A stretch of 64,000 bases of DNA from a virus, in IMG/VR virus record IMGVR_UViG_3300042475_001686, positions 1 through 64,000 of that record; one strand, given 5' to 3'. Below are positions 1 through 64,000 of the stretch, piece after piece. A program made the position numbers and the translations under genes. The number at the start of each line of letters is the position of its first letter. Within the stretch, counting starts at the first letter, position 1. Below the pieces are notes generated by a model. It worked only from the letters and a program-made list of their open reading frames with translations. It made no database searches and was not told the DNA's origin.

Positions 1-146
1 TCCATCTCTGTCATTTCGCCAAACGTATACCAGTCTTTCCAAGGTTTATTGTTTTCATAATACTCAATAATTTCTTCAGGGTTTTTTAATGCATTGTGAA
101 AAACCCAAACAGTATCATGTATTTTTTCAATATTGAAATCAGGCAT
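1..146 (-). CDS. 2OG-Fe(II) oxygenase-like protein, N-terminal part
   Basis: Reads leftward off the window edge; 48 residues are visible. The N-terminus (MPDFNIEKIHDTVWVFHNAL, then a DWYTFGEM segment) resembles the N-terminus of the complete oxygenase at 2299-3189 (aromatic-rich NWQDWYIFGKK). Its ATG overlaps the stop of the upstream gene (TAATG), so it belongs to the same oxygenase operon. The catalytic part lies outside the window; the family call rests on the N-terminal similarity and the neighbours. Confidence 0.7.
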   Translation of the reverse strand, partial: MPDFNIEKIHDTVWVFHNALKNPEEIIEYYENNKPWKDWYTFGEMTEM

Positions 147-877
147 TACATGCCTGCGTTTCTGCTCAAATCCATATTATTGTGAATCCAGTGTCCAGGA
201 ACCATATACTTTACCCCAGACTTTACTGTATGTGCTGTATGGAAATATGGTGCATTTGCTGGGAATATAATAACGCTATTTGCCTTTGGCTTTATTCCAA
301 AGTCAATTGCTTTATTTGCAACTGCATCATCATAATCTAAATTTACTGGGGGAGCACCGTGCACCCATCCGTCTTTGCTATTCCAGCCTCCGTCATAATC
401 CTTTAACTGGAAAGATATTTCTCCTCCCTCACAATCATCATTTAAATACATAACTAGAGAGTACCTGAGTGTCTTGTCTCCATCTAATTGATCAAAGTGT
501 GCTCCCATTGCCATTCCAGTGTAATACTTTTTAATATTAAAAGTTGGAAATAGTCTTGGCTCATCAAAATCACCCATAGCCTCTGCATAATCTTTGCATA
601 CATTATAGAGAGTAGTCATTACTGCATCATAAATATATTTAGACTTTTCTCCAACATTACCGCCAAAGTTTGCTATTGAGTTTGGATCAAATGTTTTAGT
701 TTCTCCATATATGAAATCTTTATCATTAGAAGATGTCCACTTTTGCCAAACATTTACCTGAGAAATATCATCAGACTCCATGGTATCTAACTCATTCAGA
801 GTGGACATAAAATTATCAAAATTTTCTATAGCGTCTGTATAGTAATAAACTTTTGGATCTAAAATTTCTCTATTCAT
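146..877 (-). CDS. 2OG-Fe(II) oxygenase, prolyl 4-hydroxylase-like
   Basis: 243 aa. Double-stranded beta-helix dioxygenase that would couple 2-oxoglutarate decarboxylation to substrate hydroxylation. Visible iron ligands are H127-x-D129 (GAHFDQ) and distal H216, with K223 as probable 2OG anchor in SGVKYM; the YLNDDCEGGEISF strand before the KPKANSVIIFP strand is typical of P4Hc-type proteins. AGGAG precedes the ATG. First complete gene of a tightly packed minus-strand oxygenase array. The substrate is unknown; proline residues of the nearby fibre proteins are a guess. Confidence 0.92.
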   Translation of the reverse strand: MNREILDPKVYYYTDAIENFDNFMSTLNELDTMESDDISQVNVWQKWTSSNDKDFIYGETKTFDPNSIANFGGNVGEKSKYIYDAVMTTLYNVCKDYAEAMGDFDEPRLFPTFNIKKYYTGMAMGAHFDQLDGDKTLRYSLVMYLNDDCEGGEISFQLKDYDGGWNSKDGWVHGAPPVNLDYDDAVANKAIDFGIKPKANSVIIFPANAPYFHTAHTVKSGVKYMVPGHWIHNNMDLSRNAGM

Positions 878-885
878 TATTTCTC

Positions 886-1545
886 CTAGTATTTGTGTTT
901 TTCATAATGTCTTTTTTCCTTTACAAATCCAACTATAACATATCTTATTGGTCCGTCTTGAACATGCTTTACTCCATGCTCATGCTTACTATCTCCAGGG
1001 AAAAATAACAAATCTCCTGGCTTAGGTCTTAGTTCTAAATCCAGATTTTTAAAAAATAGTTCTCCCTCTGCATAATCATCATTGATATAAATAATTGTTG
1101 CATATCTTATAGAAGGATCAGTATCCTGATCAACATGAGACTTTAGTTGTACTTCTGGCTGCATTCTTTGGATTGTAGCAAGACCACTTAGTTCTAATTC
1201 TGGAAACGAATCAACTATAAGATCTGATAGTCTTTTATAGAAAATATGTTGTTCTTCATGATGCTTAATATTTAAGTTTTTGTCTACCCAATTTTGAGTA
1301 ATTTCAAACTTACCCTCAGCAACAAGATTGTCAACATCATCTCTTCCAAACTTTTCCATGCAAAAGTTTTTTAGGTTGCCCATATATTCAACTTCCCAGT
1401 CTTCTTGAGAAGCAGAATTAATAATACCCCAAACAAAGTCTAACTCTTCTTTTGTTAAGAAATCTTTGATAAGTAAAACCTCATCTGTTATTTCTTCAAA
1501 CTTAAGATTATTGGTAGTTAGGTTTTGTTTGAATTTATCAATCAT
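886..1545 (-). CDS. 2OG-Fe(II) oxygenase, prolyl 4-hydroxylase-like
   Basis: 219 aa. H137-x-D139 (SHVDQD), distal H190 (KHEHGV) and R201 (IRYVIV) give a complete 2-His-1-carboxylate plus 2OG-binding set; the YINDDYAEGELFF and RPKPGDLLFFPGD strands are family hallmarks. The start overlaps the end of the upstream oxygenase by 8 nt. The N-terminal 100 residues differ from the neighbours, suggesting a different substrate pocket rather than recent duplication. Confidence 0.92.
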   Translation of the reverse strand: MIDKFKQNLTTNNLKFEEITDEVLLIKDFLTKEELDFVWGIINSASQEDWEVEYMGNLKNFCMEKFGRDDVDNLVAEGKFEITQNWVDKNLNIKHHEEQHIFYKRLSDLIVDSFPELELSGLATIQRMQPEVQLKSHVDQDTDPSIRYATIIYINDDYAEGELFFKNLDLELRPKPGDLLFFPGDSKHEHGVKHVQDGPIRYVIVGFVKEKRHYEKHKY

Positions 1546-2302
1546 GAGGAATTACTCCTGTATCATCAACCTTATATTTATTACCATCAGCATCTAACTT
1601 CCAACCTTGCTTTAGCAACTCTTGCCATTCTGCTCTTTCAATCTCTTGTTTTGCTCTGGTTTCTTTCATCTCTTCTGCCCAGGCATCTCTTAGTTCTTGT
1701 GGATAAGCATCTTCTTCTCTATCATCCCAGAATGAGCCAATAGTGTATCTGACTCCTTTGGTTATTAGAGTTACCTCATGCATATTGTTGAATCCTCCGT
1801 CAAAAGCAGCAAGCATTCCAACTTTAGGCTGTATGCTTATCTCTTGATCTGAAAACTGTAGTAGTCCTCCCTCAAAGTCATCATTTAAATACAAAAATGC
1901 AGCATATCTACTTCTTGTAAAAGCACCAGAGTTGCCATGCTCATCTGTATTATCAGAATGTTTTCTTGCATAAGCACCTGGCTCCCACTTCTGAGTATGA
2001 TACCCAATTTGAGAAATTATGTTACGGTCAAGATCATGGACACTTGCAACAGCGTCAATGATGACCTCTTTTATTTGTGAAAAGATATCAGCAGGCAAGC
2101 CTTCAGAAAGAACATGTTCATCATCATCTTGAGGAAGAACAGAAGAATAAGATTCATAAAAAGATATTGGCATCCAACTAATTGTACCGAGTTCTGCATG
2201 CTTATCTAAAACCCTTACAAGTTTTGCAGCAGTATCAGCATCAATAAAGTTTTCATAAAGGACAATGTCCTTTGTCAGTCTATTTTTATTTTCTAGATTC
2301 AT
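1538..2302 (-). CDS. 2OG-Fe(II) oxygenase with charged C-terminal extension
   Basis: 254 aa. H115-x-D117 (RKHSDN), H175 (MHEVTL) and R185 (GVRYTI) are visible in a DSBH core with YLNDDFEGGLLQF. After the core, about 60 residues form a Lys/Glu/Trp-rich tail with probable coiled-coil character that the other paralogs lack. Overlaps the upstream gene by 4 nt (ATGA-type coupling) and the downstream gene by 8 nt. Confidence 0.9.
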   Translation of the reverse strand: MNLENKNRLTKDIVLYENFIDADTAAKLVRVLDKHAELGTISWMPISFYESYSSVLPQDDDEHVLSEGLPADIFSQIKEVIIDAVASVHDLDRNIISQIGYHTQKWEPGAYARKHSDNTDEHGNSGAFTRSRYAAFLYLNDDFEGGLLQFSDQEISIQPKVGMLAAFDGGFNNMHEVTLITKGVRYTIGSFWDDREEDAYPQELRDAWAEEMKETRAKQEIERAEWQELLKQGWKLDADGNKYKVDDTGVIPHD

Positions 2303-3189
2303 TTTATTCTAATTGCTCCTTCTATGACAGTTCTCTGTGGATGTTCTGTCATATAATCTTCTTGCATTTTTCTAAATACTTCAGGCCATTCTTCTTTGCC
2401 ATACTCTTCTTCCTTCTTTTTCCACTCATCAGAAGCGTCTTCGTAAACCTGCCAGTACATTCTTGTAAAGAACTTTTCATTTTCTTTACAGTTTTCTGCA
2501 GCATGTAGGTATACCTCGTTATCTTTAGTAAGGTAATCAGGATGTCCAGATGGAAAAACCAAGAAATCTCCAGCCTTTGGCTTGTAGTTAATAAGTTTAT
2601 TTCCTATAGCAAAATCTACCCCACCCTTTAAATAGTTATCATTCAAATATGTGGTTGTAGTAAGTACAAACTTATATCCTGGACTCTTTATTGATTCTCT
2701 AATATAATCAGAATGGTATCTCATTGCAAGTTCCCCGCCATTCCACTCTGATCCTTCTGAGTCTACAAAATAACGACATAGGGATGGGCCAGTCCAATTC
2801 CATTTAGGGTGATCTACTCCATAAGAACGAACTGTTTCATTTTTTTCATCTGGTATAGATAGGTTATGCTTTGACATATAGTCATTATTTACCAAATGGA
2901 ATGCTCTAACTAATTCTGTGATAAAGTATCTCTGATCCTCCTGAACCTTACTTGTTGGATCTATATCTTTTAAAATCTTAAGTTCTGTTGCAGTTTTATC
3001 AAAATGAAGTCCGAACTTTTCAATCTTTTTACCGAAGATATACCAATCTTGCCAATTTTCCCATATTGCATCATCATAATCATTAACTGAATCTTTAGCA
3101 ATCTGATACATTCTTTCTGGATCTTCAAATACATTGTTGTAAACAAATATATTTGGATATATCTCTTCTGCTGTAAAGTTTGTACTCAT
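2299..3189 (-). CDS. 2OG-Fe(II) oxygenase, long N-terminal domain
   Basis: 296 aa, the longest of the array. H159-x-D161 (RYHSDY), H229 (YLHAAEN) and R243 (FTRMYW) form the active site; TYLNDNYLKGGVDF replaces the usual LNDD strand. About 140 residues precede the catalytic core and resemble the visible N-terminus at the window's left edge. No strong Shine-Dalgarno sequence is seen (GGGGAATAATGTAATTATG), so coupling to the upstream gene is likely. Confidence 0.9.
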   Translation of the reverse strand: MSTNFTAEEIYPNIFVYNNVFEDPERMYQIAKDSVNDYDDAIWENWQDWYIFGKKIEKFGLHFDKTATELKILKDIDPTSKVQEDQRYFITELVRAFHLVNNDYMSKHNLSIPDEKNETVRSYGVDHPKWNWTGPSLCRYFVDSEGSEWNGGELAMRYHSDYIRESIKSPGYKFVLTTTTYLNDNYLKGGVDFAIGNKLINYKPKAGDFLVFPSGHPDYLTKDNEVYLHAAENCKENEKFFTRMYWQVYEDASDEWKKKEEEYGKEEWPEVFRKMQEDYMTEHPQRTVIEGAIRIK

Positions 3190-3191
3190 AA

Positions 3192-3944
3192 TTACATTAT
3201 TCCCCTTCTAGGATCCCACTGTGATGTCTGTTCAGCAGTAGGGAAAATCCTATAATACTCTTTATTAAAATCTGGCTTAATCTCTCCAGTATGTTCTAAA
3301 ATTTCCCAAAAGAATGGGCAAGTATATCTATCTCCACTTATTACTTCTGATACACCGTGTACATAGTTCATATCGCCTGGGAAGAAATATGCAGAACCTC
3401 TTTTTGGCTTAAACTGTATTCCCTGATTTGGGAAATAGAGTTCTCCTCCTACATAGTCATCGTTTATATAGAATAAACTTGCTATGTCGTAATAAGGAAA
3501 GTCATTGGGCTTTCCAGCGTCTGGTCCAGAGTGTAATTCTTTATCTGCATGCGGAAGTTGATAATATCCTGGTGGCCACTTTACAATTGTTTGTCCTGTT
3601 GGTTGAACTTTTACTTTAAAAAAATCTTCAATGATTGGCTGAAGTCTATTAAAAAGTCCTACTATAACAGGAACAATTTCTGGATTATTTTTATTTAATG
3701 ATGGGGCACTAGCAACTCTATCTTTCCAATATCCAGCATCATATATTACAGTACCGTTTTCGTTTTTATGGCTTTCGGTTACATCCCAAACAGTGATGCT
3801 TCTGGCTGCATTATCTAAAAAGTCAACCTCTTCTTGTGTCATAAAGTTTTCTAGTTCAATAATATTTTCAGGACCACTTCCGAAAAACCCTGATGGGGTT
3901 AAGGATGGTTTTCTAACAACCTCTACTGCTTCTTCTGGCATCAT
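3192..3944 (-). CDS. 2OG-Fe(II) oxygenase, prolyl 4-hydroxylase-like
   Basis: About 250 aa. H-A-D (LPHADK, near residue 132), H of YVHGVSE (near 196) and R of GDRYTC (near 206) form the active site; FYINDDYVGGELYFP is intact. Three ATGs stand in a row. TATAAT (3951-3956) lies exactly 6 nt upstream of the second, so I place the start at 3944 and expect a leaderless mRNA. This promoter may drive the first part of the oxygenase array. Confidence 0.9.
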   Translation of the reverse strand: MMPEEAVEVVRKPSLTPSGFFGSGPENIIELENFMTQEEVDFLDNAARSITVWDVTESHKNENGTVIYDAGYWKDRVASAPSLNKNNPEIVPVIVGLFNRLQPIIEDFFKVKVQPTGQTIVKWPPGYYQLPHADKELHSGPDAGKPNDFPYYDIASLFYINDDYVGGELYFPNQGIQFKPKRGSAYFFPGDMNYVHGVSEVISGDRYTCPFFWEILEHTGEIKPDFNKEYYRIFPTAEQTSQWDPRRGIM

Positions 3945-3956
3945 CATTATATTATA
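3945..3956 (-). promoter_or_regulatory. leaderless -10 (TATAAT-N6-ATG)
   Basis: TATAAT at 3951-3956 on the minus strand with six bases before the second ATG of the oxygenase gene and no Shine-Dalgarno sequence between. This matches the spacing found at many other genes of the window. Confidence 0.7.
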
Positions 3957-4667
3957 TCACCCTGTTACCGTATTATCTTTTACAGAAAGTCTTAATGTCT
4001 TCACTTCATGAGAACCTAAAGACTCTCCCTTTTCATTTACTGCATCTCTATACCAGTCTGTCCACTGCCCAGATGAATTGACAACCTGTGCTGCCTGCCC
4101 ATAGTCTGACAGAGCCTTAAGCCTTAAGCCACCTTCATCAGTATAATTATTAATCTCGATAGAGGTATTGTTTAAGTGAGTTAGAGAAATAGGAATAATT
4201 GTAGCAATTGGAGTTCCTGCCTTTATTACAGTCTCAACATTTGCCCTTTTTGCCTTAATAGCAAGTGGTAATGGATTATCATAAAATGATGTGCTAATTA
4301 AATTTGATAATGTTTCAAAGTCTTCATTAAAATAATTAACTGGATTAATTGTTAAAATGCTTACATCTGGATCTGTTCTAAATACCAAAGATGTATTGAG
4401 ACTTACTGTAGATTGACCTCTTCCAGCATAGGAACCTTCTGGACTCGTAATAGTTATATGTTGATCTGTTTGATCATTAATACCGTCCCATGTAAATACT
4501 ATATCCTGAGTACAAGAAATATTCCATCCTACGACATTAGCCTGAGTTACTGGAAAACATCTGTATGCATGCTTTTCAGAAGTTACATCCATCCAATCTC
4601 TTTTTATAGACATTGGTTCTATTTTGAAAATTCCACCATGCATTTTTTCTACAGATATATTAAACAT
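3957..4667 (-). CDS. DUF6065-like protein
   Basis: 236 aa, function unknown. Sequence features (CFPVTQANVVGW, a later WDG, and AGTPIATIIPISL near the C-terminal third) parallel the protein at 5359-6135, which has ITFTKN and GTPYLQVLPFKREN at matching places; the two are distant paralogs. I associate them with DUF6065 from memory only. It sits between oxygenase genes, with its stop just before the next promoter, suggesting partnership with the oxygenases or their substrates. Confidence 0.6.
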   Translation of the reverse strand: MFNISVEKMHGGIFKIEPMSIKRDWMDVTSEKHAYRCFPVTQANVVGWNISCTQDIVFTWDGINDQTDQHITITSPEGSYAGRGQSTVSLNTSLVFRTDPDVSILTINPVNYFNEDFETLSNLISTSFYDNPLPLAIKAKRANVETVIKAGTPIATIIPISLTHLNNTSIEINNYTDEGGLRLKALSDYGQAAQVVNSSGQWTDWYRDAVNEKGESLGSHEVKTLRLSVKDNTVTG

Positions 4668-5350
4668 TATTCATTTTCCCACTTTGGATCATACATGTCT
4701 GGAGTATGAAACTTTTTGCTATAGTCTAGCATTGTTACAATAGAATATTTTGTTCCAGAGTGAACTGGCATTGCTTGATGTGGATACATAAAGTTAGAAG
4801 GGAAGATATATAAATCTCCTGCCTTTGGTTTAATATTTAAGTCCTGTAATCTAAAATATAACTCTCCGCCATCGTAATCATCATTGATGTATGCTACCAA
4901 AGATACGGTACAGTTATACGAATAACCGTGGTCATGATGTTCCTTGAAGTGCTGACCTGGACCATACTTAATAAAGTTAAATGCTTCCCAATACTTTAGT
5001 GGCATAATGTTGTAATCTCTACGATAGTCATCAACTGCTGGAGCCTGTGCATCATAAACATCCTGCCATATTTTTTGTAACAATAAAGACTCTTCGCTTG
5101 GATCTGACTCAATGTCTGTCTTTTTATACTTAAAATCATAGCAATCACGATAGTCTGGCATTAATTGCTGATACCCAACATATGCTGGTAGCCAGTGATA
5201 TCTTTTTCCTTCTGGAGATAACTCTCCCCAAGGTGCTGGACTGCCCAAGACATCTTCCAATCTATTTATAATATCTAAATTTGGTTTAATAACATTTCTA
5301 TAAACCGTTATTCCATGACCAAGACTTTCTTTTTCTGTCCAAGTTGACAT
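4667..5350 (-). CDS. 2OG-Fe(II) oxygenase, prolyl 4-hydroxylase-like
   Basis: 227 aa from the chosen start. H138-x-D140 (EHHDHG), H191 (YPHQAMP) and K201 (GTKYSIV) are the expected metal and 2OG residues; YINDDYDGGELYF and KPKAGDLYIFPSN are intact. A longer frame begins at 5383, but AGGAG stands 5 nt before the ATG at 5350 and the longer start would overlap the upstream gene by 25 nt, so 5350 is preferred. Closest in appearance to the enzyme at 6135-6842. Confidence 0.92.
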   Translation of the reverse strand: MSTWTEKESLGHGITVYRNVIKPNLDIINRLEDVLGSPAPWGELSPEGKRYHWLPAYVGYQQLMPDYRDCYDFKYKKTDIESDPSEESLLLQKIWQDVYDAQAPAVDDYRRDYNIMPLKYWEAFNFIKYGPGQHFKEHHDHGYSYNCTVSLVAYINDDYDGGELYFRLQDLNIKPKAGDLYIFPSNFMYPHQAMPVHSGTKYSIVTMLDYSKKFHTPDMYDPKWENE

Positions 5351-5358
5351 CTTTGCTC

Positions 5359-6135
5359 CTATTTGTATTCTCTTCTTGTCCAAACTTTATCTTTGTATAC
5401 CCCGCCATCTGGCTGGCGATAAAAGTTTGCGTTATCTACCATTTTACCATAGATCTTGCTTGACTCCAAAATGTCAATATCATGTTGCCAATTTTCTCTT
5501 TTAAAAGGCAATACTTGTAAATATGGAGTTCCTGCTGGGATTGTTCCTTCCCAACCATCTACAATAAAAAATGGAAAACTTCCTAATACTTCTACCTTAT
5601 CAGAATCCACTACTCCTGTTGTATTAAGAAATGGTAGATCAAACCTATTCATTGGGGTCATGAATAAAGCACTGTATCCTTCTGGCAGCCTCATTCCCCA
5701 GTCTGGCATCCATGCAAAATGATCTTTATAGTATCCTTTAGGGTGTTCAAATTGTGGCATCTGTGGCCTTGCTGTACAAAAATCTTTATACATTTCATTT
5801 TGAATTTTCATATCTAGAGATCCTCTAGAGTTTTTAGTAAATGTTATATCACAAGGAGTTTTAAAAACATACCCAGTAATAAAAGCATCCATAATTGCTG
5901 GACAGGCTTTCCATGTTGGTATCATTCCATAATCGTCTGTTGTTCCAGGTTTTGGGAATGGACACACCTCTCTTGGTGCTTTATAGTATTCTCCATTTAC
6001 AGGATTTTTAGCAAACCTATCTGCATCCTTATACCATTGTGGTATTTCTTTTTGTGTTGGAGTTGGAGTAGACTTACTTTTTTCTGTTAGCCAAGGCCTG
6101 TATGCCTTAAAAGATACTAAATTGTACTCATCCAT
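5359..6135 (-). CDS. DUF6065-like protein
   Basis: 258 aa, function unknown. The N-terminal third is rich in Pro/Lys/Trp (PWLTEKSKSTPTP, IPQWYKDADRF), followed by VCPFPKPGTTDD, WKACPAIMDAF and a C-terminal AGTPYLQVLPFKRENW segment. Paralogous to 3957-4667. Its start overlaps the stop of the upstream oxygenase (TAATG). The alternation oxygenase / DUF6065-like / oxygenase / DUF6065-like suggests a functional pairing; no catalytic residues are evident to me. Confidence 0.6.
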   Translation of the reverse strand: MDEYNLVSFKAYRPWLTEKSKSTPTPTQKEIPQWYKDADRFAKNPVNGEYYKAPREVCPFPKPGTTDDYGMIPTWKACPAIMDAFITGYVFKTPCDITFTKNSRGSLDMKIQNEMYKDFCTARPQMPQFEHPKGYYKDHFAWMPDWGMRLPEGYSALFMTPMNRFDLPFLNTTGVVDSDKVEVLGSFPFFIVDGWEGTIPAGTPYLQVLPFKRENWQHDIDILESSKIYGKMVDNANFYRQPDGGVYKDKVWTRREYK

Positions 6136-6842
6136 TACTTATGACCTAACTCATTAATATCAGTCATGATTACGACACAATATTTTGTACCGCTCTTCAT
6201 TGGAAGAGATGCATGCTCATAAATGTAGTTAGATGGGAAAACCGCAATATCTCCGACTCTTGGCTTATGAATATATCCATCTAAGCGTGGGAACTGAATT
6301 TCTCCGCCATCATAGTCGTCATTGATATATATAACTGCTGAAACTGTAGCATTGTAGGCTGGTCCATGGTCAGCATGAATATTGAAGTGTTTTCCTTCAC
6401 CTTCATACTTTACAAAATTAAATGCCTCATAATAGACAACACTAATTCCCCAATACGCTGCATAATTATCTATACAAAACTTTAATTTTTGATAAATTTC
6501 TTCATGAAGATCTATTAACTCTCCATTAAATTCATCTCTTGGCCCTAAGTTTTCTTGCTTATATTTAAAGTCTACACAATCTCTTGCTTTCTTGATTGGT
6601 GTTGTTGAATTAGTTACCTGTGCTTCTGACCAAGCATATCTCTTAGTGCCGTCTAAATTTGACTCAAGTGTTTTAATATATCTATCGGCATCATCTTTAC
6701 TAAAAACATTTCTATAAATATTAAGACCAAGGCCAGGATTTTCTACAACTATTCCACTAGGCAGGGTGCTTGTTGGATATCTATTTGATGCGGTCTCAGA
6801 TCTATCTTTTGTAAACCAGTGGTTTTGATTCTCATCATACAT
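6135..6842 (-). CDS. 2OG-Fe(II) oxygenase, prolyl 4-hydroxylase-like
   Basis: 235 aa. H156-x-D158 (NIHADHG), H210 (YEHASLP) and K220 (GTKYCVV) are visible with YINDDYDGGEIQFP. AAGGAG precedes the ATG. Paralog of 4667-5350: both have CxDFKYK near residue 90 and YxEAFNFxKY before the HxD motif. First gene of this array when read in the direction of transcription. Confidence 0.92.
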   Translation of the reverse strand: MYDENQNHWFTKDRSETASNRYPTSTLPSGIVVENPGLGLNIYRNVFSKDDADRYIKTLESNLDGTKRYAWSEAQVTNSTTPIKKARDCVDFKYKQENLGPRDEFNGELIDLHEEIYQKLKFCIDNYAAYWGISVVYYEAFNFVKYEGEGKHFNIHADHGPAYNATVSAVIYINDDYDGGEIQFPRLDGYIHKPRVGDIAVFPSNYIYEHASLPMKSGTKYCVVIMTDINELGHK

Positions 6843-6890
6843 AGTTATTTTTCTCCTTGTTAATATAGTATATCATAAATATGAAAAATT

Positions 6891-7352
6891 TTAATTGCTT
6901 TCTGGTGGGTAAAAATTATTTCCATCCCACAAATAACCCAAAACTACTTCTGGAAAGTCTGTGGCATCTAGGCCTATAACTTTTGATGTCATTGCAGCCT
7001 GCCATTTTTGACTATAAAACTCATCTACCTTTTTTATAAGATGTGCTCCAAAAACAACCTTATCAGTATTTAAAAATGCATAGGATATAAAGTTTTCATG
7101 TACTTCAATTCTATTTATTGTTGTTTTGGGAATAAACTTTGTACCGTCCCAAATTGATCCTATATCAAATGTTTTTGGGGTAGGGTTTAAACTAGAAACA
7201 TCAATAACCTCTACATCATTATTTGAAAATCCTTCAGACCAACGCTTTAAAGGATCTGGATACTGTTCTGTAACAAAAAATATATCAAAAACTTCATATA
7301 TATTTTCAAACTCTTCTAATTTTACAGCAAATACAAATTTTTTTTCAATCAC
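6891..7352 (-). CDS. hypothetical virion-associated protein with WDG repeats
   Basis: 153 aa, unrecognised. Two short repeats, GSIWDGTKFIP near residue 66 and GYLWDGNNFYPP at the C-terminus, resemble the GxxWDGxxF motif common at the ends of phage tail-associated proteins. Starts with GTG (GGAG 5 nt upstream) overlapping the stop of the zinc-ribbon gene. Confidence 0.55.
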   Translation of the reverse strand: MIEKKFVFAVKLEEFENIYEVFDIFFVTEQYPDPLKRWSEGFSNNDVEVIDVSSLNPTPKTFDIGSIWDGTKFIPKTTINRIEVHENFISYAFLNTDKVVFGAHLIKKVDEFYSQKWQAAMTSKVIGLDATDFPEVVLGYLWDGNNFYPPESN

Positions 7353-7591
7353 AAAGACTCCTTACTCCAAAAGCCTAAAGGACATTCTGCATTTTTTAAT
7401 TTAGTTTTTGCTACCATAAAACATCCACATTTTGTGCACTGTTTCGTAGCCTGTACTAAATGTGGACAAGCATTACATATAGACATTCTAGATTCAACTA
7501 TTTTTGTATCATTAATTAATTGTTTTGGATCTAATAAATGCCAAGGACGTGAGTCCCCAAGATTTTTTTTCCAATTTGACCAACCACTCAT
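7349..7591 (-). CDS. small zinc-ribbon protein, copy 1 (DUF6171-like)
   Basis: 80 aa. Eight-residue-spaced Cys pairs, CNACPHL...TKQCTKCGCFM...CPLGFW, suggest one or two structural zinc sites. Preceded by a conserved RPWHLLDP segment. Two further paralogs lie at 16375-16614 and 26177-26380 with the same RPWHLL/LFDP, CxxC, CxKCGC and CPxGxW landmarks. TATACT is 7 nt upstream of the ATG, so the mRNA is probably leaderless. Function unknown. Confidence 0.75.
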   Translation of the reverse strand: MSGWSNWKKNLGDSRPWHLLDPKQLINDTKIVESRMSICNACPHLVQATKQCTKCGCFMVAKTKLKNAECPLGFWSKESL

Positions 7592-7604
7592 ACTTAATAG
7601 TATA
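7592..7604 (-). promoter_or_regulatory. leaderless -10 (TATACT-N7-ATG)
   Basis: TATACT (minus strand, 7599-7604) is seven bases before the ATG of the zinc-ribbon gene, with no Shine-Dalgarno sequence between. Confidence 0.55.
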
Positions 7605-7624
7605 TCACATCAGGTTTTGATGTT

Positions 7625-8416
7625 CTATACTACTTGGTCGTAGATTGCTTTATCTATATTGTCAAAAGATTCAATTCTTGCAATTTCATCTGAAGAAAGA
7701 GCGTCAAGAATGTCTGCTGTAGATGAAGGACCAGAAGGTAGTTCTGATGAACCTTCATTTACAACCTTGCTCATATCAAATGTTATATTTACATTATAGT
7801 TTTCATTAAACCATGCTGATATATCTTGACATGTTAAGTTAAGATTATCGTACTTATGCACAGAATAGAATGAAGATAAGTTACTCATAGCATTTTCTAA
7901 ACTAGTATTTTCATTACCAACAAACCAGGAAAATGCTTTTGATGTTGCAAGATCTTTGACTGCCTGAAGTTTATATTTATTTTGAGTAAATAACTCTGCA
8001 TCAAAAATCATAGAATCGGCAGGGTTACATATAAATCTTGCCTGCATATTTTTATGAATTTCAAAATTTGGATCATCAAAAACATAGTGCTTAAATTTAT
8101 CTGTTATTGATTCAAATTTAGTATAATCTGATCTTTTACTAAATACTCTATCATATAAATAAACAAAGATACTTGCTCTTACTTCTACTGGGTTTCTAAC
8201 TACTGACACAACATCTATATCTGGATTAACTGTTATTGGATATGTTCCCCAGTGCCCCGCAAGAAATACTTGTTCTGAAAGATTAACAGTATGAGGAGTA
8301 TATCCATCTCTTGTGTAATATGACAAGGAATTAGCATCTAAAACTGGAGATACAGATTCCTTTATAAAGTTTCCACCTGTTCTTGGTGAATGTAACACAT
8401 ATAGTTGCTTAGTCAT
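7625..8416 (-). CDS. sulfotransferase-like protein
   Basis: 263 aa. The N-terminal VLHSPRTGGNFIKE matches the 5'-phosphosulfate-binding loop of PAPS sulfotransferases and the downstream VVSVVRNPVEVRASIF matches the 3'-phosphate-binding block; GHWGTYP lies between, as in the family. Would transfer sulfate from PAPS to a sugar or tyrosine acceptor, which cannot be told from sequence. GAGGAG precedes the ATG. It lies directly downstream of a repeat-containing fibre gene, so virion decoration is a reasonable guess. Confidence 0.75.
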   Translation of the reverse strand: MTKQLYVLHSPRTGGNFIKESVSPVLDANSLSYYTRDGYTPHTVNLSEQVFLAGHWGTYPITVNPDIDVVSVVRNPVEVRASIFVYLYDRVFSKRSDYTKFESITDKFKHYVFDDPNFEIHKNMQARFICNPADSMIFDAELFTQNKYKLQAVKDLATSKAFSWFVGNENTSLENAMSNLSSFYSVHKYDNLNLTCQDISAWFNENYNVNITFDMSKVVNEGSSELPSGPSSTADILDALSSDEIARIESFDNIDKAIYDQVV

Positions 8417-8464
8417 TTTGCTCCTCTACTATCTTTGTTTTAGTTATCATCATATCATATTCCT

Positions 8465-9556
8465 TTAACCCTGGCAGTTTCCACAATTGCTTGAAGAGCA
8501 CCATAGTGATGGTGGGCAACCCCAAGGATTATTGGACTGGTTTCCGCATTCGCCACTGCAGGATGGGGCTGACACGAAAGAAGGTGGGAAGAACGGGAAG
8601 AATGGGAAGAACGGTGGGAAGAACGGGAAGAACGGTGGGAAGAACGGGAAGAATGGGAAGAATGGTGGGAAGAACGGGAAGAACGGTGGGAAGAACGGGA
8701 AGAATGGGAAATAAGGTGGGAAGAACGGGAAGAATGGTGGGAAGAATGGGAAGAACGGGAAGTAAGGTGGGAAGAACGGGAAGTAAGGTGGGAAGAATGG
8801 GAAGAAGGGTGGGAAGAATGGTGGGAAGAATGGGAAGAATGGTGGGAAGAACGGGAAGAATGGTGGGAAGAATGGGAAGAAGGGTGGGAAAAATGGAGGG
8901 AAAAACGGCGGGAAGAATGGAAAGAACGGCGGGGTAGTATTAACAGTTCCAGTTGTAGCACCTGCAGATGATCCATTACCATTAATTGCAACAATAGTAT
9001 ATGTCTGAGATCCTGGTGCTGCTCCTGGGTCATTAGCATCATATGATGTTGCAGCAGCAGAAATACCAGTGTAACTTGATCCATCTGAACCAGTAATTGT
9101 ATAGGAGGTAATTGCTTTACCACCAGTTGCTGGTGCTGTCCATGTTATTCTGTTTGTATTTGCAGACAAAGCAGATCCAGAAGGTGATCCTGGTGTGTTT
9201 GGTACAGTTGTTACTGTAATTGATCCAGTTGTATCTGTTGCTGGGTTTGAGTTTGCTGTACCAGCATTATTCTTACCTCTAACAGTAACTGTATAAGTTC
9301 CAGCAGGAAGTCCAGTTAGTGTATATGAGGTTGAAGATGATCCTGTCTCAACTGTGCTAGTTGCTGGGTTTGTAGTAACTACATAAGTTGTTGCTGCAGG
9401 AGAAGTAGCAGGCAAAGTCCAAGATAAGTTAATCGCACCATTATTCCAACCTCTACCAGTTCCTACATCTGTACCAGTTAGACCTGTTACTGGATCTGGT
9501 TGTAAAAAGTTATCCTGTGCTGATGACTTAATACCTTTTCTTTTGCTTGTTGCCAT
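8465..9556 (-). CDS. Fn3-domain fibre protein with FFPPFF repeat and Cys-rich tail
   Basis: 363 aa. Residues about 25-205 form two fibronectin type III-like domains (INLSWTLPA...YTLTGLPAGTYTVTV and NRITWTAPATGGKAITSYTI). Residues about 209-330 are almost only Phe and Pro in FFP/FFPP units, with occasional Tyr. The last 35 residues are Cys-rich (CSGECG, CPPSLWC, CGNCQG). The repeat and Cys module recur in the protein at 16636-18009. Probably a surface-exposed tail or fibre component. GGAG precedes the start. I know no described family with such a repeat. Confidence 0.85.
   Translation of the reverse strand: MATSKRKGIKSSAQDNFLQPDPVTGLTGTDVGTGRGWNNGAINLSWTLPATSPAATTYVVTTNPATSTVETGSSSTSYTLTGLPAGTYTVTVRGKNNAGTANSNPATDTTGSITVTTVPNTPGSPSGSALSANTNRITWTAPATGGKAITSYTITGSDGSSYTGISAAATSYDANDPGAAPGSQTYTIVAINGNGSSAGATTGTVNTTPPFFPFFPPFFPPFFPPFFPFFPPFFPFFPPFFPFFPPFFPPFFPFFPPYFPFFPPYFPFFPFFPPFFPFFPPYFPFFPFFPPFFPFFPPFFPFFPFFPPFFPFFPPFFPFFPFFPPSFVSAPSCSGECGNQSNNPWGCPPSLWCSSSNCGNCQG
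8574..8935 (+). repeat. polypurine GGGAAGAAYGG tandem repeat (coding, antisense)
   Basis: About 360 bp in which the + strand is built from GGGAAGAACGG / GGGAAGAATGG / GGTGGGAAGAA units and is nearly pure purine. The minus strand encodes the FFPP repeat. The tract could form triplex or slip during replication, giving length variation of the Phe/Pro domain. Confidence 0.9.
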
Positions 9557-9587
9557 GCTATTCTCCTTTTTCTACTATTAAATTTTA

Positions 9588-11555
9588 TTACGCTGAGAGG
9601 TCGCCCATTACTACCCATGTATCTGTTGCTCTCTTGAAAAGAGTTGCAGATGACCACTGAGCACGTAACTTCAAACCTGGTGTAGCATTTACAGTTACAC
9701 CTACTGCTCCAGCAATTGTAATCTGACCTGCGCCAACCTGTAGTAGATCGATAGATGTTCCTACTGGGAAGGCTGTGGTTGAATTTGCTGGAATTGTTAC
9801 AGTAAATCCTGTTGCCTTATTGCATTCAATCATGCTATCTCTCAAGGCTAATCCACCTGTAGAGAGGTTATAGGTATCTGTTACTGTATTGATTGTAGTT
9901 CTTGATGGAACGCCTTCTTTTGTTTGAGTTCCGTCTGAGAAAACCACTCCAGAAGATGGAGTAACTGTGGTAGCCTCAAGTGCTCCTACAGCCAAGGCAT
10001 CTAAAGATCCTTGTGTAAAGTTTACAGTTGTTGTAGGTTCGTCTGTAACACCCTTAAACAACTTCCACTTTCCAGCAGATGAGTCACGAACAATACCTGC
10101 ATGCTGATATGTTCCATCGTTAAAGGATGAAACAATACCAAGGTCAACAAGGTTTCCTGTGTTTCCTTCACCGATATAAATAAGTGGGTCAGAAACCACT
10201 AAGTCTGTAGCAGAAACTGTTGTTGTTGTTCCTTGTACTGTAAGGTTGCCAGTAACAGTAAGTGCTGCTGCCGTAGTAGTTCCAGTAAATGTTGGTCCAG
10301 CGAGATTAGCCTTAAGGTCAAGTGCTGTTTGTGTAGCAGTTGAAACTGGCTTATCTGCATCTGATGTATTGTCTACATTTCCTAATCCAACCATTGTCTT
10401 TGTGATACCTGCAACGGTACCAGTAAATGTTGGTGAAGCAAGTGGAGCCTTTGCAGCAAGATCTGTAGTGAGATCTGCAATCTTAGACTGTGCAATTGCT
10501 GCTGAAGCATTTATGTCAGCATTTACAATTGTGCCATCTGCAATCTTGGCAGAAGTTACTGCACCATCAAGAATTTTAGCAGATGTAACAGCATCTCCAG
10601 CAATCTTGTCTGCAGTTACAGCAGAGTTAACAATCTTATCTGTTGAAACTGTATTATCTGTTGGAGTTCTTGTATCTGAAAGACGAGCATCGTCTGTTAG
10701 AACAAGTGCTGTAGTGTCTGCAATGCCGTGTACGCTTGTTGTATCTGAAGTGTGAGCATTTAGAGCACCTGTTATTTCTGTTCCAACATATGACTGTGTT
10801 GCAAGTTCTGCAGTGTCTACAATTCCGTGTACGTTAGTTGTAACTGCACTGTGAACAGTTGCTGAATCTACATATGCTTGGGTAGCAAGATCTGCTGTAT
10901 TACCAATACCATGTACGTTTGTTGTGTCTGAGTTATGTGCACTTACGGCACCTGATACTGCATTATCTGCATATGTTTGGGTAGCAAGATCTGCTGTATT
11001 TGCAATACCATGAACATTTGTTGTATCATTGTTATGCTCTGCTAAGTCTGCATCAAGAACAATAAGACTTGTGTCTGCAATGCCATGTACGTTTGTGCTA
11101 TCAGAATTATGTGTGCTTACTGCACCATCAGCATATGCTTCAGTAGCAAGGTCTGCTGTATTTACAATTCCATGTACATTTGTTGTAACAGCATTATGTA
11201 CTTCTGCAGCATCTACATATGCCTCAGTGGCAAGGTCTGCTGTATTTGTAATTCCGTGCACATTAGTGGAAAGATTTGTATGAGAAGAGAGATTTGTTGC
11301 TACTGTTATAAAGAAATCTGGATCGTCGCCAAGAGCAGCAGCGAGTTCGTTGAGTGTATTAAGAACACCTGGAGCGCCGTCTAGGATCGCATTTCCATCT
11401 ACATAATAGTTTAGGGCAGACCATAGTGATGATCCATTACCTATCTTAAACTTACCTGTGTCGGTTTCAAAACCGATTTCACCTGCTGCTAAAATTGGGT
11501 TAGCGCCTGACCACTGTGCTGCGGTTCCTCTGCGCTGTTGCATTCTTGTTGCCAT
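9588..11555 (-). CDS. long tail-fibre protein with VHGI repeats
   Basis: 655 aa. The N-terminus (QQRRGTAAQWSGANPILAAG, then GEIGFETDTGKFKIGNGSS) is the virion-attachment type seen in many tail fibres and tropism determinants. Residues about 90-285 hold seven TxVHGIxxTAxLA repeats, a trimeric-shaft-like pattern. A GLGNVDNTSDADKPVS segment follows, then a C-terminal domain (ECNKATGFTVTIP ... WVVMGDLSA) shared with 18017-18646. AAGGAG is upstream. Receptor binding is the likely role. Confidence 0.88.
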   Translation of the reverse strand: MATRMQQRRGTAAQWSGANPILAAGEIGFETDTGKFKIGNGSSLWSALNYYVDGNAILDGAPGVLNTLNELAAALGDDPDFFITVATNLSSHTNLSTNVHGITNTADLATEAYVDAAEVHNAVTTNVHGIVNTADLATEAYADGAVSTHNSDSTNVHGIADTSLIVLDADLAEHNNDTTNVHGIANTADLATQTYADNAVSGAVSAHNSDTTNVHGIGNTADLATQAYVDSATVHSAVTTNVHGIVDTAELATQSYVGTEITGALNAHTSDTTSVHGIADTTALVLTDDARLSDTRTPTDNTVSTDKIVNSAVTADKIAGDAVTSAKILDGAVTSAKIADGTIVNADINASAAIAQSKIADLTTDLAAKAPLASPTFTGTVAGITKTMVGLGNVDNTSDADKPVSTATQTALDLKANLAGPTFTGTTTAAALTVTGNLTVQGTTTTVSATDLVVSDPLIYIGEGNTGNLVDLGIVSSFNDGTYQHAGIVRDSSAGKWKLFKGVTDEPTTTVNFTQGSLDALAVGALEATTVTPSSGVVFSDGTQTKEGVPSRTTINTVTDTYNLSTGGLALRDSMIECNKATGFTVTIPANSTTAFPVGTSIDLLQVGAGQITIAGAVGVTVNATPGLKLRAQWSSATLFKRATDTWVVMGDLSA

Positions 11556-11614
11556 TTATCTCTCCTTGTGGTATTTCTACCGTTTTATTTCTGTGCTAAT
11601 TATAACATCAGTTT

Positions 11615-12070
11615 TTAGTTGAAGTTATCTACTGGGCTACCGCCATCATAAACCATAGTCCATGAGTTGGTATTATAAGATCCACCATCTACTGGAGAAC
11701 CTTGTGGGTCATTAAAACTACCTCCACTTACGAAGGTAGAAACAATAAGTCCTGTTCCATCAATTGCTGTATCATGAATATGTTGTGGCAAGTTCAATGT
11801 ATCATCGATTGTTGCCATTGTTAGCCATGATCCAGAATAATAAACATTAACTCTTGATGTTAATGTGTCAAACCATAAATCACCATTTTCAGGTGAAGAG
11901 GGAGGGGTAGAACCTACTGGAATTCCTCCAGACAATGCGTCAACATATGCCTTAGTTGCAGCGTGAGTACCTAATGTAGGCGTTGCTACATCTACTGTAC
12001 CTCCGAAACTTCCGCCACCAGTGACGATAAGTCCATTTTTAACCTTGAAGTCCTTGTTGACTGTTGCCAA
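11615..12070 (-). CDS. short tail-fibre protein
   Basis: 151 aa from a TTG start. The N-terminus LATVNKDFKVKNGLIV aligns with MATVVKDFKVKNGLIV of the next fibre gene, and GGGAG is 8 nt before this TTG; a GTG at 12079 would abut the same Shine-Dalgarno sequence, so 12070 is preferred. Contains THAATKAYVD and ENGDLWFDTLTSRVNVY, both common in fibre proteins, and a Gly/Ser-rich C-terminus (VDGGSYNTNSWTMVYDGG). Confidence 0.8.
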   Translation of the reverse strand: MATVNKDFKVKNGLIVTGGGSFGGTVDVATPTLGTHAATKAYVDALSGGIPVGSTPPSSPENGDLWFDTLTSRVNVYYSGSWLTMATIDDTLNLPQHIHDTAIDGTGLIVSTFVSGGSFNDPQGSPVDGGSYNTNSWTMVYDGGSPVDNFN

Positions 12071-12099
12071 GATTACCACTCCCTCTTCTATTTATTTTG

Positions 12100-14004
12100 T
12101 TATGCTAAAAGCGTTCCGATAACAGCAACTGTTGAGGTGTTGTTAGCGGTTGTGACACGAAGACGAACATCGTTGCCAGAAACATCTGCTGAAACTGATC
12201 CAAGAGAACCATTTGTTCCAACCATTGCGTATTCTGTAATAGCGACATTGTCTGAAGTGTCTAGTGTCAAGATAACCTTGGATACATCTGTATGAGATCC
12301 ATTAGCAATCTTAACTAGGAATTCAGCAGAACGATATTCTGCCTTCAACCATGAAACTGCTGTGTTTGTGCTTGCTGTAGCGATAGAAGCGGTTGCTGCT
12401 ACCTGCTTTGCAACTGAGTTGAGTTCAACTGCTGTGAAGTTTGGAACAACTGCTTCAAGAGCAGATACTGCACGAGCATCTGTGAAGTAAAGGTTTGTTG
12501 TACCCTCATCAAGATCATCTGTATCAGAATCTGCAACACCGTTTTCTGCGGTAATAACAAGACCTGAACCATTACCTGTAATTGTGATATTTGTAAGGGT
12601 TGTTCCAGGACCAGTTAAGAGGTCTGCTGCTGAAGTCTTAGCCTTAGCATCTGTAAAGTATTCATTTGTACCTTCTTCGATGTCTGTTGTGCTAAGTGCA
12701 TTGATAGCATTTGTAATTGCATTATTACGATCTGAAACTTCATCAGAAATCTTTCCATCTGTGTAGATATTAGCATTTTGTTCTGCAGTAAGGGCTACGC
12801 CATCAGCGTATCCTTCGTATGCAGTTGTGATTATACCTTCACGAGTATCTGTGTAAGCCTTTGCTGCATTTTCTGCATCTAGTGCTTCAGCAGAAGCAAA
12901 TGCACGAGTTGCAGTTACAGTCTCATCAATTTCAAATGTTGTACCATCAAGAGTTAAACCGTTACCAGCAAGGTATGTACCTTGACCTGAGAACTGTGTC
13001 CAATCCTGACCAGCGAAAGATGATAGATAGTGATCAGCCTGTACCCATGCTGTTGAAGCATAGTTGTTGCCTTCCATTACGAAGACTGCTGCTCCTACCA
13101 ATTCAGAGAAAGCATCTGCATCTGCTGGACGAGATGCTACAAGTGTTGCACCTGATACTGAAAGTTCCCAGATACCATTTTCTGAATCTGTTGTTTGTCC
13201 TGTAAGAAGCAAGCGATATCCACCATCGTTAATATCTAGTGGTGCATGTCCATCGATTACTGCTCCGACAAAATCTCCTGCTACGTTTACGTTAGAAGTT
13301 GCAAGAAGGTTTACTGCTGCCTTCCAGTTAAGACCAGAAGATAGACCATCTGCATATGCCTTAGCATTATTTTCTGCAGTTGTTGCTGCATTGTCTGCGT
13401 ATAACTCATATGCGGTTGTTATTGCAATTTCACGAGCATCTGTGTAATCGTTAGCATCTGAAAGTGCTGCGTTTGCTTTTGTTGTTGCATCTGATGCTGC
13501 ATCTGCAATTGCATCATTCTTAGCAAGAAGAATTGCTGCATCACGAGCAATAACTTCGTCTTGAATTTCTCCATCTGTGTATGTTTCTGCTGCAGCAATT
13601 GCTTGGTTCTTTGCTGTTTCAACTTCTGCATCTGTTGCAAAAGATGAATCCAAGGTTACTGTAATTTGAGCATTTGCAGTGCCATCAAAAGATGCTGAAC
13701 CTGTTGCATCTCCAGTTAATGAAATTGTACGAGAAGTCTCAAGTGCTGTTGCTGTATCTGCATTACCAGTTACATCACCTGTAAGATTTGCTGTAATTGT
13801 ACCCGCAGCAAAGTTGCCATTAGCATCACGCTTTACAACTGTGTTTGGGGTATTTGCTGAAGTGGCTGTGCCACCAATTAAATTGACGATGTAATCTTGA
13901 TCGTCTTGTTTCTTTGTAAGAATGTCATGGTTGTTGATGGTACCTGTTGTGCCTTCAACAATCAGACCATTCTTTACCTTAAAGTCTTTTACGACTGTTG
14001 CCAT
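12100..14004 (-). CDS. long tail-fibre protein with YFTDAR repeats
   Basis: 634 aa. The N-terminal FKVKNGLIVEG region is followed by NLTGDVTGNADTATALET and ISLTGDATGSASFDGT, classic fibre-shaft motifs, then Ala-rich YADGxxxTAEQNA repeats and two TNxYFTDARA motifs. The last ~85 residues (SAEFLVKIANGSHTDVSKVI ...) match the C-terminal domain of the neighbour 14021-14467. AAGGAG before the ATG. Virion location is inferred from these motifs. Confidence 0.88.
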   Translation of the reverse strand: MATVVKDFKVKNGLIVEGTTGTINNHDILTKKQDDQDYIVNLIGGTATSANTPNTVVKRDANGNFAAGTITANLTGDVTGNADTATALETSRTISLTGDATGSASFDGTANAQITVTLDSSFATDAEVETAKNQAIAAAETYTDGEIQDEVIARDAAILLAKNDAIADAASDATTKANAALSDANDYTDAREIAITTAYELYADNAATTAENNAKAYADGLSSGLNWKAAVNLLATSNVNVAGDFVGAVIDGHAPLDINDGGYRLLLTGQTTDSENGIWELSVSGATLVASRPADADAFSELVGAAVFVMEGNNYASTAWVQADHYLSSFAGQDWTQFSGQGTYLAGNGLTLDGTTFEIDETVTATRAFASAEALDAENAAKAYTDTREGIITTAYEGYADGVALTAEQNANIYTDGKISDEVSDRNNAITNAINALSTTDIEEGTNEYFTDAKAKTSAADLLTGPGTTLTNITITGNGSGLVITAENGVADSDTDDLDEGTTNLYFTDARAVSALEAVVPNFTAVELNSVAKQVAATASIATASTNTAVSWLKAEYRSAEFLVKIANGSHTDVSKVILTLDTSDNVAITEYAMVGTNGSLGSVSADVSGNDVRLRVTTANNTSTVAVIGTLLA

Positions 14005-14020
14005 TTTATTATCTCCTTAG

Positions 14021-14467
14021 TTATGCCTTAAGTCCAATTCGTGCAAAACGAACTGTGACTGGCTTAATCGCAGGGTCTGGAGTAACCGTCAAGGCCACTG
14101 TATTTCCAGTCCTGGAGACGCTAATGGTGCCAATATTCCCATCATTGTCTATTGTGCCATATTCAGAGACGTTTACATTTGTACCGTCTACCAAGATGGT
14201 CAACTCTGTTGCATAGAATTTATTGTCGCCTGCTGTTGTCTTAGCAATAGAAACAATATACTTAACCATACGCCACTCTGTGGCATCAAAGTTATCAATT
14301 ACTGTGGCATTCTCAATACCTGTAATTGTATTTTCATTATTGCCCATTGAGCCAAGGTCCGTAGAACGGGCTGAGGCTGAGTCAATTAAATCTTCATAAT
14401 CTTGTTGCGTGGGGCGATCCCCAGTTTCAAACTTTGTCTTTAGTGTAGGTATGGATATCTTTGCCAT
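14021..14467 (-). CDS. fibre-tip-like beta protein
   Basis: 148 aa. A short N-terminal part (PTLKTKFETGDRPTQQDYED) is followed by a beta domain (WRMVKYIVSIAKTTAGDNKF, then VDGTNVNVSEYGTIDNDG) homologous to the last ~85 residues of the fibre at 12100-14004. It may be a stand-alone copy of that tip domain. TATAAT at 14474-14479 is 6 nt from the ATG, so this gene has its own leaderless promoter. Confidence 0.7.
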   Translation of the reverse strand: MAKISIPTLKTKFETGDRPTQQDYEDLIDSASARSTDLGSMGNNENTITGIENATVIDNFDATEWRMVKYIVSIAKTTAGDNKFYATELTILVDGTNVNVSEYGTIDNDGNIGTISVSRTGNTVALTVTPDPAIKPVTVRFARIGLKA

Positions 14468-14479
14468 GGTGATATTATA
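14468..14479 (-). promoter_or_regulatory. leaderless -10 (TATAAT-N6-ATG)
   Basis: TATAAT on the minus strand with exactly six bases to the start codon at 14467. Confidence 0.7.
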
Positions 14480-14490
14480 ACTCCTTTTTG

Positions 14491-14739
14491 TTACAAAATA
14501 TAATTACTGTATCCAATAATTTGAAGGGGTATTGGGGGTGGATTATTCTTTGAATATCCAAATACACCAACATTAATAAATTGGACACGGAAAGGCAGAA
14601 CTTCTTCTATTTTCGCTTTTGGTTGTATGTGATCAAACCTTACATACCTTTTATCTATTTCTTTGATCTGTGCGTGAGATCTTCTATGTGTTGTGTTAAA
14701 TAGTTCTTGGTTTACTGGTATAAGATTTTGATTAATCAT
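14491..14739 (-). CDS. hypothetical structural-module protein
   Basis: 82 aa, unrecognised; Asn/Gln/Pro-rich with FRVQFINVGVFGYSKNNPPP. Overlaps the upstream gene by 4 nt, so it is translationally coupled to the beta-sandwich protein. Confidence 0.6.
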   Translation of the reverse strand: MINQNLIPVNQELFNTTHRRSHAQIKEIDKRYVRFDHIQPKAKIEEVLPFRVQFINVGVFGYSKNNPPPIPLQIIGYSNYIL

Positions 14740-15125
14740 TCTGTTACATCTTCAAGGATAACCATTGATCCTTTGGCTACCGTCCAGACTCTTCCCTCAG
14801 ACAAAAGTTCTGTGAGTTGAATGTCAAAGATATCTCCTGTCTCTAAAAGTTCTGATTGTGCAGATGTTAGATTAACTGTAAAACTTCCTTCTGTATCTTG
14901 AAATTCAATTGGCTCTGGAGATAATGAAACAATAATGTTGTCAGTAGATGGACGATAAATGTCCATTTTAATTTCCCAATCCTCTAAGTACAATGGCTCT
15001 CTTACGTCATTGGTTACATAAACTCTAAATGCTGCAGAGTCTCCTCTAACTACCGTCCAACGAATTTCTGGTGGGGCAGCACCTAATGCATAAGAGTCTG
15101 TGGGTTGATTTCGGAAGGTAGCCAT
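14736..15125 (-). CDS. beta-sandwich tail protein (LtfC-like)
   Basis: 129 aa. The pattern EIRWTVVRGDSAAFRVYVTN ... YLEDWEIKMDIYRP ... GSMVILEDVTE resembles small beta-sandwich proteins of actinophage tail modules and parallels 22926-23324 (TIQWRVIRGDTATLRVEF). Probably a virion adaptor. TATAAT (15132-15137) is 6 nt from the ATG: leaderless. Confidence 0.65.
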   Translation of the reverse strand: MATFRNQPTDSYALGAAPPEIRWTVVRGDSAAFRVYVTNDVREPLYLEDWEIKMDIYRPSTDNIIVSLSPEPIEFQDTEGSFTVNLTSAQSELLETGDIFDIQLTELLSEGRVWTVAKGSMVILEDVTE

Positions 15126-15137
15126 GTGTTGATTATA
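15126..15137 (-). promoter_or_regulatory. leaderless -10 (TATAAT-N6-ATG)
   Basis: TATAAT at 15132-15137 on the minus strand, six bases from the start codon at 15125; no Shine-Dalgarno sequence. Confidence 0.7.
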
Positions 15138-15142
15138 TCATA

Positions 15143-15658
15143 TTAGGCTAATCCAGCCTTCAATGCTCCCCATGTTCCATTACCTTTTGCCTGTATAACG
15201 ATTACTCCAGTTGTAGGATTGGCAACGGCAACGATTCCAATTGCTCCTCCATTTACAGTAGTTGTAAGAGCACCAGAAGAATCTACATATAATAATTCTC
15301 CTACAGCAAAACTACTTGTATTAACATTTGTTAAAACACCAGCAACAACAACTTCTCCGCTTGCACCGTCTGCTAATGATGTTTTTGTCAAACCAAGAAA
15401 AGGTTTATTATCTGAAAGACCTGAAGTAAATAATGCAATCTGTGTTTTATTATTTGTGTGACCTACAGCATATACTGGTTTTGCTGCACCTATAGTTGAT
15501 CCTGAATTATTTATTACCTTTACCCGCACATTTGAAGCATCAAGAGAAGATATCGCATCATCAACATCATCTGCTAATTTTTTAATATCATTATGCACAT
15601 TTACAGAGTCTGTTGCCTCTGGATATGTTAGACCATAGTTATTAGTTATTTCAGCCAT
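15143..15658 (-). CDS. virion fibre/decoration-like protein
   Basis: 171 aa. Begins NNYGLTYPEATDSVNVHNDI (fibre-like N-terminus), followed by a beta domain VKVINNSGSTIGAAKPVYAV ... GEVVVAGVLTNVNTSSFAVG ... GAIGIVAVANPTTGVIVIQA that resembles capsid- or tail-decoration modules. TATAAT is 8 nt from the start. Virion role inferred. Confidence 0.65.
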   Translation of the reverse strand: MAEITNNYGLTYPEATDSVNVHNDIKKLADDVDDAISSLDASNVRVKVINNSGSTIGAAKPVYAVGHTNNKTQIALFTSGLSDNKPFLGLTKTSLADGASGEVVVAGVLTNVNTSSFAVGELLYVDSSGALTTTVNGGAIGIVAVANPTTGVIVIQAKGNGTWGALKAGLA

Positions 15659-15679
15659 AGAGAATAATTATATCATTAT

Positions 15680-15709
15680 TTGACTACCTTCCCTAAATTG
15701 TGTTATACT
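15680..15709 (+). promoter_or_regulatory. strong promoter of the lysozyme-like gene
   Basis: TTGACT (15680-15685), 18-nt spacer, TATACT (15704-15709) preceded by TGT (extended -10). A short hairpin GGCACC/GGTGTC lies in the leader (about 15722-15741) before AAGGAGGAA. Confidence 0.8.
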
Positions 15710-15763
15710 AAGAAGTAACATGGCACCCCTAAAAAGGTGTCATTCGTTTCTAAGGAGGAAACT

Positions 15764-16324
15764 ATGATTAACTTTATGAATAATAACAGGAACATCATTG
15801 GTACACTCAGCATATTGGCTATGTTTGGCGTTTGGTCAAATGTCGCCAATGCTTCTGAAAACCGATTAGATAGTAAAACTATCGTGCTTGAAGAGACTAT
15901 AGAGGCCACGCAAGTGGCCAAAAGTGTTTCTAGGGCTAAAGAAGATCAGTTAGAAAAATATCAAAACGCTACATCTCTATCTGATAAAGATCTAAAAAAT
16001 CTACTGAAACTAGTAGGTTTTGAAGGTCAAAATCTCAAGGAGGCATGGGCTATTGCTAAAAAAGAAAGTAATGGTCGACCTTTTGCATTTAATGGCAACT
16101 ATGAAACTGGAGACAGTTCTTATGGTATTTTTCAAATAAATATGCTTGGAATGCTTGGTCCTGATCGTCGTACTAAGTATGACTTAGATCATAATGTTGA
16201 CTTGTTTAATCCCGTCATAAATGCTCAAATTGCATTTCATATGTCTAATGGCGGGGAAAACTGGAGTGCCTGGAAAGGTATAACCCCCAGAACAAGGGAA
16301 TTAATGGCAAAATTTCCACATTAA
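15764..16324 (+). CDS. secreted lysozyme/transglycosylase-like protein
   Basis: 186 aa from the ATG after AAGGAGGAA. Residues 1-30 form a signal peptide (hydrophobic IIGTLSILAMFGVW, cleavage after ANA). A Lys/Glu-rich linker leads to a lysozyme-fold domain: KKESNG (putative catalytic E101) and DSSYGIFQIN are the conserved blocks of SLT/lysozyme-like muralytic enzymes. Isolated plus-strand gene in a minus-strand region, with its own promoter and terminator. It could be an endolysin exported by the host secretion system or a virion-associated lysin. Confidence 0.85.
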   Translation: MINFMNNNRNIIGTLSILAMFGVWSNVANASENRLDSKTIVLEETIEATQVAKSVSRAKEDQLEKYQNATSLSDKDLKNLLKLVGFEGQNLKEAWAIAKKESNGRPFAFNGNYETGDSSYGIFQINMLGMLGPDRRTKYDLDHNVDLFNPVINAQIAFHMSNGGENWSAWKGITPRTRELMAKFPH

Positions 16325-16328
16325 TTAA

Positions 16329-16376
16329 ATAGGGCTTGATAATAAAATATTTTTATATCAGGCCCTATTTTTTTTT
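16329..16376 (+). terminator. intrinsic terminator
   Basis: 13-bp stem ATAGGGCTTGATA (16329-16341) with TATCAGGCCCTAT (16356-16368) followed by a T-run, directly after the lysozyme-like gene. Confidence 0.9.
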
Positions 16377-16614
16377 ACCATTTATTAATTGGGCATGAAG
16401 ATTTTTCTAAACTAACTTTCGCATACATTAAACATCCACATTTTTTACATTGTTTTGTAAGTTGAATTAATTCTGGACAACCAAGACATATTTGATATCT
16501 TTTATTTGCATTTTCTATAGTTGTTTTTTCTACGCTTGGATTTAATAAATGCCAAGGTCTTGTTTCACCAAGATTTTCTATATATCTTTTTAATGGTGAC
16601 TTTTTTTCTTCCAT
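16375..16614 (-). CDS. small zinc-ribbon protein, copy 2 (DUF6171-like)
   Basis: 79 aa. RPWHLLNP, CLGCPEL, TKQCKKCGCLM and CPINKW match the paralog at 7349-7591 throughout. Four to six Cys suit zinc binding. Lies between the Phe/Pro-repeat gene and the terminator of the convergent lysozyme-like gene. Function unknown. Confidence 0.75.
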   Translation of the reverse strand: MEEKKSPLKRYIENLGETRPWHLLNPSVEKTTIENANKRYQICLGCPELIQLTKQCKKCGCLMYAKVSLEKSSCPINKW

Positions 16615-16635
16615 TTTATTTTTTCAATCTATAAA

Positions 16636-18009
16636 TTAGAATGTACAGTTACCACATGTAGTAGAGGTACAGTACAGTGAAGGTGGACAGTCATATCCTG
16701 CCCCACCGCCTGCTTGGCTTCCGCATTCTAGTGTACAAGTACTTGTAAATGTTGGTGGGAAGAAAGGACTCTGGAACGTTGGTGGGAAGAATGGTGTAAC
16801 ACTAAACGTTGGTGGGAAGAAAGGACTCTGGAACGTTGGTGGGAAGAATGGCGCCTGGAATGTTGGTGGGAAGAATGGCGCCTGGAATGTTGGTGGGAAG
16901 AATGGCGCCTGGAATGTTGGTGGGAAGAATGGCGCCTGGAAGTTCGGAGGGAAGAATGGATTAACCGTACATGTAGGAGTTCCTGATGCTTGTGTAGGAC
17001 CACAGACCCATCCAATTGGAGGATATCCGTTTGCGTTTTCTTGAGCAGCATATGCATCAGCACAGGACGATGTTGTTGAGAAAGGACCGTTTGGATTGTT
17101 ATTGAAATCACAGTATCCGTAGTAACTTGTTGTAGTCTGTTGGAACGTTGGTGGGAAGAATGGTGACTGGAAAGTTGGTGGGAAGAACGGTGTAAATGTA
17201 GGTGGGAAGAACGGAGGAGTGGTGCAAGATGTTATCGGAGTTGTTGTAACAGAGCCAGTCAATGATGCACTTATTGTGAAACAGAAAGTCTCAGCAGCAT
17301 TAGTTGCCTCTGTTGAGTTTGCAGCAGTAACAGATCCAACAGTATTATCATCGCAGCAGAAGTAGTATGTTGTTGTTCCTGAACTAAAGAATGGTGGGAA
17401 GAATGGAGGGAAGAATGGTGGGAAGAATGGAGTAATGGTGCATTCTGGAGTTCCATTTTGTGCTGTTGGTCCGCAAACCCATCCAATTGGTGGGTATCCA
17501 TTTGCGTTTTCCTGAATAGTATATGCTTCAGCACAGGACAATGTTGTTGAGAAAGGACCAACAGGGTTATTGGCTAAATCACAGTATCCGTAATAATTTA
17601 ATACTTGCTGGAACGTTGGAGGGAAGAACGGTGTAAATGTAGGTGGGAAGAACGGTGACTGGAATGTAGGTGGGAAGAACGGTGACTGGAATGTAGGTGG
17701 GAAGAACGGTGACTGGAATGTAGGTGGGAAGAACGGTGACTGGAATGTAGGTGGGAAGAATGGAGGGGCAACATAAGTATAATAAACAAAGGTTACATCA
17801 GTATCATAATCAACTAATGTGTCTGCTACTGGAACTTGAGAAGCAACCTTATTATCAAGTTGTGAATCTGAAGTAACTATAGAAGAGTCACCAACATTCT
17901 TAAGCCCTGAGTTTGTTATTGTGGTAATTGCTACGTTCTTTAAAAGACCTACAAGTTGCGGGACCTTTACCATTCCCTTTGCTAAAAACGGCCATAATGA
18001 ACTTAGCAT
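16636..18009 (-). CDS. PASTA-domain fibre protein with PFFPPTFQ repeats
   Basis: 457 aa. Residues about 13-80 form a PASTA domain (VKVPQLVGLLKNVA ... SGLKNVG ... SDSQLDNKVASQVPVAD), a peptidoglycan-binding module of actinobacterial kinases and PBPs. Then come blocks of APFFPPTFQ / SPFFPPTFQ repeats separating two Cys-containing domains (YYGYCDxxNNPxGPFSTT ... GWVCGPT) and a third Cys segment (FCCDDNTVG). It ends in the same Cys-rich module as the 363-aa protein (CTLECG, CPPSLYC, CGNCTF). Likely binds the cell wall at the virion tip. Start weakly supported. Confidence 0.85.
   Translation of the reverse strand: MLSSLWPFLAKGMVKVPQLVGLLKNVAITTITNSGLKNVGDSSIVTSDSQLDNKVASQVPVADTLVDYDTDVTFVYYTYVAPPFFPPTFQSPFFPPTFQSPFFPPTFQSPFFPPTFQSPFFPPTFTPFFPPTFQQVLNYYGYCDLANNPVGPFSTTLSCAEAYTIQENANGYPPIGWVCGPTAQNGTPECTITPFFPPFFPPFFPPFFSSGTTTYYFCCDDNTVGSVTAANSTEATNAAETFCFTISASLTGSVTTTPITSCTTPPFFPPTFTPFFPPTFQSPFFPPTFQQTTTSYYGYCDFNNNPNGPFSTTSSCADAYAAQENANGYPPIGWVCGPTQASGTPTCTVNPFFPPNFQAPFFPPTFQAPFFPPTFQAPFFPPTFQAPFFPPTFQSPFFPPTFSVTPFFPPTFQSPFFPPTFTSTCTLECGSQAGGGAGYDCPPSLYCTSTTCGNCTF
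16749..16950 (-). repeat. PFFPPTFQ-coding tandem repeats (first block)
   Basis: Near-identical 27-bp units (GGTGGGAAGAA plus spacer) encode the repeats. Further blocks of the same unit lie at about 17143-17215, 17390-17432 and 17615-17765 in the same gene; one block is recoded as FFPPFFPPFF. Confidence 0.85.
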
Positions 18010-18016
18010 TACGGAC

Positions 18017-18646
18017 CTACGCCATCAAATCGCCAATAAGGACCCAGGTATTCGTATCAGTTTTGATAAGAGTTGCGCCAGAATACCTTGCAGCAATTTT
18101 CTTGTTTGAATTTTTGCTATTAATTGTTACACCAACTGTAGCAGCAAAAGTTACGTTGCCAGTATTTAATCTTATTACATCAAGTCTCTGCCCTATAGCG
18201 AACGGTACAGAAGAATTCAGTGGAACTGTAATTGTTCTATCAGTAGCAGAATCAATTAATAATGTTTGTCCTGCATCTGCAAGGCCTAAAGTATAGTCAT
18301 TAGTCTTTGTAGCAAGATAGGCAGTATCCAACATACCAACCCAAGAAGTTCCATTATAAATTTGAACTTGGTTAATATCTGTTCCACCATCTGTTTGCTC
18401 AATAAAACAAACAGTTCCCTTAACGGGTGATGCAATTACAGCATTTCTTGAACTAGGGTTTTGAAATCTATTTACTCCAGCCTTGGCACGAATAACATCA
18501 TTTACAGTTACTACTGCGCCAAAGTTATGTACTTGAGTCCAAGTGTAAGGAACATTTGTATTAGCAACGCCAGCGATTGCATACCAAGTTTCGGATGCAG
18601 CATCATACATATATGCAACTTTGCTATCTGAACTAATATGTGCCAT
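18017..18646 (-). CDS. tail-fibre protein
   Basis: 209 aa. SKVAYMYDAASETWYAIAG resembles the signature of tail proteins that carry a xxxWxxI hub; the C-terminal ~85 residues (LIDSATDRTITVPLNS ... NTWVLIGDLMA) are homologous to the C-terminus of the 655-aa fibre. Start overlaps the upstream stop region (TAATG). Confidence 0.78.
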   Translation of the reverse strand: MAHISSDSKVAYMYDAASETWYAIAGVANTNVPYTWTQVHNFGAVVTVNDVIRAKAGVNRFQNPSSRNAVIASPVKGTVCFIEQTDGGTDINQVQIYNGTSWVGMLDTAYLATKTNDYTLGLADAGQTLLIDSATDRTITVPLNSSVPFAIGQRLDVIRLNTGNVTFAATVGVTINSKNSNKKIAARYSGATLIKTDTNTWVLIGDLMA

Positions 18647-18861
18647 TAAAATTTCACCGCCCTTAGATCAGACTCTGTTAGTCCTAATGCAACAAGTTTA
18701 GCAATTGCAATTTCTTTTGCTACAGTAGCATCTTTTTCTGATTGAATTAATACAGATGCTTCTTGGGTTACTTTCTTATATGATTCAAATTCTTCATTTG
18801 TCATATTACGCTCAATGCCATTTTCAACAATCTTAGTTGTTATATTAGGTGACTTAGCCAT
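18646..18861 (-). CDS. small coiled-coil structural-module protein
   Basis: 71 aa from the ATG at 18861 (TAATG overlap with the upstream stop, GGAG 9 nt upstream); a start at 18876 is possible but overlaps more. Helical, Lys/Glu-rich (TNEEFESYKKVTQEASVLIQ) ending LTESDLRAVKF. Resembles small chaperone- or tape-associated tail proteins, but I cannot name it. Confidence 0.65.
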   Translation of the reverse strand: MAKSPNITTKIVENGIERNMTNEEFESYKKVTQEASVLIQSEKDATVAKEIAIAKLVALGLTESDLRAVKF

Positions 18862-19874
18862 TATTCGTAACTCCAAACTTGATATGTTCCATTGTCAAAC
18901 TGACCCAATGGAGAAAGTGTTATTTGTATAGAAGATATTGGAGTAGTGTCTCTAAAATATCCGAAGTATTGACCAGAAGAGTTGTCTGCAATTGTAGATA
19001 CTGGCTTAAGAATTGAAGATGTGTTTGCAAGATCAACATATATTGTTATATCATGAGTTGAAGAATCATTAAATGCTGGAGAGTGTAATGCACTCGCAGT
19101 TAAAAGTCCTCCAGTATTTATATAGTTAGGGCCAGTGTTATTATTAAAATTTATAGAAAGCATTGCGCTATCTGTTGCATCATCATGACTCCAGTCATGC
19201 AAAACAACAAATAGTTTTTCTCCATTTAATCCAGATACGCTAATGCTTGATCCAGATAATGTTCCAGATGATTTTTGTACCCATGATTTTTGTTGATTAT
19301 CTTGCCATGAAGGTAGACCAGACGACACTGTTAGTAGTTGTCCCTCTAGCCCAATAGGCAATCTAGAAATTAAATCATTTCCAGTTCCATAAATAATATC
19401 TCCAGATGCATCTATAACGCTTTGAATATTATCAATAATATCCCAAGTTTCTGCAGACTCATTATAAATGTATGCTCTTCTTGGCGAAGCATCTTTATCT
19501 ACCCAAACCATTCCATCAACTAAGTTTTCTGTTGGTGCATCATTTTGATATAAGGCTGTTGCATATGTTGTTATTATTGATCCGCCAGTTGAAGTTGAAT
19601 CCATAGCGATAAAACCATCAGTTGGAGATGATAAATTTTCTATCTCTGTACTGGTTAAATAGTCTGATCCAATTCCTCTTTCATCTACGGTTGTTAAGTC
19701 TTGTCTAATACTTTTTAAATGTTGTGCTATACCGCCACTTACTTGTGCAAGAGTTGCTGGTGGGGTTCCTTCTGCTCCGTATAAAAATAACTTTAGGGCA
19801 GCCTGTATGTCTGCGGTATCGTCATAACCTGGTTGCTTAGTGGTATAAATTCCACCAATATCTTCTGCTGCCAT
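18861..19874 (-). CDS. tail/baseplate-associated structural protein
   Basis: 337 aa. The N-terminal helix region (DIQAALKLFLYGAEGTPPAT ... GIAQHLKSIRQDLTTVDERG) is followed by AYIYNESAETWDIIDNI, a hub motif shared with 18017-18646, and a beta-rich C-terminal half (VQKSSGTLSGSSISVSGLNG ...). Virion role inferred from location and motifs. Confidence 0.7.
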   Translation of the reverse strand: MAAEDIGGIYTTKQPGYDDTADIQAALKLFLYGAEGTPPATLAQVSGGIAQHLKSIRQDLTTVDERGIGSDYLTSTEIENLSSPTDGFIAMDSTSTGGSIITTYATALYQNDAPTENLVDGMVWVDKDASPRRAYIYNESAETWDIIDNIQSVIDASGDIIYGTGNDLISRLPIGLEGQLLTVSSGLPSWQDNQQKSWVQKSSGTLSGSSISVSGLNGEKLFVVLHDWSHDDATDSAMLSINFNNNTGPNYINTGGLLTASALHSPAFNDSSTHDITIYVDLANTSSILKPVSTIADNSSGQYFGYFRDTTPISSIQITLSPLGQFDNGTYQVWSYE

Positions 19875-19892
19875 CCTAAATCACCCCTTAGA

Positions 19893-20471
19893 TTATACCA
19901 CCGAAATGTGAAGGTTGGCCGTCCTGGATCCAGATATGTCTGACCAGTTGGTTCCATCAAATTCCTTGGCATAAAATGTTATTTTTAATCTTTCTGGATC
20001 TACTAAGTTTGCTTCTATCTTTTCTGTTTTAATTGAACTAACTATTGGATATCCTGCTGATGTTGCAAATGTAACTTGTACACTAAAATTAGATGCGTCT
20101 GTTGATCCGATATAGGATGGATCTACAATATCTGAAATTGGAATATAGCAATAGTTTTGAGTTGTAAAATCTATACTTTTATTTGTTACATATGTATTAG
20201 GAATTAATTTAGTTAATGTTTGCCATTGTAATGTTCCAAGTACATCTACGTACTGGTATAACATTAAATATTCATCATCTGTTGTAAGTAAATTTACATA
20301 GAGATCAAAAATATTAGGATCTTGTCCTATATCAACTACATTTGGTTTTCCATTACCTACAAATATTAAACTGCCACGATCTCCTTGCGGACCAAAATCT
20401 ACTTCAACATTTATTGTATCTGGTCCACCTAAAACAACTAAGTCTTCGGTACTTAAAACTACCTCTGCCAT
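19893..20471 (-). CDS. tail-associated beta protein
   Basis: 192 aa. Short collagen-like start (VDFGPQGDRGSLIFVGNG), then a beta-rich domain with LYVNLLTTDDEYLMLYQYV and FTTQNYCYIPISDIVDPSYI. No catalytic motif seen. AGGA lies 6 nt upstream of the ATG. Confidence 0.6.
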   Translation of the reverse strand: MAEVVLSTEDLVVLGGPDTINVEVDFGPQGDRGSLIFVGNGKPNVVDIGQDPNIFDLYVNLLTTDDEYLMLYQYVDVLGTLQWQTLTKLIPNTYVTNKSIDFTTQNYCYIPISDIVDPSYIGSTDASNFSVQVTFATSAGYPIVSSIKTEKIEANLVDPERLKITFYAKEFDGTNWSDISGSRTANLHISVV

Positions 20472-20473
20472 CT

Positions 20474-20908
20474 TTATCCTATGTTATCAGGAACTACTAC
20501 CTGACCCGTTACTGTTATGTTTCCAGTCATTAGTGTTATAACTGTTTTGTAGTCTGCACCGCCAGCGTGTCTACTTATTTGTACATCATATACATATGTT
20601 TTTGTTGGATCTAAATACTGTGCATCATCTGGTCTTATTGCACATGTAACATATGTTCTATCGTCAGAAATTTTTGCATAACATTCATGATATCCAGCAG
20701 GGTCTGGTGTTGTTGGACCGCCTGAAGCACGTTCTTCTGCAAAAGCAAAAACAGCACTATCAAAATCTACAGTTGCTGGATTGTTATCATCATCGTATAC
20801 GAATGGAGATAAAGAGTACGCATCTCCATTTGCTGTTTTTGGATATACACGAAACTCATAAGTGTCACCTATGTAGTAGTTTATATTATAAGTTCCTGGA
20901 AATGCCAT
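20474..20908 (-). CDS. beta-sandwich structural protein (LtfC-like)
   Basis: 144 aa. GTYNINYYIGDTYEFRVYPK and a late YVYDVQISRHAGGADYKTVI...GNITVTGQVV give the same layout as 14736-15125 and 22926-23324: short N-terminal arm, paired beta sheets, terminal xxGxIxVxxD strand. GGAGGG precedes the ATG. Confidence 0.65.
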   Translation of the reverse strand: MAFPGTYNINYYIGDTYEFRVYPKTANGDAYSLSPFVYDDDNNPATVDFDSAVFAFAEERASGGPTTPDPAGYHECYAKISDDRTYVTCAIRPDDAQYLDPTKTYVYDVQISRHAGGADYKTVITLMTGNITVTGQVVVPDNIG

Positions 20909-20924
20909 GATCCCTCCGTGTTAA

Positions 20925-21647
20925 TTATATCACAGATACATATATAGAATTCATTATTACTGAGGAGTCGTAATCGGTTCTGATTTGAGGTACTGCCCCA
21001 GAACTCCACATGGAGTTATTTTCTATAAAGAAATGTTGTGTTACGTACATATTGTAGACATATTGGTATTTTAAAGATGCTACAAACTGTGAAATTTCGG
21101 TGGTAGATTTAGGGAAAAATGTTCTCATCCAAACCTCTGTATTATTAGAGTTAGTAGTTAACTCAAAGTTATAAGTGACAATTACTTGCGATCCTATTTT
21201 TAGGCCGTGTAGATTAAGCATTCTTTGTTCTGCATTCCATAGGCTTGTGCATCCTTCTGGCAGATATTTCTCGTTTGTATTACTGCCCTTCGAATCTACC
21301 CAAACATTTACCCAGCCATCTTCTCCACGATCAATGCCAAGGCTTACTGGTTTTCTGTTATCGTTAAAATATGCTGCCCATCCTGCTTGTTGTCCAGACG
21401 AAGATAAGGAACTTAGACCGTCTTTACCAGGTGTGCCTCTTTCGCCTTTGGGGCCTGGTGTGCCGTCTTTTCCAGCAGGTCCTTGAGGTCCAGGTAGGCC
21501 CTGTGGTCCTTGAGGCCCCTGTGGCCCAGGAACGGGTACATAGTTGATTAATACATCTGCATTTGTTGTTTGTGTTTGAACTACTTGTGCAGCATAACTA
21601 GATTTTTTGCTGCTATTTGGAAAGTCCATGGATTTAGAAACTGGCAT
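20925..21647 (-). CDS. collagen-like fibre protein
   Basis: 240 aa. Residues about 34-74 are Gly-X-Y triplets ([20 protein letters not shown], then [17 protein letters not shown]), a likely triple helix. The C-terminal ~150 residues form a globular head ([47 protein letters not shown]). GATAAT is 6 nt from the ATG. The prolines in the triplets are potential substrates for the oxygenases encoded in this window. Confidence 0.85.
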
Positions 21648-21659
21648 GGAGTTATTATC
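21648..21659 (-). promoter_or_regulatory. leaderless -10 (GATAAT-N6-ATG)
   Basis: GATAAT at 21654-21659 on the minus strand, six bases from the ATG at 21647; an internal operon promoter. Confidence 0.5.
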
Positions 21660-21664
21660 CCATA

Positions 21665-22375
21665 TTATTCACAAATATAAGAAAAAGACATATGGAATCT
21701 ATCAGTAGTTTCTAAAATAAATGGGGAGTTATGGTCAAATGGTTGATCTTGTGCAGAACTACCAATGTTCCAAACTGTCATTGTTGAACTTGCTGGAGAC
21801 AAATGCCCCTTAAGACTGTAATGATCAATACCCTGGTTTGTTATATTATGAATTGATCCGCCATAGACATCTGTATGATATTTAGATGGTAGTGGTATAG
21901 TAAGAGAATATTGTCCAGTTCCAAAATTAGTAACTGTTGAAAATAAAACATCTATTTGAACTATCACAAGATTACCAATTTTAATATATGATCCAGTAGC
22001 AGGAGTATTGGTATATGCTAATCCTGTACCGCTCCAAACTGGATTGTAAGAATTAATTGTTGTTGTTCCAGTGTCTAAGTTTGCATCTTGACCGTCTGCA
22101 CCGTCTTGACCTGGTTCTGCAATTGTTGTCCAATAAGATGTTCCTGGTGGATATCCTGGATTTGGTTCTCCGACTCTGTAATAAGTTCCTCCAGCGTATG
22201 TAACTACATCGCCAATATTATAATCTGCTCCGTTATTATATTCACCAACAAAATTCCATAATGCGTCTGCACCATTAGCGCCTGCAGGACCTGGTTCTCC
22301 TTGTGGTCCTGGATCTCCTTGTGGTCCAGTTCCTCCAGAACCCCCACCAATACCAGGGTGTGTAAACCGTGCCAT
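21665..22375 (-). CDS. collagen-like protein with carbohydrate-binding-type domain
   Basis: 236 aa. Gly-X-Y segment [20 protein letters not shown], then a CBM5/12-like fold ([37 protein letters not shown]), a second short Gly-X-Y stretch and a beta-rich C-terminal head. The CBM-like part suggests glycan adhesion. Start overlaps the upstream stop (TAATG). Confidence 0.8.
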
Positions 22376-22656
22376 TAGTTTTGGCTCTCCAAACCAGTCT
22401 GCATTACTGCCAAGTTCATTGTTGTTGAGCCAATTGCATATAATGCATCGGCGCTTGGAAGTTCAAAAGATATTGAGTGGTTTGGCATAATTCTAAAACC
22501 ATAATCGGTTGAAGAAACTGTGTCATTTCCACCAATATAGATATATCCAGTGTCATTAATATTTTGAAGCGTTATGTCCATACCACCATGCTTACCATTT
22601 GGAGTAAGTCTTACTGGTGTCGAGTTTGTTAGTGCTACGATTGAGTGTTGTGCCAT
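22375..22656 (-). CDS. small beta-barrel structural protein
   Basis: 93 aa: VALTNSTPVRLTPNGKHGGM, DITLQNINDTGYIYIGG, SISFELPSADALYAIGS. The pattern resembles small phage head-tail or fibre-connector barrels. AAAGGAG upstream. Confidence 0.6.
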   Translation of the reverse strand: MAQHSIVALTNSTPVRLTPNGKHGGMDITLQNINDTGYIYIGGNDTVSSTDYGFRIMPNHSISFELPSADALYAIGSTTMNLAVMQTGLESQN

Positions 22657-22668
22657 TGTTTTCTCCTT

Positions 22669-22926
22669 TTACCAGATAGAACTTTCCCAAGGAATTCTTT
22701 TCCAAATGTGAACATTTCCATCTTCGTAATCTTCTATGCAAAAATAAAGATGATCTGATGAGTAAGCAATATATCCAGCCTTATCTCCGATCTTGCCTAA
22801 TGATGATGAAGGCATATCTGTTAAAACAAAATATGTATCTCCTGCTGGACCTTGTGGACCCGTTAATCCAGGATCTCCTTTGTCGCCCTTTGCACCTGGC
22901 ATAGGGACAATCTTAATAACTGCCAT
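22669..22926 (-). CDS. short collagen-like protein
   Basis: 85 aa. GAKGDKGDPGLTGPQGPAGD near the N-terminus, then a small globular end with ADHLYFCIEDYEDGNVHIWK-type sequence (W/Y-rich). GGAGG 8 nt upstream; start overlaps the upstream stop. Confidence 0.75.
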   Translation of the reverse strand: MAVIKIVPMPGAKGDKGDPGLTGPQGPAGDTYFVLTDMPSSSLGKIGDKAGYIAYSSDHLYFCIEDYEDGNVHIWKRIPWESSIW

Positions 22927-23324
22927 TATAAAGTACCTCCTGGTGTTACGTCACCTATAACATAAATTGTTCCAACAACTGGTGTCCAAATAATATCTTC
23001 AATTTCTTCTGGAATAATTACCTGTACATCAAAAGGCAATTCTGCGACGGTAGCCTTATAGCCACTTCCCCAGTTTTTAGTAACTGAAGCATAAGCAGTA
23101 ATATCTACAAATCCTTCGCCTGGTTCGCAATCTAAAGCATCTAATACATTGCCAGATTGATCATACGCTGTGCAACGATAAATCCATCCTTCTGTATTAT
23201 AAGATGAAGCCTCATCATCTTCTTTAAATTCTACTCTTAATGTTGCTGTATCTCCACGAATAACTCTCCATTGAATGGTTGCTGGATCAGCACCAAAAAT
23301 TTCGGGAGCACAGAGATTAGCCAT
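22926..23324 (-). CDS. beta-sandwich tail protein (LtfC-like)
   Basis: 132 aa. FGADPATIQWRVIRGDTATL and the terminal WTPVVGTIYVIGDV match 14736-15125 (EIRWTVVRGDSAAF ... WTVAKGSMVILEDV), so the fibre module contains duplicated adaptor proteins. First gene of the minus-strand module; TATAAT (23333-23338) is 8 nt from the ATG. Confidence 0.68.
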   Translation of the reverse strand: MANLCAPEIFGADPATIQWRVIRGDTATLRVEFKEDDEASSYNTEGWIYRCTAYDQSGNVLDALDCEPGEGFVDITAYASVTKNWGSGYKATVAELPFDVQVIIPEEIEDIIWTPVVGTIYVIGDVTPGGTL

Positions 23325-23441
23325 AATACAAGATTATACCATGAAATATGGACTTACCCCAGGATCGGTGGGTATGAGAGACAGATCAAGGGGTAAGCAA
23401 TTAAAGTATATCATAGTGGTACAAAACGGACATAATCAGTA

Positions 23442-23453
23442 TATAATACACTT
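23442..23453 (+). promoter_or_regulatory. leaderless -10 (TATAAT-N6-ATG)
   Basis: TATAAT at 23442-23447, six bases before the ATG at 23454; no Shine-Dalgarno sequence. Confidence 0.7.
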
Positions 23454-24155
23454 ATGATTCCAAAAATAATTTGGCAAACTCACAACTATGAATATGAGAA
23501 TATTCCAGAACATTTAAAAAAGTGCATGCTTAGTTGGAAAATGGCAAACCCAGACTGGGATCACAGGTATGTGGATCATAATGAAAGGGAAACTTTCATA
23601 AAAGAAAAATACCCAGAACTACAAGATATATATAGAAGAAAAAAGAATATGTTTCAGGCTGACATATGGAGAATTGCAGTAGTTCATGAGTTTGGCGGGG
23701 TATACGTAGATATGGACTCTTGGTGTAAAAAACCACTAAGTTATATGATGCAAGATGAAAACTATAACTTTCTTATTACTGAGCCATACGATAACAACCC
23801 TGGTGATAGTCTTCACATAAATAATGCAATGTTTGCGGCACCGAAAGGATCTGAGTCTTTAAAAAATATGATAGATGAAATTGTAAGTCAATATAAAAAT
23901 TTTGATTTACAACGCAAGCATATTTCTGAACAAATACATATGAATAGTATCGACATACATACCATATTTGTTAACGAGGCAATGAAGAATTACAAACCAT
24001 TTTTTAGTGCTGGCAATCATGGTAAAAGTTATAAAACTGGAATGTCAGATTTTGAAGTAGAAAAAATAGACTATTACGGCAATGTAATGAGTTATAGAGA
24101 TTACCTTAAAAAAATACTTAATTTAGATGATGAAAGCATTAATTCTCTAATGTAA
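23454..24155 (+). CDS. GT32-type glycosyltransferase (DXD), copy 1
   Basis: 233 aa. PKIIWQTHNYEYENIP, SWKMANPDWDHRYVD and GGVYVDMDSWCKKPL match the sugar-transferase family with a DXD motif (D86-M-D88 binds the nucleotide-sugar metal). Likely transfers a sugar to a surface or virion glycan. A paralog lies at 46183-46842. Leaderless promoter. Acceptor unknown. Confidence 0.88.
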   Translation: MIPKIIWQTHNYEYENIPEHLKKCMLSWKMANPDWDHRYVDHNERETFIKEKYPELQDIYRRKKNMFQADIWRIAVVHEFGGVYVDMDSWCKKPLSYMMQDENYNFLITEPYDNNPGDSLHINNAMFAAPKGSESLKNMIDEIVSQYKNFDLQRKHISEQIHMNSIDIHTIFVNEAMKNYKPFFSAGNHGKSYKTGMSDFEVEKIDYYGNVMSYRDYLKKILNLDDESINSLM

Positions 24156-24256
24156 ACATCAAAAAAGTTTTTATGGTATAGTGGTTATCGGGTTTGTAGG
24201 GGCTTTGCACTAGAGATGCAGTCTTTCTTCCACCATTAGATGTAATAAAAAATCTA

Positions 24257-24271
24257 TGGGGGGAGGGGGGG
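24257..24271 (+). repeat. G-tract (GGGGGGAGGGGGGG)
   Basis: Long guanine run in a short intergenic region between the glycosyltransferase gene and the convergent holin-like gene. Potential quadruplex or slippage site; no gene covers it. The stretch 24160-24240 just upstream holds a tRNA-like half without a T-arm. Confidence 0.7.
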
Positions 24272-24307
24272 CTTTCCCTAAGAGATACTATTTATATATA
24301 ATATATA

Positions 24308-24595
24308 TTACTTTTTATTGTTTGCTACAAAATCTAAAAGAATCTCATACATATGATCGAGTTTTTTTTGCATATTGCTTTGCTCGAGTTCTTCTTTTAA
24401 CATATGATCTTTAAGATGAGTCACGTCTCTTTCTAGTCTATTAACGGCATCTTTTAAACTTGATCCGCCATTAGGTTTGAACTCTGCTCTTATCTCATCA
24501 AAATAATGTTTTGTCAACCACTTGATTCCACCAGCAACTAGTGCTACAATTGATAGAACTGTAAGAATTAATCCTGACCATTCTTGTACTGACAT
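24308..24595 (-). CDS. holin-like membrane protein
   Basis: 95 aa. One transmembrane helix near residues 6-26 (GLILTVLSIVALVAGGIKWL), then a coiled coil (LKDAVNRLERDVTHLKDHML). This N-in single-helix plus coiled-coil plan is common in actinophage lysis cassettes, so a holin or accessory lysis protein is possible. TATAAT lies 9 nt upstream. Confidence 0.6.
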   Translation of the reverse strand: MSVQEWSGLILTVLSIVALVAGGIKWLTKHYFDEIRAEFKPNGGSSLKDAVNRLERDVTHLKDHMLKEELEQSNMQKKLDHMYEILLDFVANNKK

Positions 24596-24628
24596 GATGG
24601 GAAAATTATAACACGGAGTTTTAATAAA

Positions 24629-25396
24629 ATGAAAACTGAAATACTAAAGACGATAGAGCATTCTACAAATTTAATAATTTCGCCAGATATGGATGGTTTC
24701 ATTTCGGCGCAGTTACTAAATAGATATAACGGCTCTAAAGTAGTTGGCACGTATGACAAGAACATATTATGTTTGGCAAGCGGGATTAGTCCTAGAGATT
24801 GTTTGTTCGTCGATTGTGACATGAATCACCCAGACTATGTTTCGGTTGGCAATCACATGCGCTTATTAAATGATAATATGTCGGCGAAAAGTTTTAACCC
24901 AAATGTTCACTTTGGCATTACAAAATACAGCGACAAGTTTCCATTCGCAACCGCATTTTTAATTGCGTTCGCAACAGAGATCGAAACATCGGCAGCAGAA
25001 ATAATACGCATGGCCTACGCTGACTCCACACTACGCAATATGGAATCTTACAGCGATAACATGCGAACATGGTCTGATAGGATGAAATGTCCTGCAGTAG
25101 AATATGTGATCCAAAACACAGATATTGCCAAAGGTGTGGATGAGGAATTTCGGACGGTATATCCAATACAATCCTTTACATCCAAGCGGTATGGCAAAGA
25201 GCGGTATATGCAAACCATTAATGAGGCATTTGTCCAAGAGAAGGTTTCACATGAAACATTGACACATGGTTTGAAGTATATGTCGGATAAAGTTGGTTTG
25301 ACGACCATGAAGAAATATATGTGTGATATTTTCTCATATGCCGAAGTGTTTGGTGGAGAGTATTCTGTTACTTATTATGACAAGATGGATTGGTAG
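24629..25396 (+). CDS. hypothetical protein, possibly DHH-like
   Basis: 255 aa. LIISPDMDGFISAQLLNRY near the N-terminus recalls the DxDG motif of DHH phosphoesterases, and LFVDCDMNHPDY recalls their second (DHH) motif, but the canonical His pair is not present, so the enzyme may be degenerate or the likeness accidental. CGGAG before the start. Convergent with the next gene. Confidence 0.5.
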   Translation: MKTEILKTIEHSTNLIISPDMDGFISAQLLNRYNGSKVVGTYDKNILCLASGISPRDCLFVDCDMNHPDYVSVGNHMRLLNDNMSAKSFNPNVHFGITKYSDKFPFATAFLIAFATEIETSAAEIIRMAYADSTLRNMESYSDNMRTWSDRMKCPAVEYVIQNTDIAKGVDEEFRTVYPIQSFTSKRYGKERYMQTINEAFVQEKVSHETLTHGLKYMSDKVGLTTMKKYMCDIFSYAEVFGGEYSVTYYDKMDW

Positions 25397-26134
25397 TTAG
25401 TCTATTACGGTTTTTTTAATTTCGTCAAGAATTTGTTGTTGTATGTTTTTACCCTCGGCAAGTTGGTATCTGGATTCCAATTTAAGTCCCCGCCCTTCTT
25501 GTCCCATTAACCAAGTTAAAAATCTAATTTGATCGTTTGGTACAAACCTTTTAAAAACTATTTTTTCATCTGTTAATGCCTGAGCGTAGAATAGCCCATC
25601 TCCTTCATTTATAACAAACTCAGTATTGTCTAATGGGACAAACCAGTTAAGCACAGCAGGTCTAAACCATCTGCCAAAATCAAATTCACCACTAGTAAAC
25701 ATTGCACTATTAGATGGAGCAGAAGGTGGATAACTTGGAGATGAGAGTCTTATCTTTAATGGCTTGTCTGCAAACATTACAAAGTTTATTGAATAGATTA
25801 AATCTATATACCCGCTTATTGCTGACTTGCGTTCTTGGATTATTGGTATTTTATTATTGAAGCCATCTAACTTACCTAACTTTGTATTTACTATTTCAGA
25901 TAGATATCCTTCAGGCCAATCGCATCTATCGCTTAGGTTTGATTTAAATACAAATAGATTTTTAAAAAATGCTGCTGATGCAGGACAGTTAAATATGCTT
26001 GTCCTTGGGTCTTCTGTTATATTTTTATTCAAAAAATAATTTACTACAGGCTCTGGATTTTTTAATGGCCATTGGTCTATTTGAGATTGATTATCTAGAT
26101 TAGATGACCAGTATATGGTAGTAGTCTCTTTCAT
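25397..26134 (-). CDS. hypothetical protein, distantly DUF6065-like
   Basis: 245 aa. Layout FNCPASAAFFKNLFVFKSN ... FGRWFRPAVLNWFVP ... GDGLFYAQALTDEKIVFKRF is reminiscent of the two DUF6065-like proteins at 3957 and 5359 (CP near the N-terminus, GxxYxQxxxFxxE late). Leaderless start: TATAAT 6 nt from the ATG. Function unknown. Confidence 0.55.
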   Translation of the reverse strand: MKETTTIYWSSNLDNQSQIDQWPLKNPEPVVNYFLNKNITEDPRTSIFNCPASAAFFKNLFVFKSNLSDRCDWPEGYLSEIVNTKLGKLDGFNNKIPIIQERKSAISGYIDLIYSINFVMFADKPLKIRLSSPSYPPSAPSNSAMFTSGEFDFGRWFRPAVLNWFVPLDNTEFVINEGDGLFYAQALTDEKIVFKRFVPNDQIRFLTWLMGQEGRGLKLESRYQLAEGKNIQQQILDEIKKTVID

Positions 26135-26146
26135 TTATTCATTATA
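26135..26146 (-). promoter_or_regulatory. leaderless -10 (TATAAT-N6-ATG)
   Basis: TATAAT at 26141-26146 on the minus strand, six bases from the ATG at 26134. Confidence 0.7.
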
Positions 26147-26176
26147 GCATTGCTGATTGTTTTATGATAGAATGTA

Positions 26177-26380
26177 ATGGTGGGAGACGATGTTAAGTTT
26201 AGTGATCTATTTGATCCTAGTCAGCCAAGAAGCGATAGAGATTTAATTGAGTCCCGCCTTGAAATATGCAATACGTGCGAACACTTTAATCGTCGTATGG
26301 TAAAATGTAAGAAGTGTGGTTGTTTTATGAAACTTAAGACAACACTAAGAAGCGCAAAATGTCCTATAGGAAAGTGGTGA
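26177..26380 (+). CDS. small zinc-ribbon protein, copy 3 (DUF6171-like)
   Basis: 67 aa. FDPSQPRSDRDLIESRLEIC, CEHF, VKCKKCGCFMKLKTTL and CPIGKW line up with copies 1 and 2. TATGAT is 8 nt before the ATG. First of three small plus-strand genes. Function unknown. Confidence 0.75.
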   Translation: MVGDDVKFSDLFDPSQPRSDRDLIESRLEICNTCEHFNRRMVKCKKCGCFMKLKTTLRSAKCPIGKW

Positions 26381-26384
26381 AAAA

Positions 26385-26570
26385 ATGGAAAAAGATGAAG
26401 TAATTTACATGATGCTTCAGAGCGTGAATAACGACAATAGAGAATTAGGTAAGAAGTCTGGTATGGCAGATGCTGACGTTGAGTCACAAATTCAACAAAG
26501 CCAGCCAAGCCTAACTTTTATCCTAAGTAACGTATATGAAAAACTAAAGGAGGCTGGTTTACTTGTCTAA
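26385..26570 (+). CDS. hypothetical small helical protein
   Basis: 61 aa: EKDEVIYMMLQSVNNDNREL, then SQPSLTFILSNVYEKLKEAG. Short 4-nt gap after the zinc-ribbon gene, indicating an operon; not recognised. Confidence 0.6.
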   Translation: MEKDEVIYMMLQSVNNDNRELGKKSGMADADVESQIQQSQPSLTFILSNVYEKLKEAGLLV

Positions 26571-26748
26571 ATATACTTTTAAACTAGATAACGAAAAGTG
26601 GAATGAGCATCTTAAAGAAATAGATGCACCTGCTCTACCTCGTGATCTAAATATTGTAATTGTAGTTGAAGCAGAAACTCAAGAGGCTGCCGTCAACGAT
26701 TTGGGCTGTATTATTAATCGTAGTACACTCGACTATGTAGCAGAATAA
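26563..26748 (+). CDS. hypothetical small protein, TTG start
   Basis: 61 aa. AAAGGAGG stands 9 nt before a TTG codon, which decides this start; it overlaps the previous gene by 8 nt. NIVIVVEAETQEAAVNDLG suggests a small alpha/beta fold. Function unknown. Confidence 0.65.
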   Translation: MSKYTFKLDNEKWNEHLKEIDAPALPRDLNIVIVVEAETQEAAVNDLGCIINRSTLDYVAE

Positions 26749-26766
26749 AACGTTTATATATATAAA

Positions 26767-26809
26767 AAAATACTCTAGCGATGTCTAAAAAACAAGGCTA
26801 GAGTATTTT
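26767..26809. terminator. bidirectional terminator
   Basis: Inverted repeat AAAATACTCTAGC (26767-26779) and GCTAGAGTATTTT (26797-26809) between convergent genes, with A/T runs on both sides. Confidence 0.88.
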
Positions 26810-26813
26810 ACTT

Positions 26814-27665
26814 TTATATGCTAAGTGATGGTTCCTTAATGCTAGAAGCATCTGAAGGAGCAACCAAGTTATTTACTGGATTAATAATAGACTTGCGTCC
26901 CATCATTAATTCTTCAATATTCTGACATACAACTGTCCACTCTTCTTCAAATATTTTCTTAGAGCGTCCCATGCCGATGTCGATCTGATCTGATCTTCCT
27001 TCCTTTGCTGCCATTTCTTTTACTGTCTTTTCAGAGTCCCAGTTAAGAATTGTGCATTGGAAATGCTTATCAACATATCCATCCTTGTCGACAAGATACT
27101 TTTCAAAGTTTCCACCCATGTATAGTCCATCATAGAAACCACGATTTAACCACCAGGAGAAGTATTTATCTCTAAACATTTCTCTGTGATCCATTCCAGT
27201 ATTGTTTACTTTTTCTTTAGCAGCAATCTGGTGCTTTCTGATTTCTAGATATAACTCGTGTGGTTCACCAAAAGGTTGTCCAAGTCCGTTATGTCCTGGC
27301 TCTACTCCTAACTGCTGGCTTACGCCTGAACCTGGAATTGAAGATACCATTTGTGAGAATTGAAAAGTTGTTCCATAAACATCTTTTCCGTAATTTGCTG
27401 AGTCTGCTCCACAAGTAATACCTTCTGACCATTTACCGTGTGTGATTCCAGGACCACAATAGTCATTGGTTGGAATAGCAACTATCTGAAAGTGCTCTCC
27501 ACCGTACTTATCTTGTAGCCATTGTAAAACTTCCATTTGATTTGCGTTACCGCATCCAACCGTAGTGTTAACAACTAGGGTTACTTTTCCTCTAAATTGC
27601 TCTAGGAAGTTGGTCTGCCCGTCGGCAGAATCTAATGATATATCGTATATAGATTTAAGTGTCAT
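26814..27665 (-). CDS. glutathione peroxidase-like thiol peroxidase
   Basis: 283 aa. The thioredoxin-fold GPx core is visible: FRGKVTLVVNTTVGCGNANQ (peroxidatic Cys about C38 in the place of Sec/Cys), LQWLQDKYGGEHFQIVAIPT and FEKYLVDKDGYV late. It is about 120 residues longer than typical GPx because of inserted loops and a C-terminal tail. Probably reduces peroxides; complements KatG encoded at 48 kb. AGGAGG before the ATG. Confidence 0.75.
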   Translation of the reverse strand: MTLKSIYDISLDSADGQTNFLEQFRGKVTLVVNTTVGCGNANQMEVLQWLQDKYGGEHFQIVAIPTNDYCGPGITHGKWSEGITCGADSANYGKDVYGTTFQFSQMVSSIPGSGVSQQLGVEPGHNGLGQPFGEPHELYLEIRKHQIAAKEKVNNTGMDHREMFRDKYFSWWLNRGFYDGLYMGGNFEKYLVDKDGYVDKHFQCTILNWDSEKTVKEMAAKEGRSDQIDIGMGRSKKIFEEEWTVVCQNIEELMMGRKSIINPVNNLVAPSDASSIKEPSLSI

Positions 27666-27700
27666 ATATGACCTCCTTGAGGTAATTATACGACAGGTTT

Positions 27701-27844
27701 TTAATTTTTACAAGAACACTCTGAACAGCACTGATCTTTGAATAATTTAAGTGCTAGACCGTCGTTTTCTGCTCTACCCAGATCTTCCCAAAACTTTTCA
27801 CGACCCATATTGTCGTTTTCTGAAATTTTTTGTGATTCGGACAT
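27701..27844 (-). CDS. hypothetical Cys-containing microprotein
   Basis: 47 aa. MSESQKISENDNMGREKF then a Cys cluster CCSECSC near the C-terminus. The ATG overlaps the stop of the SpeD-like gene (TAATG), so it is coupled to it. Function unknown. Confidence 0.55.
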   Translation of the reverse strand: MSESQKISENDNMGREKFWEDLGRAENDGLALKLFKDQCCSECSCKN

Positions 27845-28233
27845 TAGCGTTCCTTTGACATGTAGATGTCTTCTACTACGAAACCATTTTCTCTATCATA
27901 GATAACCCAGTCAATAGCCTTTATATCAAACCTTTCATTCAGTGCATTAAGTACTGTGAACTTATCTAGGCTACCACAGGTGTATAGATCGAATTGCAGT
28001 AATCCTGGATCTACCTCGTCCCAAATGTGAAATGCTATATGGCTTGTTTCAATCATAACAATTGCTGTCAAACCTTTATTGCCAGGAGCATCTACATATG
28101 ATGCAAATGGTCCCTTAATTATTTTCATATCTACCCTGCGAACTAGGTCTTTTAAGAACTCTACCGCCTCATCTTCTGATCTGATGGGGTTAGACACCTT
28201 TGCGTTTACTAACATGTGCTTATGTAATATCAT
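27844..28233 (-). CDS. speD: S-adenosylmethionine decarboxylase-like protein
   Basis: 129 aa from the leaderless start at 28233, the usual length of bacterial class 1b AdoMetDC; a longer frame to 28332 is unlikely. VMIETSHIAFHIWDE carries the Glu-x-Ser-His where the proenzyme self-cleaves (S64 would become pyruvoyl), and FDLYTCG carries the catalytic Cys (C86). Makes decarboxylated SAM for spermidine synthesis. No spermidine synthase is visible here, so it would feed the host enzyme. Confidence 0.8.
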   Translation of the reverse strand: MILHKHMLVNAKVSNPIRSEDEAVEFLKDLVRRVDMKIIKGPFASYVDAPGNKGLTAIVMIETSHIAFHIWDEVDPGLLQFDLYTCGSLDKFTVLNALNERFDIKAIDWVIYDRENGFVVEDIYMSKER

Positions 28234-28245
28234 GGATCCATTATA
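28234..28245 (-). promoter_or_regulatory. leaderless -10 (TATAAT-N6-ATG)
   Basis: TATAAT at 28240-28245 (minus strand) six bases before the ATG at 28233; decides the SpeD start. Confidence 0.72.
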
Positions 28246-28356
28246 CCAAAAATCTGAATTTTTTGCTGAAATGTATGATACGGGAAATAATAATAAAAAA
28301 GCAAAAAAAATAGTGAGCACATAGCCCACCACTTCTTTTATTTATAGATCCGCTAC

Positions 28357-28560
28357 TTAGTCAATAAGTTGTTCCACTGCCTGCTTTTCCCCGACAATCC
28401 ACCCGTTGTGAATTCCGATAAGTGGTGCGTCAATACAAACCGCAACACCTTTTGGCAACTGTGCTGGAAAGAAACCTATAAAATTTTCTACTGCTTGTTT
28501 ATTGTAAAACGGAATAGTCTTAGACTCTCCGCTAACTGTTGTTAGTTTTACTTGTATCAT
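28357..28560 (-). CDS. hypothetical small protein
   Basis: 67 aa: MIQVKLTTVSGESKTIPFYN, then QLPKGVAVCIDAPLIGIHNG. Small beta-rich fold; not recognised. Preceded by TTAGGAGAAAATAACA. Confidence 0.6.
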   Translation of the reverse strand: MIQVKLTTVSGESKTIPFYNKQAVENFIGFFPAQLPKGVAVCIDAPLIGIHNGWIVGEKQAVEQLID

Positions 28561-28681
28561 TGTTATTTTCTCCTAATTCTATTTTATCATGTAAGTAATG
28601 TGAGCGGTCATAATTTGCTAATGTCCCGCCATTTTCTAAGTGTGCTTTTCTGCGTAATTGTTCTACGCTATACCCTGCCAC
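28532..28681 (-). CDS. hypothetical microprotein, GTG start
   Basis: 49 aa read from a GTG that overlaps the stop of the next upstream microgene (TAGTG); VEQLRRKAHLENGGTLANYD is protein-like. Its end overlaps the following gene by 29 nt. No strong Shine-Dalgarno sequence. Confidence 0.4.
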   Translation of the reverse strand: MAGYSVEQLRRKAHLENGGTLANYDRSHYLHDKIELGENNNDTSKTNNS

Positions 28682-28791
28682 TATAACACGCACTCGCAAG
28701 GCTCAATGGCGTAATCCTCGTTATCACCATAAAAGATGTGCCCTCTGCCTGAGCATGTATCGCAATCTATTGTTTGAACTGAGTTTATCAT
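28681..28791 (-). CDS. DnaJ-type zinc microprotein
   Basis: 36 aa with CDTCSGRGHIFYGDNEDYAI and PCEC, the same CxxCxGxG...CxC pattern as the 70-aa protein at 31833-32045. AAAGGA 7 nt upstream. Promoter with the TTGTCAG operator at 28822-28844. Confidence 0.65.
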   Translation of the reverse strand: MINSVQTIDCDTCSGRGHIFYGDNEDYAIEPCECVL

Positions 28792-28821
28792 TTATTTATC
28801 CTTTTCTTTTTTGTTGATGTA

Positions 28822-28844
28822 ATTCTATCAGGGGGCACTGACAA
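28822..28844 (-). promoter_or_regulatory. early-type promoter with TTGTCAG operator
   Basis: Minus strand: TTGTCAG (28838-28844), then TAGAAT (28822-28827); the 17 bases from the start of TTGTCAG to the -10 box match the spacer length of the other copies. The -35 itself is poor. Confidence 0.55.
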
Positions 28845-28847
28845 GGA

Positions 28848-29033
28848 CTAACCTTGCCAATGTGGAGAATAATCTCCGTCTGTAATCTCTGTTGAGAGAA
28901 TATCATAACCACTTGATACAAGAGTATCTAATAGGTCATTTATTTGACGCTCACTAACCATGAGGCGATTTGATACAGAAACGAGAGTATCCTCTTTCTG
29001 TGCTGTATAACTTAGGTTTAGCATATTTGCCAC
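28848..29033 (-). CDS. hypothetical small DNA-binding-like protein
   Basis: 61 aa from a GTG 4 nt after AAAGG. YTAQKEDTLVSVSNRLMVSE then RQINDLLDTLVSSGYDIL could be a short helix-turn-helix or winged element; weak. Downstream of the operator promoter at 29061-29083. Confidence 0.5.
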   Translation of the reverse strand: MANMLNLSYTAQKEDTLVSVSNRLMVSERQINDLLDTLVSSGYDILSTEITDGDYSPHWQG

Positions 29034-29060
29034 CTAACCTTTCTTTTTTCTAATACTGTT

Positions 29061-29083
29061 ATTCTATACCCTGCCACTGACAT
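29061..29083 (-). promoter_or_regulatory. early-type promoter with ATGTCAG operator
   Basis: Minus strand: ATGTCAG (29077-29083) and TAGAAT (29061-29066); the spacer from operator start to -10 is 17 nt, as at 31054, 31782 and 36119. Confidence 0.55.
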
Positions 29084-29116
29084 TTTGGGGGGTGTCTGTG
29101 GTGTCCCCCGTGTGAT

Positions 29117-29224
29117 TTATCTCACACTATTTAGCGAATCTACACAATTCGGACATATCGCAGGGATACTGCGCTTAGAGACATAAGTGGTCTGACCACA
29201 CAACATACATTTTTTCTTACTCAT
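29117..29224 (-). CDS. zinc-ribbon microprotein
   Basis: 35 aa: MSKKKCMLCGQTTYVSKRSI then CPNC, a four-Cys zinc ribbon. AGAAAGG upstream; promoter TTGACT-17-TATTAT with both operator blocks at 29248-29287. Confidence 0.65.
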   Translation of the reverse strand: MSKKKCMLCGQTTYVSKRSIPAICPNCVDSLNSVR

Positions 29225-29247
29225 AACTAACCTTTCTTTATAGGAGA

Positions 29248-29287
29248 ATAATAACATAGAACACTGACAAAGTCAACACGACACGCC
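29248..29287 (-). promoter_or_regulatory. extended early promoter, both operator blocks
   Basis: Minus strand order: GGCGTGTCG (29279-29287), TTGACT -35 (29271-29276), TTGTCAG (29264-29270), TATTAT -10 (29248-29253). The 17-nt spacer begins with the TTGTCAG block. Best complete example of the repeated promoter architecture. Confidence 0.75.
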
Positions 29288-29494
29288 GATAAAATAAAAA
29301 ATATTTTGTGTTCTGTATCACATGTCCTAAATGTCCGATTTTCCTAGGCAACCTAGGGGGTTATCCACAGGCTGTGTATAAGTTATGTGTCTAAGGTCAC
29401 AAAAATAGTTTCCCGACACGCCCGAAAAACAGGCTAATTTGTCAGTCCCCCCTGATAGGATACCAGTATAACAAAAAGAAAGGTAGGTCAGAAA
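29288..29494. other. divergent control region
   Basis: About 270 bp between divergent operons. Holds GGCGTGTCG in inverted orientation (29414-29422), CCTAGG twice (about 29344-29358), a TTATCCACA DnaA-box-like site (about 29361-29369) and a TTGTCAG/TAGGAT promoter (29439-29461). No convincing ORF. Confidence 0.6.
29439..29461 (+). promoter_or_regulatory. early-type promoter with TTGTCAG operator
   Basis: TTGTCAG (29439-29445) and TAGGAT (29456-29461), 17 nt apart from operator start to -10; followed by AAAGAAAGG before the next gene. Confidence 0.6.
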
Positions 29495-29692
29495 ATGACT
29501 ACACTAAATAGAAATGAAGTAGTAGATTTGTTAATTGAAATGGATTTCTGCTTAACAGATAAAATCTGCGTATTTTGCTCATCACTAACAGATGGTTGGA
29601 ACGCTATCTGCTACTCTTGCCGTGACTATAAAGGCATGATGAACATTGTTGAAGCCGTAGAATACTACGGAACAGATATTCTCCCTGTGTGA
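29495..29692 (+). CDS. zinc-ribbon small protein
   Basis: 65 aa. CVFC and CYSC pairs (ICVFCSSLTDGWNAICYSCR) suggest one zinc site. First gene of the rightward early region. AGAAAGG upstream. Function unknown. Confidence 0.65.
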   Translation: MTTLNRNEVVDLLIEMDFCLTDKICVFCSSLTDGWNAICYSCRDYKGMMNIVEAVEYYGTDILPV

Positions 29693-29713
29693 GGTAAATC
29701 ACACCCACGCTAC

Positions 29714-29748
29714 GGCGTGTCGAATTGACATTTTTACAAAAGTATGAA
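29714..29748 (+). promoter_or_regulatory. promoter with GGCGTGTCG block
   Basis: GGCGTGTCG (29714-29722), AA, TTGACA (29725-29730), 17 nt, AATAAT. The same arrangement with identical spacing recurs 225 bp downstream. Confidence 0.6.
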
Positions 29749-29777
29749 ATAATAAAATTATAAAGAAAGGTCGAAAA

Positions 29778-29924
29778 ATGACTACATTTGATAGAATACT
29801 AAAGGCTCAACAAGAGCAACGCAAAATCCAAGCGATAAAGGATAAAGCCGTGGTTGAGAGTTTATTCTCTAATAATCCACGCCCTCTCAATAATGCCTAC
29901 CTACTAAAACAGGCTGAGAGATAA
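29778..29924 (+). CDS. hypothetical basic microprotein
   Basis: 48 aa, Lys/Gln/Arg-rich N-terminal helix (FDRILKAQQEQRKIQAIKDK). AGAAAGG upstream. Not recognised. Confidence 0.55.
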   Translation: MTTFDRILKAQQEQRKIQAIKDKAVVESLFSNNPRPLNNAYLLKQAER

Positions 29925-29939
29925 ATCACAAAAACTAAC

Positions 29940-29974
29940 GGCGTGTCGATTTGATTTCTACGCCAAAATATGAA
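29940..29974 (+). promoter_or_regulatory. promoter with GGCGTGTCG block
   Basis: GGCGTGTCG (29940-29948), AT, TTGATT -35, 17 nt, AATAAT. Near-copy of the promoter at 29714. Confidence 0.6.
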
Positions 29975-30005
29975 ATAATAGGATACATAAAGAAAGGTAA
30001 AAACT

Positions 30006-30218
30006 ATGAAAACTTATTCAATTGAAGATTTGCTGGTAGATACTTACTACGCACCTCGTTCTCTACGCCGTCGTTTCAATGGCGGAATTATCAACCACGC
30101 AGAAAAGCGTGAGGATATTTATTTATCAGAAGGCTATGAGGCTTTCGCTATTCGCTACCGCCCAACAGGTCGTTTCAATGACGAATGGGCTACTGTCGCC
30201 GTAAAGGTGGCAGACTAA
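30006..30218 (+). CDS. hypothetical small protein
   Basis: 70 aa: MKTYSIEDLLVDTYYAPRSL, RRRFNGGIINHAEKRED. Its stop overlaps the next ATG (TAATG). AGAAAGG upstream. Confidence 0.6.
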   Translation: MKTYSIEDLLVDTYYAPRSLRRRFNGGIINHAEKREDIYLSEGYEAFAIRYRPTGRFNDEWATVAVKVAD

Positions 30219-30331
30219 TGAAACTTGATGAATTCAAGGCTTATATTGAAGCACAGCGCAAAGCGCAACAATTGACAAACTCAGAGAAAATCGCTAAAAT
30301 TGTATCAACAACTAAGAAAGGCAATAACTAA
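30218..30331 (+). CDS. hypothetical helical microprotein
   Basis: 37 aa, MKLDEFKAYIEAQRKAQQL; overlaps both neighbours by one base (TAATG), a chain of coupled microgenes. Confidence 0.55.
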   Translation: MKLDEFKAYIEAQRKAQQLTNSEKIAKIVSTTKKGNN

Positions 30332-30591
30332 TGACTACAACAACTTATACAGATTACCCATTTACCGCTCAAGGTGTAAAATTTATTTCAAGAGTATATA
30401 ATAATTCACCAATGGCAAATCAAATTGCTATGCTTCCCGCAGGCGTATTTACTCAAATGAATCTTCAAGCAATTACAGACTTGTTAGGTGATGCTTCAAT
30501 TCTAACTCATACAGAATTAGTAAATGAATTAGAAAAAATCAACGAAGGTGGCTCAACTGCTTTCATTCTATTAGATGAGGAAAATAAATAA
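30331..30591 (+). CDS. hypothetical small protein
   Basis: 86 aa. DYPFTAQGVKFISRVYNNSP then ILTHTELVNELEKINEGGST. Coupled to neighbours by TAATG overlaps. Not recognised. Confidence 0.6.
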   Translation: MTTTTYTDYPFTAQGVKFISRVYNNSPMANQIAMLPAGVFTQMNLQAITDLLGDASILTHTELVNELEKINEGGSTAFILLDEENK

Positions 30592-30785
30592 TGTCACTAA
30601 CTAAATCACACTTCAAGGCTATCGCCTCAATTCTAAATGATGTCAAAGATGAAATTCACCCGCAGGTCTATGAAGACCTCGTGGAAAGTTTCGCAGTTTA
30701 TTTCTCAACTAAAAACGAAATGTTCGACAAAGCAAAATTTGAAACTGCTTGCGGTGTTGATGAGATAGGACTAATTCCAGTATGA
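30591..30785 (+). CDS. hypothetical small protein
   Basis: 64 aa, helical (LTKSHFKAIASILNDVKDEI), ends CGVDEIGLIPV. TAATG-coupled to the upstream gene. Confidence 0.6.
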   Translation: MSLTKSHFKAIASILNDVKDEIHPQVYEDLVESFAVYFSTKNEMFDKAKFETACGVDEIGLIPV

Positions 30786-30868
30786 TGAGAATTCTAACTA
30801 CACTTGTTCAAATTGGTTTAGTGCTTTCAATTTATTTTATAATTAGAAATGCCACGAAAGAAAACTAA
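30782..30868 (+). CDS. membrane microprotein
   Basis: 28 aa: MMRILTTLVQIGLVLSIYFI, one transmembrane helix, then a polar tail. Overlaps the upstream stop (ATGATGA). Short, so uncertain. Confidence 0.45.
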   Translation: MMRILTTLVQIGLVLSIYFIIRNATKEN

Positions 30869-30947
30869 ATTTAGTAAATGCGAAATCTGCGGTAGAATTT
30901 TTATCGCAGATCTAAAGTGTTTTGTGTGCGCTGCTAAAAATGCTTGA
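30849..30947 (+). CDS. zinc-finger microprotein
   Basis: 32 aa: CEICGRIFIADLKCFVC, a four-Cys zinc site, with a basic N-terminus PRKKTKFSK. Overlaps the membrane microgene. Confidence 0.5.
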   Translation: MPRKKTKFSKCEICGRIFIADLKCFVCAAKNA

Positions 30948-31036
30948 ACTTTCAACTAAAATCGCCTAGGGGGTTTTCCACAGGTTTATCCACAATGTGA
31001 ATTACGTTACAATGTGAATTTCCCCACAGATTTATC

Positions 31037-31076
31037 GGCGTGTCGGATTGAAAATGTCAGTAGAAAATGATAGGCT
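31037..31076 (+). promoter_or_regulatory. extended early promoter, both operator blocks
   Basis: GGCGTGTCG (31037-31045), TTGAAA -35 (31048-31053), ATGTCAG (31054-31060), TAGGCT -10 (31071-31076); spacer 17 nt. A DnaA-box-like TTATCCACA lies upstream near 30986. Confidence 0.7.
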
Positions 31077-31106
31077 GGAAGCCTGAAAATAAAGAAAGGA
31101 TAACTA

Positions 31107-31262
31107 ATGAAAAAAAATGTTCTAATTAGTTTTGTTACTGAAGCAGACTCAGATTTATCTGCTGTATTTGCTCTAAATAAAACTTTTCTAAATTTGCCTG
31201 AAAACGAATTAGCAAAGTTTGATGTGTTTGATGTTGTCGATGTTGTAGAGGAGGCTCAATAA
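31107..31262 (+). CDS. hypothetical acidic microprotein
   Basis: 51 aa, ISFVTEADSDLSAVFALNKT then FDVVDVVDVVEEAQ-like acidic end. AGAAAGGA upstream. Confidence 0.58.
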   Translation: MKKNVLISFVTEADSDLSAVFALNKTFLNLPENELAKFDVFDVVDVVEEAQ

Positions 31263-31263
31263 A

Positions 31264-31761
31264 ATGGGTTTGGATATGTATCTCCACGCTAAAAAGTATG
31301 TGGAAAAAGTAAATTGGCAGGCGTTACAGGATAATGATGAATTGTCTTATGACTCTCCTGAAGTGGTATTCCCTTTGTGGAATAATATTGTTGAAACAGC
31401 AGGAATGAAAGATGTTGCTGTTGATATCTATGGCGTTCATGTTGAAGTAACTTGTGCTTATTGGCGCAAGGCTAATCAGATACACGCTTGGTTTGTAAAG
31501 AATGTTCAGGGTGGAGAAGATAATTGTGGAGAATACTATGTATCCCATGAGAAATTGAAATCTCTACTTGATCTTGTGAATAAGGCTTTGGCAGAGCGTA
31601 ATCCTAACTTGTTACCCCCACAAGCAGGATTTTTCTTTGGCGGTACTGATATCGATGAATGGTATTGGCAAGACCTAAAGAATACTAAGGCTAAATTGGA
31701 CAGAGTATTTGCTCTACCCGAAATGTCCAAATTGTCCTTTTACTACACTTCTTCGTGGTAA
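31264..31761 (+). CDS. conserved phage protein (MGLDMYL family)
   Basis: 165 aa. The landmarks MGLDMYLHAKK, AYWRKANQIHAWFV, GFFFGGTDIDEWYWQDL are those of a family often seen in phages and bacteria and annotated as hypothetical. Conserved Trp, His and Asp suggest an enzymatic or nucleotide-binding role, but none is established to my knowledge. Follows the previous gene by one base. Confidence 0.7.
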   Translation: MGLDMYLHAKKYVEKVNWQALQDNDELSYDSPEVVFPLWNNIVETAGMKDVAVDIYGVHVEVTCAYWRKANQIHAWFVKNVQGGEDNCGEYYVSHEKLKSLLDLVNKALAERNPNLLPPQAGFFFGGTDIDEWYWQDLKNTKAKLDRVFALPEMSKLSFYYTSSW

Positions 31762-31775
31762 AGGGCGTGGGGGAT

Positions 31776-31804
31776 TTGATTTTGTCAGTCCCCCATGATA
31801 AGGT
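31776..31804 (+). promoter_or_regulatory. early-type promoter with TTGTCAG operator
   Basis: TTGATT -35 (31776-31781), TTGTCAG (31782-31788), TAAGGT -10 (31799-31804), spacer 17 nt; upstream GGCGTG is a partial copy of the second block. Confidence 0.7.
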
Positions 31805-31832
31805 TAGATTATTGAAAGAAAGGAAATAAAAA

Positions 31833-32045
31833 ATGGATAAATTGGAATACGCACTACGGACTATTGCTAACTGCGACCTATGCTACGGCAAGGGTTATCA
31901 TGGATTTGCTAATGGCGAGGACTACGACATGGAGGACTGCGAGTGTAATATCTACGGGCTAATCCTTGACGAAGACGGCTCAGTATTATTTGACAATGGC
32001 TTACTAAGTGAGCCTCAATTATTTACAACACAGGAGGCTTACTAA
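31833..32045 (+). CDS. DnaJ-type zinc small protein
   Basis: 70 aa. CDLCYGKGYHGFANGEDYDM, ECEC-like tail (EDCECN) matches a CxxCxGxG zinc motif; related to the microprotein at 28681-28791. AGAAAGGA upstream. Confidence 0.65.
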   Translation: MDKLEYALRTIANCDLCYGKGYHGFANGEDYDMEDCECNIYGLILDEDGSVLFDNGLLSEPQLFTTQEAY

Positions 32046-32046
32046 T

Positions 32047-32328
32047 ATGGGAAGTAATTTCGCACACGATTTAGCGTTGTTTGATGATATGGCTATTGAG
32101 AAGCAGATTAGAATTCACTTGTCTGCTAATCACTACCCACCCGTTCCACCTATCATGGTTCAACCTTGTGTTGAAGCCATTGACGCTGTGAATGACGCAG
32201 GACTTTGGGATTTAGAAATTCCTATGCCTGAAGGTGTAAGTTATAAAGGTTTGACTACTGCTCCTGCTTGGGCTATTATTGAACAACACCACCTTGATGC
32301 GTGGCTTATTGAAAGAGAGGAAGTCTAA
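32047..32328 (+). CDS. hypothetical small protein
   Basis: 93 aa from the ATG after CAGGAGG. FAHDLALFDDMAIEKQIRIH, ANHYPPVPPIMVQPCVEAID, WAIIEQHHLDAWLIE: resembles small phage proteins of unknown role. Coupled to the next gene (TAATG). Confidence 0.62.
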   Translation: MGSNFAHDLALFDDMAIEKQIRIHLSANHYPPVPPIMVQPCVEAIDAVNDAGLWDLEIPMPEGVSYKGLTTAPAWAIIEQHHLDAWLIEREEV

Positions 32329-32468
32329 TGAAATTTGATGAAATGGTAGTAAAGGTTCTTGACCTATTCCCTGAAGCGTTCTTCCATGAAGGAGAAGATG
32401 GCGAGGTAGTAATCTCAACAGGCTTCAGACTTGTAAATGACGAACTAATAGCGATGGAGGAAATCTAA
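32328..32468 (+). CDS. hypothetical acidic microprotein
   Basis: 46 aa: MKFDEMVVKVLDLFPEAFFH, EGEDGEVVISTGFRLVND. TAATG overlap with the upstream gene and GGAGG near its end for the next gene. Confidence 0.6.
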   Translation: MKFDEMVVKVLDLFPEAFFHEGEDGEVVISTGFRLVNDELIAMEEI

Positions 32469-32469
32469 A

Positions 32470-32679
32470 ATGGAATACACTTACTCACTTACTACTTCCT
32501 ATGACGGAAGCCTTGTAAATACCCTGCGAGTATCAGACATGCTTGAAGCCGTAAATGTGTGGGATAAATGCGTAGACTTTGGAGATGCTAAGGAATACGC
32601 AACCTACAACCTATCAGACCCAACAGGTAAAATGTATACAAAAACCTTTTATCGTAATGGAGAGGTATCCATTCGCTAA
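32470..32679 (+). CDS. hypothetical small protein
   Basis: 69 aa, YTYSLTTSYDGSLVNTLRVS then NLSDPTGKMYTKTFYRNGEV. GGAGG precedes the ATG. Not recognised. Confidence 0.6.
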   Translation: MEYTYSLTTSYDGSLVNTLRVSDMLEAVNVWDKCVDFGDAKEYATYNLSDPTGKMYTKTFYRNGEVSIR

Positions 32680-32913
32680 ATGTCTGATACAATGATTCGT
32701 ATGGAAGAAGACTTTCGCTTGGTAGATATTCTCAACGCAGACCAATTAGAAGTAGGAGATCTAATTGGTTTGAATGATGAAGTTGTTAGAGTAATTGAAA
32801 TTGCCCCAGCAAAATTTGGTTATGTTGTCACCTATGAAAATGAATTTGGTGAAAAAGAAATTTCAGATATAACTGATGATGAACGTTTTGAATTATTTAT
32901 AGAAAACTTCTAA
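32680..32913 (+). CDS. hypothetical SH3/KOW-like small protein
   Basis: 77 aa. ADQLEVGDLIGLNDEVVRVI, GYVVTYENEFGEKEIS look like a small beta-barrel with a VGD motif also seen in the proteins at 34052 and 34816. Immediately follows the upstream stop. Confidence 0.58.
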   Translation: MSDTMIRMEEDFRLVDILNADQLEVGDLIGLNDEVVRVIEIAPAKFGYVVTYENEFGEKEISDITDDERFELFIENF

Positions 32914-32969
32914 AAACCGCCTAGGCGATTCGGACAATTCGGACATTTGCATTTTTGTTATTTTTATGA

Positions 32970-32981
32970 TAAGATTATTAC
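32970..32981 (+). promoter_or_regulatory. leaderless -10 (TAAGAT-N6-ATG)
   Basis: TTGCAT, 17 nt, TAAGAT (32970-32975), then six bases to the ATG at 32982. CCTAGG and CGGACATT repeats lie just upstream (about 32918-32946). Confidence 0.65.
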
Positions 32982-33113
32982 ATGATGAAAAAAACGGCTG
33001 AGGAATTACGCAGACTTATGGAATTACGCAGATCTAATGCTGCAACTCCATTAAGGAATAAAAAATCCTACTCCCGCAAAGTTAAACACAAAAAATTTGA
33101 CTTATCAAAATAA
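32982..33113 (+). CDS. basic microprotein
   Basis: 43 aa, MMKKTAEELRRLMELRRSNA then a Lys-rich tail; could bind nucleic acid. Leaderless promoter. Not recognised. Confidence 0.58.
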   Translation: MMKKTAEELRRLMELRRSNAATPLRNKKSYSRKVKHKKFDLSK

Positions 33114-33145
33114 AAATGTTATAATAAAAATAAAGAAAGGAACCC

Positions 33146-33865
33146 ATGAAACTAAAACGTAGCATGGACAGAAAGGTAACTAATGCCGTCTCACCCAATG
33201 GAAAAACCCCAACAATTGCCAACACTTTTGGATTGCCTGCTGGAAAGGCTTTCTCGTGCCCTGGTGCCACCAATACTTGTGAAAGTGTTTGTTACGCAGG
33301 AAAACTTGAAAGAGTATACAAAGGAGTAAAGGCTGTACTCCTGCACAATTGGGAATTACTAAAAGACGCAGACCATGACACTATGGAAAACCTGCTGCAG
33401 GAAATGATTGAAGACTTTAGAAAAGATTGTGAAAAGAAAGACGCTCCTCTGCTATTCCGCATTCACTGGGACGGGGACTTCTTTTCTGATGAGTACGCAT
33501 TCGCATGGAAACACGTTATTCTAAATAACCCTGATATCAAATTCTGGGTTTATACACGTGTAGCCTCTGCTGCTAATATGCTAAAGAATATAGATAACTT
33601 ATCTCTATACTATTCAACAGATAAAGATAACAAAGAGATTGCTATTAGTCTAAATAAGGAAAAGGGCATTCGATTGGCATACCTTGCGGATACCTTCGCA
33701 ATTGGGCAGGCAGACCTAAAGGCAATGATAGGCAAGCCTGGTGCTAAGTGTCCTGAGAATAAAAAGGCTATTCCCCTAATCTCACAGGCAGGCAGCGCAT
33801 GCGTGTCTTGTGGCTTGTGTATTGACGAGAAATCTGATATAGTATTTAGCGCAAAGAAAAAGTAA
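33146..33865 (+). CDS. gp88-family protein (mycobacteriophage gene product 88-like)
   Basis: 239 aa. AFSCPGATNTCESVCYAGKL near the N-terminus, RIHWDGDFFSDEYAFAW in the middle and CPENKK ... SACVSCGLC at the C-terminus are the conserved Cys blocks of the gp88 family, found in many actinophages. The Cys pattern suggests a metal or Fe-S site; function not established. Promoter TTGACT-17-TATAAT upstream; AAAGAAAGGA before the ATG. Confidence 0.85.
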   Translation: MKLKRSMDRKVTNAVSPNGKTPTIANTFGLPAGKAFSCPGATNTCESVCYAGKLERVYKGVKAVLLHNWELLKDADHDTMENLLQEMIEDFRKDCEKKDAPLLFRIHWDGDFFSDEYAFAWKHVILNNPDIKFWVYTRVASAANMLKNIDNLSLYYSTDKDNKEIAISLNKEKGIRLAYLADTFAIGQADLKAMIGKPGAKCPENKKAIPLISQAGSACVSCGLCIDEKSDIVFSAKKK

Positions 33866-33872
33866 GGGACAG

Positions 33873-33941
33873 ATGAAAATAATACTATTATTAGGGTGGG
33901 CTATGCTCCTATGGGTGCTTTTCTATCCCCCCCTAAAGTGA
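33873..33941 (+). CDS. membrane microprotein
   Basis: 22 aa: MKIILLLGWAMLLWVLFYPP, one hydrophobic helix. AAGGGACAG before the ATG. Very short; may not be real. Confidence 0.35.
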   Translation: MKIILLLGWAMLLWVLFYPPLK

Positions 33942-33983
33942 CCTATCTCACAATCTCAAAATGTGAGAAATGTCAGAAATAAC

Positions 33984-34012
33984 TTGACACAGCAAAAAAT
34001 AAATGTCATAAT
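33984..34012 (+). promoter_or_regulatory. sigma70-type promoter
   Basis: TTGACA (33984-33989), 17 nt, CATAAT (34007-34012), upstream of a gene with GGAGAAAG Shine-Dalgarno. Confidence 0.75.
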
Positions 34013-34051
34013 AATAACAAGTAAGAAAACAACTAACAAAGGAGAAAGAAA

Positions 34052-34219
34052 ATGGCAGTAGCAACAGCAACCTACAAGGTAGGCGACCTATACACCTCAC
34101 AGAAGTCAAAGGTTACAGGCACTATCACAGAAATCAAGCCAAACAAGGACGGCTCAACTGTTCGTGTCAAACTTGATGTCAATGGCACACCTCGCTGGAC
34201 AACTTGGACAGCAAAGTAA
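34052..34219 (+). CDS. VGD small beta protein, copy 1
   Basis: 55 aa. YKVGDLYTSQKSKVTGTITE and VRVKLDVNGTPRWTTW form a small beta-barrel; homologous along its whole length to 34816-34983 (YQVGDLFTTSKTGVTGRIEK). Codons are G/C-richer than neighbours. Strong TTGACA promoter and a 3' CCTGAGCATG hairpin suggest high expression. Function unknown. Confidence 0.7.
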   Translation: MAVATATYKVGDLYTSQKSKVTGTITEIKPNKDGSTVRVKLDVNGTPRWTTWTAK

Positions 34220-34238
34220 TTCCTAATACAGGAAAAGT

Positions 34239-34265
34239 CCTGAGCATGACTACTAAAACTGCTCA
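34239..34265 (+). ncRNA. 3' hairpin element, copy A
   Basis: CCTGAGCATGACTACTAAAA then CTGCTCA: stem TGAGCA/TGCTCA with a 13-nt loop ending AAAC, 20 nt after the stop of the VGD protein. One of six copies in the window. Confidence 0.75.
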
Positions 34266-34331
34266 CTTGACTTTCTAACTGAAAAATGTTAGACTATAAA
34301 TAACCCAAAACCCATAAGAAAGGAAAACAAA

Positions 34332-34754
34332 ATGGCAAGAAGCCAAAAAGCAATTAGCGTGAAAATCGCTACGACTAAAGTTATCAAGGCTTTAGAAACT
34401 AAGTTAGCACAAATCCAAAAGGATAAGGCTAATCAAGCAACTAACGAGGAGAAGTTCAACAAGGCTCACGAAAAGTGGTCTAAAGATGTTGCTAAACTTT
34501 CTCTCAACGCTATCAACAAGGCAGAGGACTTATCTGCTAATCTAAGATACAATGGCATGGTTCATGTTTCTTTTGATTTGCCTAAAGGTTCTATTGACCT
34601 ACCTGCTCAACCTGAAAAGGATTTTGACACTTATCATGAGTGGCAATACAAAGAAATGGTAGATGAAATTGAGAACGCTATTCGTATTCTCAAGATGACA
34701 GATGAGGAAGTAGTTTCTACCTCAACTTACAACGCTATCGCCCGATACTTGTAA
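34332..34754 (+). CDS. hypothetical helical protein
   Basis: 140 aa. Long helix (TTKVIKALETKLAQIQKDKA ...) then DLPKGSIDLPAQPEKDFDTY. Possibly a coiled-coil nucleoid or scaffold protein. TTGACT-17-TAGACT upstream, AAGAAAGGA before the ATG, 3' hairpin copy B behind it. Confidence 0.65.
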   Translation: MARSQKAISVKIATTKVIKALETKLAQIQKDKANQATNEEKFNKAHEKWSKDVAKLSLNAINKAEDLSANLRYNGMVHVSFDLPKGSIDLPAQPEKDFDTYHEWQYKEMVDEIENAIRILKMTDEEVVSTSTYNAIARYL

Positions 34755-34762
34755 TTCACTCT

Positions 34763-34787
34763 CCTGAGCATGAGATAAAACTGCTCA
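34763..34787 (+). ncRNA. 3' hairpin element, copy B
   Basis: CCTGAGCATGAGATAAAACT then GCTCA: stem TGAGCA/TGCTCA, 11-nt loop ending AAAC, 8 nt after the stop codon. Confidence 0.75.
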
Positions 34788-34815
34788 CTAACAAAATAGA
34801 CAGAAAGGAAAACAA

Positions 34816-34983
34816 ATGACACTCGGAGGCTACACTTATCAGGTAGGAGATTTATTTACTACCAGCAAGACAGGCGTTACAGGACGAATTGAAAAGTTTG
34901 TTCCACAAAGTAAAAATGTAACTCGTGTAATGCTTCGTTTGGCAAATGGTCAGCAACGATTTGCTATGGTAAAGACTTACTAA
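34816..34983 (+). CDS. VGD small beta protein, copy 2
   Basis: 55 aa, paralog of 34052-34219 with the same length: YQVGDLFTTSKTGVTGRIEK, TRVMLRLANGQQRFAM. AGAAAGGA upstream. Followed by a structured RNA and copy C of the 3' hairpin. Confidence 0.68.
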   Translation: MTLGGYTYQVGDLFTTSKTGVTGRIEKFVPQSKNVTRVMLRLANGQQRFAMVKTY

Positions 34984-34990
34984 TAAAATT

Positions 34991-35066
34991 GTTACTCTGT
35001 GTTCAAGGCAGACTGCGACACAAAATCGAATTGTGTTGATCTTTCTGCGAAAGTCCCTTGAGTAAC
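34991..35066 (+). ncRNA. predicted structured RNA
   Basis: Nested pairings by eye: GTTACTC (34991) with GAGTAAC (35060-35066), CAAGG (35004) with CCTTG (35056), GCAGA (35008) with TCTGC (35044), CGACACAA (35016) with TTGTGTTG (35031). They form one long bulged rod of about 76 nt between a gene and the 3' hairpin copy C. Candidate small RNA or 3' UTR structure. Confidence 0.55.
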
Positions 35067-35072
35067 CTTACT

Positions 35073-35096
35073 CCTGAGCATGAGTATAAACTGCTC
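35073..35096 (+). ncRNA. 3' hairpin element, copy C
   Basis: CCTGAGCATGAGTATAAACT then GCTC: 5-bp stem GAGCA/TGCTC, loop ending AAAC; followed by a CGCCTAGG motif (about 35109). Confidence 0.7.
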
Positions 35097-35224
35097 CCCT
35101 CTCAAAAAATCGCCTAGGCAATGTGATTTAAAACACAGTCCACTATGTGAGATAGTTTACGTTCTCGATTTGATTTCCCCTCTAAAAAATGTTATGATTA
35201 TATTATCTAAGAAAGGATAAATAA

Positions 35225-35488
35225 ATGATTAGCACCGCAATAGCAATACAAATGGCAACGCAGGACGCAGTTCATGACGAGAGTGTTATGGATTTGGCTT
35301 CTGCTCTTTATCATCACAGAAATGAAATGAGCGACGAGGACTTTGCTAAAGCAATGTTTATGTATTCTGCTCATCTATCAGCAATGACCGCTACTTTAGT
35401 TACTCATGCCTGCTTGACTGAAAGCCAACTAAATGATATGCTTGAAACAATAAAGGAAATGGATTCCATGGGAAAGGATATTGAATAA
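35225..35488 (+). CDS. hypothetical helical protein
   Basis: 87 aa, ATQDAVHDESVMDLASALYH, EMSDEDFAKAMFMYSAHLSA. All-helical small protein seen in phage early regions; role unknown. Promoter TTGATT-17-TATGAT; AGAAAGGA upstream. ATG of the next gene overlaps its stop. Confidence 0.65.
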   Translation: MISTAIAIQMATQDAVHDESVMDLASALYHHRNEMSDEDFAKAMFMYSAHLSAMTATLVTHACLTESQLNDMLETIKEMDSMGKDIE

Positions 35489-35928
35489 TGGAAACAACAG
35501 AAACCGTAGTACCCGAACACTACAACTCCAATCAACTCGTAACTTATAAGGTTATTGAGAATGGTGCCGCTACATATCCAACCGTAAAGGTTGTGGACCT
35601 TGAGTGGGACCTGTATCAGAATCGTTCTAATGCAGCCAGTCTGTCTCAATACATTAATAAAGTAAATCAGTTAGAGAATCGTCTTCCTGATTATCTTGAT
35701 ATGGATTCAGAAGATATTGTCTCTGATATCTGCAGCATTTTTGGATTCAACCCAACTAAGGAAATTGAATTCGAGGCAACAGCCACAATTACTGGTCGTG
35801 TACTTGTACCACTTAGTGATTTAGCAAACTTTGATATCGACGACATAGACTTAACCGTTTATGCAGATTCACATTCACACGACGTTGAAGTTGATGTAGA
35901 AGTTGACCACATCTCTCGTGTAGACTAA
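35488..35928 (+). CDS. hypothetical protein
   Basis: 146 aa. VKVVDLEWDLYQNRSNAASL, then SEDIVSDICSIFGFNPTKEI and an acidic beta C-terminus rich in Asp/His. Possibly a divalent-metal-binding end; not recognised. TAATG coupling to the upstream gene. Confidence 0.6.
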   Translation: METTETVVPEHYNSNQLVTYKVIENGAATYPTVKVVDLEWDLYQNRSNAASLSQYINKVNQLENRLPDYLDMDSEDIVSDICSIFGFNPTKEIEFEATATITGRVLVPLSDLANFDIDDIDLTVYADSHSHDVEVDVEVDHISRVD

Positions 35929-35937
35929 TAAATTTCT

Positions 35938-36012
35938 TGGCCTTCATGAAAGGGGCCAAGATCTGCAAGCATTGCTCCTCTTTCATCCTTTCTTTAGGGA
36001 GCATGCAAGGGA
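35938..36012 (+). ncRNA. structured 3' region before hairpin copy D
   Basis: CTTGGCC/GGCCAAG 7-bp hairpin (about 35938-35960) followed by a second stem TGCTCC/GGAGCA (about 35973-36004). Lies between a stop codon and the conserved hairpin. Confidence 0.5.
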
Positions 36013-36038
36013 CCTGAGCACGTCCACGTAAACTGCTC
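36013..36038 (+). ncRNA. 3' hairpin element, copy D
   Basis: CCTGAGCACGTCCACGTAAA then CTGCTC: stem TGAGCA with TGCTC, loop 13 nt ending AAAC; followed by TGCCTAGC. Confidence 0.65.
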
Positions 36039-36083
36039 TTTAAAAATTGCCTAGCCCGCAAAATCTTATTTTGTCAAATTTAC

Positions 36084-36141
36084 GGCGTGTCGGGACATTT
36101 ACGTACCAGGATTTGCAATTGTCAGAGGGTTATGCTAAGAT
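36084..36141 (+). promoter_or_regulatory. early promoter with both operator blocks
   Basis: GGCGTGTCG (36084-36092), then TTGCAA -35 (36113-36118), TTGTCAG (36119-36125), TAAGAT -10 (36136-36141), spacer 17 nt. Here the GGCGTGTCG block is further upstream than at other promoters. Confidence 0.65.
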
Positions 36142-36173
36142 TGATAAATCACTTACAGAAAGGACAAAAAATA

Positions 36174-37190
36174 ATGGCGCATGAATTAGAAACGCAAAAT
36201 GGCGTTGCTTCTTTCGCATCATTCCGTGAACCTGCTTGGCATGGTCTTGGCACAGTATTCACGGAAGAAAAAACAACAGCAGAAATGTTATCTGCTGCTA
36301 ATCTAAACAATTGGAATGTTCGTCTTGAGGACGTAAATGTTCCATCTCACTTATCGTCAGATAAATCTTATCAATATGTTGTTCGCACTAACCCTACGGA
36401 TAACACACAGACCGATATTCTCGGTGTTGTTGGTGAGCGTTATCATGTTTTACAGAATGAAGATTTATTCTCATTCGGTGATAATATTCTTGACGGCGGA
36501 GGTCGTTGGGAAACTGCTGGCTCTATTCGTGGAGGTCGTGTTGTATTCGGTTCTCTTGCTCTTGAGCGTGAAACTGTATTAGACCCAAATGGTGTTGCGG
36601 ATAAGGTCAAAACTTATCTTCTCATCAATACATCACATGACGGCTCTATTGCTATTCAAGCAAGTATAACACCTGTTCGTGTTGTATGCGCTAACACTCT
36701 AAACCTTGCTCTTGGCTCTAAGCGTGGGCGTAATGCTATCAAGCAATCTTTCAAGATTCGCCACACACAGACCGCTAATGGTAAAGTTCAAATTGCTCGT
36801 GAGGCTCTTGGTCTTGCTAATGCTTACATGGACGCTTTCGACATCATGGCTAAACAAATGATTGAGAAAGAAATCACAGCGCAACAGTTCAATGATATTG
36901 TTCTCGCTGCGTATCCTAAGCCTGATGAAGAAAAGAAGGGCGCACTTACTCGTTGGACTAACAAGGTTGATGTTATCAATGACATCTACACAGGTGAGTT
37001 CAATGGCATGATTGCTGGCAATGCGTGGGGTGCTTTCAATGCTCTTACTGAACGCCTTGATTGGCATCGTTCTGCTCGTGGTGGAAATACTGAGGCAATG
37101 CTCGCTGCTGCTTCTGGTTTTGACGCAACAATTACAGCAGAAAAAAATCGCTTGCTAACTGTTGTAAAAAATACTTTGCAACTCGCATAG
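36174..37190 (+). CDS. DUF932 protein
   Basis: 338 aa from the ATG after AGAAAGGACAAAAAATA; an upstream in-frame start is not supported. SFREPAWHGLGTVF, GVVGERYHVLQNEDLFSFGD and TPVRVVCANTLNLALG are the conserved blocks of the DUF932 (phage/plasmid-related TIGR03299) family. Common in large phages and plasmids; proposed roles in recombination or plasmid maintenance are unproven. Followed by hairpin copy E. Confidence 0.88.
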   Translation: MAHELETQNGVASFASFREPAWHGLGTVFTEEKTTAEMLSAANLNNWNVRLEDVNVPSHLSSDKSYQYVVRTNPTDNTQTDILGVVGERYHVLQNEDLFSFGDNILDGGGRWETAGSIRGGRVVFGSLALERETVLDPNGVADKVKTYLLINTSHDGSIAIQASITPVRVVCANTLNLALGSKRGRNAIKQSFKIRHTQTANGKVQIAREALGLANAYMDAFDIMAKQMIEKEITAQQFNDIVLAAYPKPDEEKKGALTRWTNKVDVINDIYTGEFNGMIAGNAWGAFNALTERLDWHRSARGGNTEAMLAAASGFDATITAEKNRLLTVVKNTLQLA

Positions 37191-37198
37191 CAAAATTT

Positions 37199-37223
37199 CC
37201 TGAGCATGAAATAAAACTGCTCA
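37199..37223 (+). ncRNA. 3' hairpin element, copy E
   Basis: CCTGAGCATGAAATAAAACT then GCTCA; stem TGAGCA/TGCTCA, 11-nt loop ending AAAC, 8 nt after the DUF932 stop. Confidence 0.75.
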
Positions 37224-37342
37224 ATTTTTATTTTTCAATTTGCAGATCATAACAAAAAATGCCTAGCAAAACCGACAAATCGGACATTGTATTTTTGTAA
37301 ATATTTTATTACGTAGCACTTGCTTTTTTTGCTGGATTGTGG

Positions 37343-37354
37343 GATAATAAATAT
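37343..37354 (+). promoter_or_regulatory. leaderless -10 (GATAAT-N6-ATG)
   Basis: GATAAT at 37343-37348 and six bases to the ATG at 37355; supports this start over an in-frame TTG at 37337. Confidence 0.65.
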
Positions 37355-37552
37355 ATGACAATAGACGAACTAACAACCCACATATTTAAAATGCGTAATG
37401 GTTTGGAAGAAGACCTACGCAATCTTGCTGATGAAATGGAAGCACTTGACCCTGCTGCTAAAGACTTTGCTGACCTTGACTTTGAATATAATTTTATTAA
37501 TGGACAGGTAGCGGCATTCAATTACGTACTTACTAAGATAGGCCTACAATGA
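37355..37552 (+). CDS. hypothetical helical protein
   Basis: 65 aa. MTIDELTTHIFKMRNGLEED then LDPAAKDFADLDFEYNFING: all-helical. Shares its N-terminal TIDELxTxI pattern with the next gene. Leaderless. Confidence 0.62.
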   Translation: MTIDELTTHIFKMRNGLEEDLRNLADEMEALDPAAKDFADLDFEYNFINGQVAAFNYVLTKIGLQ

Positions 37553-37692
37553 GCAGACTGTACACCATTGATGAATTAGTTACAGAGATCTATGAAGATA
37601 ACCTATCTCATTTTGATGACAGAGACACATCGGATGACTGTGATTGTCAGATCCATACTACCATTAGGACTATTGTGCAATATTGGGAGTAA
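37549..37692 (+). CDS. hypothetical small protein
   Basis: 47 aa. MSRLYTIDELVTEIYEDNLS then DDCDCQIHTTIRTIVQYWE. ATGA overlap with the previous gene, whose N-terminus it resembles. Confidence 0.58.
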   Translation: MSRLYTIDELVTEIYEDNLSHFDDRDTSDDCDCQIHTTIRTIVQYWE

Positions 37693-37693
37693 C

Positions 37694-37722
37694 TTGACAT
37701 ACCCCTGACATTTTGCTAAAAT
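37694..37722 (+). promoter_or_regulatory. sigma70-type promoter
   Basis: TTGACA (37694-37699), 17 nt, TAAAAT (37717-37722); followed by ATTACGAACCC and CAGAAAGGACC. Confidence 0.75.
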
Positions 37723-37752
37723 TGCATTACGAACCCAACAGAAAGGACCCCA

Positions 37753-38487
37753 ATGCCCAATTGGTGCTACAACTATCTTGACATATCAGGTGACGAAACC
37801 CTGATTGCAGATATCAAACGACAACTCAACAAACCATTTGTAAAAGACCATGATTCATGGAATGCTACAACTGGACAAATGGAAGTATCTCAAACTACTT
37901 ACCCTAATCCTGTGTTTGCATTTCATAATATATATAATCATAGACAAGACGGTATTTCAGACGAGGAATATATCAAGCAACCTGACCATACCCTGCCTTT
38001 AGAGGAATCTCTTATGTTCAAGGGTAATCATTGGTACGACTGGAATGTTCGCAATTGGGGAACCAAATGGGACGTTGCTGTTCACGATAACGATAAGTAT
38101 CCTGATACTGAGTTATATGAGGAGAGCACTACAGTTCTTGGATATAAATTCAATACCGCTTGGTCTCCACCTATTCAGGCTATAACTAAACTATCAGAAC
38201 AATATCCTACTCTCAACTTCAATCTATCTTATGAAGAAGAAACAGGTTGGGGTGGGGAAGTTACATTGCTTAATGGTTTTATCACTACCGTTGAGGAATA
38301 CGAGAACAAGTGTCGTGACTGTGATGAACTTAACAGTCTTGAGTATTGTGAGAATGACTGCGGTGAGATATGTAATGTATGTCACTATATGGGCGAGGCT
38401 GACCTTGACTGTGTTGCAGAATGTCAGGACCACAAGGTATACTTGGATGAAAAGCATGTACCCGACTATAGATTGGAAAAGGCATAA
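37753..38487 (+). CDS. Api92-like (ferredoxin-like fold) protein
   Basis: 244 aa. MPNWCYNYLDISGD, then WYDWNVRNWGTKWDV and FNTAWSPPIQAI are typical of the Api92/YubB-like domain found in phages and plasmids. A C-terminal Cys-rich extension (CRDCDELNSLEYCENDCGEI, CNVC, CVAEC) may bind zinc; unusual for the family. Function unknown. Confidence 0.78.
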   Translation: MPNWCYNYLDISGDETLIADIKRQLNKPFVKDHDSWNATTGQMEVSQTTYPNPVFAFHNIYNHRQDGISDEEYIKQPDHTLPLEESLMFKGNHWYDWNVRNWGTKWDVAVHDNDKYPDTELYEESTTVLGYKFNTAWSPPIQAITKLSEQYPTLNFNLSYEEETGWGGEVTLLNGFITTVEEYENKCRDCDELNSLEYCENDCGEICNVCHYMGEADLDCVAECQDHKVYLDEKHVPDYRLEKA

Positions 38488-38771
38488 TGGAAATATCACC
38501 TACCGTGCTCGATGAGCGTTTACAAAAGTTAGTTAATCTTGGTGTTGAAGGTATCGACATCATGCACGGACAACTAAAGAATATGATGTATGAGGCTGAA
38601 GCAGAACTACGCATGGCCCAAGAGGTAGAGGAAGAAAACGACTATTCCGACGCCATGGAATCAATGGAACGTAAATATTGGGAGGGATATACAGACGCAC
38701 TTGCACTTTGCTACGGTTTGACGTATGATATATCTTTCGCTATTAAACAAAAGGAGACAGACAATGCTTAA
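38487..38771 (+). CDS. hypothetical helical protein
   Basis: 94 aa. LDERLQKLVNLGVEGIDIMH, EAEAELRMAQEVEEENDYSD: coiled-coil, acidic. Overlaps both neighbours; not recognised. Confidence 0.6.
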   Translation: MEISPTVLDERLQKLVNLGVEGIDIMHGQLKNMMYEAEAELRMAQEVEEENDYSDAMESMERKYWEGYTDALALCYGLTYDISFAIKQKETDNA

Positions 38772-39099
38772 GACAGATAAGTTAATACTAATAGGACAGT
38801 TTGCAGTAGACAGTGGTCAAGCCATTATTGGAGACCCATGCTATTTAGATGAGTGGAAAAACTGGGACAGAGAAGTAGATAACTTTGACGACCATGTTAA
38901 TAGAGTTGGTGAGTATGGCTACCTCGGTGCTTGCAACGCTACCATTACCAAGGGCTTTGGTGAATTAGGAAATCAAGCAGTAGCATTTTCTACTGGCTAT
39001 GGTGACGGTTTATATCCAGTTTATGCCCATATTAATGAGGACGGCAGAGTTGGAATGGTTGTAATCGATTTTACAGGAGAGTATCTTGATGATGAATGA
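38764..39099 (+). CDS. DUF4241-like protein
   Basis: 111 aa from the ATG following AAAAGGAGACAGACA, which decides the start. LIGQFAVDSGQAIIGDPCYL near the N-terminus and VAFSTGYGDGLYPVYAHINE, DGRVGMVVIDF at the end match the DUF4241 family. Function unknown. Confidence 0.7.
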   Translation: MLKTDKLILIGQFAVDSGQAIIGDPCYLDEWKNWDREVDNFDDHVNRVGEYGYLGACNATITKGFGELGNQAVAFSTGYGDGLYPVYAHINEDGRVGMVVIDFTGEYLDDE

Positions 39100-39109
39100 T
39101 TGGATCCAA

Positions 39110-39138
39110 TTGACATTGCCGCTGGAATTTGATACCAT
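39110..39138 (+). promoter_or_regulatory. sigma70-type promoter
   Basis: TTGACA (39110-39115), 17 nt, TACCAT (39133-39138), then CAGAAAGGA before the next gene. Confidence 0.6.
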
Positions 39139-39170
39139 TAACATAAACCCTACTACAGAAAGGACTCCTA

Positions 39171-39530
39171 ATGGGAGCACGTTGTAATTTCGTATTTAAA
39201 CAATCAGAGGACCAGGCTGTAACCCTATACAGTCACTGGGACGAAAGCCATATGTATGAACTGCTGGCAGCAGCGCTTGGACATGCAATGCCACGTATTG
39301 AAATGGGTGATATCCCGTATGCGACTCGAATGGCTATTAGTTATATTATTAAAGAATCTATTCTGGATGAGACAGGATATGGAATTTATGCCATGGACCC
39401 GTCAGACCAAGGATTCTTGGACCATCCAATCACCATTGATTTCACTGACATGACAGTTGGTGAGGGTGAGGCCTGGCATTCCATTAATGATTTTATTAAC
39501 TACAATCTTGTGACGACGGTCACTAAATAA
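39171..39530 (+). CDS. conserved phage protein
   Basis: 119 aa. RCNFVFKQSEDQAVTLYSHW, then YATRMAISYIIKESILDETG and TVGEGEAWHSINDFINYN. A similar HWD-containing small protein is familiar from actinophages, role unknown. Confidence 0.65.
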   Translation: MGARCNFVFKQSEDQAVTLYSHWDESHMYELLAAALGHAMPRIEMGDIPYATRMAISYIIKESILDETGYGIYAMDPSDQGFLDHPITIDFTDMTVGEGEAWHSINDFINYNLVTTVTK

Positions 39531-39600
39531 AGCGAAGACTGGGTACCTTCGCTTGTTGCCAGGGGGGCAGGTTCGACTGTCTACGGACTTGCCTCCCACA
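39531..39600 (+). other. two intergenic hairpins
   Basis: AGCGAAG (39531-39537)/CTTCGCT (39547-39553), then a second stem GGGGGGC (39562-39568)/GCCTCCC (39591-39597) with a T-arm-like GGTTCGAC in the loop. The T-run after it suggests a rho-independent terminator for the first half of the early region. Confidence 0.55.
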
Positions 39601-39632
39601 TCTTTTTTTGATACAATCTATAAGGAGGAACT

Positions 39633-39878
39633 ATGGCTTACAGTGTTAGACGAGCACCACAGAATACCAAAGAAATACAAGTAGCACAGAGAATAGCAAA
39701 GATAATCAACGAAGACATGGGTCTAAACCTTGAGGCTGTTGGCTATCATTTGGTGAGAAACCACCCACCAATTGTATGGCACCGCCTTGAAGTTCTTGCC
39801 TTGACAGCAGGGGAAGAACATGATAAACTTATGTCAGACTATTTAGGAGAACAACATGTCGGTACCCTTTTCGGATAA
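39633..39878 (+). CDS. hypothetical protein
   Basis: 81 aa. MAYSVRRAPQNTKEIQVAQR, YHLVRNHPPIVWHRLEVLAL. Preceded by TACAAT and AAGGAGGAA. Basic and helical; not recognised. Confidence 0.62.
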   Translation: MAYSVRRAPQNTKEIQVAQRIAKIINEDMGLNLEAVGYHLVRNHPPIVWHRLEVLALTAGEEHDKLMSDYLGEQHVGTLFG

Positions 39879-40146
39879 GTGCGGGATTTTAGGTCAGTTC
39901 TGGTTTGAATACAGAGATGACGAAAAACTCAAAGAGTTCATTTCTTATAATGACATTGGATTGCCTTTGTCATGGTTTATTGCTACGGGAGTGGTAACAC
40001 CAAACCCTATGGCAGAGGACTATGTAAATGAAACTTTCAATCTATTCTTGGCAGCATTAGAATTGTCAGAGGAAGAAATTGAGGGTTTGGATAGCCTAAA
40101 CGAAATCCTTGAAATCGTAGAAGCCAAGCAAGAGGACGAAGACTAA
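39856..40146 (+). CDS. hypothetical acidic protein
   Basis: 96 aa. MSVPFSDKCGILGQFWFEYR, then an acidic helical tail (ELSEEEIEGLDSLNEILEIV). TAGGAG before the ATG; overlaps the upstream gene by 23 nt. Confidence 0.62.
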   Translation: MSVPFSDKCGILGQFWFEYRDDEKLKEFISYNDIGLPLSWFIATGVVTPNPMAEDYVNETFNLFLAALELSEEEIEGLDSLNEILEIVEAKQEDED

Positions 40147-40463
40147 AAATCTAAGTCCCCCTTGCGGGGCCGCCTAGGTAGATATCTAGAAACCATATCA
40201 AACCACAAACCATAAAACCATTTTACGAATGTATTACGAACCATTGTAAATTTTTCCCAGAAAGATTACGATCCAAACCATATTTTCCCCAAACCATATA
40301 GCATAATATTTTTGGTTTGTCAAACCTTCAAGCCATAGTGTATGATTGTTTGTATAGTACTAGGGGTATTACGATGTCTTTTATATACCCCGCCGTTTTT
40401 TAAAGACATTACGAACGCCGATTTCTTCCCCCCTCCAGAAAGTTTGGCGGGAATAAACGGGAG

Positions 40464-40475
40464 TATAATAATTAT
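40464..40475 (+). promoter_or_regulatory. leaderless -10 (TATAAT-N6-ATG)
   Basis: TATAAT at 40464-40469 and six bases to the ATG at 40476; no Shine-Dalgarno sequence. Confidence 0.72.
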
Positions 40476-40700
40476 ATGAGTCCCCGTCACTTTTCAAAGA
40501 TGTATCAAAACAAAAGTCAACACAGACATGATCAGCAATCTGACTGGGACTCTTTTACAAAAGACATGACGGTTTTGACTGGTATGTTATACTCAATTGC
40601 AAAGGCACCTCTCAAACCATTCATCCCTGCCTTCTACAAAACGGCGGGAGAAGTTAAAAAAGATTACGAACCTCTCTATAATCCCCCTATAAAGGAATAA
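40476..40700 (+). CDS. hypothetical basic protein within origin region
   Basis: 74 aa. SPRHFSKMYQNKSQHRHDQQ, then MLYSIAKAPLKPFIPAFYKT. Basic N-terminus; the coding sequence itself contains one GATTACGAACC iteron (40662). Lies inside the candidate origin, so an initiator-related or membrane-tether role is conceivable. Confidence 0.6.
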   Translation: MSPRHFSKMYQNKSQHRHDQQSDWDSFTKDMTVLTGMLYSIAKAPLKPFIPAFYKTAGEVKKDYEPLYNPPIKE

Positions 40701-41203
40701 CAAACCATATTTCCTGGTTTTAAAACATTTTAAAAAGTATTACGAACTTATTGGAATTTTTCCTGGATATTTGGCAATTTTCATCCAAAATAGATTACGA
40801 ACCCTATTGACAAACCATGGTTTTGGATGTATAATGCCCAAACCTTATATGATGGTTTGACAATATCGGGCATATATGGTATGAGGGTTTGTGAGGTTTG
40901 AAGATATTGGGTGTGAGGGTTTGTGAGGTTTGGGATTACGAACGCCATCTATAAAAACGTTCCATTCACCACTATCCTCCACTTCACTCCACTTTAACCC
41001 TATCCAATAATATAATCAGTAAGATTTATCTGTGGATAACTTGTGGATAACTAATGTCAAACCGATGATAACCCTGTGGATAACTCTGTCTTTTCCCATC
41101 CACAAACAGTACAAAAATAGATTATCTTGGTGTCATCTGCATGGGTACTAAATCTATGTAAATGCATTGGGTAATTATAAAACCATTATTTGCGACGGTA
41201 TAT

Positions 41204-41722
41204 TTAATAAGATGTTATTTTTGAGCGGGGTATATAATTAACGTTAATAACCTGTCTCATTGGTCCCATATGTGGTGTACACCATGAATGTTTAGAACCA
41301 TCAAACAAGATAGCAGCACCACGTTTGGGTGATATTGAGTGAACTATCTCCAAACCATCATAGATCAAGGTGTCTCCGTATGCATCATTAACGTAATATA
41401 GAAAAACCAGGTGATATGCGGACATGTCTGTATGTGGGGTTGATACTATAGTCTTTGTATTAGGGGGTGTCATGTTGAATTTGACTCTACTCACTATACC
41501 CTCGCCAATTTGGTATTTGTTTAGCATTTTATTTAGGATAAACCTTGTAGCCTTATATTCTGGTGTATTTTCTTCATGGTCTGAGGTAAAGTATTTGATG
41601 TTACCTTCATCATCGACCTTATCTAAAATATTACAATATTGCCATTTATAAACAGAATTGAATATAGTATCTATATCATCTATTTCCTGGTCGCTTAGGA
41701 AATTATCATCATATATGAACAT
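41204..41722 (-). CDS. 2OG-Fe(II) oxygenase, short form
   Basis: 172 aa. H97-x-D99 (TPHTDM), H145 (SKHSWCT) and R156 (MRQVIN) complete the active site; YYVNDAYGDTLIY replaces LNDD. Shorter than the left-end paralogs, close to a minimal DSBH. Upstream has TATAAT but a 25-nt leader with no clear Shine-Dalgarno. Confidence 0.82.
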   Translation of the reverse strand: MFIYDDNFLSDQEIDDIDTIFNSVYKWQYCNILDKVDDEGNIKYFTSDHEENTPEYKATRFILNKMLNKYQIGEGIVSRVKFNMTPPNTKTIVSTPHTDMSAYHLVFLYYVNDAYGDTLIYDGLEIVHSISPKRGAAILFDGSKHSWCTPHMGPMRQVINVNYIPRSKITSY

Positions 41723-41844
41723 ACAAACCCTATCTGTAGAGTTTAATTATAACATAGGCCATATTAGAGATATTAACCCCTATTGCTCGTTTAGAGCATA
41801 AGAGGGTTTGTTATTCTATTTTCCGCCGAACTTGAAAGATGATA

Positions 41845-42642
41845 TTATTTTTTATATCTTTGTGCTTTAATATCAAGCAATATATGATCTGTTACACCTT
41901 TGTGCTCTAATATTGCCTCATTCATTAGATGATATTCTTCACCCAACGCCGAAGAATAACCAAATTCAGAATGTATGACCATAAAAATATAATATTTTTC
42001 ACCATCAGTAACTTCTTCAGCAACATGCACTGTTGTACAAGGAAATATTAACGCACTTCCAGCAGATGGTTTTATTTTAATATCTAAATCTGGGAACAGT
42101 ATCTCTCCCCCAGAATAGTTATCATTGAGATAAAATAAAACTGACCAATCCATTGTATTTAATGGATTGTCTACATTTTTGTCAACATGTGGACCTATTT
42201 TACCTCCTACTTTATACTTTCTGAGAAAATAGTTTTTAGATATATACTCTAAATCTTTATTGCCAGTTTTTTCAGACCAAATTTTTATAATTTCTTTGTA
42301 CGGCTTATCTATAAGATCAATAGTTTTTTCTACAGTTTTGTGTGCATAATCTTCAAACACATATTCTGGTCTTGGCCAAAATAAATTATAGTTACTGGCA
42401 GATCTATCCCAATCAAATAATTTTTGTTTGCCTTTTGAATATGTATCTATCTGCATTTTCCAGTCATTTTCTGAGCCACTGCCTTTTACTGGACGACTAT
42501 CTCTCCAGTCTTCCCACGGCGGTATGACTGAGTGTGTTAATTCGTCAAGATCATATTTCTCTATTTGCTGTATAAAGTATTCTGATTCAGGAAGGGCATC
42601 TTCTATATAAAGTATGCCCATGGGAAGTTCTGTAATTTTCAT
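41845..42642 (-). CDS. 2OG-Fe(II) oxygenase
   Basis: 265 aa. H152-x-D154 (GPHVDK), H206 (TVHVAEE) and K216 (GEKYYIF) form the active site; FYLNDNYSGGEILFP is intact. Leaderless: TATAAT 6 nt from the ATG. Divergent from the next oxygenase gene, giving a small oxygenase island separate from the left-end array. Confidence 0.9.
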   Translation of the reverse strand: MKITELPMGILYIEDALPESEYFIQQIEKYDLDELTHSVIPPWEDWRDSRPVKGSGSENDWKMQIDTYSKGKQKLFDWDRSASNYNLFWPRPEYVFEDYAHKTVEKTIDLIDKPYKEIIKIWSEKTGNKDLEYISKNYFLRKYKVGGKIGPHVDKNVDNPLNTMDWSVLFYLNDNYSGGEILFPDLDIKIKPSAGSALIFPCTTVHVAEEVTDGEKYYIFMVIHSEFGYSSALGEEYHLMNEAILEHKGVTDHILLDIKAQRYKK

Positions 42643-42654
42643 TTACATATTATA
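42643..42654 (-). promoter_or_regulatory. leaderless -10 (TATAAT-N6-ATG)
   Basis: TATAAT at 42649-42654 (minus strand), six bases from the ATG at 42642. Confidence 0.72.
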
Positions 42655-42684
42655 GCACTAAAAATAATATATTTTATACTATGA

Positions 42685-42696
42685 TATAATCTTTGT
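42685..42696 (+). promoter_or_regulatory. leaderless -10 (TATAAT-N6-ATG)
   Basis: TATAAT at 42685-42690 and six bases to the ATG at 42697; divergent partner of the previous promoter. Confidence 0.72.
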
Positions 42697-43485
42697 ATGC
42701 CTAATTACGATTTATTAGAAGTTAAAGATCCACAAAAACTGCAAACCCTGAAGGATATCTGGGAGCCACGCAAAGAGTTCATCGAAAAAGATCTTTGGGT
42801 TATTCGTAACTTTTTGAGTGAAGAAGAACTTGAATGGCTAAATAAAGAAGCAATTGATCCAAACGGATGGTATCCAACTATGCGCTCCCCATATGGTGGA
42901 AATATTAGAAATAAGTTTCTTGGCTATGTTCCTGAGTATGGCGAAGATGGCATTTTAATTCCACCTCATCCAAAAAATAATCCAGTATTTGTTCCAGTAC
43001 CATTTCTTAATGATATTGAGGATAGATTAGAGTCTGTTTTGCCAAAATACTTTGCTGGTGCTGGAGCACTGCAATCATTTTTTGAAGTTTCAGAAGATGA
43101 ACCTCTTGTTTACAATCCAGATCAAAAAGTGAAAGATGTTGATTGGGCCATGGGTTGGCACTACGAGAGAGATGACGAAGATACAAAAGAAAAACAATTT
43201 ACAATAGTCGCTGAATCATCTAATAAGGCTGCAGTTATGTCAGAAACAATTATATCTGCATCATTTAATGTTTATATTAATGATAATTTTAATGGTGGTA
43301 TTTTAGAATTTAAAAACAAGGATTACTCCATCAAACCAGAACCAGGTATGCTAATTAACATTCCATTATATAAGGAGTTTGAGCATCGTGTTACTAAGGT
43401 AACTAAAGGTAATAGACATACTCTTTATGGAAGATGTTGGGAAGATATCAATAAATCTTTTTTATCTTCAAGAGAAGACTGTTAA
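42697..43485 (+). CDS. 2OG-Fe(II) oxygenase, HxE variant
   Basis: 262 aa. Core strands VYINDNFNGGILEFKN and IKPEPGMLINIPLYKEFEHR are family-like, with H230 and R240 (GNRHTLYG). The first metal motif reads H155-Y-E157 (GWHYERDDED) instead of HxD, either a Glu ligand variant or a shifted or inactive site. The long insert after it (DTKEKQFTIVAESSNKAAVM) is atypical. Confidence 0.82.
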   Translation: MPNYDLLEVKDPQKLQTLKDIWEPRKEFIEKDLWVIRNFLSEEELEWLNKEAIDPNGWYPTMRSPYGGNIRNKFLGYVPEYGEDGILIPPHPKNNPVFVPVPFLNDIEDRLESVLPKYFAGAGALQSFFEVSEDEPLVYNPDQKVKDVDWAMGWHYERDDEDTKEKQFTIVAESSNKAAVMSETIISASFNVYINDNFNGGILEFKNKDYSIKPEPGMLINIPLYKEFEHRVTKVTKGNRHTLYGRCWEDINKSFLSSREDC

Positions 43486-43504
43486 GTTTACTTGGGTTCT
43501 ATAA

Positions 43505-44044
43505 GTGATTAAAGAATTTATTGAATGTAAAAGAAGTGGAACTACCAAAGTATTTAAAGGTTTCCATAATAACGTATTAACTTGGGATGAGTTTGCTAAT
43601 ATAGTATATTCAGAATCAAAAGAAAAGTCGAAAATAAAAGAGTTAGGAGATTATGATAAGTCTCTTGGTGGAAAACTACACGGAAATATCATAGTAAAAC
43701 AAGACTTATACTTATATGTGATGCAAACCACAGCACCTCAAAAATGCATTGAAGTAATTGATAAGTTTAAAGAGTATGATGTGGTCTTGGGTTTATCAAA
43801 CTACTATGTAAATCTTTCAAATAGTATAAGCAATATTCCATCTCATAATGATCCATTAGATAATTTTTACTGGCAGTGTCAAGGTAGTGTACAATGGGTA
43901 GCCAATGGAGGTCAGACTTATATGGTTGAGCCTGGAGACTTAGTTTATATACCTGCCAAAACTAACCATGGGGTAAACTTTTTAGATAATCCAAGAGGAG
44001 CAGTAGGTTTTGCTGCAGATTTGAGTGAATATGTCCAAGCGTAA
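43505..44044 (+). CDS. cupin/JmjC-like protein
   Basis: 179 aa from a GTG. H114-N-D116 (IPSHNDP), FYWQCQGSVQWVANGGQTYM and VEPGDLVYIPAKTNHGVNF (H155) resemble JmjC/cupin-8 dioxygenases with a His-x-Asp...His metal site. Shine-Dalgarno weak. Another probable Fe/2OG hydroxylase next to the oxygenases. Confidence 0.75.
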   Translation: MIKEFIECKRSGTTKVFKGFHNNVLTWDEFANIVYSESKEKSKIKELGDYDKSLGGKLHGNIIVKQDLYLYVMQTTAPQKCIEVIDKFKEYDVVLGLSNYYVNLSNSISNIPSHNDPLDNFYWQCQGSVQWVANGGQTYMVEPGDLVYIPAKTNHGVNFLDNPRGAVGFAADLSEYVQA

Positions 44045-44264
44045 ACTATTAGATGGTACAGAGGTAGATAATTACGATCACCCAATTGATCTTATTATTC
44101 ATACCAGAGCACCAGGTAAGTGGAAGTTGATTGATATGGAAACAGGAGAAGAGTATCTTGGCTCTATGATGGAACATCCCGACTACGGAGAAAAACTGAG
44201 GGCTAAGGTTATGATCTGTAAAATAGGCTCATGGGTAAAAACAAAAATGTCAGGTAAAAAATGA
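44031..44264 (+). CDS. hypothetical small protein
   Basis: 77 aa from ATG at 44031 (GTG at 44025 also possible). MSKRKLLDGTEVDNYDHPID, TRAPGKWKLIDMETGEEYLG: small beta protein seen in phages; not named. Overlaps both neighbours. Confidence 0.6.
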   Translation: MSKRKLLDGTEVDNYDHPIDLIIHTRAPGKWKLIDMETGEEYLGSMMEHPDYGEKLRAKVMICKIGSWVKTKMSGKK

Positions 44265-44422
44265 AACAATCAAATGAGTCAAAATCTCAGGCTGGTCAAA
44301 AAAGATACAGCAAAAATATCAATCGTGTAGCAGATAAGCCTAAATTATCTAAACACGAGAAGTGGGAAATGCGAGAAAGGGCCAGGATCATAGTTGAGGC
44401 CTTGACAAAAGACCAACTATAA
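44261..44422 (+). CDS. hypothetical basic microprotein
   Basis: 53 aa, Lys/Arg/Glu-rich (NRVADKPKLSKHEKWEMRER); ATGA overlap with the previous gene. Confidence 0.55.
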   Translation: MKQSNESKSQAGQKRYSKNINRVADKPKLSKHEKWEMRERARIIVEALTKDQL

Positions 44423-44432
44423 TTGCTTTATT

Positions 44433-44582
44433 ATGCTATCCCACGAATCCCTTGTACAAACCATTTCTGATATTATTTATGATAGCCTTAAGGGTAAACA
44501 TAAAGATAAACTGGCCAAAGAATTAGCAGAACAAATTATTGAAGTTTTAGAGTTAGACGAACCAGAGACATGGACAAATTGA
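44433..44582 (+). CDS. hypothetical helical microprotein
   Basis: 49 aa, MLSHESLVQTISDIIYDSLK, KELAEQIIEVLELDEPE. No clear Shine-Dalgarno. Ends inside the next gene. Confidence 0.5.
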   Translation: MLSHESLVQTISDIIYDSLKGKHKDKLAKELAEQIIEVLELDEPETWTN

Positions 44583-44800
44583 TTCTTAATATATTATGCT
44601 ATAACTGCGGGGTTATGTATACTGCTTCTGTAAATACCCCGAATCTTATCCAAAGTTGTCCAAGATGCTATAATGAGAATATGGAAACAACAAAGTGCTT
44701 TTATTGTGATGAAGAAGCAAAGTATACTCAGCCAGGACAAAAGACTGGCAAGATTATAGACGTTTGCGAAAAGCACTTTACATTCAAGTATTGGGGGTAG
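44570..44800 (+). CDS. zinc-ribbon protein
   Basis: 76 aa. CYNCGV, CPRC, then CFYCDEEAKYTQPGQKTG and CEKHF suggest two zinc sites. Similar Cys-ribbon microproteins abound nearby. Overlaps the previous gene by 13 nt. Confidence 0.62.
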   Translation: MDKLILNILCYNCGVMYTASVNTPNLIQSCPRCYNENMETTKCFYCDEEAKYTQPGQKTGKIIDVCEKHFTFKYWG

Positions 44801-44802
44801 TC

Positions 44803-44904
44803 GTGGCAATTGAAATGAAAGAATGGTCTAAAGAAACAAAGAGATCTATTTTATTAAGTGTAATTGTAATTGTTGGGGCTGTTATATTTTTTAGTTTAAT
44901 CTAA
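44803..44904 (+). CDS. membrane microprotein
   Basis: 33 aa from a GTG after GGGGG: charged N-terminus MAIEMKEWSKETKRS then ILLSVIVIVGAVIFFSLI, a single transmembrane helix. Confidence 0.5.
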   Translation: MAIEMKEWSKETKRSILLSVIVIVGAVIFFSLI

Positions 44905-44940
44905 TAAAATATTAAACTTTACAAACTGATACCTTTACTG

Positions 44941-44952
44941 TATAATTAATAT
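44941..44952 (+). promoter_or_regulatory. leaderless promoter (TTTACA-17-TATAAT-N6-ATG)
   Basis: Complete -35 TTTACA, 17 nt, TATAAT (44941-44946), six bases to the ATG at 44953. The clearest full promoter of the leaderless type. Confidence 0.8.
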
Positions 44953-45060
44953 ATGACAAGTAAAGTTGTAATTTGCCCTATTTGCAAAAAAGAGACCGAA
45001 GTCCGTTGGGGTATATTTGCCCATGATACACTTAATAGACACCTTAAGGAGCATAAGTGA
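44953..45060 (+). CDS. zinc-finger microprotein
   Basis: 35 aa. CPICKKETEVRWGIFAHD then HLKEHK: C2H2-like single finger. Leaderless. Confidence 0.65.
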   Translation: MTSKVVICPICKKETEVRWGIFAHDTLNRHLKEHK

Positions 45061-45221
45061 AAAGATATAGTTTTCCAGATCCAGATAATGAAGGATACGA
45101 AATTGTTATACCAACTGAAGTAATTAAAGATATTACTATCGCATATATGAGAACTACTTTTTATTGGTCTGTAGGCTTATTTAGTTTTCTAATAGGTATT
45201 TTGATTGGAGTAAGTATATGA
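45057..45221 (+). CDS. membrane microprotein
   Basis: 54 aa, MKRYSFPDPDNEGYEIVIPT then FYWSVGLFSFLIGILIGVSI, one transmembrane helix at the C-terminus. GTG start overlapping the previous stop. Confidence 0.6.
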   Translation: MKRYSFPDPDNEGYEIVIPTEVIKDITIAYMRTTFYWSVGLFSFLIGILIGVSI

Positions 45222-45382
45222 GGAAACAAGTTGAATTTACAGAAATGTCTGAAGAGACTGTGATTACATTAAGAACTAACTGTCCTGAAAAATATTTACT
45301 CGTTGATAGAGAGACTGGAAATGTTTTTGTTGCAAGAGAAACTGGAGAATGGGAGTTGATTCGTAATGGATCTATTCGATGA
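45218..45382 (+). CDS. hypothetical small protein
   Basis: 54 aa. MRKQVEFTEMSEETVITLRT, NCPEKYLLVDRETGNVFVAR; ATGA overlap with the previous gene. Small beta protein. Confidence 0.58.
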   Translation: MRKQVEFTEMSEETVITLRTNCPEKYLLVDRETGNVFVARETGEWELIRNGSIR

Positions 45383-45707
45383 TTCTATTGTAGAGCATAA
45401 GTCTTTGCCACCATTGCGATGGATTGCAAATTTTTCTGGATCTATTGCATCCAGAGGTTTGTTGGAGATTTCTTATATGGAAGATGCAGGCTACACTGGC
45501 TGGAAATATAAACTAAATTGTTTTCTATGGGATAAATTTTGGCCGTTATATGCAAAATATGGTACAACATATAGACTAAGGATGGACTTGTCTGGCAAAG
45601 GTTGGGATGATTACGATGAAGATGGTGTCCCATATTGGGAGAAGTGGGATCTTTGGGATTATGAAGATGAAGAAACAGGCGACGGCTTTAGGATTATTAA
45701 AAAATGA
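45366..45707 (+). CDS. hypothetical phage protein, Trp-rich
   Basis: 113 aa, Trp/Tyr/Asp-rich (NCFLWDKFWPLYAKYGTTYR, GWDDYDEDGVPYWEKWDLWD). Overlaps the previous gene by 17 nt with GGAG upstream of the start. Not recognised. Confidence 0.65.
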   Translation: MDLFDDSIVEHKSLPPLRWIANFSGSIASRGLLEISYMEDAGYTGWKYKLNCFLWDKFWPLYAKYGTTYRLRMDLSGKGWDDYDEDGVPYWEKWDLWDYEDEETGDGFRIIKK

Positions 45708-45734
45708 AAACAACAATAAAGGAGAATAAATAAT

Positions 45735-45926
45735 ATGCAATGTGGATGTGGCTTTTCAACTGAATATCCTACATGTAATGGAACTCATAAAGTTATAAAG
45801 AGTGTTAAAGATAAAATTATTTCTGAAATAGAACAAATACCTCTTGAAAGCAACGGAATGCAGTTAAATGCATTAGGCATGAGAATGCTTGTAATTGATA
45901 TTATTAAAAAGGTTAAAGGTGTCTAA
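45735..45926 (+). CDS. CDGSH iron-sulfur domain-like protein
   Basis: 63 aa. N-terminus CGCGFSTEYPTCNGTHKV fits the CDGSH pattern C-x-C-x2-S-x3-P-x-C-(D/N)-G-T-H (Asp replaced by Asn), which binds a redox-active [2Fe-2S] cluster with three Cys and one His. C-terminal helices follow. AAAGGAG upstream. Redox role fits KatG and GPx in the same genome; the D->N change may alter properties. Confidence 0.72.
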   Translation: MQCGCGFSTEYPTCNGTHKVIKSVKDKIISEIEQIPLESNGMQLNALGMRMLVIDIIKKVKGV

Positions 45927-46176
45927 CTGGGTCTGTCCCTGTAATGGCTGTAAGAAGGCACAGAAGGTCATTATAGACCAGATCGTAGAGGAGTATAGGT
46001 CTTGTCCTAACCTTGTAGAGTCTGAAGATAAACTGTTTTGTTATACATGGTGGAGACACGATGATTGCGAAAGACTAAGACAGTTATTATATAAGATTAC
46101 GAAGAATGATCGATATACCCTGCCAGAAATAAAACCATCAAATGATACAATTGATATATCAAAAGGATTGGAGTAA
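45919..46176 (+). CDS. hypothetical Cys-rich protein
   Basis: 85 aa from GTG at 45919 (AAAAGG 6 nt upstream). NWVCPCNGCKKAQKVIID, CPNLVE, LFCYTWWRHDDCERL. Possibly zinc-binding; overlaps the CDGSH gene by 8 nt. Confidence 0.6.
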   Translation: MSNWVCPCNGCKKAQKVIIDQIVEEYRSCPNLVESEDKLFCYTWWRHDDCERLRQLLYKITKNDRYTLPEIKPSNDTIDISKGLE

Positions 46177-46182
46177 AGTATA

Positions 46183-46842
46183 ATGTCAGCATTTCCAAAA
46201 ATAATTTGGCAAACCCATAAATGGGATTACGAAGATCTTCCAGATATCTACAAAAATACAAGCAAAACCTGGCAAGTTATGAATCCTGATTGGGAATATA
46301 GATATGTTCCTAATAGTCAGATGAGATCATATATTGAAAAACTTAATAACAAACAAATATTAAACTTTTTTGATAGAAATAACTCTCCATTAAATCAAGC
46401 AGATGTGTGGAGAGAGGTAATGGTTTATGAACATGGTGGAATATGGGCAGATATGGATTCTGTATGCTTGTTTCCAATTGATAAGGTTATTGAAAAGAAT
46501 CCAGATAAAGAAATGATTTGTATGTCTCCCGTCGTAAAATTTAGAATGGATGAAGACAATAACTATCAACCAATAGGGGTTGAGGATGGCATACAAAGAC
46601 TTATATCTGGAAAGGAATATGGTTATTGGATATCTAATGCAGCCTTTCTTGGTAAAAAACATAATAAAGTTTCAACTGAAATATTTAAAGCAATGACTGA
46701 GTTTTGGGGATTTAGAGAGTCTTCGTTTATGGGTATGAGAGCAGAACTATATGATAAATATCATGATGATATGTCATTAGATTTAATATGTGCCTTTCAT
46801 GATGGCATGTTTAATGATAGAAATTATCAATCTAAACAATAA
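46183..46842 (+). CDS. GT32-type glycosyltransferase (DXD), copy 2
   Basis: 219 aa. FPKIIWQTHKWDYEDLP, NPDWEYRYVP, QADVWREVMVYEHGG and D90-M-D92 (WADMDSV) match 23454-24155. About 14 residues shorter. Likely transfers a sugar in the same surface or virion glycan pathway. GGAG upstream. Confidence 0.88.
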   Translation: MSAFPKIIWQTHKWDYEDLPDIYKNTSKTWQVMNPDWEYRYVPNSQMRSYIEKLNNKQILNFFDRNNSPLNQADVWREVMVYEHGGIWADMDSVCLFPIDKVIEKNPDKEMICMSPVVKFRMDEDNNYQPIGVEDGIQRLISGKEYGYWISNAAFLGKKHNKVSTEIFKAMTEFWGFRESSFMGMRAELYDKYHDDMSLDLICAFHDGMFNDRNYQSKQ

Positions 46843-46854
46843 TACGGCGGTACT

Positions 46855-46885
46855 TGACAATCTGCCTTGCCTTGTTCTATAATTA
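46855..46885 (+). promoter_or_regulatory. sigma70-type promoter
   Basis: TTGACA, 18 nt, TATAAT shortly after the glycosyltransferase stop, for the secreted HIRAN-like gene. Confidence 0.72.
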
Positions 46886-46922
46886 GTATGTAAGCAAACA
46901 ACTCAAACAGAAAGACTTTACA

Positions 46923-47735
46923 ATGAAAAAACTTATCGCTATTATTTTTGCAATCGTTTTTACTGCAACCCCTATATCTCATGCAGATATTATTCCAGAA
47001 AAACCAATTTTTGACCCTTCGGAACATTGTGTCGTCGACCCCTTAACAGAAACTGTAATTAGCGTTGATAAAAAGTTTGATAATGGAAGTCTTTTAAAAA
47101 AATACGGAATAAAGATTTTATATCCTGGAGTTCAAAAAATACTCACAACAGATATTTTAAAATATCAGCAAGCATTACAAGAATATTCTACTTGGAGTTC
47201 AAACTTTGTAATTCAGTTTAAAATTTTGCTGCCAGAAAATATTTATGAAAATAATCAATGTGGTATGGAAAAATATAGATATGAACAGTCTATTGTAGAG
47301 TACAACACACCAGACGGAACCTGTACTAATTTTTGGTTATATCCAAATAAAACAAAATATAAGTATGAGGTAGTTGGTGAGTCTCACAGACTTATCACAA
47401 CAAGAAAATTGCTAGAGTCTAACTCTAAATTAAATGCTATAGGAGAAAGAGAGTTTTATCCAAATGCTATACTAAAACTTGAGCCTAATAATAAGTTTGA
47501 TAGATATGCTGTCATGGTTTTAATTAACAATAAGCATGTAGGATATGTTCCAGCAGACTTTGCTAAATATATGACACAATATATAAAGTCTACTAAAAAA
47601 AGTCAAATTACTGTCCCAGCCTGTATGGGTTCTGCGGGTGGTTGGCCTCAAGTAAATCTTAATATGGATCCATTTTTAAAATCTATTAAAAAAACAATTA
47701 TTGCATGGAGAGATGGTACAAGAACAGATAGATAA
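46923..47735 (+). CDS. secreted HIRAN-like protein
   Basis: 270 aa. Residues 1-21 form a signal peptide (KKLIAIIFAIVFTATPISHA). The C-terminal half has VVGESHR, EFYPNAILKLEPNNKFDRYA, NNKHVGYVPADFAKYM, the layout of HIRAN domains (usually DNA-end binding in nuclear or cytoplasmic proteins). A secreted HIRAN protein is unusual. The N-terminal half is unrecognised; four Cys could form disulfides. Confidence 0.72.
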   Translation: MKKLIAIIFAIVFTATPISHADIIPEKPIFDPSEHCVVDPLTETVISVDKKFDNGSLLKKYGIKILYPGVQKILTTDILKYQQALQEYSTWSSNFVIQFKILLPENIYENNQCGMEKYRYEQSIVEYNTPDGTCTNFWLYPNKTKYKYEVVGESHRLITTRKLLESNSKLNAIGEREFYPNAILKLEPNNKFDRYAVMVLINNKHVGYVPADFAKYMTQYIKSTKKSQITVPACMGSAGGWPQVNLNMDPFLKSIKKTIIAWRDGTRTDR

Positions 47736-47744
47736 TAGGTTTAA

Positions 47745-47818
47745 GGAGCAGTAGCCAAGTTGGTCAAGGCCCCGAACTCATAATTCGGTTATCGTAGGTT
47801 CAAGTCCTACCTGCTCTA
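47745..47818 (+). tRNA. tRNA-Met(CAT)
   Basis: Acceptor GGAGCAG/CTGCTCT, anticodon stem CCGAA-CTCATAA-TTCGG, T-arm GTAGGTTCAAGTCCTAC. CAT anticodon, so Met or Ile2. No CCA encoded. Confidence 0.9.
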
Positions 47819-47822
47819 CTTT

Positions 47823-47895
47823 GCCCTTGTAGCCCAGTGGTAGAGGCACACGACTTAAAATCGTGCAAGCGTTGGTTCGAATCCAACCAGGGGCA
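47823..47895 (+). tRNA. tRNA-Leu(TAA), class I (short variable arm)
   Basis: Acceptor GCCCTTG/CAGGGGC, anticodon stem CACGA-CTTAAAA-TCGTG giving TAA, T-arm TTGGTTCGAATCCAA. The variable region is only CAAGC, whereas bacterial tRNA-Leu normally has a long variable arm. Confidence 0.8.
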
Positions 47896-47899
47896 CTAA

Positions 47900-47972
47900 A
47901 CCTCTGTAACTCAGTGGATAGAGTAGCGGACTTCTAATCCGTTTGTCGTTGGTTCAAATCCAATCAGAGGTG
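47900..47972 (+). tRNA. tRNA-Arg(TCT)
   Basis: Acceptor ACCTCTG/CAGAGGT, anticodon loop CTTCTAA between GCGGA and TCCGT (TCT), T-arm TTGGTTCAAATCCAA. Reads AGA, a common codon in this A+T-rich genome. Confidence 0.9.
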
Positions 47973-47987
47973 CTACAATAGTAATAT

Positions 47988-48060
47988 TGATCTGTAGTTC
48001 AGTTGGTAGAACACTCGACTGTTAATCGAGATGTCGCAGGATCGAGACCTGCCAGATCAG
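47988..48060 (+). tRNA. tRNA-Asn(GTT)
   Basis: Acceptor TGATCTG/CAGATCA, anticodon stem CTCGA-CTGTTAA-TCGAG (GTT). The T-loop reads ATCGAGA instead of TTCnANN, a deviation. Confidence 0.8.
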
Positions 48061-48061
48061 C

Positions 48062-48111
48062 GATACAGACACGGTAGGAATGGGAATAGGAAGACCTATC
48101 GTGTCTGTATC
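48062..48111 (+). ncRNA. 17-bp hairpin between tRNA genes
   Basis: GATACAGACACGGTAGG (48062-48078) pairs with CCTATCGTGTCTGTATC (48095-48111), one G-T pair, loop of 16 nt. Located between tRNA-Asn and tRNA-Asp. No T-run, so not a simple terminator; may be a processing or regulatory element. Confidence 0.75.
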
Positions 48112-48115
48112 ATAT

Positions 48116-48189
48116 GGTCCGTTAGTTCAGTTGGTTAGAACGCTACCCTGTCACGGTAGAGGTCGTCGGTTCAAGTCCGATACGGATCG
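48116..48189 (+). tRNA. tRNA-Asp(GTC)
   Basis: Acceptor GGTCCGT/ACGGATC with wobble, anticodon stem CTACC-CTGTCAC-GGTAG (GTC), T-arm TCGGTTCAAGTCCGA. Confidence 0.85.
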
Positions 48190-48193
48190 CATT

Positions 48194-48265
48194 GGCTCCA
48201 TCGTCTATCGGTTAGGACATCAGATTTTCAATCTGGGAAGACGGGTTCGATTCCCGTTGGGGCTA
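48194..48265 (+). tRNA. tRNA-Glu(TTC)
   Basis: Acceptor GGCTCCA/TGGGGCT, anticodon loop TTTTCAA (TTC), T-arm ACGGGTTCGATTCCCGT. Confidence 0.88.
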
Positions 48266-48308
48266 CGAGTTTGATATAATGGAATAACTACTAGTAGAAG
48301 GAAATGTA

Positions 48309-50393
48309 ATGTCAGAAGCAAAGTGCCCATTTACGGGTAACAGTTTAAATAATGAAGGAACATATAATAAAGATTGGTGGCCAAACCAATTAGACTTGTC
48401 TCCTTTAAGAAAGAATTCATCTAAGTCAGATCCAATGGGAGAAGACTTTGATTATGCTGAAGAGTTTAATAGTTTAGATCTTGATGCAGTCAAGAAGGAT
48501 ATTGATACACTTCTAACTACCTCGCAAGATTGGTGGCCTGCTGATTACGGCAACTATGGACCACTATTCATTCGCATGGCATGGCATAGCGCAGGAACAT
48601 ATAGAACAACTGATGGTCGTGGTGGTGCTGGAGAAGGTCTACATAGATTTGCCCCACAAAACTCATGGCCAGATAATGGTAATTTAGATAAGGCTCGTAG
48701 ACTTTTATGGCCTATCAAACAAAAATATGGAAAGAAGATTTCATGGGCAGACCTCATGATTCTTGCTGGTAATGTTGCTCTTGAAAACATGGGCTTTAAA
48801 ACTTTCGGTTTTGGTGGAGGTCGTGTAGATGTTTGGGAAGCAGACGATACATATTGGGGTAGCGAAAAGGAATGGCTTGCAGACAACCGTTATAGCGGTG
48901 ATCGTGAGTTAGAGAATCCTCTTGCTGCTGTACAAATGGGTTTGATTTATGTCAACCCTGAAGGACCAAACGGTAATCCAGATCCATTGTTATCTGCACG
49001 AGATATCCGTGAGACATTCGCAAGAATGGCAATGAATGATGAAGAGACCGTTGCTCTTATTGCTGGTGGACATGCATTCGGTAAAGCACATGGTGCTGGA
49101 GATCCCAAGAATGTTGGACCAGAACCAGAAGGCGCATCTATTGAAGAGCAGGGCCTTGGCTGGAAGAATTCATTTGGTAAGGGTAATGCAGAAGATACCA
49201 TTACAAGTGGTATTGAAGGTGCATGGACTCCTACACCAACTAAGTGGGATAACTCCTACTTAAAGATTCTATTTAAGTATGATTGGAAGCAGGTAAAGTC
49301 TCCTGCTGGTGCGACACAATGGATTCCTACAGATGAATCTGCTGTTAATTTAGTACCAGATGCACATGTTGAAGGAAAGTTTCATGCTCCAGTGATGACA
49401 ACAGCAGATTTGGCTCTCAAGTTTGATCCAGAATACGAAAAGATTTCAAGAAGATTCTTAGAAGACTTTGACTATTTCTCAGATCAATTTGCTCGTGCTT
49501 GGTTTAAACTAACACACAGAGATATGGGTCCTGTTGCTCGTTATCTTGGCAAAGAAGTTCCTACAGAAGAACTAATTTGGCAAGATCCAGTACCAAGCAA
49601 TGTTAATATGAATATTGATGTAGAGTCTATCAAGAAGGCTATTAAGTCTTCTGGTATACCACTATATTATTTCGTATATACTGCGTGGTCTTCTGCATCT
49701 ACTTTCCGTAAAACAGATAAGCGTGGTGGAGCAAATGGTGCACGTATTCGCTTGGAACCTCAAATAAGTTGGGACTCCAACAATAAAGAAGTTATCTCCA
49801 CTGTAATTAATTATTTAGAAACATTGCAGAAGGAATACTCAGCATCATTAGCAGACTTAATTGTTCTTGCTGGATGCGCTGCTATCGAAAAGGTATCTGA
49901 AGAAAAGGTTGTAGTACCATTTACACCTGGAAGAACAGATGCAACACAAGAACAAACAGATGTGGAATCATTTAGTGTTCTTGAACCGATTGCAGATGGC
50001 TTTAAGAATTATTTAAAAGATGGAGTTATAACTCCTTCAGAAGTTCTTTTAGTTGAAAAGGCAAATATGCTAAACCTAACACCAGTAGAGATGGTTGTTC
50101 TATTGAGTGGAATGAGAACATTAATGACAAACAGACTAAGCAATGGTTATTTGATCAGTTTGTTATCTGGACAAATTACCTGGAAACAAACATCTATCAA
50201 TAATTTTGAAGGATATGTTGGTGGTGATCTTATAGGTAACGCAAGTCGTGTTGATCTTATTTTCGGATCTAATTCAGAACTTCGTGCTATTGCAGAAGTC
50301 TATGCTTCTGACGATGCAGAACAAAAGTTTATGGATGATTTTGCTCAGGCATGGAATAAGGTAATGATGCTTGATAGATTTGATGTAAGATAG
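48309..50393 (+). CDS. katG: catalase-peroxidase KatG
   Basis: 694 aa, slightly shorter than typical (~720-740). N-terminal CPFTG and [15 protein letters not shown]; distal heme pocket R89, W92, H93 in [13 protein letters not shown]; proximal H255 in [13 protein letters not shown]; the Trp92-Tyr214-Met240 crosslink residues are all present. The second, non-heme domain follows (LIWQDPVP ... ). Degrades H2O2 as catalase and oxidises aromatic donors. TATAAT and AGAAGGA precede the ATG. Rare in phage genomes; likely host-derived. Confidence 0.97.
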
Positions 50394-50401
50394 TAGGGGT
50401 T

Positions 50402-50473
50402 GCCTCCTTAACTCAGGGGTAGAGTACCCGCCTTGTAAGCGGGTTGTCGTAGGTTCAAATCCTACAGGAGGCT
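50402..50473 (+). tRNA. tRNA-Thr(TGT)
   Basis: Acceptor GCCTCCT/AGGAGGC, anticodon stem CCCGC-CTTGTAA-GCGGG (TGT), T-arm GTAGGTTCAAATCCTAC. Lies directly after katG, separated from the main tRNA cluster. Confidence 0.9.
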
Positions 50474-50477
50474 CTGA

Positions 50478-50489
50478 TATAATTTGGTT
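50478..50489 (+). promoter_or_regulatory. leaderless -10 (TATAAT-N6-ATG)
   Basis: TATAAT at 50478-50483, six bases to the ATG at 50490, immediately after the tRNA-Thr gene. Confidence 0.7.
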
Positions 50490-50645
50490 ATGGATTTAGA
50501 AAAAGAAATTAAAGATATATTATTTAATATTGGTAAAGAAATTCAGATCCATAAATTAGTTGATGGTAATCTTATTATAGAAATAGATTATGATAAGTAT
50601 ACTATTGAAATGATGGAACTAATGAAAAAGTATTTATCTAATTAG
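50490..50645 (+). CDS. hypothetical acidic microprotein
   Basis: 51 aa. MDLEKEIKDILFNIGKEIQI, HKLVDGNLIIEIDYDKYTIE. Leaderless. Convergent with the small gene at 50638-50784. Confidence 0.58.
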   Translation: MDLEKEIKDILFNIGKEIQIHKLVDGNLIIEIDYDKYTIEMMELMKKYLSN

Positions 50646-50784
50646 ACTTATTCTTTTTGCTGTACTCGCCATATTTACCAAGTACTGCTTTGACTGTTCC
50701 ATCTTTTCTTAGACGAACAATATTTCCATCTTTAATTTGTATTGGATTAAATTTATCGCTTCTTTTATACTTGCCAGAAGACAT
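50638..50784 (-). CDS. hypothetical basic microprotein
   Basis: 48 aa. MSSGKYKRSDKFNPIQIKDG, NIVRLRKDGTVKAVLGKYGE; looks like a small beta protein. Its start overlaps the end of the 382-aa gene. Confidence 0.55.
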   Translation of the reverse strand: MSSGKYKRSDKFNPIQIKDGNIVRLRKDGTVKAVLGKYGEYSKKNKSN

Positions 50785-51913
50785 TGCCACTACCACGCTT
50801 TCTATTACTTTGTTTTTGAATAGGATTAAGTATATCTGAAAATACTTTTTTATCTTTTTCAGAGTTTACTATTCTCCTTGACCAAGAATAGCCAGCATCC
50901 CCACCCCATGCTAACCACATAATGTACCCATTAGAAGGATTAGATTGATTTGCCCAATCTTTACCCTTTTTATCTACCTCGTGACGAGAAAAATAAGAAT
51001 ACATTCTTTTAACTGTGCTTAGTGATAATGTTTCTCCTCGTGCTAATTGACCTGCACGAGTCCAACCTACTGATGTACCTGCACCTTTTGCTTTACCTTG
51101 TTCTTTAAATCTAATTGCTTTACGTGCTGCTGCACGAGCACCTGCTGGCGGAGAATATCCCTCAGCCTTCGATACCGAATCTGTTTCATAAACAACAGTA
51201 TCATCATCTTCCCAAAGATCATCAGCCTTTTCAGCAGGAACACAGTTAGGAACTGGTCTTCCATTTGCTCCTGGTTTCATACCACGCTGTACATAGCCAT
51301 CCCAACATGGTGCCTGTTTGTTTACATTTGCACAACAATCTGATTTCATTTCACCAGATTGACATTGTGGGCATTGATCACATGTTACATCTAATTCTTT
51401 GCACATAGGGCAACCGCAGCCTTCGTATGCTTTTTTAACATCATCTTCTTCATCGTCTTCTTCATCATCATTTGAAGAGTTGCCAGAAATTGACTTATCC
51501 ATTTCATCATCTGACATCGTATCTGGCAGAATCATTACATCTGCTGCTTTTGCACCAACGAAGTATTCCGTCTCTTCTAATTCGCCCTCTTCCATTTCAA
51601 ACAGTTGAATTAAAATAGCAGGCTCTTCTGCACTTGCTTCAAGAGCATATTCAGATCCTGGAGTTCCAAGCATTCCCTCTGTCATAACGTGAACAACACG
51701 ACCAACATACATTTCTTCTTCATGTGGAGCCATAACCATATCGCCTTCTTTAACCATTGCCTTGCCTATATTGCCCTCAGAACGGTTTATAGCGTAAATC
51801 TGTGCTGCAGCCTCAGAACGAGTCTTATGGCAGCCCATAACCTCTCCTGTGTCCTTTAAAGCGGGGTATCCAGAACAACCATTGGACCCTTTAGCACCTA
51901 TACGATATGGCAT
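50765..51913 (-). CDS. phage head/maturation-associated protein
   Basis: 382 aa. N-terminal GSNGCSGYPALKDTGEVMGC, HKTRSEAAAQIYAINRSE, then a beta domain, acidic low-complexity stretch (SSNDDEEDDEEDDVKKA), Cys-rich segment (CGCPMCKELDVTCDQCPQCQ) and a C-terminal WTRAGQLARGETLSLSTVKR, MYSYFSRHEVDKKG, AWGGDAGYSWS module common in actinophage prohead or portal-region proteins. Exact role unclear. TATACT 7 nt from the ATG. Confidence 0.65.
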   Translation of the reverse strand: MPYRIGAKGSNGCSGYPALKDTGEVMGCHKTRSEAAAQIYAINRSEGNIGKAMVKEGDMVMAPHEEEMYVGRVVHVMTEGMLGTPGSEYALEASAEEPAILIQLFEMEEGELEETEYFVGAKAADVMILPDTMSDDEMDKSISGNSSNDDEEDDEEDDVKKAYEGCGCPMCKELDVTCDQCPQCQSGEMKSDCCANVNKQAPCWDGYVQRGMKPGANGRPVPNCVPAEKADDLWEDDDTVVYETDSVSKAEGYSPPAGARAAARKAIRFKEQGKAKGAGTSVGWTRAGQLARGETLSLSTVKRMYSYFSRHEVDKKGKDWANQSNPSNGYIMWLAWGGDAGYSWSRRIVNSEKDKKVFSDILNPIQKQSNRKRGSGNVFWQV

Positions 51914-51926
51914 AATAAATAGTATA
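51914..51926 (-). promoter_or_regulatory. leaderless -10 (TATACT-N7-ATG)
   Basis: TATACT at 51921-51926 (minus strand), seven bases before the ATG at 51913. Confidence 0.6.
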
Positions 51927-51939
51927 CCATATTTTATGG

Positions 51940-51951
51940 TAAAATTAAGGC
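51940..51951 (+). promoter_or_regulatory. leaderless -10 (TAAAAT-N6-ATG)
   Basis: TAAAAT at 51940-51945 and six bases to the ATG at 51952; divergent to the minus-strand promoter. Confidence 0.6.
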
Positions 51952-52131
51952 ATGAATCAACAACTAACTTCAGAACAGCAAGCAGAGATTATCGCCAATC
52001 AGATAATTCAGGCTACAAAAAATAGTATTATTAATAGACTACAGCCAGCATTTAACAAACTTGCTGAAGGTCATCATCATTTTGATCAGGCTCTTGCTGA
52101 CGCTATCATTACTGACATTAAAAACGCATAA
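51952..52131 (+). CDS. hypothetical helical microprotein
   Basis: 59 aa. MNQQLTSEQQAEIIANQIIQ, then RLQPAFNKLAEGHHHFDQAL. Leaderless start. Ends just before the Hsp20 3' hairpin on the other strand. Confidence 0.62.
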   Translation: MNQQLTSEQQAEIIANQIIQATKNSIINRLQPAFNKLAEGHHHFDQALADAIITDIKNA

Positions 52132-52136
52132 TAAAA

Positions 52137-52160
52137 GAGCAGTTTCTCCACATGCTCAGG
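52137..52160 (-). ncRNA. 3' hairpin element, copy F
   Basis: Minus strand CCTGAGCATGTGGAGAAACT then GCTC, 24 nt after the Hsp20 stop. Same stem TGAGCA/TGCTC and AAAC loop end as the early-region copies, 15 kb away and on the other strand. Confidence 0.7.
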
Positions 52161-52184
52161 TGGTCAGTATGACAATACTGTTAC

Positions 52185-52604
52185 TTACTTGATTTTGATA
52201 GTTTTTGGTTTCTTTTCTTCTGGGATGTTTCTTTCCACAAAGACGCTAAGAATACCGTCTGCCATTTCAGCACGATCAACCTCCATATACTCTCCAAGAG
52301 CAAAGGTGCGTGTGAATTTTCTGGTTGCGATACCCTTATGAAGTACCTCAGAAGAGGACTCTTCGGTTTTCTCACCCTTGATAATTAGACTTCCATTATC
52401 CACAGAAACCTCTACCTCACTCTTGCTAAATCCAGCAAGGGCTAAAGATAGTTTGTAAGTGTCCTCATCAAGTTTAACCACATCATATGGTGGGTAGGAT
52501 TGACGAGTTGCCTCACGATGGATATTTGAAAGACGGTCCAACTCTCTGTTGAAACCGATAAAAAAAGGATCTTTGAAAAGATCCAATGACCATGTACTTA
52601 CCAT
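52185..52604 (-). CDS. Hsp20 small heat-shock protein
   Basis: 139 aa. Alpha-crystallin domain: PPYDVVKLDEDTYKLSLALA, VSVDNGSLIIKGEKTEE, RKFTRTFALGEYMEVDRAEM, DGILSVFVERNIPEE, with a C-terminal KTIKIK. Holdase chaperone for capsid or host proteins; Hsp20 genes are also known in T4-like cyanophages. The leader carries a GC-rich hairpin and AAGGAGG; the -10 TATAAT overlaps the stop of the upstream gene. Confidence 0.9.
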   Translation of the reverse strand: MVSTWSLDLFKDPFFIGFNRELDRLSNIHREATRQSYPPYDVVKLDEDTYKLSLALAGFSKSEVEVSVDNGSLIIKGEKTEESSSEVLHKGIATRKFTRTFALGEYMEVDRAEMADGILSVFVERNIPEEKKPKTIKIK

Positions 52605-52633
52605 TTTTTCCTCCTTGTTAAGCGAGTCATTTT

Positions 52634-52660
52634 AAGTACCCCCCTTTGGGCAGGTACCTT
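52634..52660 (-). promoter_or_regulatory. 5' leader hairpin of the Hsp20 gene
   Basis: AAGGTACC ... GGGTACTT inverted repeat with inner CCC/GGG pairs between the predicted start site and AAGGAGG. The Shine-Dalgarno stays outside the stem, so stability control is likelier than a ROSE-type thermometer. Confidence 0.5.
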
Positions 52661-52669
52661 TATATTATA

Positions 52670-53737
52670 TCACAAACTTTCAGGGTAATTAATTTTCTTT
52701 TTTGCTTCATCAAGAGATTTTTGATCTGGTGCACCCCAATATCCAAAATATTTTCCTGTTATCATTTTATTAAAAAATAAATGTGCATTATTGTTTAAAT
52801 AGTTTATATAACAATTATCTCTTTGCGAAGTAACCCTTGCAACTCTCCAATCATCTTGATCTAAAAAGATGTCTGTATTTTTAAAATTATTATCGATTTG
52901 CTCTATTTTAAATTTATTTAATGTTGAAATTAAAGGGGCCTTTGGACTAAATATTTTATATCCTCTTGATAATAATCTAATAGAATAATTTGACTGGTCT
53001 CCATTAAAGGGGTCAAGTGCGTCGTGTAAAATTTCTCTGATTATATTTGCTTTTGAAAATACAAAAGAAGCATGAACACAATTAGTTTCTTCATAATCTT
53101 TTTCCCCACGACCCCCATGTTTTCCATAAACTATTGGAAAGTCTACATAGGCATCGATAGTTATGTCTCCTTGCTTTCCATTATAAACAATTTCTGGAAT
53201 AGTTAAATCTTTTGTATTTATAAGTGGATAAGACTCTTCTAAATTATATGGATCAATTTTTACAAAAGTATTTTTTATAAAATCTGGCATAAGAATTTCT
53301 TCAATGTTATTTGGGTTATAGGTCCAAGAAATAGGGCATATTGAAGATAAAACGAGTTTGTCTTCATCAATTTGATTTTCATCTTTAATTTTATTAAAAA
53401 CTGAAATAATTTTTTCATCCCAGTCTTTAGTAAATATTGTATGAGCATCTATTTGAAACATGTAATCAAAACTATAAAATTGTAATAAAGAGGCATTTGC
53501 TCTACCAAAACCTACACCTAAAGGAATTGGACTAAGTATTTCTGTATAAAATATTTGATCATTTTTAGTCATAAACTCATCATCAAGCAAAGAATTTTTT
53601 TTGTCAAGTATATTATTAAATACTCCAAAATATATTTCGGATGGATTTTTTGCTGCCGATAATGCACTCTGTATTGTTTGTTTTATAAATTTTTCTTCAC
53701 ATGCAGCAATTGGTATAAATATAGATTTTGTATTCAT
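52670..53737 (-). CDS. GlcNAc-type glycosyltransferase
   Basis: 355 aa. SIFIPIAACEEKFIKQTIQS, AKNPSEIYFGVFNN, GVGFGRANAS, MFQIDAHTIFTKDWDEKI match the glycosyltransferase (GlcNAc, PF11397) family that adds sugars to hydroxyproline or skp1-type acceptors in eukaryotes. In this genome, hydroxyproline glycosylation of fibres is an attractive but unproven idea. TATAAT 8 nt from the ATG. Confidence 0.8.
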   Translation of the reverse strand: MNTKSIFIPIAACEEKFIKQTIQSALSAAKNPSEIYFGVFNNILDKKNSLLDDEFMTKNDQIFYTEILSPIPLGVGFGRANASLLQFYSFDYMFQIDAHTIFTKDWDEKIISVFNKIKDENQIDEDKLVLSSICPISWTYNPNNIEEILMPDFIKNTFVKIDPYNLEESYPLINTKDLTIPEIVYNGKQGDITIDAYVDFPIVYGKHGGRGEKDYEETNCVHASFVFSKANIIREILHDALDPFNGDQSNYSIRLLSRGYKIFSPKAPLISTLNKFKIEQIDNNFKNTDIFLDQDDWRVARVTSQRDNCYINYLNNNAHLFFNKMITGKYFGYWGAPDQKSLDEAKKKINYPESL

Positions 53738-53813
53738 ATAATTTTATTATAGCATAAAAAATGGAGATGCTAAATTAATAACACCTCCAAATTTTATTTA
53801 TATTCTATCTAAA

Positions 53814-54089
53814 TTAATTAGACTTCTTTGCTGGTGCTTTCTTTTTTGAAGCAACCTTCTTTTCTAATTTCTTAAGTTCTGTATCAACTACAGTTGCTAC
53901 CAAACCAAATGTTGGATCCTTCTTGTCGATTGCTCTAATTGCTGGTCCTGCTACTGCAATTAAACCTGCCAACAAAAGACCTTCTACTCCAAGATCTGAA
54001 CCTGGTGCTGTGTATGCTGCACCAACTGCTACGACATACGATCTAGCATAAGACTTTAGAATATCTTTATGTTTCTTTGTTAGTTTCAT
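53814..54089 (-). CDS. holin-like membrane protein
   Basis: 91 aa. GLLLAGLIAVAGPAIRAI and YVVAVGAAYTAPGSDLGVEG could form two membrane segments; C-terminus Lys-rich (KLEKKVASKKKAPAKKSN), typical of holins. GGAGG upstream. Paired with the XapX microgene. Confidence 0.6.
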   Translation of the reverse strand: MKLTKKHKDILKSYARSYVVAVGAAYTAPGSDLGVEGLLLAGLIAVAGPAIRAIDKKDPTFGLVATVVDTELKKLEKKVASKKKAPAKKSN

Positions 54090-54098
54090 TTTTTCCTC

Positions 54099-54257
54099 CT
54101 AGGATATGAATCTACTTATGGCATCGTAACCGAGCCATAAACCAATTATACCAGCAACTCCAGCAAACACTGGTGGGGCTGGAACTGGTAGTTTGAATGC
54201 TGCAAAAACCACACCACAGCCAAAGCCTGTAAGTATTGAAAATATAATCTCTTTCAT
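54099..54257 (-). CDS. XapX-domain membrane microprotein
   Basis: 52 aa. LTGFGCGVVFAAFKLPVPAP, PVFAGVAGIIGLWLGYDAIS: matches the XapX domain, a two-helix membrane protein of unknown function. Overlaps the next upstream gene by 4 nt. Confidence 0.75.
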   Translation of the reverse strand: MKEIIFSILTGFGCGVVFAAFKLPVPAPPVFAGVAGIIGLWLGYDAISRFIS

Positions 54258-54445
54258 AATTCATTCTCCTTTATTTTATCTAATGGTGTTGGTAATGTTA
54301 TTAATGTGCCACATTCCCTACAACTACCGTCTAAAAAATATAGCCCTATTTCGTAGTCTGTGGGGTCAAACTGAACAACTGCATTAAAATATACGCAACC
54401 ACATTCTGGACATTTGCATGTAGGTATACCTCTTGCATTAATCAT
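54254..54445 (-). CDS. zinc-ribbon protein
   Basis: 63 aa from the ATG after AAGGACG. CKCPECGCVYFNAVVQFDP, then CRECGTLITLPTPL: two CxxC knuckles. A longer frame to 54517 would overlap the upstream gene extensively. Confidence 0.65.
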   Translation of the reverse strand: MINARGIPTCKCPECGCVYFNAVVQFDPTDYEIGLYFLDGSCRECGTLITLPTPLDKIKENEL

Positions 54446-54809
54446 TTGGTACGTCCTTCGGATATATTTCCTGTAATTTGTCAAATGCTTTTCTAAATCT
54501 ATGAATAGACAGATCACTTGGATTTTCTAAATCATACTCAATCTCTGCTTTGTACTCTAATAATGCAATATGAACATCTTCAATATATTTATATGCGATA
54601 TCACGAGTCTCATTTAAAAATGCAAGTAAATGTTCTTTTTCTATAGACTCATTATTATTGTTAAATCTTGCACTAACATATTCTATATCTCTAATTGACT
54701 GATCTATTGCAACAATAAGTTGTGTATTAAGATTTTTTAATCTTATAATCATTACTGATAAAGAAACTACAATTATGAATACTACTAAAAAAATAATAAA
54801 CTCAAGCAT
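54438..54809 (-). CDS. membrane-anchored coiled-coil protein
   Basis: 123 aa from M5 (AGGATCGAA upstream). N-terminal helix MLEFIIFLVVFIIVVSLSVM, then a long coiled coil (IDQSIRDIEYVSARFNNNNE ...). Possibly an accessory lysis or scaffold protein. Confidence 0.6.
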   Translation of the reverse strand: MLEFIIFLVVFIIVVSLSVMIIRLKNLNTQLIVAIDQSIRDIEYVSARFNNNNESIEKEHLLAFLNETRDIAYKYIEDVHIALLEYKAEIEYDLENPSDLSIHRFRKAFDKLQEIYPKDVPND

Positions 54810-55287
54810 TTCGATCCTCATGAGTTACCCAGTAATACTTACATGTAGAGCAGCATGGCTGATTATATAAACTATGCTTGGCATAACTAAACTTAGAATA
54901 GTACATGGGGTCTTTATCAAATAGACTTGCTTTATGTGTAGTAACTACACGCATTAATTTATTATTGTCAGTCCAGAACGACGGTCTATTATTTCCCCAC
55001 TGATTCCAGCACTGATCTTTAAGTCTATTAAGATTAGCCTCGTTATTTTCTGTTTTGATGCCACGATACTTTGCTTCTATAATCATAGCCTGTACATATG
55101 TCCATAGACCACGCTCATAACCTTTCCACATAAGAACAGCAGGATGATTACGCCAGCCACCAGTAGGAGACTTGCCAGACAGTACGTTAAGTATCTGATA
55201 ACATTCAAGTATCTGTTTATTAAGACGTTTGCTATCAAGCATACGGGCAGCCGTTACTGGGTTAGCAGATGGTAAAAATGTTTGCAT
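54802..55287 (-). CDS. pyrimidine-dimer glycosylase-like protein (MSMEG_6728 type)
   Basis: 161 aa from the ATG after AAGGAG. MQTFLPSANPVTAARMLDSK, RLNKQILECYQIL, GGWRNHPAVLMWKGYERGLW matches the MSMEG_6728/endonuclease V-like UV-repair family common in actinobacteria. C-terminal CCSTCKYYW may bind a metal. Would excise UV photoproducts; useful in sunlit water. Confidence 0.75.
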   Translation of the reverse strand: MQTFLPSANPVTAARMLDSKRLNKQILECYQILNVLSGKSPTGGWRNHPAVLMWKGYERGLWTYVQAMIIEAKYRGIKTENNEANLNRLKDQCWNQWGNNRPSFWTDNNKLMRVVTTHKASLFDKDPMYYSKFSYAKHSLYNQPCCSTCKYYWVTHEDRNA

Positions 55288-55295
55288 TATTCTCC

Positions 55296-55580
55296 TTATA
55301 GCCAATACTTTAGTATAGCAGTTAAAGCAAGAATTGTCCAGAGGATGTTGAACCAAATAATTGTGGGCAATGTCTTGACAGTTGATGACCAGATTAATGC
55401 TAAACTAGTTATTAAAGCAATTATATAAAGCCACCAAATCTGTGTATTGAATAAAAGCCCTGGAATAATAATTGCTGCCTTGGTCATAAATGCAAAGAAC
55501 TCAACAGTATTAGGTTTATTCCAATACTCTTTATGCCCCATAGTTTTTAAAGCGTTTATCCATTCTGTTTTAAAGTTCAT
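55296..55580 (-). CDS. multi-pass membrane protein
   Basis: 94 aa. AAIIIPGLLFNTQIWWLYII, ALITSLALIWSSTVK, WFNILWTILALTAILKYW: about three transmembrane helices. Overlaps the halogenase gene start by 4 nt. Unknown. Confidence 0.6.
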   Translation of the reverse strand: MNFKTEWINALKTMGHKEYWNKPNTVEFFAFMTKAAIIIPGLLFNTQIWWLYIIALITSLALIWSSTVKTLPTIIWFNILWTILALTAILKYWL

Positions 55581-57121
55581 TTTAGTGAGTCCAAAAACTT
55601 TCTATGATCAGTACACTCTGAAACCTTATAGTTCTGATAATTAACAAAATAGTCATACATCTCTAATCCAGCCTTATAATCTTTTGATAGTTCTAAGTAA
55701 TTTTTTGCTATGCTCTTGTTTATTGTATTTTGTTCCGCTCCAATTTGGAACCAACTAGCACTAGCCCATGCTTTCCCTACATCAGACTTTGCTGGCAATC
55801 TATGTTGCCATACATTAATTTTTTCTTTAAGTCTTGCTGGAGCATTTTCATAAGAAAATTTTTCCCAGAACTTAGTATCTTTTCTTAAAGTCATATAATG
55901 AAAATAAATAAAGTCAGATATGTCATCGTTCATCTCTAACATAGTTTTATTGAATTCATCTCTTCTTGCCTGGGAGTTATCAAAAAGCCATGCTGGATTA
56001 TTAAAAATGTTTGTAAGTTCTGTAACACTTACCCAGATAGAAGTTGCTTCCAAAGGCTCAATAAAGTTAGCAGCAAGACCTACTGCGATGCAGTTATTTA
56101 TCCATAACTCCTCATAAGATCCAGCACTAAACCTAAATCCACCCTTATCTTTTCTTGGATACTTTGGCTCATATCCTAAAAATTCTTCTATTTCTTTTAC
56201 TGCTTCTTCTTCTGATATTAAAGAAGAGTCATATACATACCCGCATCCAAATCTATCCTGTAATGGAATCTTCCATATCCAACCATATTTCATTGCTATT
56301 GCCTCTGTGTACGGTGGTATATCTTCTGTCATTTCAATAAAAAATGGAACAGCAGAGTCTTCTGGCAAAAAGTCTTTATAACTTTTCCATTTTGCATTAA
56401 AGACTTTTCCTATAATTAATCTATGAAAACCACTACAATCAAAAATAAAATCACAATAAATCTTTTCATTATTTTCTAATGTTAAACTTTCTACATTATT
56501 ATTTTCATCTAAAGATACATTAATAATTGTTCCTTCAATAAGTTTAATTCCACGAATCAGTCCTATTTCTTTTAACTTATTTGCAAGTTTAACGGCATTA
56601 AAGTGAATTGATATAGCACCTATCTGATTATATTTGTTAATGCCTTCTTTTTCTTGGGAAAATCCAAATGACTGTTTTGTATCTTTAAGAATAAAAGGAA
56701 CCTTATTATTTTCTGAAACTTTTTCCATAAAATTGATTTCTTTAAGACTATCATTTTTTGATAATCCTGCTACCATAAAAGAACTAGTAGATAGATATGG
56801 TTCAGATGCTGGCTCAAAACCTAAAGACCTATCAGACAAAGCAAATGCATGATAAAAAAATTCATTATCATTATTCCAATTAGTAAATTTAATTCCATTT
56901 TTGATAGTTGCATCACAGTGTAAAATTAATTCTGATAATGGAATTTCTAAATGATTTAAAAAATCTGTTAAGAATGGTGTAGATCCCTCTCCAGCACCTA
57001 AAATTCCTATATCGTTTGATTCTATAACTGTTACTTCTAAGTCTGGGTATGATCTTTTGGCTTTGAGTGCTGTTAACCAGCCAGCAGTGCCTCCACCTAC
57101 TACAACTACCTTTTTAATCAT
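55577..57121 (-). CDS. FAD-dependent tryptophan halogenase
   Basis: 514 aa. KKVVVVGGGTAGWLTALKAK (FAD GxGxxG at 9-14), GAGEGSTPFLTDFLN, GIKFTNW (K78, candidate catalytic Lys) and the halogenase hallmark WIWKIPLQDRFG (W281-x-W283-x-I-P). Complete and colinear with PrnA-like enzymes. Chlorinates or brominates free or peptidyl tryptophan. Such genes occur in some cyanophages; the substrate here is unknown. Confidence 0.92.
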   Translation of the reverse strand: MIKKVVVVGGGTAGWLTALKAKRSYPDLEVTVIESNDIGILGAGEGSTPFLTDFLNHLEIPLSELILHCDATIKNGIKFTNWNNDNEFFYHAFALSDRSLGFEPASEPYLSTSSFMVAGLSKNDSLKEINFMEKVSENNKVPFILKDTKQSFGFSQEKEGINKYNQIGAISIHFNAVKLANKLKEIGLIRGIKLIEGTIINVSLDENNNVESLTLENNEKIYCDFIFDCSGFHRLIIGKVFNAKWKSYKDFLPEDSAVPFFIEMTEDIPPYTEAIAMKYGWIWKIPLQDRFGCGYVYDSSLISEEEAVKEIEEFLGYEPKYPRKDKGGFRFSAGSYEELWINNCIAVGLAANFIEPLEATSIWVSVTELTNIFNNPAWLFDNSQARRDEFNKTMLEMNDDISDFIYFHYMTLRKDTKFWEKFSYENAPARLKEKINVWQHRLPAKSDVGKAWASASWFQIGAEQNTINKSIAKNYLELSKDYKAGLEMYDYFVNYQNYKVSECTDHRKFLDSLK

Positions 57122-57363
57122 TGTTCCTTGCCACCTTCACGAACTAATAAAACTATTGCCCCATTGTCTTCCAAGGCCTTCTTAACCCTTACCATATATT
57201 CTACAGCACGTCTTTTGTCTTCGTCTGGAAGACGCATAAAAAGATCTTCCTTAGCCTTTACGGTAATAAAATGTTCATTATCTATCAACTCTAAATGAAA
57301 TCCTTTAGGAGCAAAATTGTCAAGAGATCTAAAGGCTCTACGCATAACATCTGTATACATCAA
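57118..57363 (-). CDS. hypothetical protein
   Basis: 81 aa. MMYTDVMRRAFRSLDNFAPK, FITVKAKEDLFMRLPDEDKR. Small alpha/beta protein; overlaps both neighbours by 4 nt, so it is coupled to the halogenase. Unrecognised. Confidence 0.62.
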   Translation of the reverse strand: MMYTDVMRRAFRSLDNFAPKGFHLELIDNEHFITVKAKEDLFMRLPDEDKRRAVEYMVRVKKALEDNGAIVLLVREGGKEQ

Positions 57364-57659
57364 AGCATTTCCTCTGGTTGCTTTCTAGCAGTAGTAATAA
57401 TTGCTTTTGTGCCTTCCCATCTTACACGACCCCTGCAACCGACATTATACTTTGTGTCTCCTTCATATTGTGAAGAAACAGCATAGGCATACCCATGCAA
57501 CTCAAAATCACTGGCCAAAGTTTGATTGCCATTTATAAATATTCTCCACACCATAGGATCTTCTGGACCAGCCTTTGTGTTAAATCTTAAAATAATATCA
57601 TCATAAGGCCTAAGCCATCTATCCTTAACTATGGCCCAAATATAATTTATTTTGTTCAT
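57360..57659 (-). CDS. hypothetical protein
   Basis: 99 aa. MNKINYIWAIVKDRWLRPYD, NTKAGPEDPMVWRIFINGNQ, then YNVGCRGRVRWEGTKAII. Overlaps the kinase-nucleotidyltransferase gene by 4 nt. Unknown role. Confidence 0.62.
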   Translation of the reverse strand: MNKINYIWAIVKDRWLRPYDDIILRFNTKAGPEDPMVWRIFINGNQTLASDFELHGYAYAVSSQYEGDTKYNVGCRGRVRWEGTKAIITTARKQPEEML

Positions 57660-58417
57660 AACCCCATCTCTTTTCTTTTTTGTGTAGCAGAGATAGCCTG
57701 AATATCTGCAGGTAATTCAACCTGTTCAATCTTATACCCTACATCACGACCATAAACAATATTAGTAATGTTTGGCAATCTTAGAACCATTGCCCTATCC
57801 ATAAATTCATCTTTAGCGATATACTCTTTTACCTGATCAAATTTAAGAGGATCTTTGTCACTTGTATTATATGTATTACGAACACCAAGTAGTACCTGAT
57901 TTGTACGCTTACCTGCTTCAACATATAAAGCGTGATGCCCTTCATGCCATGGCTGGTATCTACCAAGCATTAAAGTTGTAGGTGCAGACCAATCATGTAA
58001 TTTAAACTGTTTAATTATCTCAGTTGCTTTTTCATTTGCATTCCATTCATGACTAATAAAGGCCATATCAAAATCTTCAAGCACTTCAAACATTTTGTTA
58101 GTGTCCTCGTATCTACCTTCTTCGATTGTCTCCATGTATATTAGTATGTCTGGTCTACCGAAGGCAGATCTTGTTTCTTTTGTAGGGCAAACAAAATCTA
58201 CGATAACTGGAGCAACACCCTGTCTGGCAATAAGTCTTGCCATTTCTCCCATACGTCTTGCCTGCTCAACCCTATCCTCATGACTAAACCCAAGATCAGA
58301 GTTTACTGTGGATCTTACCTCATCAGCATTGAGATGAATTGCATTAATACGTTCTTTAAGTGCTTTTGCTAATTCAGTTTTACCAGATCCAGGCAAACCT
58401 ATGATTTGTATAATCAT
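57656..58417 (-). CDS. APS kinase-like / nucleotidyltransferase fusion
   Basis: 253 aa. N-terminal P-loop GLPGSGKTELAKAL (residues 7-20), ADEVR and a VIVDFVCPTKETR segment resemble adenylylsulfate kinase; the C-terminal half has GRYQPWHEGHHAL (HxGH) and ISATQKRKEM (ISxTxxR) of NMN/sugar-phosphate nucleotidyltransferases. The combination is unusual. If the kinase makes PAPS it could supply the sulfotransferase at 7.6 kb, but this is inference. Confidence 0.75.
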   Translation of the reverse strand: MIIQIIGLPGSGKTELAKALKERINAIHLNADEVRSTVNSDLGFSHEDRVEQARRMGEMARLIARQGVAPVIVDFVCPTKETRSAFGRPDILIYMETIEEGRYEDTNKMFEVLEDFDMAFISHEWNANEKATEIIKQFKLHDWSAPTTLMLGRYQPWHEGHHALYVEAGKRTNQVLLGVRNTYNTSDKDPLKFDQVKEYIAKDEFMDRAMVLRLPNITNIVYGRDVGYKIEQVELPADIQAISATQKRKEMGL

Positions 58418-58590
58418 AATATATCTTCCTCTATTTCATCCAGGGATCTACTATCATGATTCTTGCATACTGGCCTAATAGCATAGCCATCAGCAATAAT
58501 ATTAATAGCAAAACCGTCACAATAATAACACTTAGACATAATATCTTTATTCTTTTGTCTTAAGAAGTCTAAGTATTGTTTGTTGTTCAT
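58414..58590 (-). CDS. hypothetical zinc microprotein
   Basis: 58 aa. MNNKQYLDFLRQKNKDIMSK, CYYCDGFAINIIADGYAIRP, CKNH. ATGA overlaps at both ends. Possibly one zinc site. Confidence 0.6.
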   Translation of the reverse strand: MNNKQYLDFLRQKNKDIMSKCYYCDGFAINIIADGYAIRPVCKNHDSRSLDEIEEDIL

Positions 58591-58880
58591 TTTTGATCCT
58601 CATCAAGCGTTAAATTCTTCCATGTATTACCCCAGTCAGATTCTGTCTTATGGCTGTTAAACTCTTTAGATATGGCTCCAGATTCTAAATAAATACCGCC
58701 CCATACTCCATACTCTTTGCTTGATACACCTACAGCAAAACAAGTTTTAACAACTGGACATTGCATACATAGCGCATCAATTGCTGGTCTTAATAACTCA
58801 TCCTCTTCATATTTATCAAAGAATAAGTTAGTATCATAATCCAAGCAAGTCGCTGCGTCTTTCCATTTAAGTTTGTGCAT
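58587..58880 (-). CDS. WhiB-like Fe-S transcription factor
   Basis: 97 aa from M at 58880; in-frame starts further upstream (to 58931) cannot be excluded. WKDAATCLDYDTNLFFDKYE, LCMQCPVVKTCFAVGVSSKE and GVWGGIYLE carry the four Cys and GVWGG turn of WhiB proteins, which are restricted to actinobacteria and their phages. A [4Fe-4S] cluster, NO or redox sensing and repression of host promoters are expected. The strongest actinophage marker here. Confidence 0.88.
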   Translation of the reverse strand: MHKLKWKDAATCLDYDTNLFFDKYEEDELLRPAIDALCMQCPVVKTCFAVGVSSKEYGVWGGIYLESGAISKEFNSHKTESDWGNTWKNLTLDEDQK

Positions 58881-59091
58881 ATCCAGGAACAAACCTTTCT
58901 GGAATATCCCAACCATTTCTATCAGGCTCAAACCTTTTAGTCATATACCAACCGTTTTTAATAAACATCCCATACTTTGATGTTTTAGCCTTATCAGACT
59001 TATACTTACTGACAACAGTCCAGCCATCCCAAAACAAAGAACTGTTACTTGCTACGATTGATTCCATTTCTTCTAACGATGTTACTTTCAT
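58867..59091 (-). CDS. hypothetical small protein
   Basis: 74 aa. MKVTSLEEMESIVASNSSLF, KYKSDKAKTSKYGMFIKNGW. Small beta protein frequent next to whiB in actinophages; unknown. Overlaps whiB by 14 nt. Confidence 0.6.
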   Translation of the reverse strand: MKVTSLEEMESIVASNSSLFWDGWTVVSKYKSDKAKTSKYGMFIKNGWYMTKRFEPDRNGWDIPERFVPGYAQT

Positions 59092-59098
59092 TATTCTC

Positions 59099-59452
59099 CT
59101 AGTATTGAAAGATTCCTACTTCGACATTATTTAATTGTGCTTGTGCAACTAACTTTGATGCGCTTTCATTTGGTTTTGATAAATATACAAAATAATTAAT
59201 ATCTAATATATTTTCTGATAACCAAGATGGAGCAACCTTAAACATCTTAATTTTCTTGCCACGAGACTTCATGCCCTTCTCAGAAACATTTACAAATTCC
59301 ATAACCATTTTATTAATGTTTGCTGGACCAGCAGTGTATATATAGAAGTACTCGTCTTCGGCAGGCATGCTTGATAGAGCAACGCCCATGGCACGAAGAA
59401 AAACTTGGTAGTCACTAAAACTACTAGTTCCCTGCACCCCAACGATCATCAA
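59099..59452 (-). CDS. Rossmann-like (SLOG-type) hypothetical protein
   Basis: 117 aa. MMIVGVQGTSSFSDYQVFLR then YFYIYTAGPANINKMVMEFV and KIKMFKVAPSWLSENILDIN. The layout recalls nucleotide-binding SLOG or DprA-like folds; also seen in mycobacteriophages. Function unknown. Confidence 0.6.
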   Translation of the reverse strand: MMIVGVQGTSSFSDYQVFLRAMGVALSSMPAEDEYFYIYTAGPANINKMVMEFVNVSEKGMKSRGKKIKMFKVAPSWLSENILDINYFVYLSKPNESASKLVAQAQLNNVEVGIFQY

Positions 59453-59846
59453 AAGCCTCTTCTCTTAATCTATCTATGATGAATATCATCTTATCTAATT
59501 GTACCTTATTCATAGTCATTGTGTCAACTACTCTGGTAGTTTCCTTATCAACATTTCCATGGCTCATATCGGCCATATAAAAGGTATTGTCTTTAATCCA
59601 ATATGCCTGGTCATCCATTATAATAACCTTAATATTAATATTTTTATCATGTCTATTAGATTGGCTATCTCTTTTTTTAGTTTTAACCAAATTAAAACTT
59701 TGTGCTGCACCAACCATAGTATGCCTTGTGCTTTGAGAAGATCTGGCAAGTTTTATATTTTCTTTTAGCACATCATACCGATATTGAATTTGTATAAATA
59801 AAAATACAAAAACGAAGGCAGATAAAAATCCTATAATATATTCCAT
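59424..59846 (-). CDS. membrane-anchored hypothetical protein
   Basis: 140 aa. N-terminal transmembrane helix (IIGFLSAFVFVFLFIQIQY) then a basic linker and a beta segment (INIKVIIMDDQAYWIKDNTF). Overlaps the downstream gene. Confidence 0.58.
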   Translation of the reverse strand: MEYIIGFLSAFVFVFLFIQIQYRYDVLKENIKLARSSQSTRHTMVGAAQSFNLVKTKKRDSQSNRHDKNINIKVIIMDDQAYWIKDNTFYMADMSHGNVDKETTRVVDTMTMNKVQLDKMIFIIDRLREEAFDDRWGAGN

Positions 59847-59867
59847 AGAATCACCAGGATAATTATA

Positions 59868-60182
59868 CTACTCTCTTATAAGGTTTCTTTTAATCTCCTG
59901 AAGAGTATATTTTTCGTCTTCATCTAGTTTAGACAGAAATACTGGATGAAATGCTTTTTTGGTTAGCCTAACTATTGGATTCTCGGATGTAATATCCATG
60001 TCAATCATATCCAACTCCCATAGCCTTGTAACATGTGAATTAAACATATTATTTACTTCTCTGTGAAGAGTTGGGCTAACATCCTTAAGTTTGTCAGTAA
60101 AACTATATAGCATTTCTCCTGTTTCAGGATCAATTCCTGCTACCTCTACGGCACCGCTTAAAATTAAATCTTCTATCTCCAT
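59868..60182 (-). CDS. hypothetical protein, paralog of 60184-60408
   Basis: 104 aa. MEIEDLILSGAVEVAGIDPE, TGEMLYSFTDKLKDVSPTLH, EVNNMFNSHVTRLWELDMID. Corresponding blocks appear in the next gene upstream (GGIEIADINLETGETYYNIT). Tandem duplication; unknown role. Confidence 0.65.
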   Translation of the reverse strand: MEIEDLILSGAVEVAGIDPETGEMLYSFTDKLKDVSPTLHREVNNMFNSHVTRLWELDMIDMDITSENPIVRLTKKAFHPVFLSKLDEDEKYTLQEIKRNLIRE

Positions 60183-60183
60183 G

Positions 60184-60408
60184 TTAATTCCTTATTCTCC
60201 AAGTCATTGACTTTGGTCCTATTTTATTAAGAACAAACAGATGATGCTTAAATTGATCTTCTAAGTCCTGATAAAGTTCAGGGTAAATTTCTTTAAGTTT
60301 ATCTGTTATATTATAGTAAGTTTCACCAGTTTCGAGATTTATATCTGCTATCTCAATACCGCCCTGTAAAACTAAATGCTCTATTAAAGCATCAGTCTTA
60401 GCGTCCAT
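60184..60408 (-). CDS. hypothetical protein, paralog of 59868-60182
   Basis: 74 aa. LIEHLVLQGGIEIADINLET, TYYNITDKLKEIYPELYQDL; shorter version lacking the C-terminal third of its neighbour. Confidence 0.62.
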   Translation of the reverse strand: MDAKTDALIEHLVLQGGIEIADINLETGETYYNITDKLKEIYPELYQDLEDQFKHHLFVLNKIGPKSMTWRIRN

Positions 60409-60825
60409 TTATTTTGCTTTCTTTTTTGCGATTTCCCTTTGCTGGGCAAGAGCAGCAAAATCTTTTACCTTGGTATCTCCAAGATAGCCCCAAGCATAAC
60501 CATCTTCAATCATACGGTCATTAATAGAAATCGTATCACCGTCAACATATAGCCAGCCTAAAATGCGACCATATTTTTCAGAAGAGTCTGGCTTTTCTGT
60601 TTTTATAACTACAAGTTTGGCATCTTTTAGTTTAGACTTTAAGTATTCTTTTGCTTCAATCCCAAGACTTTTTTCAAACTTATCCGTGGTCCGTGATTCT
60701 GGAGTGTCAATACCAGCAAGGCGTACTCGTTGGGAGAAGGAAACATTGAAACCAAGATCAATGTCCACGTCAATAGTGTCTCCATCTACTACCCCCGTTA
60801 CCTTTTTTACTCTATACTCGTACAT
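60409..60825 (-). CDS. thermonuclease (SNase-like)
   Basis: 138 aa. VVDGDTIDVDIDLGF, R35-L-A-G-I-D40-T-P-E43 (RLAGIDTPES) and R87 (KYGRILGWLYVDG) reproduce the active-site Asp, Arg, Glu and Arg of staphylococcal nuclease, even in numbering. A Ca-dependent nuclease that could degrade host DNA or recycle nucleotides. No signal peptide, so cytoplasmic. Confidence 0.92.
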   Translation of the reverse strand: MYEYRVKKVTGVVDGDTIDVDIDLGFNVSFSQRVRLAGIDTPESRTTDKFEKSLGIEAKEYLKSKLKDAKLVVIKTEKPDSSEKYGRILGWLYVDGDTISINDRMIEDGYAWGYLGDTKVKDFAALAQQREIAKKKAK

Positions 60826-61082
60826 TAGTTTTCGCTCCCTACTAATCGGTTCTCCACAAGTCGTTCTCTTTCATCAATAACTTCTAATGCAAACTTCATC
60901 ATATTATCATACCCAATTGCATTATCCATTGCCTTATTGTAGTGATGACCACAAAACAAAAGAGAAGATCCTGACTTACCAATTACCTTCACATATGCTT
61001 GGGCAGAGCAACGATCACAACGATCTGTTGCGTCTAGAAGCCATACCTTTTCTTCTGGTTTGTTCTTCAACATACTAAACAT
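60825..61082 (-). CDS. DUF7455-like zinc protein
   Basis: 85 aa from the ATG after GAAGGG; an upstream frame start at 61124 overlaps the FmdB gene. CDRCSAQAYVKVIGKSGSSL, LFCGHHYNKAM resemble the DUF7455 family of actinobacterial small proteins. CxxC...CxxH suits zinc. Confidence 0.65.
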   Translation of the reverse strand: MFSMLKNKPEEKVWLLDATDRCDRCSAQAYVKVIGKSGSSLLFCGHHYNKAMDNAIGYDNMMKFALEVIDERERLVENRLVGSEN

Positions 61083-61083
61083 A

Positions 61084-61269
61084 TTATACCCTTCTATTAT
61101 CAGTTGTATAGAATCCAGAGCCATTGAATGTGACTCCTACATTAGAGTATACACGAACTAAAGGCTTATTGCAAGTATCGCAGTCATACCCTGGATCATT
61201 ATCAGACATTGATCTAATCTTTGTATATCTTATGGCACAAGACATACAGTCATATTCATATGATGGCAC
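61084..61269 (-). CDS. FmdB-like zinc ribbon protein
   Basis: 61 aa from GTG at 61269 (its first bases overlap the previous stop, TAGTG); this gives an MPSYEYDC start as in FmdB proteins. CMSC ... CDTC zinc ribbon, then a C-terminal VTFNGSGFYTTDNR typical of the family. Confidence 0.72.
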   Translation of the reverse strand: MPSYEYDCMSCAIRYTKIRSMSDNDPGYDCDTCNKPLVRVYSNVGVTFNGSGFYTTDNRRV

Positions 61270-61370
61270 TACTTTTTCTTTCGCAACTGCCAAACAGGTA
61301 TCCCACGAGGGGCGGTACTAAGTTCATAGCCAAGGACTTTCGCTACAAATCTTATAATTTTTATACGCAT
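61269..61370 (-). CDS. basic microprotein
   Basis: 33 aa: MRIKIIRFVAKVLGYELSTA ... RKKK. GGAAGGTAAAATA precedes the ATG. Coupled to both neighbours. Confidence 0.5.
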   Translation of the reverse strand: MRIKIIRFVAKVLGYELSTAPRGIPVWQLRKKK

Positions 61371-61588
61371 TATTTTACCTTCCTTCCAAACCTAGCCCAT
61401 ACTCTTTCATGCAAATAAAAAAATGTCATCTCTAATGAAAGATACATAAGTCCATATAGACCAACATACTCCCACTCTGCTTCTCCAGTAAAATATTTTA
61501 ATACAAAGTAGATTATGCCAGCAACAAATGTAAAATGTACAAATGGCCAACTAATAGTTTTTAATAAACTTTTCTTTTTTGACTCCAT
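61370..61588 (-). CDS. DUF2061 membrane protein
   Basis: 72 aa. LLKTISWPFVHFTFVAGIIY, then LSLEMTFFYLHERVWARFGR match the DUF2061 family (conserved HERxW). Two membrane segments. AAGGAG upstream. Confidence 0.7.
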   Translation of the reverse strand: MESKKKSLLKTISWPFVHFTFVAGIIYFVLKYFTGEAEWEYVGLYGLMYLSLEMTFFYLHERVWARFGRKVK

Positions 61589-61630
61589 GGTATTTCTCCT
61601 TTATCTTATTATATCATCTTTGAAATTAGA

Positions 61631-63100
61631 TTATTGTTTGGTAACAACAATCTTATCAAAACTACCCTGCTTAATAACCTCAATGGTTAATCCACCAAAA
61701 CTTACTTTATCACCTTCATAAAGTAAAACATCTAAACTAGAATTTGACAAACTTCCATTGCATATTGTTGTTTCCATGTTATTTCTATTATTAGGAATAA
61801 CAGGAACCAAAAAATCTTGACCATGTCCCAGGGTTAAATCTAAAACATAGACTAACACGCCATCCCTTGGTTTTTTTGTAGTGCAAGAAAATTTATTAAC
61901 TCTTCTTGATTCAACAATTAAGGCCTTTGTTTCTGACAGTGGAAGTATTGCTAATTTAATTCCAGAGTCTTGGCTACTAAGTGGGACCAAGTCTATTTCT
62001 ACTTTAGTTATAGACTTAGAGTCTTTACAGTATACCTTTTCATCGGACATCCATCTTATCAAAAATTGAAGCCAGCCACTTAATTCTCTGGTACTCCCGT
62101 CTTGGTTTCCCATAACATCCCAATCCCAAAAAGGAGAATACCCTGTATTTCCTCCGACATGTGGAAGTCCTATCGAATGTCCAAACTCATGTACCCAATA
62201 ATTCCAAAGTGACTTATTATCTTTCGTTTGATACTTACCAGCAATTGAAAATGATGATATACGTCCTTCGTTTGTTATATAGTCTTTAACGTGTTGCTCC
62301 CAAGGAAAGCCATTCTCTCCTTCGTTGGCAATATTTTGATTTGCAGGTAGTATGAAAATGACAGTCTGAATATTAGTAAAATCAAATGTTGGATCTGCAG
62401 TGGCCATTGCAGTTCTAAAAAATTTAACTCCACCAGGTGTGCTATTGACTCCTTTGGTCAAAGTATAATCTGTAGATACGCCAGGTAAAGTTATCCATTT
62501 ATCTGATACTACCCATTCGACTTTAAACTTTCCCTCGCTGGTATTATAAAACCATTCAGATAACAGATTCATTTGTATATCCATGCTAGATCTAAAGTTC
62601 TTTTCTCCTGGCATATCTGAGAAATCCACGGGGATGAATGCCCATTTTACAGTTCCAGTTTTTTGGGTTAGAGGTTGTAAATTAGGAAAACCAGCCCAAG
62701 TGAAACCTCTTCTTTGGCTTGACTCTATTAACTTACAACGTTCAATGCTATCACCCGCTACAGATGGTGGTGCATATTGAACTGTAGTTTTAGTTGGTGT
62801 CGGTGTCGGAGTCGGAGTCGGTGTTGGTGTTGGAGTTGGTGTTGGAGTTGGTGTTACAGTAGGTCTTGGGGTAGGACTAACGCTTGGAACTGGTATTGGT
62901 GTAACAGTTTTTTTAACTGCCCACCTATAAAATCTACCATCTTTTAGACAAATACGATTGTTCTCAATCTTATTTACCTTTGATTTTGGGCAGGCTGCTC
63001 TGGTAATTGTATATTCACTTACATTATTTTGTGCAACTGGAGTTGGAGTTGGAGCAATTAATGATGCTATAGTTACCGCAGAAACGCATACAACGCACAT
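61631..63100 (-). CDS. secreted M6-like zinc metalloprotease
   Basis: 489 aa. N-terminus is a hydrophobic signal-like segment (VTIASLIAPTPTPVA), then a (TP)n linker (residues about 80-103), then a protease domain with H304-E-F-G-H308-S-I-G-L-P-H314 (HExxHxxxxxH zincin). Ends in a beta domain. Likely secreted by the host or attached to the virion to digest surface protein. Encoded TP tract is repetitive DNA at 62795-62854. Confidence 0.85.
   Translation of the reverse strand: MCVVCVSAVTIASLIAPTPTPVAQNNVSEYTITRAACPKSKVNKIENNRICLKDGRFYRWAVKKTVTPIPVPSVSPTPRPTVTPTPTPTPTPTPTPTPTPTPTKTTVQYAPPSVAGDSIERCKLIESSQRRGFTWAGFPNLQPLTQKTGTVKWAFIPVDFSDMPGEKNFRSSMDIQMNLLSEWFYNTSEGKFKVEWVVSDKWITLPGVSTDYTLTKGVNSTPGGVKFFRTAMATADPTFDFTNIQTVIFILPANQNIANEGENGFPWEQHVKDYITNEGRISSFSIAGKYQTKDNKSLWNYWVHEFGHSIGLPHVGGNTGYSPFWDWDVMGNQDGSTRELSGWLQFLIRWMSDEKVYCKDSKSITKVEIDLVPLSSQDSGIKLAILPLSETKALIVESRRVNKFSCTTKKPRDGVLVYVLDLTLGHGQDFLVPVIPNNRNNMETTICNGSLSNSSLDVLLYEGDKVSFGGLTIEVIKQGSFDKIVVTKQ
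62795..62854 (+). repeat. (TP)n-coding tandem repeat
   Basis: Alternating GGTGTC/GGAGTC/GGTGTT hexamers on the + strand encode the Thr-Pro linker of the metalloprotease. Confidence 0.85.
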
Positions 63101-63101
63101 T

Positions 63102-63305
63102 TTAAATAAATATCCTTACTACATGTTCGCATGGGTCGCCTCCTGCTTCCCATTCTTCTACTTCTTCTTCACTCATATACTGATAACCACCGTCATGGGT
63201 GTGGCAATATGGATCACTAATCCAGCCTCTTTCAATGCCGTTTTGTAACCAAATACCAAACTCTTGTTCCTCTACAGACAAGCCATCTTCATTCATATGA
63301 TTCAT
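63102..63305 (-). CDS. conserved actinophage small protein
   Basis: 67 aa. FGIWLQNGIERGWISDPYCH, THDGGYQYMSEEEVEEWEAG, GDPCEHVVR: the WIS.PYC.THDG motif is widespread in actinophage small proteins of unknown role. TATACT 6 nt from the ATG. Confidence 0.75.
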   Translation of the reverse strand: MNHMNEDGLSVEEQEFGIWLQNGIERGWISDPYCHTHDGGYQYMSEEEVEEWEAGGDPCEHVVRIFI

Positions 63306-63317
63306 ATATTTAGTATA
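63306..63317 (-). promoter_or_regulatory. leaderless -10 (TATACT-N6-ATG)
   Basis: TATACT at 63312-63317 (minus strand), six bases from the ATG at 63305. Confidence 0.65.
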
Positions 63318-63320
63318 TAC

Positions 63321-63854
63321 CTAAATGCTTAGAATGTCAATAGGGCCTTTACAAGATGTTGAATGATTTATAGCAGCATTGACTGCAAGTACCGCCCTTT
63401 TCCTTGCGTCTTTTTGTTTTTGTGTTGAGTATAATGAACCAAGTGCTAAATCTCCACCAGATCCCATTGCTAAATAGTCTTGTTCATATTGTGTTAGTGA
63501 CATATCTGCTGCATTATGTTCATATATTTTTCCACGTACACAAATAATCATGCCGAAATCTGATGATGTTGATGTATCAACCCACCAACCTTCATAAAAA
63601 TTACGTAATGCTTTTAGGAATTTGCTATACATAAACTTATCAATACTGCCACGACCTTCAAATGCTGGAGGTACAAATAAATGTCTTATTCTATCTCCAT
63701 CCATAGATCCAGCATACCCAAACATGTATCCTTCTTTTTTCCATATCTTAGGACTAGAAGATACATTAACTGTATTTTCATCTGAGATAGCACGATCACC
63801 AGCCATCCATATTTTATTATTTACTTTATCACGAACGACTGCTATGCAAGTCAT
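63321..63854 (-). CDS. proteasome/HslV-like Ntn hydrolase
   Basis: 177 aa. MTCIAVVRDKVNNKIWMAGD, then MFGYAGSMDGDRIRHLFVPP, DFGMIICVRGKIYEHNAADM, YLAMGSGGDLALGSLYSTQK follow the Ntn-hydrolase subunit layout (compare TTIVAV...VVMAGD in HslV). Thr2 or Cys3 could be the nucleophile. AAGGGTA upstream. Phage proteasome-like peptidases are uncommon; a role in host protein turnover is possible. Confidence 0.75.
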   Translation of the reverse strand: MTCIAVVRDKVNNKIWMAGDRAISDENTVNVSSSPKIWKKEGYMFGYAGSMDGDRIRHLFVPPAFEGRGSIDKFMYSKFLKALRNFYEGWWVDTSTSSDFGMIICVRGKIYEHNAADMSLTQYEQDYLAMGSGGDLALGSLYSTQKQKDARKRAVLAVNAAINHSTSCKGPIDILSI

Positions 63855-63910
63855 TTAAATACCCTTCTATGTTTAGAATTTAGTATAGCATTGAACTAAA
63901 AATATGTCAA

Positions 63911-64000
63911 TTAGTTGACAGTTTGTCCACATTCTGGACATGTTTTAGGTTTCTTAGCAGTCTTATTAGGCTTTGTAGGTTCATCAGATTTCTTTACTGC
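63911..64000 (-). CDS. C-terminal part of a zinc-ribbon protein
   Basis: Last 29 codons run off the right edge: Lys/Pro-rich linker (KKSDEPTKPNKTAKKPK) then CPECGQ and the stop. A zinc ribbon on a flexible arm. Confidence 0.6.
   Translation of the reverse strand, partial: AVKKSDEPTKPNKTAKKPKTCPECGQTVN

Follow-up and report, generated by a model that had tools for sequence, protein, structure and literature searches.

The window (the whole stretch of DNA analysed, 64,000 nucleotides) opens with seven complete 2OG-Fe(II) oxygenase genes, all on the minus strand within positions 1-6842, plus a partial one. The virus is a 117 kb phage, and the ends of its 117,492 bp record join inside an array of nine oxygenases: the remainder of the partial gene, A1, lies at the opposite end of the record, and a contig (L012) that is identical over 7000/7000 bases spans the record ends, with 35 bases between them. 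From 146 to 11555 all genes are on one strand with intergenic gaps of at most 48 bp, and the array belongs to the tail module, where it follows an fn3 fibre protein.

1..146, minus: A1, eighth array oxygenase, first part; truncated at the record end, whereas L012 has the whole gene (283 aa)
146..877, minus: A2, 2OG-Fe(II) oxygenase; PF13640 37.8 bits; HDH+K in 63/64 orthologues, the remaining one gapped
886..1545, minus: A3, 2OG-Fe(II) oxygenase; PF13640 43.4 bits
1538..2302, minus: A4, 2OG-Fe(II) oxygenase; PF13640 39.2 bits; profile match to prolyl 3-hydroxylase 1, E 5.6e-6
2299..3189, minus: A5, 2OG-Fe(II) oxygenase; PF13640 22.2 bits, under the cut-off; ligands retained
3192..3947, minus: A6, 2OG-Fe(II) oxygenase; PF13640 32.1 bits; profile match to B. 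anthracis P4H, E 3e-4
3957..4667, minus: D1, DUF6065 protein, not an oxygenase; PF19541 99.7 bits, phrog_7084
4667..5383, minus: A7, 2OG-Fe(II) oxygenase, predicted structure prolyl 4-hydroxylase-like; PF13640 59.1 bits; Z 19.1 to algal P4H
5359..6135, minus: D2, DUF6065-like protein, not an oxygenase, predicted dUTPase-like fold; phrog_7084 114 bits; Z 10.0 to dUTPase
6135..6842, minus: A8, 2OG-Fe(II) oxygenase, sister of A7; PF13640 42.3 bits; tree support 100/96
8465..9556, minus: fn3 fibre protein with C-terminal (P/PP)-(F/Y)-F repeat and Cys-rich tail, proposed substrate; fn3 44.4 bits
9588..11555, minus: tail fibre protein with Mtd_N domain, in the same-strand run; PF18454 58.6 bits, tail PHROGs

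A sequence-only reading had described 1-6842 as an array of seven complete oxygenases and one partial, and PF13640 matches, ligands and the bridging contig bear this out; the genes at 3957-4667 and 5359-6135, however, are DUF6065-like. That reading had also placed three more oxygenases, one with HxE, and a cupin/JmjC-like neighbour at 41-43.5 kb. All four were recovered, the three oxygenases with PHROG support and the neighbour with a JmjC_2 score over the cut-off:

41204..41722, minus: B1, 2OG oxygenase-like gene; PF13640 21.6 bits, phrog_274 103.8 bits, ligands
41845..42642, minus: B2, 2OG oxygenase; PF13640 47.7 bits
42697..43485, plus: B3, 2OG oxygenase-like gene with HxE; PF13640 22.0 bits, alignment
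43505..44044, plus: cupin/JmjC-like gene; JmjC_2 25.7 bits (cut-off 22); Cupin_2 26.1 bits, under its cut-off

Catalytic residues, selection and age of the paralogues

Of the seven complete array genes, all but A5 score above the PF13640 cut-off of 27 bits (range 32.1 to 59.1 bits). The first and last His never vary in an alignment of 12 sequences, where the gene at 42697-43485 is the only one with HxE in place of HxD. Across the window and the collected loci, the H..D/E..H triad is present in 506 of 516 oxygenase domains and the triad plus R/K in 502, the remainder having alignment gaps there. The alignments confirm the metal ligands first read in the left-end enzymes, and the larger one also the Arg/Lys; ligand loss in most copies is ruled out. 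Judged from their sequences, the array members belong to the 2OG-Fe(II) oxygenase superfamily and have intact metal ligands. All tested array genes gave dN/dS values of 0.01-0.23 except A5, a fast-evolving gene that is absent at some loci (0.08-0.45); such ratios indicate purifying selection on the array oxygenases.

In a tree of 108 rows, A0, A1, A2, A4, A5 and A8 each form one supported group, A3 has support of 89/97, and the A6 and A7 groups are each disturbed by a single long-branch row (B1 and L075_A7_260). Supported sister pairs are limited to A7+A8 and A1+A5. The phylogeny, proposed earlier as a check for recent duplicates, rules these out and reveals old, divergent paralogues instead.

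Resemblance to peptide prolyl hydroxylases

A7, the one array oxygenase that we modelled (pLDDT 85.1, pTM 0.83), is predicted to adopt a P4H-type fold and resembles peptide prolyl hydroxylases. Its closest structural match was 3gze (Z 19.1, rmsd 2.7 over 174), an algal P4H with (Ser-Pro)5; next came PHD2, bacterial P4H and LH3. The model shares its predicted structure, HxD..H and Lys with algal Cr-P4H, the Pseudomonas and Bacillus P4Hs, PHD2 and PBCV-1 vCPH, but is only about 12-22% identical to peptide prolyl 4-hydroxylases in the structural alignments, and its activity and substrate are putative. Profiles of A4, A6 and A7+A8 likewise matched P3H1, bacterial P4H or LH3, and that of A2 gave a weak P4H match (E 0.32).

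Eriksson is said to have reported, in 1999, a viral prolyl 4-hydroxylase and viral hydroxyproline in PBCV-1. That enzyme is likewise virus-encoded and proposed to modify a viral structural protein; it is, however, the single enzyme of an algal virus, with a collagen-like substrate, whereas here an array lies beside a repeat of the (P/PP)-(F/Y)-F type (hereafter PFF).

DUF6065-like proteins and the nucleobase alternative

Only D1 passes the DUF6065 (PF19541) cut-off of 26.6 bits; D2 has no Pfam match and D0 scores 15.3 bits, and a custom profile joins both to the group, as does phrog_7084 for D2. A monomer model of D2 (pLDDT 74.3) has a predicted dUTPase fold (Z 10.0). By eye, D2 and D0 contain a GVVDSD-like (motif-3-like) stretch that is replaced in D1; of the five catalytic motifs of dUTPases, the others were not evident on this inspection. 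Neither a PDB sequence search (no match) nor a literature search (no paper found) gave a lead on DUF6065, and five gammaproteobacterial loci, where the gene is stand-alone or in tandem, suggested no function.

D0 adjoins a ribonucleotide reductase (RNR) gene, and HF2 also has a homologue beside RNR. Together with the D2 fold, this placement favours nucleotide or DNA modification, with the oxygenases, the dUTPase-fold DUF6065 protein, an SDR and RNR forming a nucleobase pathway. We consider that very unlikely: folds and profiles favour enzymes that hydroxylate proline or lysine in peptides, Tet_JBP matches fall under the cut-off, relatives of thymidylate synthase/hydroxymethylase were absent among the scanned proteins (part of the genes), and the array is located among tail genes. 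The neighbouring RNR and the dUTPase-like fold are nevertheless compatible with nucleotide work, a counterpoint to the fibre-tip role proposed below.

Co-occurrence with the PFF repeat of the fibre

All 80 viral loci found via D2 contain at least three array oxygenases and at least two DUF6065-like genes. Gene order is constant in the 21 maps examined, and A8, D2, A7, D1, A6, A4, A3 and A2 are present in 21/21; the array forms a syntenic cassette of long standing. The repeat gene lies upstream in 49/49 D2 loci with at least 3 kb of upstream sequence (the other 31 of the 80 had less than 3 kb and were excluded). In the reverse direction, 43 of 46 loci selected by the repeat and having at least 4 kb downstream have an oxygenase within 4 kb. 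In an unselected sample of 40 records, chosen by the portal gene alone, the PFF repeat occurs in 5/6 records with the array versus 0/34 without it. The sixth array-bearing contig stops inside A8.

On the portal tree the array label requires six changes, about equal to shuffled labels, so the array appears to have been gained, lost or swapped repeatedly. Relatives without it retain the fibre, but with other tips. The array, with two or three DUF6065-like proteins, is present or absent together with the PFF repeat. There are exceptions: for 4/72 PFF fibres (L065, L044, L156, L162) the surrounding 5 kb hold at most two array oxygenases, and one 38 kb record (G002) and six shorter ones have PFF repeats yet no PF13640 match. 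The repeat contains neither Lys nor Arg. A literature search for the PFFPPFF repeat found no paper.

Another family, HKFF, lies beside FGF-repeat tips in 7/7 cases and beside PFF tips in 0/72, tips being classified on the whole fibre protein. Its conserved HxH, GHxH and R are suggestive of 2OG oxygenases, but searches lent this little support: Pfam and PDB gave no match of note, phrog_2696 was weak and the hhalign probability was 5%.

Might the main substrate be another tail protein, such as the Mtd_N fibre or the product of the following gene?

20925..21647, minus: collagen-like Gly-X-Y protein, alternative or additional candidate substrate; PF01391 30.6 bits, sequence

Pro and Lys occupy the Y place of its Gly-X-Y stretch, PF01391 occurs in 21/33 records, and collagen hydroxylases are among the closest structures. 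Collagen matches are, however, uncoupled from the array, numbering 25 in G002, which has no PF13640 match, and zero in several oxygenase-rich records (G025 and G001, for example), and we regard this option as unlikely. A literature search combining collagen-like proteins, phage tails and prolyl hydroxylase found no paper.

Modification of glycans or of the host surface, with variable genes (SDR, FkbM-like and others) supplying the sugar part, would fit the SDR match (147.3 bits) and the glycosyltransferases elsewhere in the window. We give it little credence, as these sugar-type genes are variable, whereas the array core is in every map; neither Pfam nor NCBIfam backs the FkbM-like label; and PF11397 is in just 4/33 records, which rules it out as a core partner. 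PF11397 is the family of the Skp1 hydroxyproline GlcNAc transferase. Tryptophan halogenase and KatG were rejected as partners on the same count (4/33 records each). For the gene at 52670-53737 the PDB offered no relatives of note, and no match supports the sulfotransferase-like ('ST') label of the gene at 7625-8416.

A possible role in finishing the fibre tip

Our best explanation, to which we give an even chance, is that the array is a tip-specific enzyme set: late tail-module genes whose products chemically finish the PFF fibre tip by hydroxylating it. Late in infection the oxygenases, consuming 2OG and O2, would hydroxylate prolines of the repeat and perhaps other residues, with the DUF6065-like proteins as a binding or presenting partner; hydroxylation could lend a very hydrophobic tip solubility or adhesiveness, or open it to further modification. 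Alternatively, adjacent fibre and array may be swapped as a single recombination block, with no enzyme-substrate link. Many distinct substrates, as suggested earlier, would be one reading; strict co-occurrence with one repeat equally suits one multiply modified substrate.

More tentatively, and with the chances against it, tips may be exchangeable modules (low-complexity or Hint-like) on a constant fn3 fibre, each followed by modifying enzymes of its own. The PFF tip would then be a new kind of aromatic-proline adhesive with extensive hydroxylation, produced by seven to nine dedicated enzymes that resemble prolyl hydroxylases and work one after another. The link between the array and one fibre-tip repeat supplies a concrete, testable substrate candidate. 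If hydroxylation of the tip is real, phages would build receptor-binding tips by extensive post-translational hydroxylation, and many 'auxiliary metabolic genes' would belong to virion assembly.

Comparison with cyanophage oxygenase sets

The role of 2OG oxygenases in viruses is described as not specifically investigated in PMC9602691 and as cryptic in PMC9301287, and our literature search did not find an array described together with a candidate fibre-tip substrate. No DUF6065 or PFF gene is among the genes listed in the five cyanophage regions that we viewed. PMC9602691 and PMC9964418 give one to five 2OG oxygenases as usual for cyanophages, ten for S-CREM1 and 24 for S-SCSM1. In S-SCSM1 we found seven within ~9 kb around tail fibre genes. 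The density at our locus, first thought exceptional, is therefore unusual but matched elsewhere. The T4-like S-SCSM1, S-CREM1 and S-SSM7 also carry numerous divergent PF13640 paralogues, some of them in rows next to tail fibre genes, but identity is low (25.6-42% for A7 against the best 40 named phages).

The published view for S-SCSM1 (PMC9602691) is that such oxygenases are auxiliary metabolic genes, altering host metabolism or levels of 2OG, nitrogen or iron in infection. In keeping with this, cyanophage sets adjoin tail fibres yet occur among replication genes too (P-SSM2). For the present array a metabolic role seems improbable, given its tail-module position, constant order and co-variation with the fibre-tip repeat. 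2OG oxygenases are frequent in aquatic phages.

A conserved oxygenase cassette spans the record ends

The 64 kb window comes from a virus record of 117,492 bp, at whose left end the sequence-only reading had placed a packed array of seven complete and one partial 2OG-Fe(II) oxygenases. These genes were confirmed, the eighth being interrupted by the record end, but two genes within the span are not oxygenases (D1 and D2, below). The features discussed here are:

146-6842, minus strand: seven complete 2OG-Fe(II) oxygenase genes
3957-4667: D1, DUF6065, non-oxygenase
5359-6135: D2, phrog_7084 match, non-oxygenase
8465-9556: fn3 fibre protein with a C-terminal repeat (P or PP, then two aromatics; the PFF repeat)

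The other record end carries the remainder of the eighth oxygenase, followed by an SDR, one further oxygenase (A0), a gene that we take to be FkbM-like (Pfam and NCBIfam searches gave no match), a third DUF6065-like gene (D0) and a B12-type ribonucleotide reductase (RNR). Contig L012, identical across 7000 bases, joins both ends with 35 bases between them. With the array oxygenases numbered A1 to A8, the order along the genes is: fibres, Mtd_N fibre, fn3-PFF fibre, three small genes, A8, D2, A7, D1, A6, A5, A4, A3, A2, A1, SDR, A0, FkbM-like gene, D0, RNR, a 1249 aa protein and the portal. Intergenic gaps are at most 48 bp across 146-11555, and several genes overlap.

The cassette is conserved. 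When viral contigs were scanned with D2, 126 stretches matched, and at least three array oxygenases plus at least two DUF6065-like genes were present in 80/80 of the loci used (the best 80 of 126). Gene order was constant in the 21 loci read as maps, with A5, A1, A0, the SDR, the FkbM-like gene and D0 variable.

The array oxygenases are also intact and old. The earlier reading had credited the left-end enzymes with a full catalytic set and left their age to a phylogeny of the cores. In an alignment covering the window and the compared loci, the metal triad is retained in 506 of 516 domains, 502 of which also have the basic residue, the others having alignment gaps there. In the tree, orthologues group by gene, and A7+A8 and A1+A5 are the only supported sister pairs. 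Pairwise dN/dS against up to eight loci was 0.01-0.23 for A2-A4, A6-A8, D1 and D2, and 0.08-0.45 for A5.

The PFF repeat accompanies the array

Among 115 distinct proteins, the first aromatic of the repeat is F in 2066 and Y in 161 of 2258 copies, and the second is F in 2245 of 2258. The proline codons of the window's repeat vary synonymously, and about half of the distinct repeat proteins (59/122) have a Cys-rich end.

A repeat gene lay upstream in all 49 D2 loci with enough upstream sequence, the other 31 of the 80 (less than 3 kb upstream) being set aside. In the reverse direction, at least 120 stretches matched a DNA pattern built on the repeat, and 80 among the matches listed were examined; three had no repeat ORF by the rule used, and 31 had less than 4 kb downstream (15 of those with an oxygenase). 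Among the remaining matches listed, 43/46 had a same-strand oxygenase within 4 kb downstream, the exceptions being L097, L111 and L139. The 38 kb record of L139 (G002) has a PFF-repeat protein, 25 collagen-profile matches and zero matches to PF13640. Of the 30 whole records chosen via repeat and D2 loci, 23 had PF13640 matches.

Sampling by the portal gene, which selects for neither array nor repeat, took 80 loci out of 600 or more matches. The array is not universal, since 20 of the 36 portal loci with at least 9 kb upstream had an oxygenase and 9 had two or more; 15 had a DUF6065-like gene. We also searched 40 portal records of at least 19 kb whole, defining an array as four or more PF13640 matches on one strand within 10 kb. 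Six had one (G051, G057, G061, G022, G038 and G078), and the repeat was found in five of these and in 0/34 others; the G061 contig breaks off within A8, short of the expected place of the repeat gene. The chance of all five repeat records falling within the six array records is 9e-6, kinship being ignored. Many of the 34 records scored without an array are fragments, and L221 (37 kb, portal identical to the window's) is among those so scored.

The array label, mapped onto a 41-row portal tree, takes six changes versus a shuffled mean of 6.6, so the array has moved or been lost repeatedly. Fibre and array are neighbours and may be swapped together and not act on each other.

Alternative fibre tips

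Portal relatives without the array retain an fn3 fibre, with different ends. The comparison took in 88 distinct fn3 fibres followed by 4 kb or more of sequence.

Fibre tips and downstream genes. The comparison is not selection-free, since PFF fibres were taken from loci chosen by D2 (44) or by the repeat (28), and all other fibres from portal loci.
PFF (n=72): at least three array oxygenases within 5 kb, 68; HKFF, 0
FGF repeat (n=7): array, 0; HKFF, 7/7
Hint-like (n=4): array, 0; HKFF, 2
CEPYD (n=5): array, 0; HKFF, 0

HKFF proteins are about 220 aa, are found as tandem copies, often downstream of FGF-repeat or Hint-like tips, and have conserved HxH, GHxH and R; a family search assigned them to no known family. 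Two PFF fibres run on into a Hint-like domain, and the Hint-like end in L236 matches PF14890 at 19.1 bits, below cut-off. Examples are:

L225 1703-3000; L249 1208-3203; L285 347-3148: HKFF proteins in tandem
L044 3032-4384; L236 1645-2958; L300 1498-2907: fn3 fibres with Hint or intein-like C-terminal domains

Predicted structures and possible substrates

The model of A7 (pLDDT 85.1, pTM 0.83) best matches an algal prolyl 4-hydroxylase in complex with (Ser-Pro)5 (Z 19.1), followed by PHD2, a bacterial P4H, PiuC and LH3. Profile matches link A4 to P3H1 (5.6e-6), A6 to bacterial P4H (3e-4) and the joint A7+A8 profile to LH3 (2.6e-4); that of A2 is weak (0.32). We infer that the array enzymes would hydroxylate the proline-rich fibre tip; a need for several enzymes, any part played by D1 and D2, the timing of expression and the purpose of the modification are likewise inferred. 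The collagen-like protein at 20925-21647 is another candidate substrate, although collagen-profile matches do not track the array across records.

The array may instead have a nucleotide role, given the adjoining RNR and the predicted fold of D2: its AlphaFold model (pLDDT 74.3, pTM 0.68) resembles dUTPases (Z 10.0, rmsd 3.2 over 127 residues), with Z at least 8 for 200 of 998 chains in the structure search. In cyanophage P-SSM2 the oxygenases sit among replication genes, which counts against action on the tip. A GVVDSD-like motif is retained in D2 and D0 and absent from D1.

Matches to D2 occur in 49 named records. Contigs of gammaproteobacterial bins carry tandem DUF6065-like genes 45-46% identical to D2 (L214 9962-11490, L216 9986-11470), and L212, L213 and L215 have stand-alone copies. 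In the haloviruses, the DUF6065-like gene of Halorubrum phage HF2 (L092 8857-9741) adjoins an RNR, with tail genes close by.

Host, literature and other genes

The portal's closest named relatives are Streptomyces phages (47% identity), which suggests an actinobacterial host.

Two papers give 24 2OG oxygenase genes for cyanophage S-SCSM1 and ten for S-CREM1, where one to five is usual, and state that their viral role had not been specifically investigated to that date (PMC9602691, PMC9964418). Others describe eight types of 2OG genes in pelagiphages (PMC9599517), a resemblance, noted with Phold, of phage 2OG proteins to prolyl hydroxylase EGLN3 (PMC12774648), and a P4H of viruses as well as collagen in tail fibres, the use being termed cryptic (PMC9301287). 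Open-licence papers yielded nothing on the PFF repeat or DUF6065.

The array's 2OG oxygenase domains match phrog_274, phrog_2297 and phrog_3531, whose names, DNA endonuclease (V) and ferrochelatase, may be annotation artefacts; the ferrochelatase-2OG pairing described in pelagiphages may be another (PMC9599517).

Elsewhere, the window encodes a glutathione peroxidase-like protein (26814-27665, 39.6 bits), a full-length KatG catalase-peroxidase (48309-50393, TIGR00198, 1002.8 bits) with seven tRNA genes around it (47745-50474), an HSP20 (52185-52604, 71.8 bits), a PF11397 glycosyltransferase (52670-53737, 79.6 bits), from a family that acts on Skp1 hydroxyproline, and a tryptophan halogenase (55577-57121, PF04820, 352.2 bits). 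KatG, the glycosyltransferase and the halogenase are each present in 4/33 related records, those with the halogenase including cyanophage S-SSM7. Seven named phage records match KatG, several being apparently bacterial sequence.

Follow-up and report, generated by a model that had tools for sequence, protein, structure and literature searches.

Rod proteins and oxygenases at one phage locus

The window, by which we mean the whole stretch of DNA analysed, comprises the first 64 kb of a viral record of 117,492 bases, from a freshwater phage whose host is a bacterium. It encodes two proteins, FP1 and FP2, whose genes lie 7,079 bases apart and which both consist of an N-terminal domain, Phe-Pro repeat rods and a Cys-rich tip (Table 1). 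The FP1 rod is composed solely of FFP, FFPP and YFPP units, and PFFPPTFQ(S/A) 9-mers are numerous in FP2. The original prediction had pointed to two Phe-Pro repeat genes about 7 kb apart, to a shared C-terminal module, ECG...CPPSLxC...CGNC, and to Fn3-like domains fused to FP1, all of which the ORFs and the Pfam matches bear out. Its description of FP2 as a PASTA domain with Cys domains holds for the latter; the PASTA (PF03793) match, at 22.5 bits, lies just below the curated cut-off of 23.2 bits (L028 scores 19.6 bits). The DNA pattern for CGNC also occurs at 71,010, where it falls outside the listed ORFs. In an AlphaFold2 monomer of FP1 the Fn3 domains are modelled with pLDDT ~95 and the rod with pLDDT 55–63 and no secondary structure, neither rod nor tip being resolved. 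A Foldseek search with FP1 against viral models returned Fn3 proteins, the best of them from uncultured Caudovirales phages.

Table 1. Features of the window discussed in the text
Feature	Position	Strand	Basis
2OG-Fe(II) oxygenase	146..877	-	PF13640 3.9e-9
2OG-Fe(II) oxygenase	886..1545	-	PF13640 7e-11
2OG-Fe(II) oxygenase	1538..2302	-	PF13640 1.4e-9
Probable 2OG-Fe(II) oxygenase, sub-cut-off	2299..3189	-	PF13640 22.2 bits vs 27
2OG-Fe(II) oxygenase	3192..3947	-	PF13640 2.3e-7
DUF6065 gene inside oxygenase array	3957..4667	-	PF19541 2.4e-28
2OG-Fe(II) oxygenase, query for reverse test and fold search	4667..5383	-	PF13640 9e-16; P4H fold
2OG-Fe(II) oxygenase	6135..6842	-	PF13640 1.5e-10
FP1 (Fn3-Fn3 / Phe-Pro rod / Cys tip), 363 aa	8465..9556	-	ORF
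FP1 Cys-rich tip, ECG...CPPSLWC...CGNC, 38 residues	8468..8581	-	sequence; FP2 tip of same type
FP1 FFP/FFPP rod, residues 210-325 (116 residues)	8582..8929	-	sequence
FP1 Fn3 domains (two)	8939..9487	-	Pfam fn3, two stretches, E 2e-11
Tail-fibre gene, Mtd_N, between FP1 and FP2	9588..11555	-	PF18454 5.5e-16; tail PHROGs
Structural/tail-fibre gene, between FP1 and FP2	12100..14004	-	phrog_697, phrog_7389
FP2 (PASTA-like / PFFPPTFQ rods / Cys domains / Cys tip), 457 aa	16636..18009	-	ORF
FP2 Cys-rich tip	16639..16737	-	sequence
FP2 first PFFPPTFQS rod	17605..17763	-	sequence
FP2 PASTA-like domain	17782..17970	-	Pfam 22.5 bits, cut-off 23.2
Tail protein gene directly upstream of FP2	18017..18646	-	phrog_8780

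The original prediction also took both proteins for fibres, and their surroundings agree with this. FP1 and FP2 lie within a run of tail-fibre genes, and the tail protein encoded directly upstream of FP2 is of the domain type that serves as the anchor of several FP2-like orthologues, the FP2 of the window itself having the PASTA-like start. A second Pro-rich fibre is encoded upstream of FP1 in 15 further genomes, and several of these second fibres start with anchors matching the minor tail protein phrog_8780 and related PHROGs. The S74 chaperone occurs in the family, one member ending in it, although Peptidase_S74 is absent from FP1 and FP2 themselves (Pfam). From these features we infer that FP1 and FP2 are located in the virion.

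The most informative part of the region, overlooked in the original prediction, is an array of P4H-like oxygenase genes that lies 3′ of FP1, beyond a few unassigned genes and in the same direction. Six of its seven oxygenase genes exceed the PF13640 cut-off (27 bits), and the row is broken by the DUF6065 gene and one unassigned gene. It adjoins FP1 only, FP2 being 8–10 kb upstream. Two further PF13640 matches are found at 42–43 kb and two more beyond the window, at 115.6–117.3 kb of the record. In the whole record, 8 of the 10 matches exceed the cut-off. In a near-identical relative (G027), matches scoring as those at 197–535 of the window and at 117020–117298 sit side by side, so that the oxygenase array probably runs unbroken where the two ends of a circular genome join.

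The record also carries a WhiB gene at 58692–58865 (PF02467, E 1.1e-12) and a terminase ~56% identical to those of Streptomyces phages, one of which, Karimac, is classed in Stanwilliamsviridae; together these two genes support an actinobacterial host. Published phage isolates of the acI group (Nanopelagicales) have 39-kb genomes (PMC10202952). When 37 rod-bearing contigs were compared, the terminase of the window was common to 14 of them (51–100% identity), with one additional marginal match. The remainder gave no terminase match, to which incomplete contigs contribute, and with so many rod contigs lacking a match it is likely, to judge from this one gene, that several phage lineages carry rods.

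A family of rods with exchangeable ends

Because low-complexity filtering masks the rods in tblastn, by which FP1 and FP2 gave no match among cultured phages, rods were sought in IMG/VR with a degenerate DNA pattern for FFPPFFPPFF. This search found the pattern in at least 120 stretches. The same pattern occurs in 28 stretches among 84,980 bacterial and archaeal genomes (257 Gb), but only four of these, all in MAGs (L144, L150, L159 and L161), were judged by eye to be true arrays, and these four contigs are probably viral since they also bear PF13640 genes. Ordinary bacterial repeats were rejected as an explanation, most of the 28 genome matches being short and isolated. Assembly artefact, which the original prediction had named as a possible refutation, and chance were likewise rejected, since the repeats recur in many independent contigs and relatives differ by whole repeat units; for close relatives of FP2, the lengths are 457, 466 and 548 residues. 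The only apparent homology in the PDB, to the heptads of the RNA polymerase II CTD, was dismissed as a match of composition. No described family with this architecture was found in the literature, the original prediction likewise knowing of none, and neither such rods nor their linkage to oxygenases are described in the open-licence papers searched.

The 125 distinct rods examined comprise 2,029 units, 1,230 of FFPP and 799 of FFP, intermixed in no single fixed order. Phe precedes Pro in 2,028 of these units, and the first aromatic residue is Phe in 88% and Tyr in 11%. The Phe codon is TTC in 91% of cases within the rods, compared with 18% elsewhere in the same loci. The Phe-Pro rod that the original prediction described is thus real, but other Pro-rich rods, of several kinds, can take its place. 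Orthologues of FP2 retain its Cys domains, and partly also its PASTA-like start, around a rod of (PVTP)n, (APSPVAP)n, (TP)n or (APTPT)n, and (APSPV)n has also been recorded in place of PFFPPTFQ. Since these orthologues exchange Phe-Pro for other Pro-rich repeats, the aromatic residues appear dispensable in FP2, and what all rods have in common is proline. The repeats found, FFPP, (TP)n, (APSPV)n and (PVTP)n, are Pro-rich repeats of the kinds that serve as P4H substrates.

The ends of the rod proteins vary still more widely. Among 127 rod ORFs, some of them incomplete, and a number of loci added later, the N-terminal part is an Fn3, PASTA-like or other domain, and the C-terminus is one of many kinds of Cys-rich tip, an S74 domain, a Hint-like domain (weak Pfam matches, below cut-off) or nothing after ...PPxFK. 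The Cys module of the original prediction is therefore real and shared, but is one tip among many and replaceable by S74 or Hint. S74 chaperones trimerise phage fibres and then cleave themselves off, and their presence supports the fibre reading. In L060 the chaperone (E 3.6e-11) starts right behind FFPPAFK; in L095, L108 and L133 it is apparently split, the rod protein ending in an S74-like segment and the next gene supplying the remainder, and 3 of 77 genes downstream of rods are such stand-alone S74 matches. The common ...FK end may represent the S74 cleavage point.

The tips are exchanged between phages, as judged from loci that have 82–100% identical oxygenases and yet bear rods with wholly different tips. 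They are also shared within genomes: the ends of the two fibres clearly match in the window and in 7 of 15 other genomes, where they fall into five kinds of Cys tip and one of Hint domain. None of 20,000 permutations gave as high a summed within-genome similarity, a result that holds without near-duplicates and is indicative, the tip pairs having been picked by eye. A module both so diverse and so often shared within genomes fits a role in binding the target.

Linkage of the rods to prolyl-hydroxylase-like enzymes

The array proteins belong, by alignment, to the 2OG-Fe(II) oxygenase family. They keep the HxD...H motif, with H149 and D151 invariant and H202 present in at least 90%, and in the alignment rows shown Lys or Arg occupies the basic 2OG-binding position ten residues on. 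Searched against the PDB, the alignment profile finds prolyl 3-hydroxylase 1, bacterial P4Hs, PKHD hydroxylases, lysyl hydroxylases and the PBCV-1 P4H, with prolyl 3- and 4-hydroxylases as the best matches and TET-like enzymes ranking lower. The AlphaFold2 model of the oxygenase encoded at 4667–5383 has a pLDDT of 92, and its best Foldseek matches are the P4H of P. putida, an algal P4H with a (Ser-Pro)5 peptide and PHD2, the TM-scores to P4Hs being 0.5–0.6. Among cultured phages the array oxygenase tested finds distant cyanophage-type matches only, with at most 39% identity among the matches listed. On profile and model, the natural expectation is that the array enzymes are protein hydroxylases, most likely acting on proline. 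As a class, 2OG oxygenases have many substrates, which, together with these TM-scores, the distance of FP2 from the array, the low confidence of the rod model and the S-SCSM1 case below, we count against a reading in terms of hydroxylated fibres.

PF13640 genes were found in all of 30 contigs of 42–105 kb selected for rods or FP2 homology (201 genes in 2.06 Mb, or 97.5 per Mb). Of two control sets, with which the rod contigs were compared by density and Fisher tests and which are small and not matched for habitat, 30 contigs selected by an arbitrary 15-mer included one with a single PF13640 gene (0.84 Mb), and 30 selected for the GPT repeats of collagen-like fibres included two, with four genes (1.63 Mb). 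In a second rod set, mostly PASTA-type or FK-ending, 27 of 29 contigs had such genes, two records overlapping the first set. The linkage is polar: at loci found by the rod pattern alone, and with an oxygenase profile built from the window genes, oxygenases make up 224 of 551 genes at positions +1 to +8 from the rod and 5 of 321 at −8 to −1. It is also reciprocal. With one window oxygenase as the sole query, 80 loci were recovered, and an FFPP rod lay upstream in all 40 of those that had at least 5 kb of upstream DNA, these loci being close relatives in their oxygenase and so not fully independent. The gene immediately following the rod is not specially enriched (26 of 77 directly downstream, compared with 23 of 78 elsewhere in the same loci), the whole region downstream of the rods being rich in oxygenases; the informative contrasts are therefore those between downstream and upstream and between rod and other contigs. 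We regard both the fibre identity and the linkage of rods to oxygenases, as read from gene content and order, as well supported.

Fibre modification and comparison with known systems

We suggest that FP1 and FP2 are modular tail-fibre proteins, forming an appendage of the virion in which an Fn3 pair, a PASTA-like domain or a tail-protein domain would provide the N-terminal anchor. The long proline-rich rod would be the shaft, in an extended, polyproline-like conformation, and would carry an exchangeable C-terminal module, whether a small Cys-rich tip, a whole or split S74, a Hint domain or none. The tips probably bear the target-binding site, although C-terminal modules may also serve as assembly aids; tips would pass from phage to phage and, by copying, from one fibre to the other in the same phage. 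The phage's own 2OG-Fe(II) oxygenases would hydroxylate the rod prolines. Such hydroxylation could keep the very hydrophobic Phe-Pro rods soluble, prepare sites on the shaft for glycosylation, or stiffen the extended rod, as in hydroxyproline-rich glycoproteins (HRGPs; PMC11015965). Taken as a whole, the reading in which phage enzymes hydroxylate the Pro-rich shafts of tail fibres whose tips are exchangeable seems to us rather probable. The more far-reaching proposal has about an even chance of being correct: that phages possess a protein-modification system in which a prolyl-hydroxylase-type array acts on the FFPP, TP, APSPV and PVTP rods of tail fibres, a parallel in bacterial viruses to the collagen/HRGP pathway, and in which the enzymes differ by position or by partner residue.

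The enzymes might instead have nothing to do with the fibres, which would be as described, the array merely following as the next late-operon cassette and serving translation factors of the host, EF-Tu among them, 2-oxoglutarate or nitrogen status, or the modification of DNA, glycans or the cell wall. The top fold match is a P. putida P4H in complex with EF-Tu, cyanophage 2OG genes have been proposed to act on 2-oxoglutarate levels or DNA repair, and in one cyanophage, S-SCSM1, a 2OG cluster adjoins fibre genes that are not Pro-rich; DUF6065 and other enzymes also lie within the array, and 6–11 different oxygenases seem many for a single substrate. Against this stand the specificity of the linkage for Pro-rich rods and its marked polarity; moreover, the nearest solved relatives are protein prolyl and lysyl hydroxylases, and cultured actinophages with a related terminase gave no match to the tested array oxygenase in a search whose matches were all of cyanophage type. 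We consider this explanation possible, though on the unlikely side.

It is improbable, in our estimation, that the shafts are unmodified hydrophobic Phe-Pro rods, coated with aromatic side chains and ending in a disulfide knot, as the original prediction had suggested, in which the oxygenases play no part. The near-invariant Phe before Pro does point to a defined structure, and the tips are Cys-rich, but orthologues use TP, APSPV or PVTP rods, and the oxygenase linkage would be left without explanation. It is highly improbable that FP1 and FP2 are adhesins that the infected cell secretes or displays on its surface. Cell-wall proteins are known to contain PASTA domains, but the position of both genes within the tail-fibre run, the tail anchors of FP2-like orthologues and the S74 chaperone in the family all favour virion fibres.

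Frequent in aquatic phages, 2OG-Fe(II) oxygenases have lacked an explanation there, and their use by phages has been called cryptic (PMC9301287). That they are linked so tightly, in a polar and reciprocal manner, to a single class of fibre protein gives them a concrete candidate substrate. If hydroxylated rods are confirmed, fibre chemistry of the hydroxyproline type would, as far as we know, have been met in bacteriophages for the first time. Gly-free Phe-Pro rods would then be a new shaft material, and the many exchangeable Cys-rich tips may determine the host range of phages that infect uncultured freshwater bacteria.

Several known systems share some of these features. The fibres and spikes with S74 chaperones resemble L060, where S74 follows straight after the rod; FP1 and FP2 differ in carrying Cys tips and no S74, and some relatives in apparently splitting S74 over two genes. 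Phage collagen-like tail fibres such as EPclA (PMC3368898) also have a shaft of Pro-containing repeats with terminal globular parts, and the EPclA type is trimeric, but the rods of FP1 and FP2 contain no Gly and hence no Gly-X-Y repeats, and contigs with collagen-like fibres mostly lack oxygenases (2 of 30 have them). T4-like cyanophages (PMC3037559, PMC9602691) carry many PF13640 genes each, some beside tail-fibre genes, which differ from the window oxygenase in sequence (at most 39% identity among the matches listed); the function of these cyanophage enzymes has been described as not specifically investigated (PMC9602691). S-SCSM1 was considered as a second Pro-rich example and rejected, the fibres beside its clustered 2OG genes not being Pro-rich.

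The role proposed here for shaft hydroxylation is likened to that in algal HRGPs and to the prolyl hydroxylase of chlorovirus PBCV-1. PBCV-1 has a single P4H and repeats of the PAPK type. Its enzyme (PDB 5c5t) is found both by profile and by fold from the phage array, but PBCV-1 is a eukaryotic virus, whereas the phages considered here have 6–11 enzymes in an array beside tail fibres. We know of no HRGP motif of the Phe-Pro kind. The PBCV-1 enzyme, vCPH, for which PMC9301287 cites Eriksson et al. (1999), is a virus-encoded prolyl 4-hydroxylase whose proposed targets are Pro-rich repeats of viral proteins. The HRGPs of plants and algae with their P4Hs, as in the Chlamydomonas mastigoneme (PMC11015965), likewise have Pro-rich rods between globular or Cys-rich parts, repeats of (TP)n, (AP/SP)n and PP, and dedicated prolyl hydroxylases, and the fold search with the phage oxygenase returns an algal P4H with its (Ser-Pro)5 peptide. 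The present rods, compared with these by composition, belong to a bacterial virus, and their hydroxylation and glycosylation are proposed by analogy. In dozens of genomes of related viruses, rods are followed by several prolyl-hydroxylase-like genes in succession, which suggests that these phages, too, chemically modify the fibres they make, in much the same way as algae and animals do.

Modules and codon use of the rod genes

The proline-rich FFP/FFPP shafts, or rods, are followed at several of the loci found in our searches by a Hint-like (hedgehog/intein-type) C-terminal domain (L057, L101, L100, L127, L047, L072, L099, L121, L132, L419 and L425). On rod proteins this domain has cysteine as its first residue and often ends close to a His-Asn pair, and it may be a self-processing module carried by a phage fibre. 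At other loci the S74 intramolecular chaperone appears to be divided between the rod gene and the next gene, the initial S74 residues closing the rod gene and the remainder being encoded by its neighbour.

Across the rod regions of all loci, TTC accounts for 91% of Phe codons, against 18% for the remaining genes at these loci. This bias perhaps reflects the avoidance of T-runs, or the origin of the rods from a single ancestral unit.

Neighbouring genes

The collagen-like gene shares the fibre run of the window with the rods, implying that this phage may possess two kinds of proline-containing shaft. The lysozyme-like gene also lies inside this run, on the opposite strand to it. Elsewhere in the window, this actinophage carries a tryptophan-halogenase-like gene.

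Features of the window and of related loci
Feature	Sequence	Coordinates	Strand	Remarks
DUF6065 gene	window	3957-4667		oxygenase array
DUF6065 gene	L006	14243-14962		resemblance only
Lysozyme-like gene	window	15737-16324	+	SLT_3, 1.8e-14
Collagen-like tail-fibre gene	window	20925-21647	-	phrog_1806 among matches
Tryptophan-halogenase-like gene	window	55577-57121	-	phrog_2928, 2e-103
Metallopeptidase-like protein	window	61631-63100	-	M66 match slightly below cut-off
S74, apparently split over two genes	L095	4876-5353
S74, apparently split over two genes	L108	7114-8265
S74, apparently split over two genes	L133	324-1680
S74, apparently split over two genes	L076, L079

Immediately 3' of the rods, 4 of 77 genes match glutathione peroxidase; such genes were placed in loci L094, L020, L074 and L044 through sequence resemblance, and their products are possibly thiol-redox partners of the fibres. 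DUF6065 recurs within the arrays of 2OG-Fe(II) oxygenase genes (8 of 78 genes sampled).

Other records

The record of locus L017 (contig G029) is decayed or error-rich; its terminase homologue (5855-7612) is interrupted by 26 stop codons. Cyanophage S-SCSM1 (L426) has seven 2OG oxygenase genes at 7885-16907, interspersed among tail-fibre genes, none of which is proline-rich.
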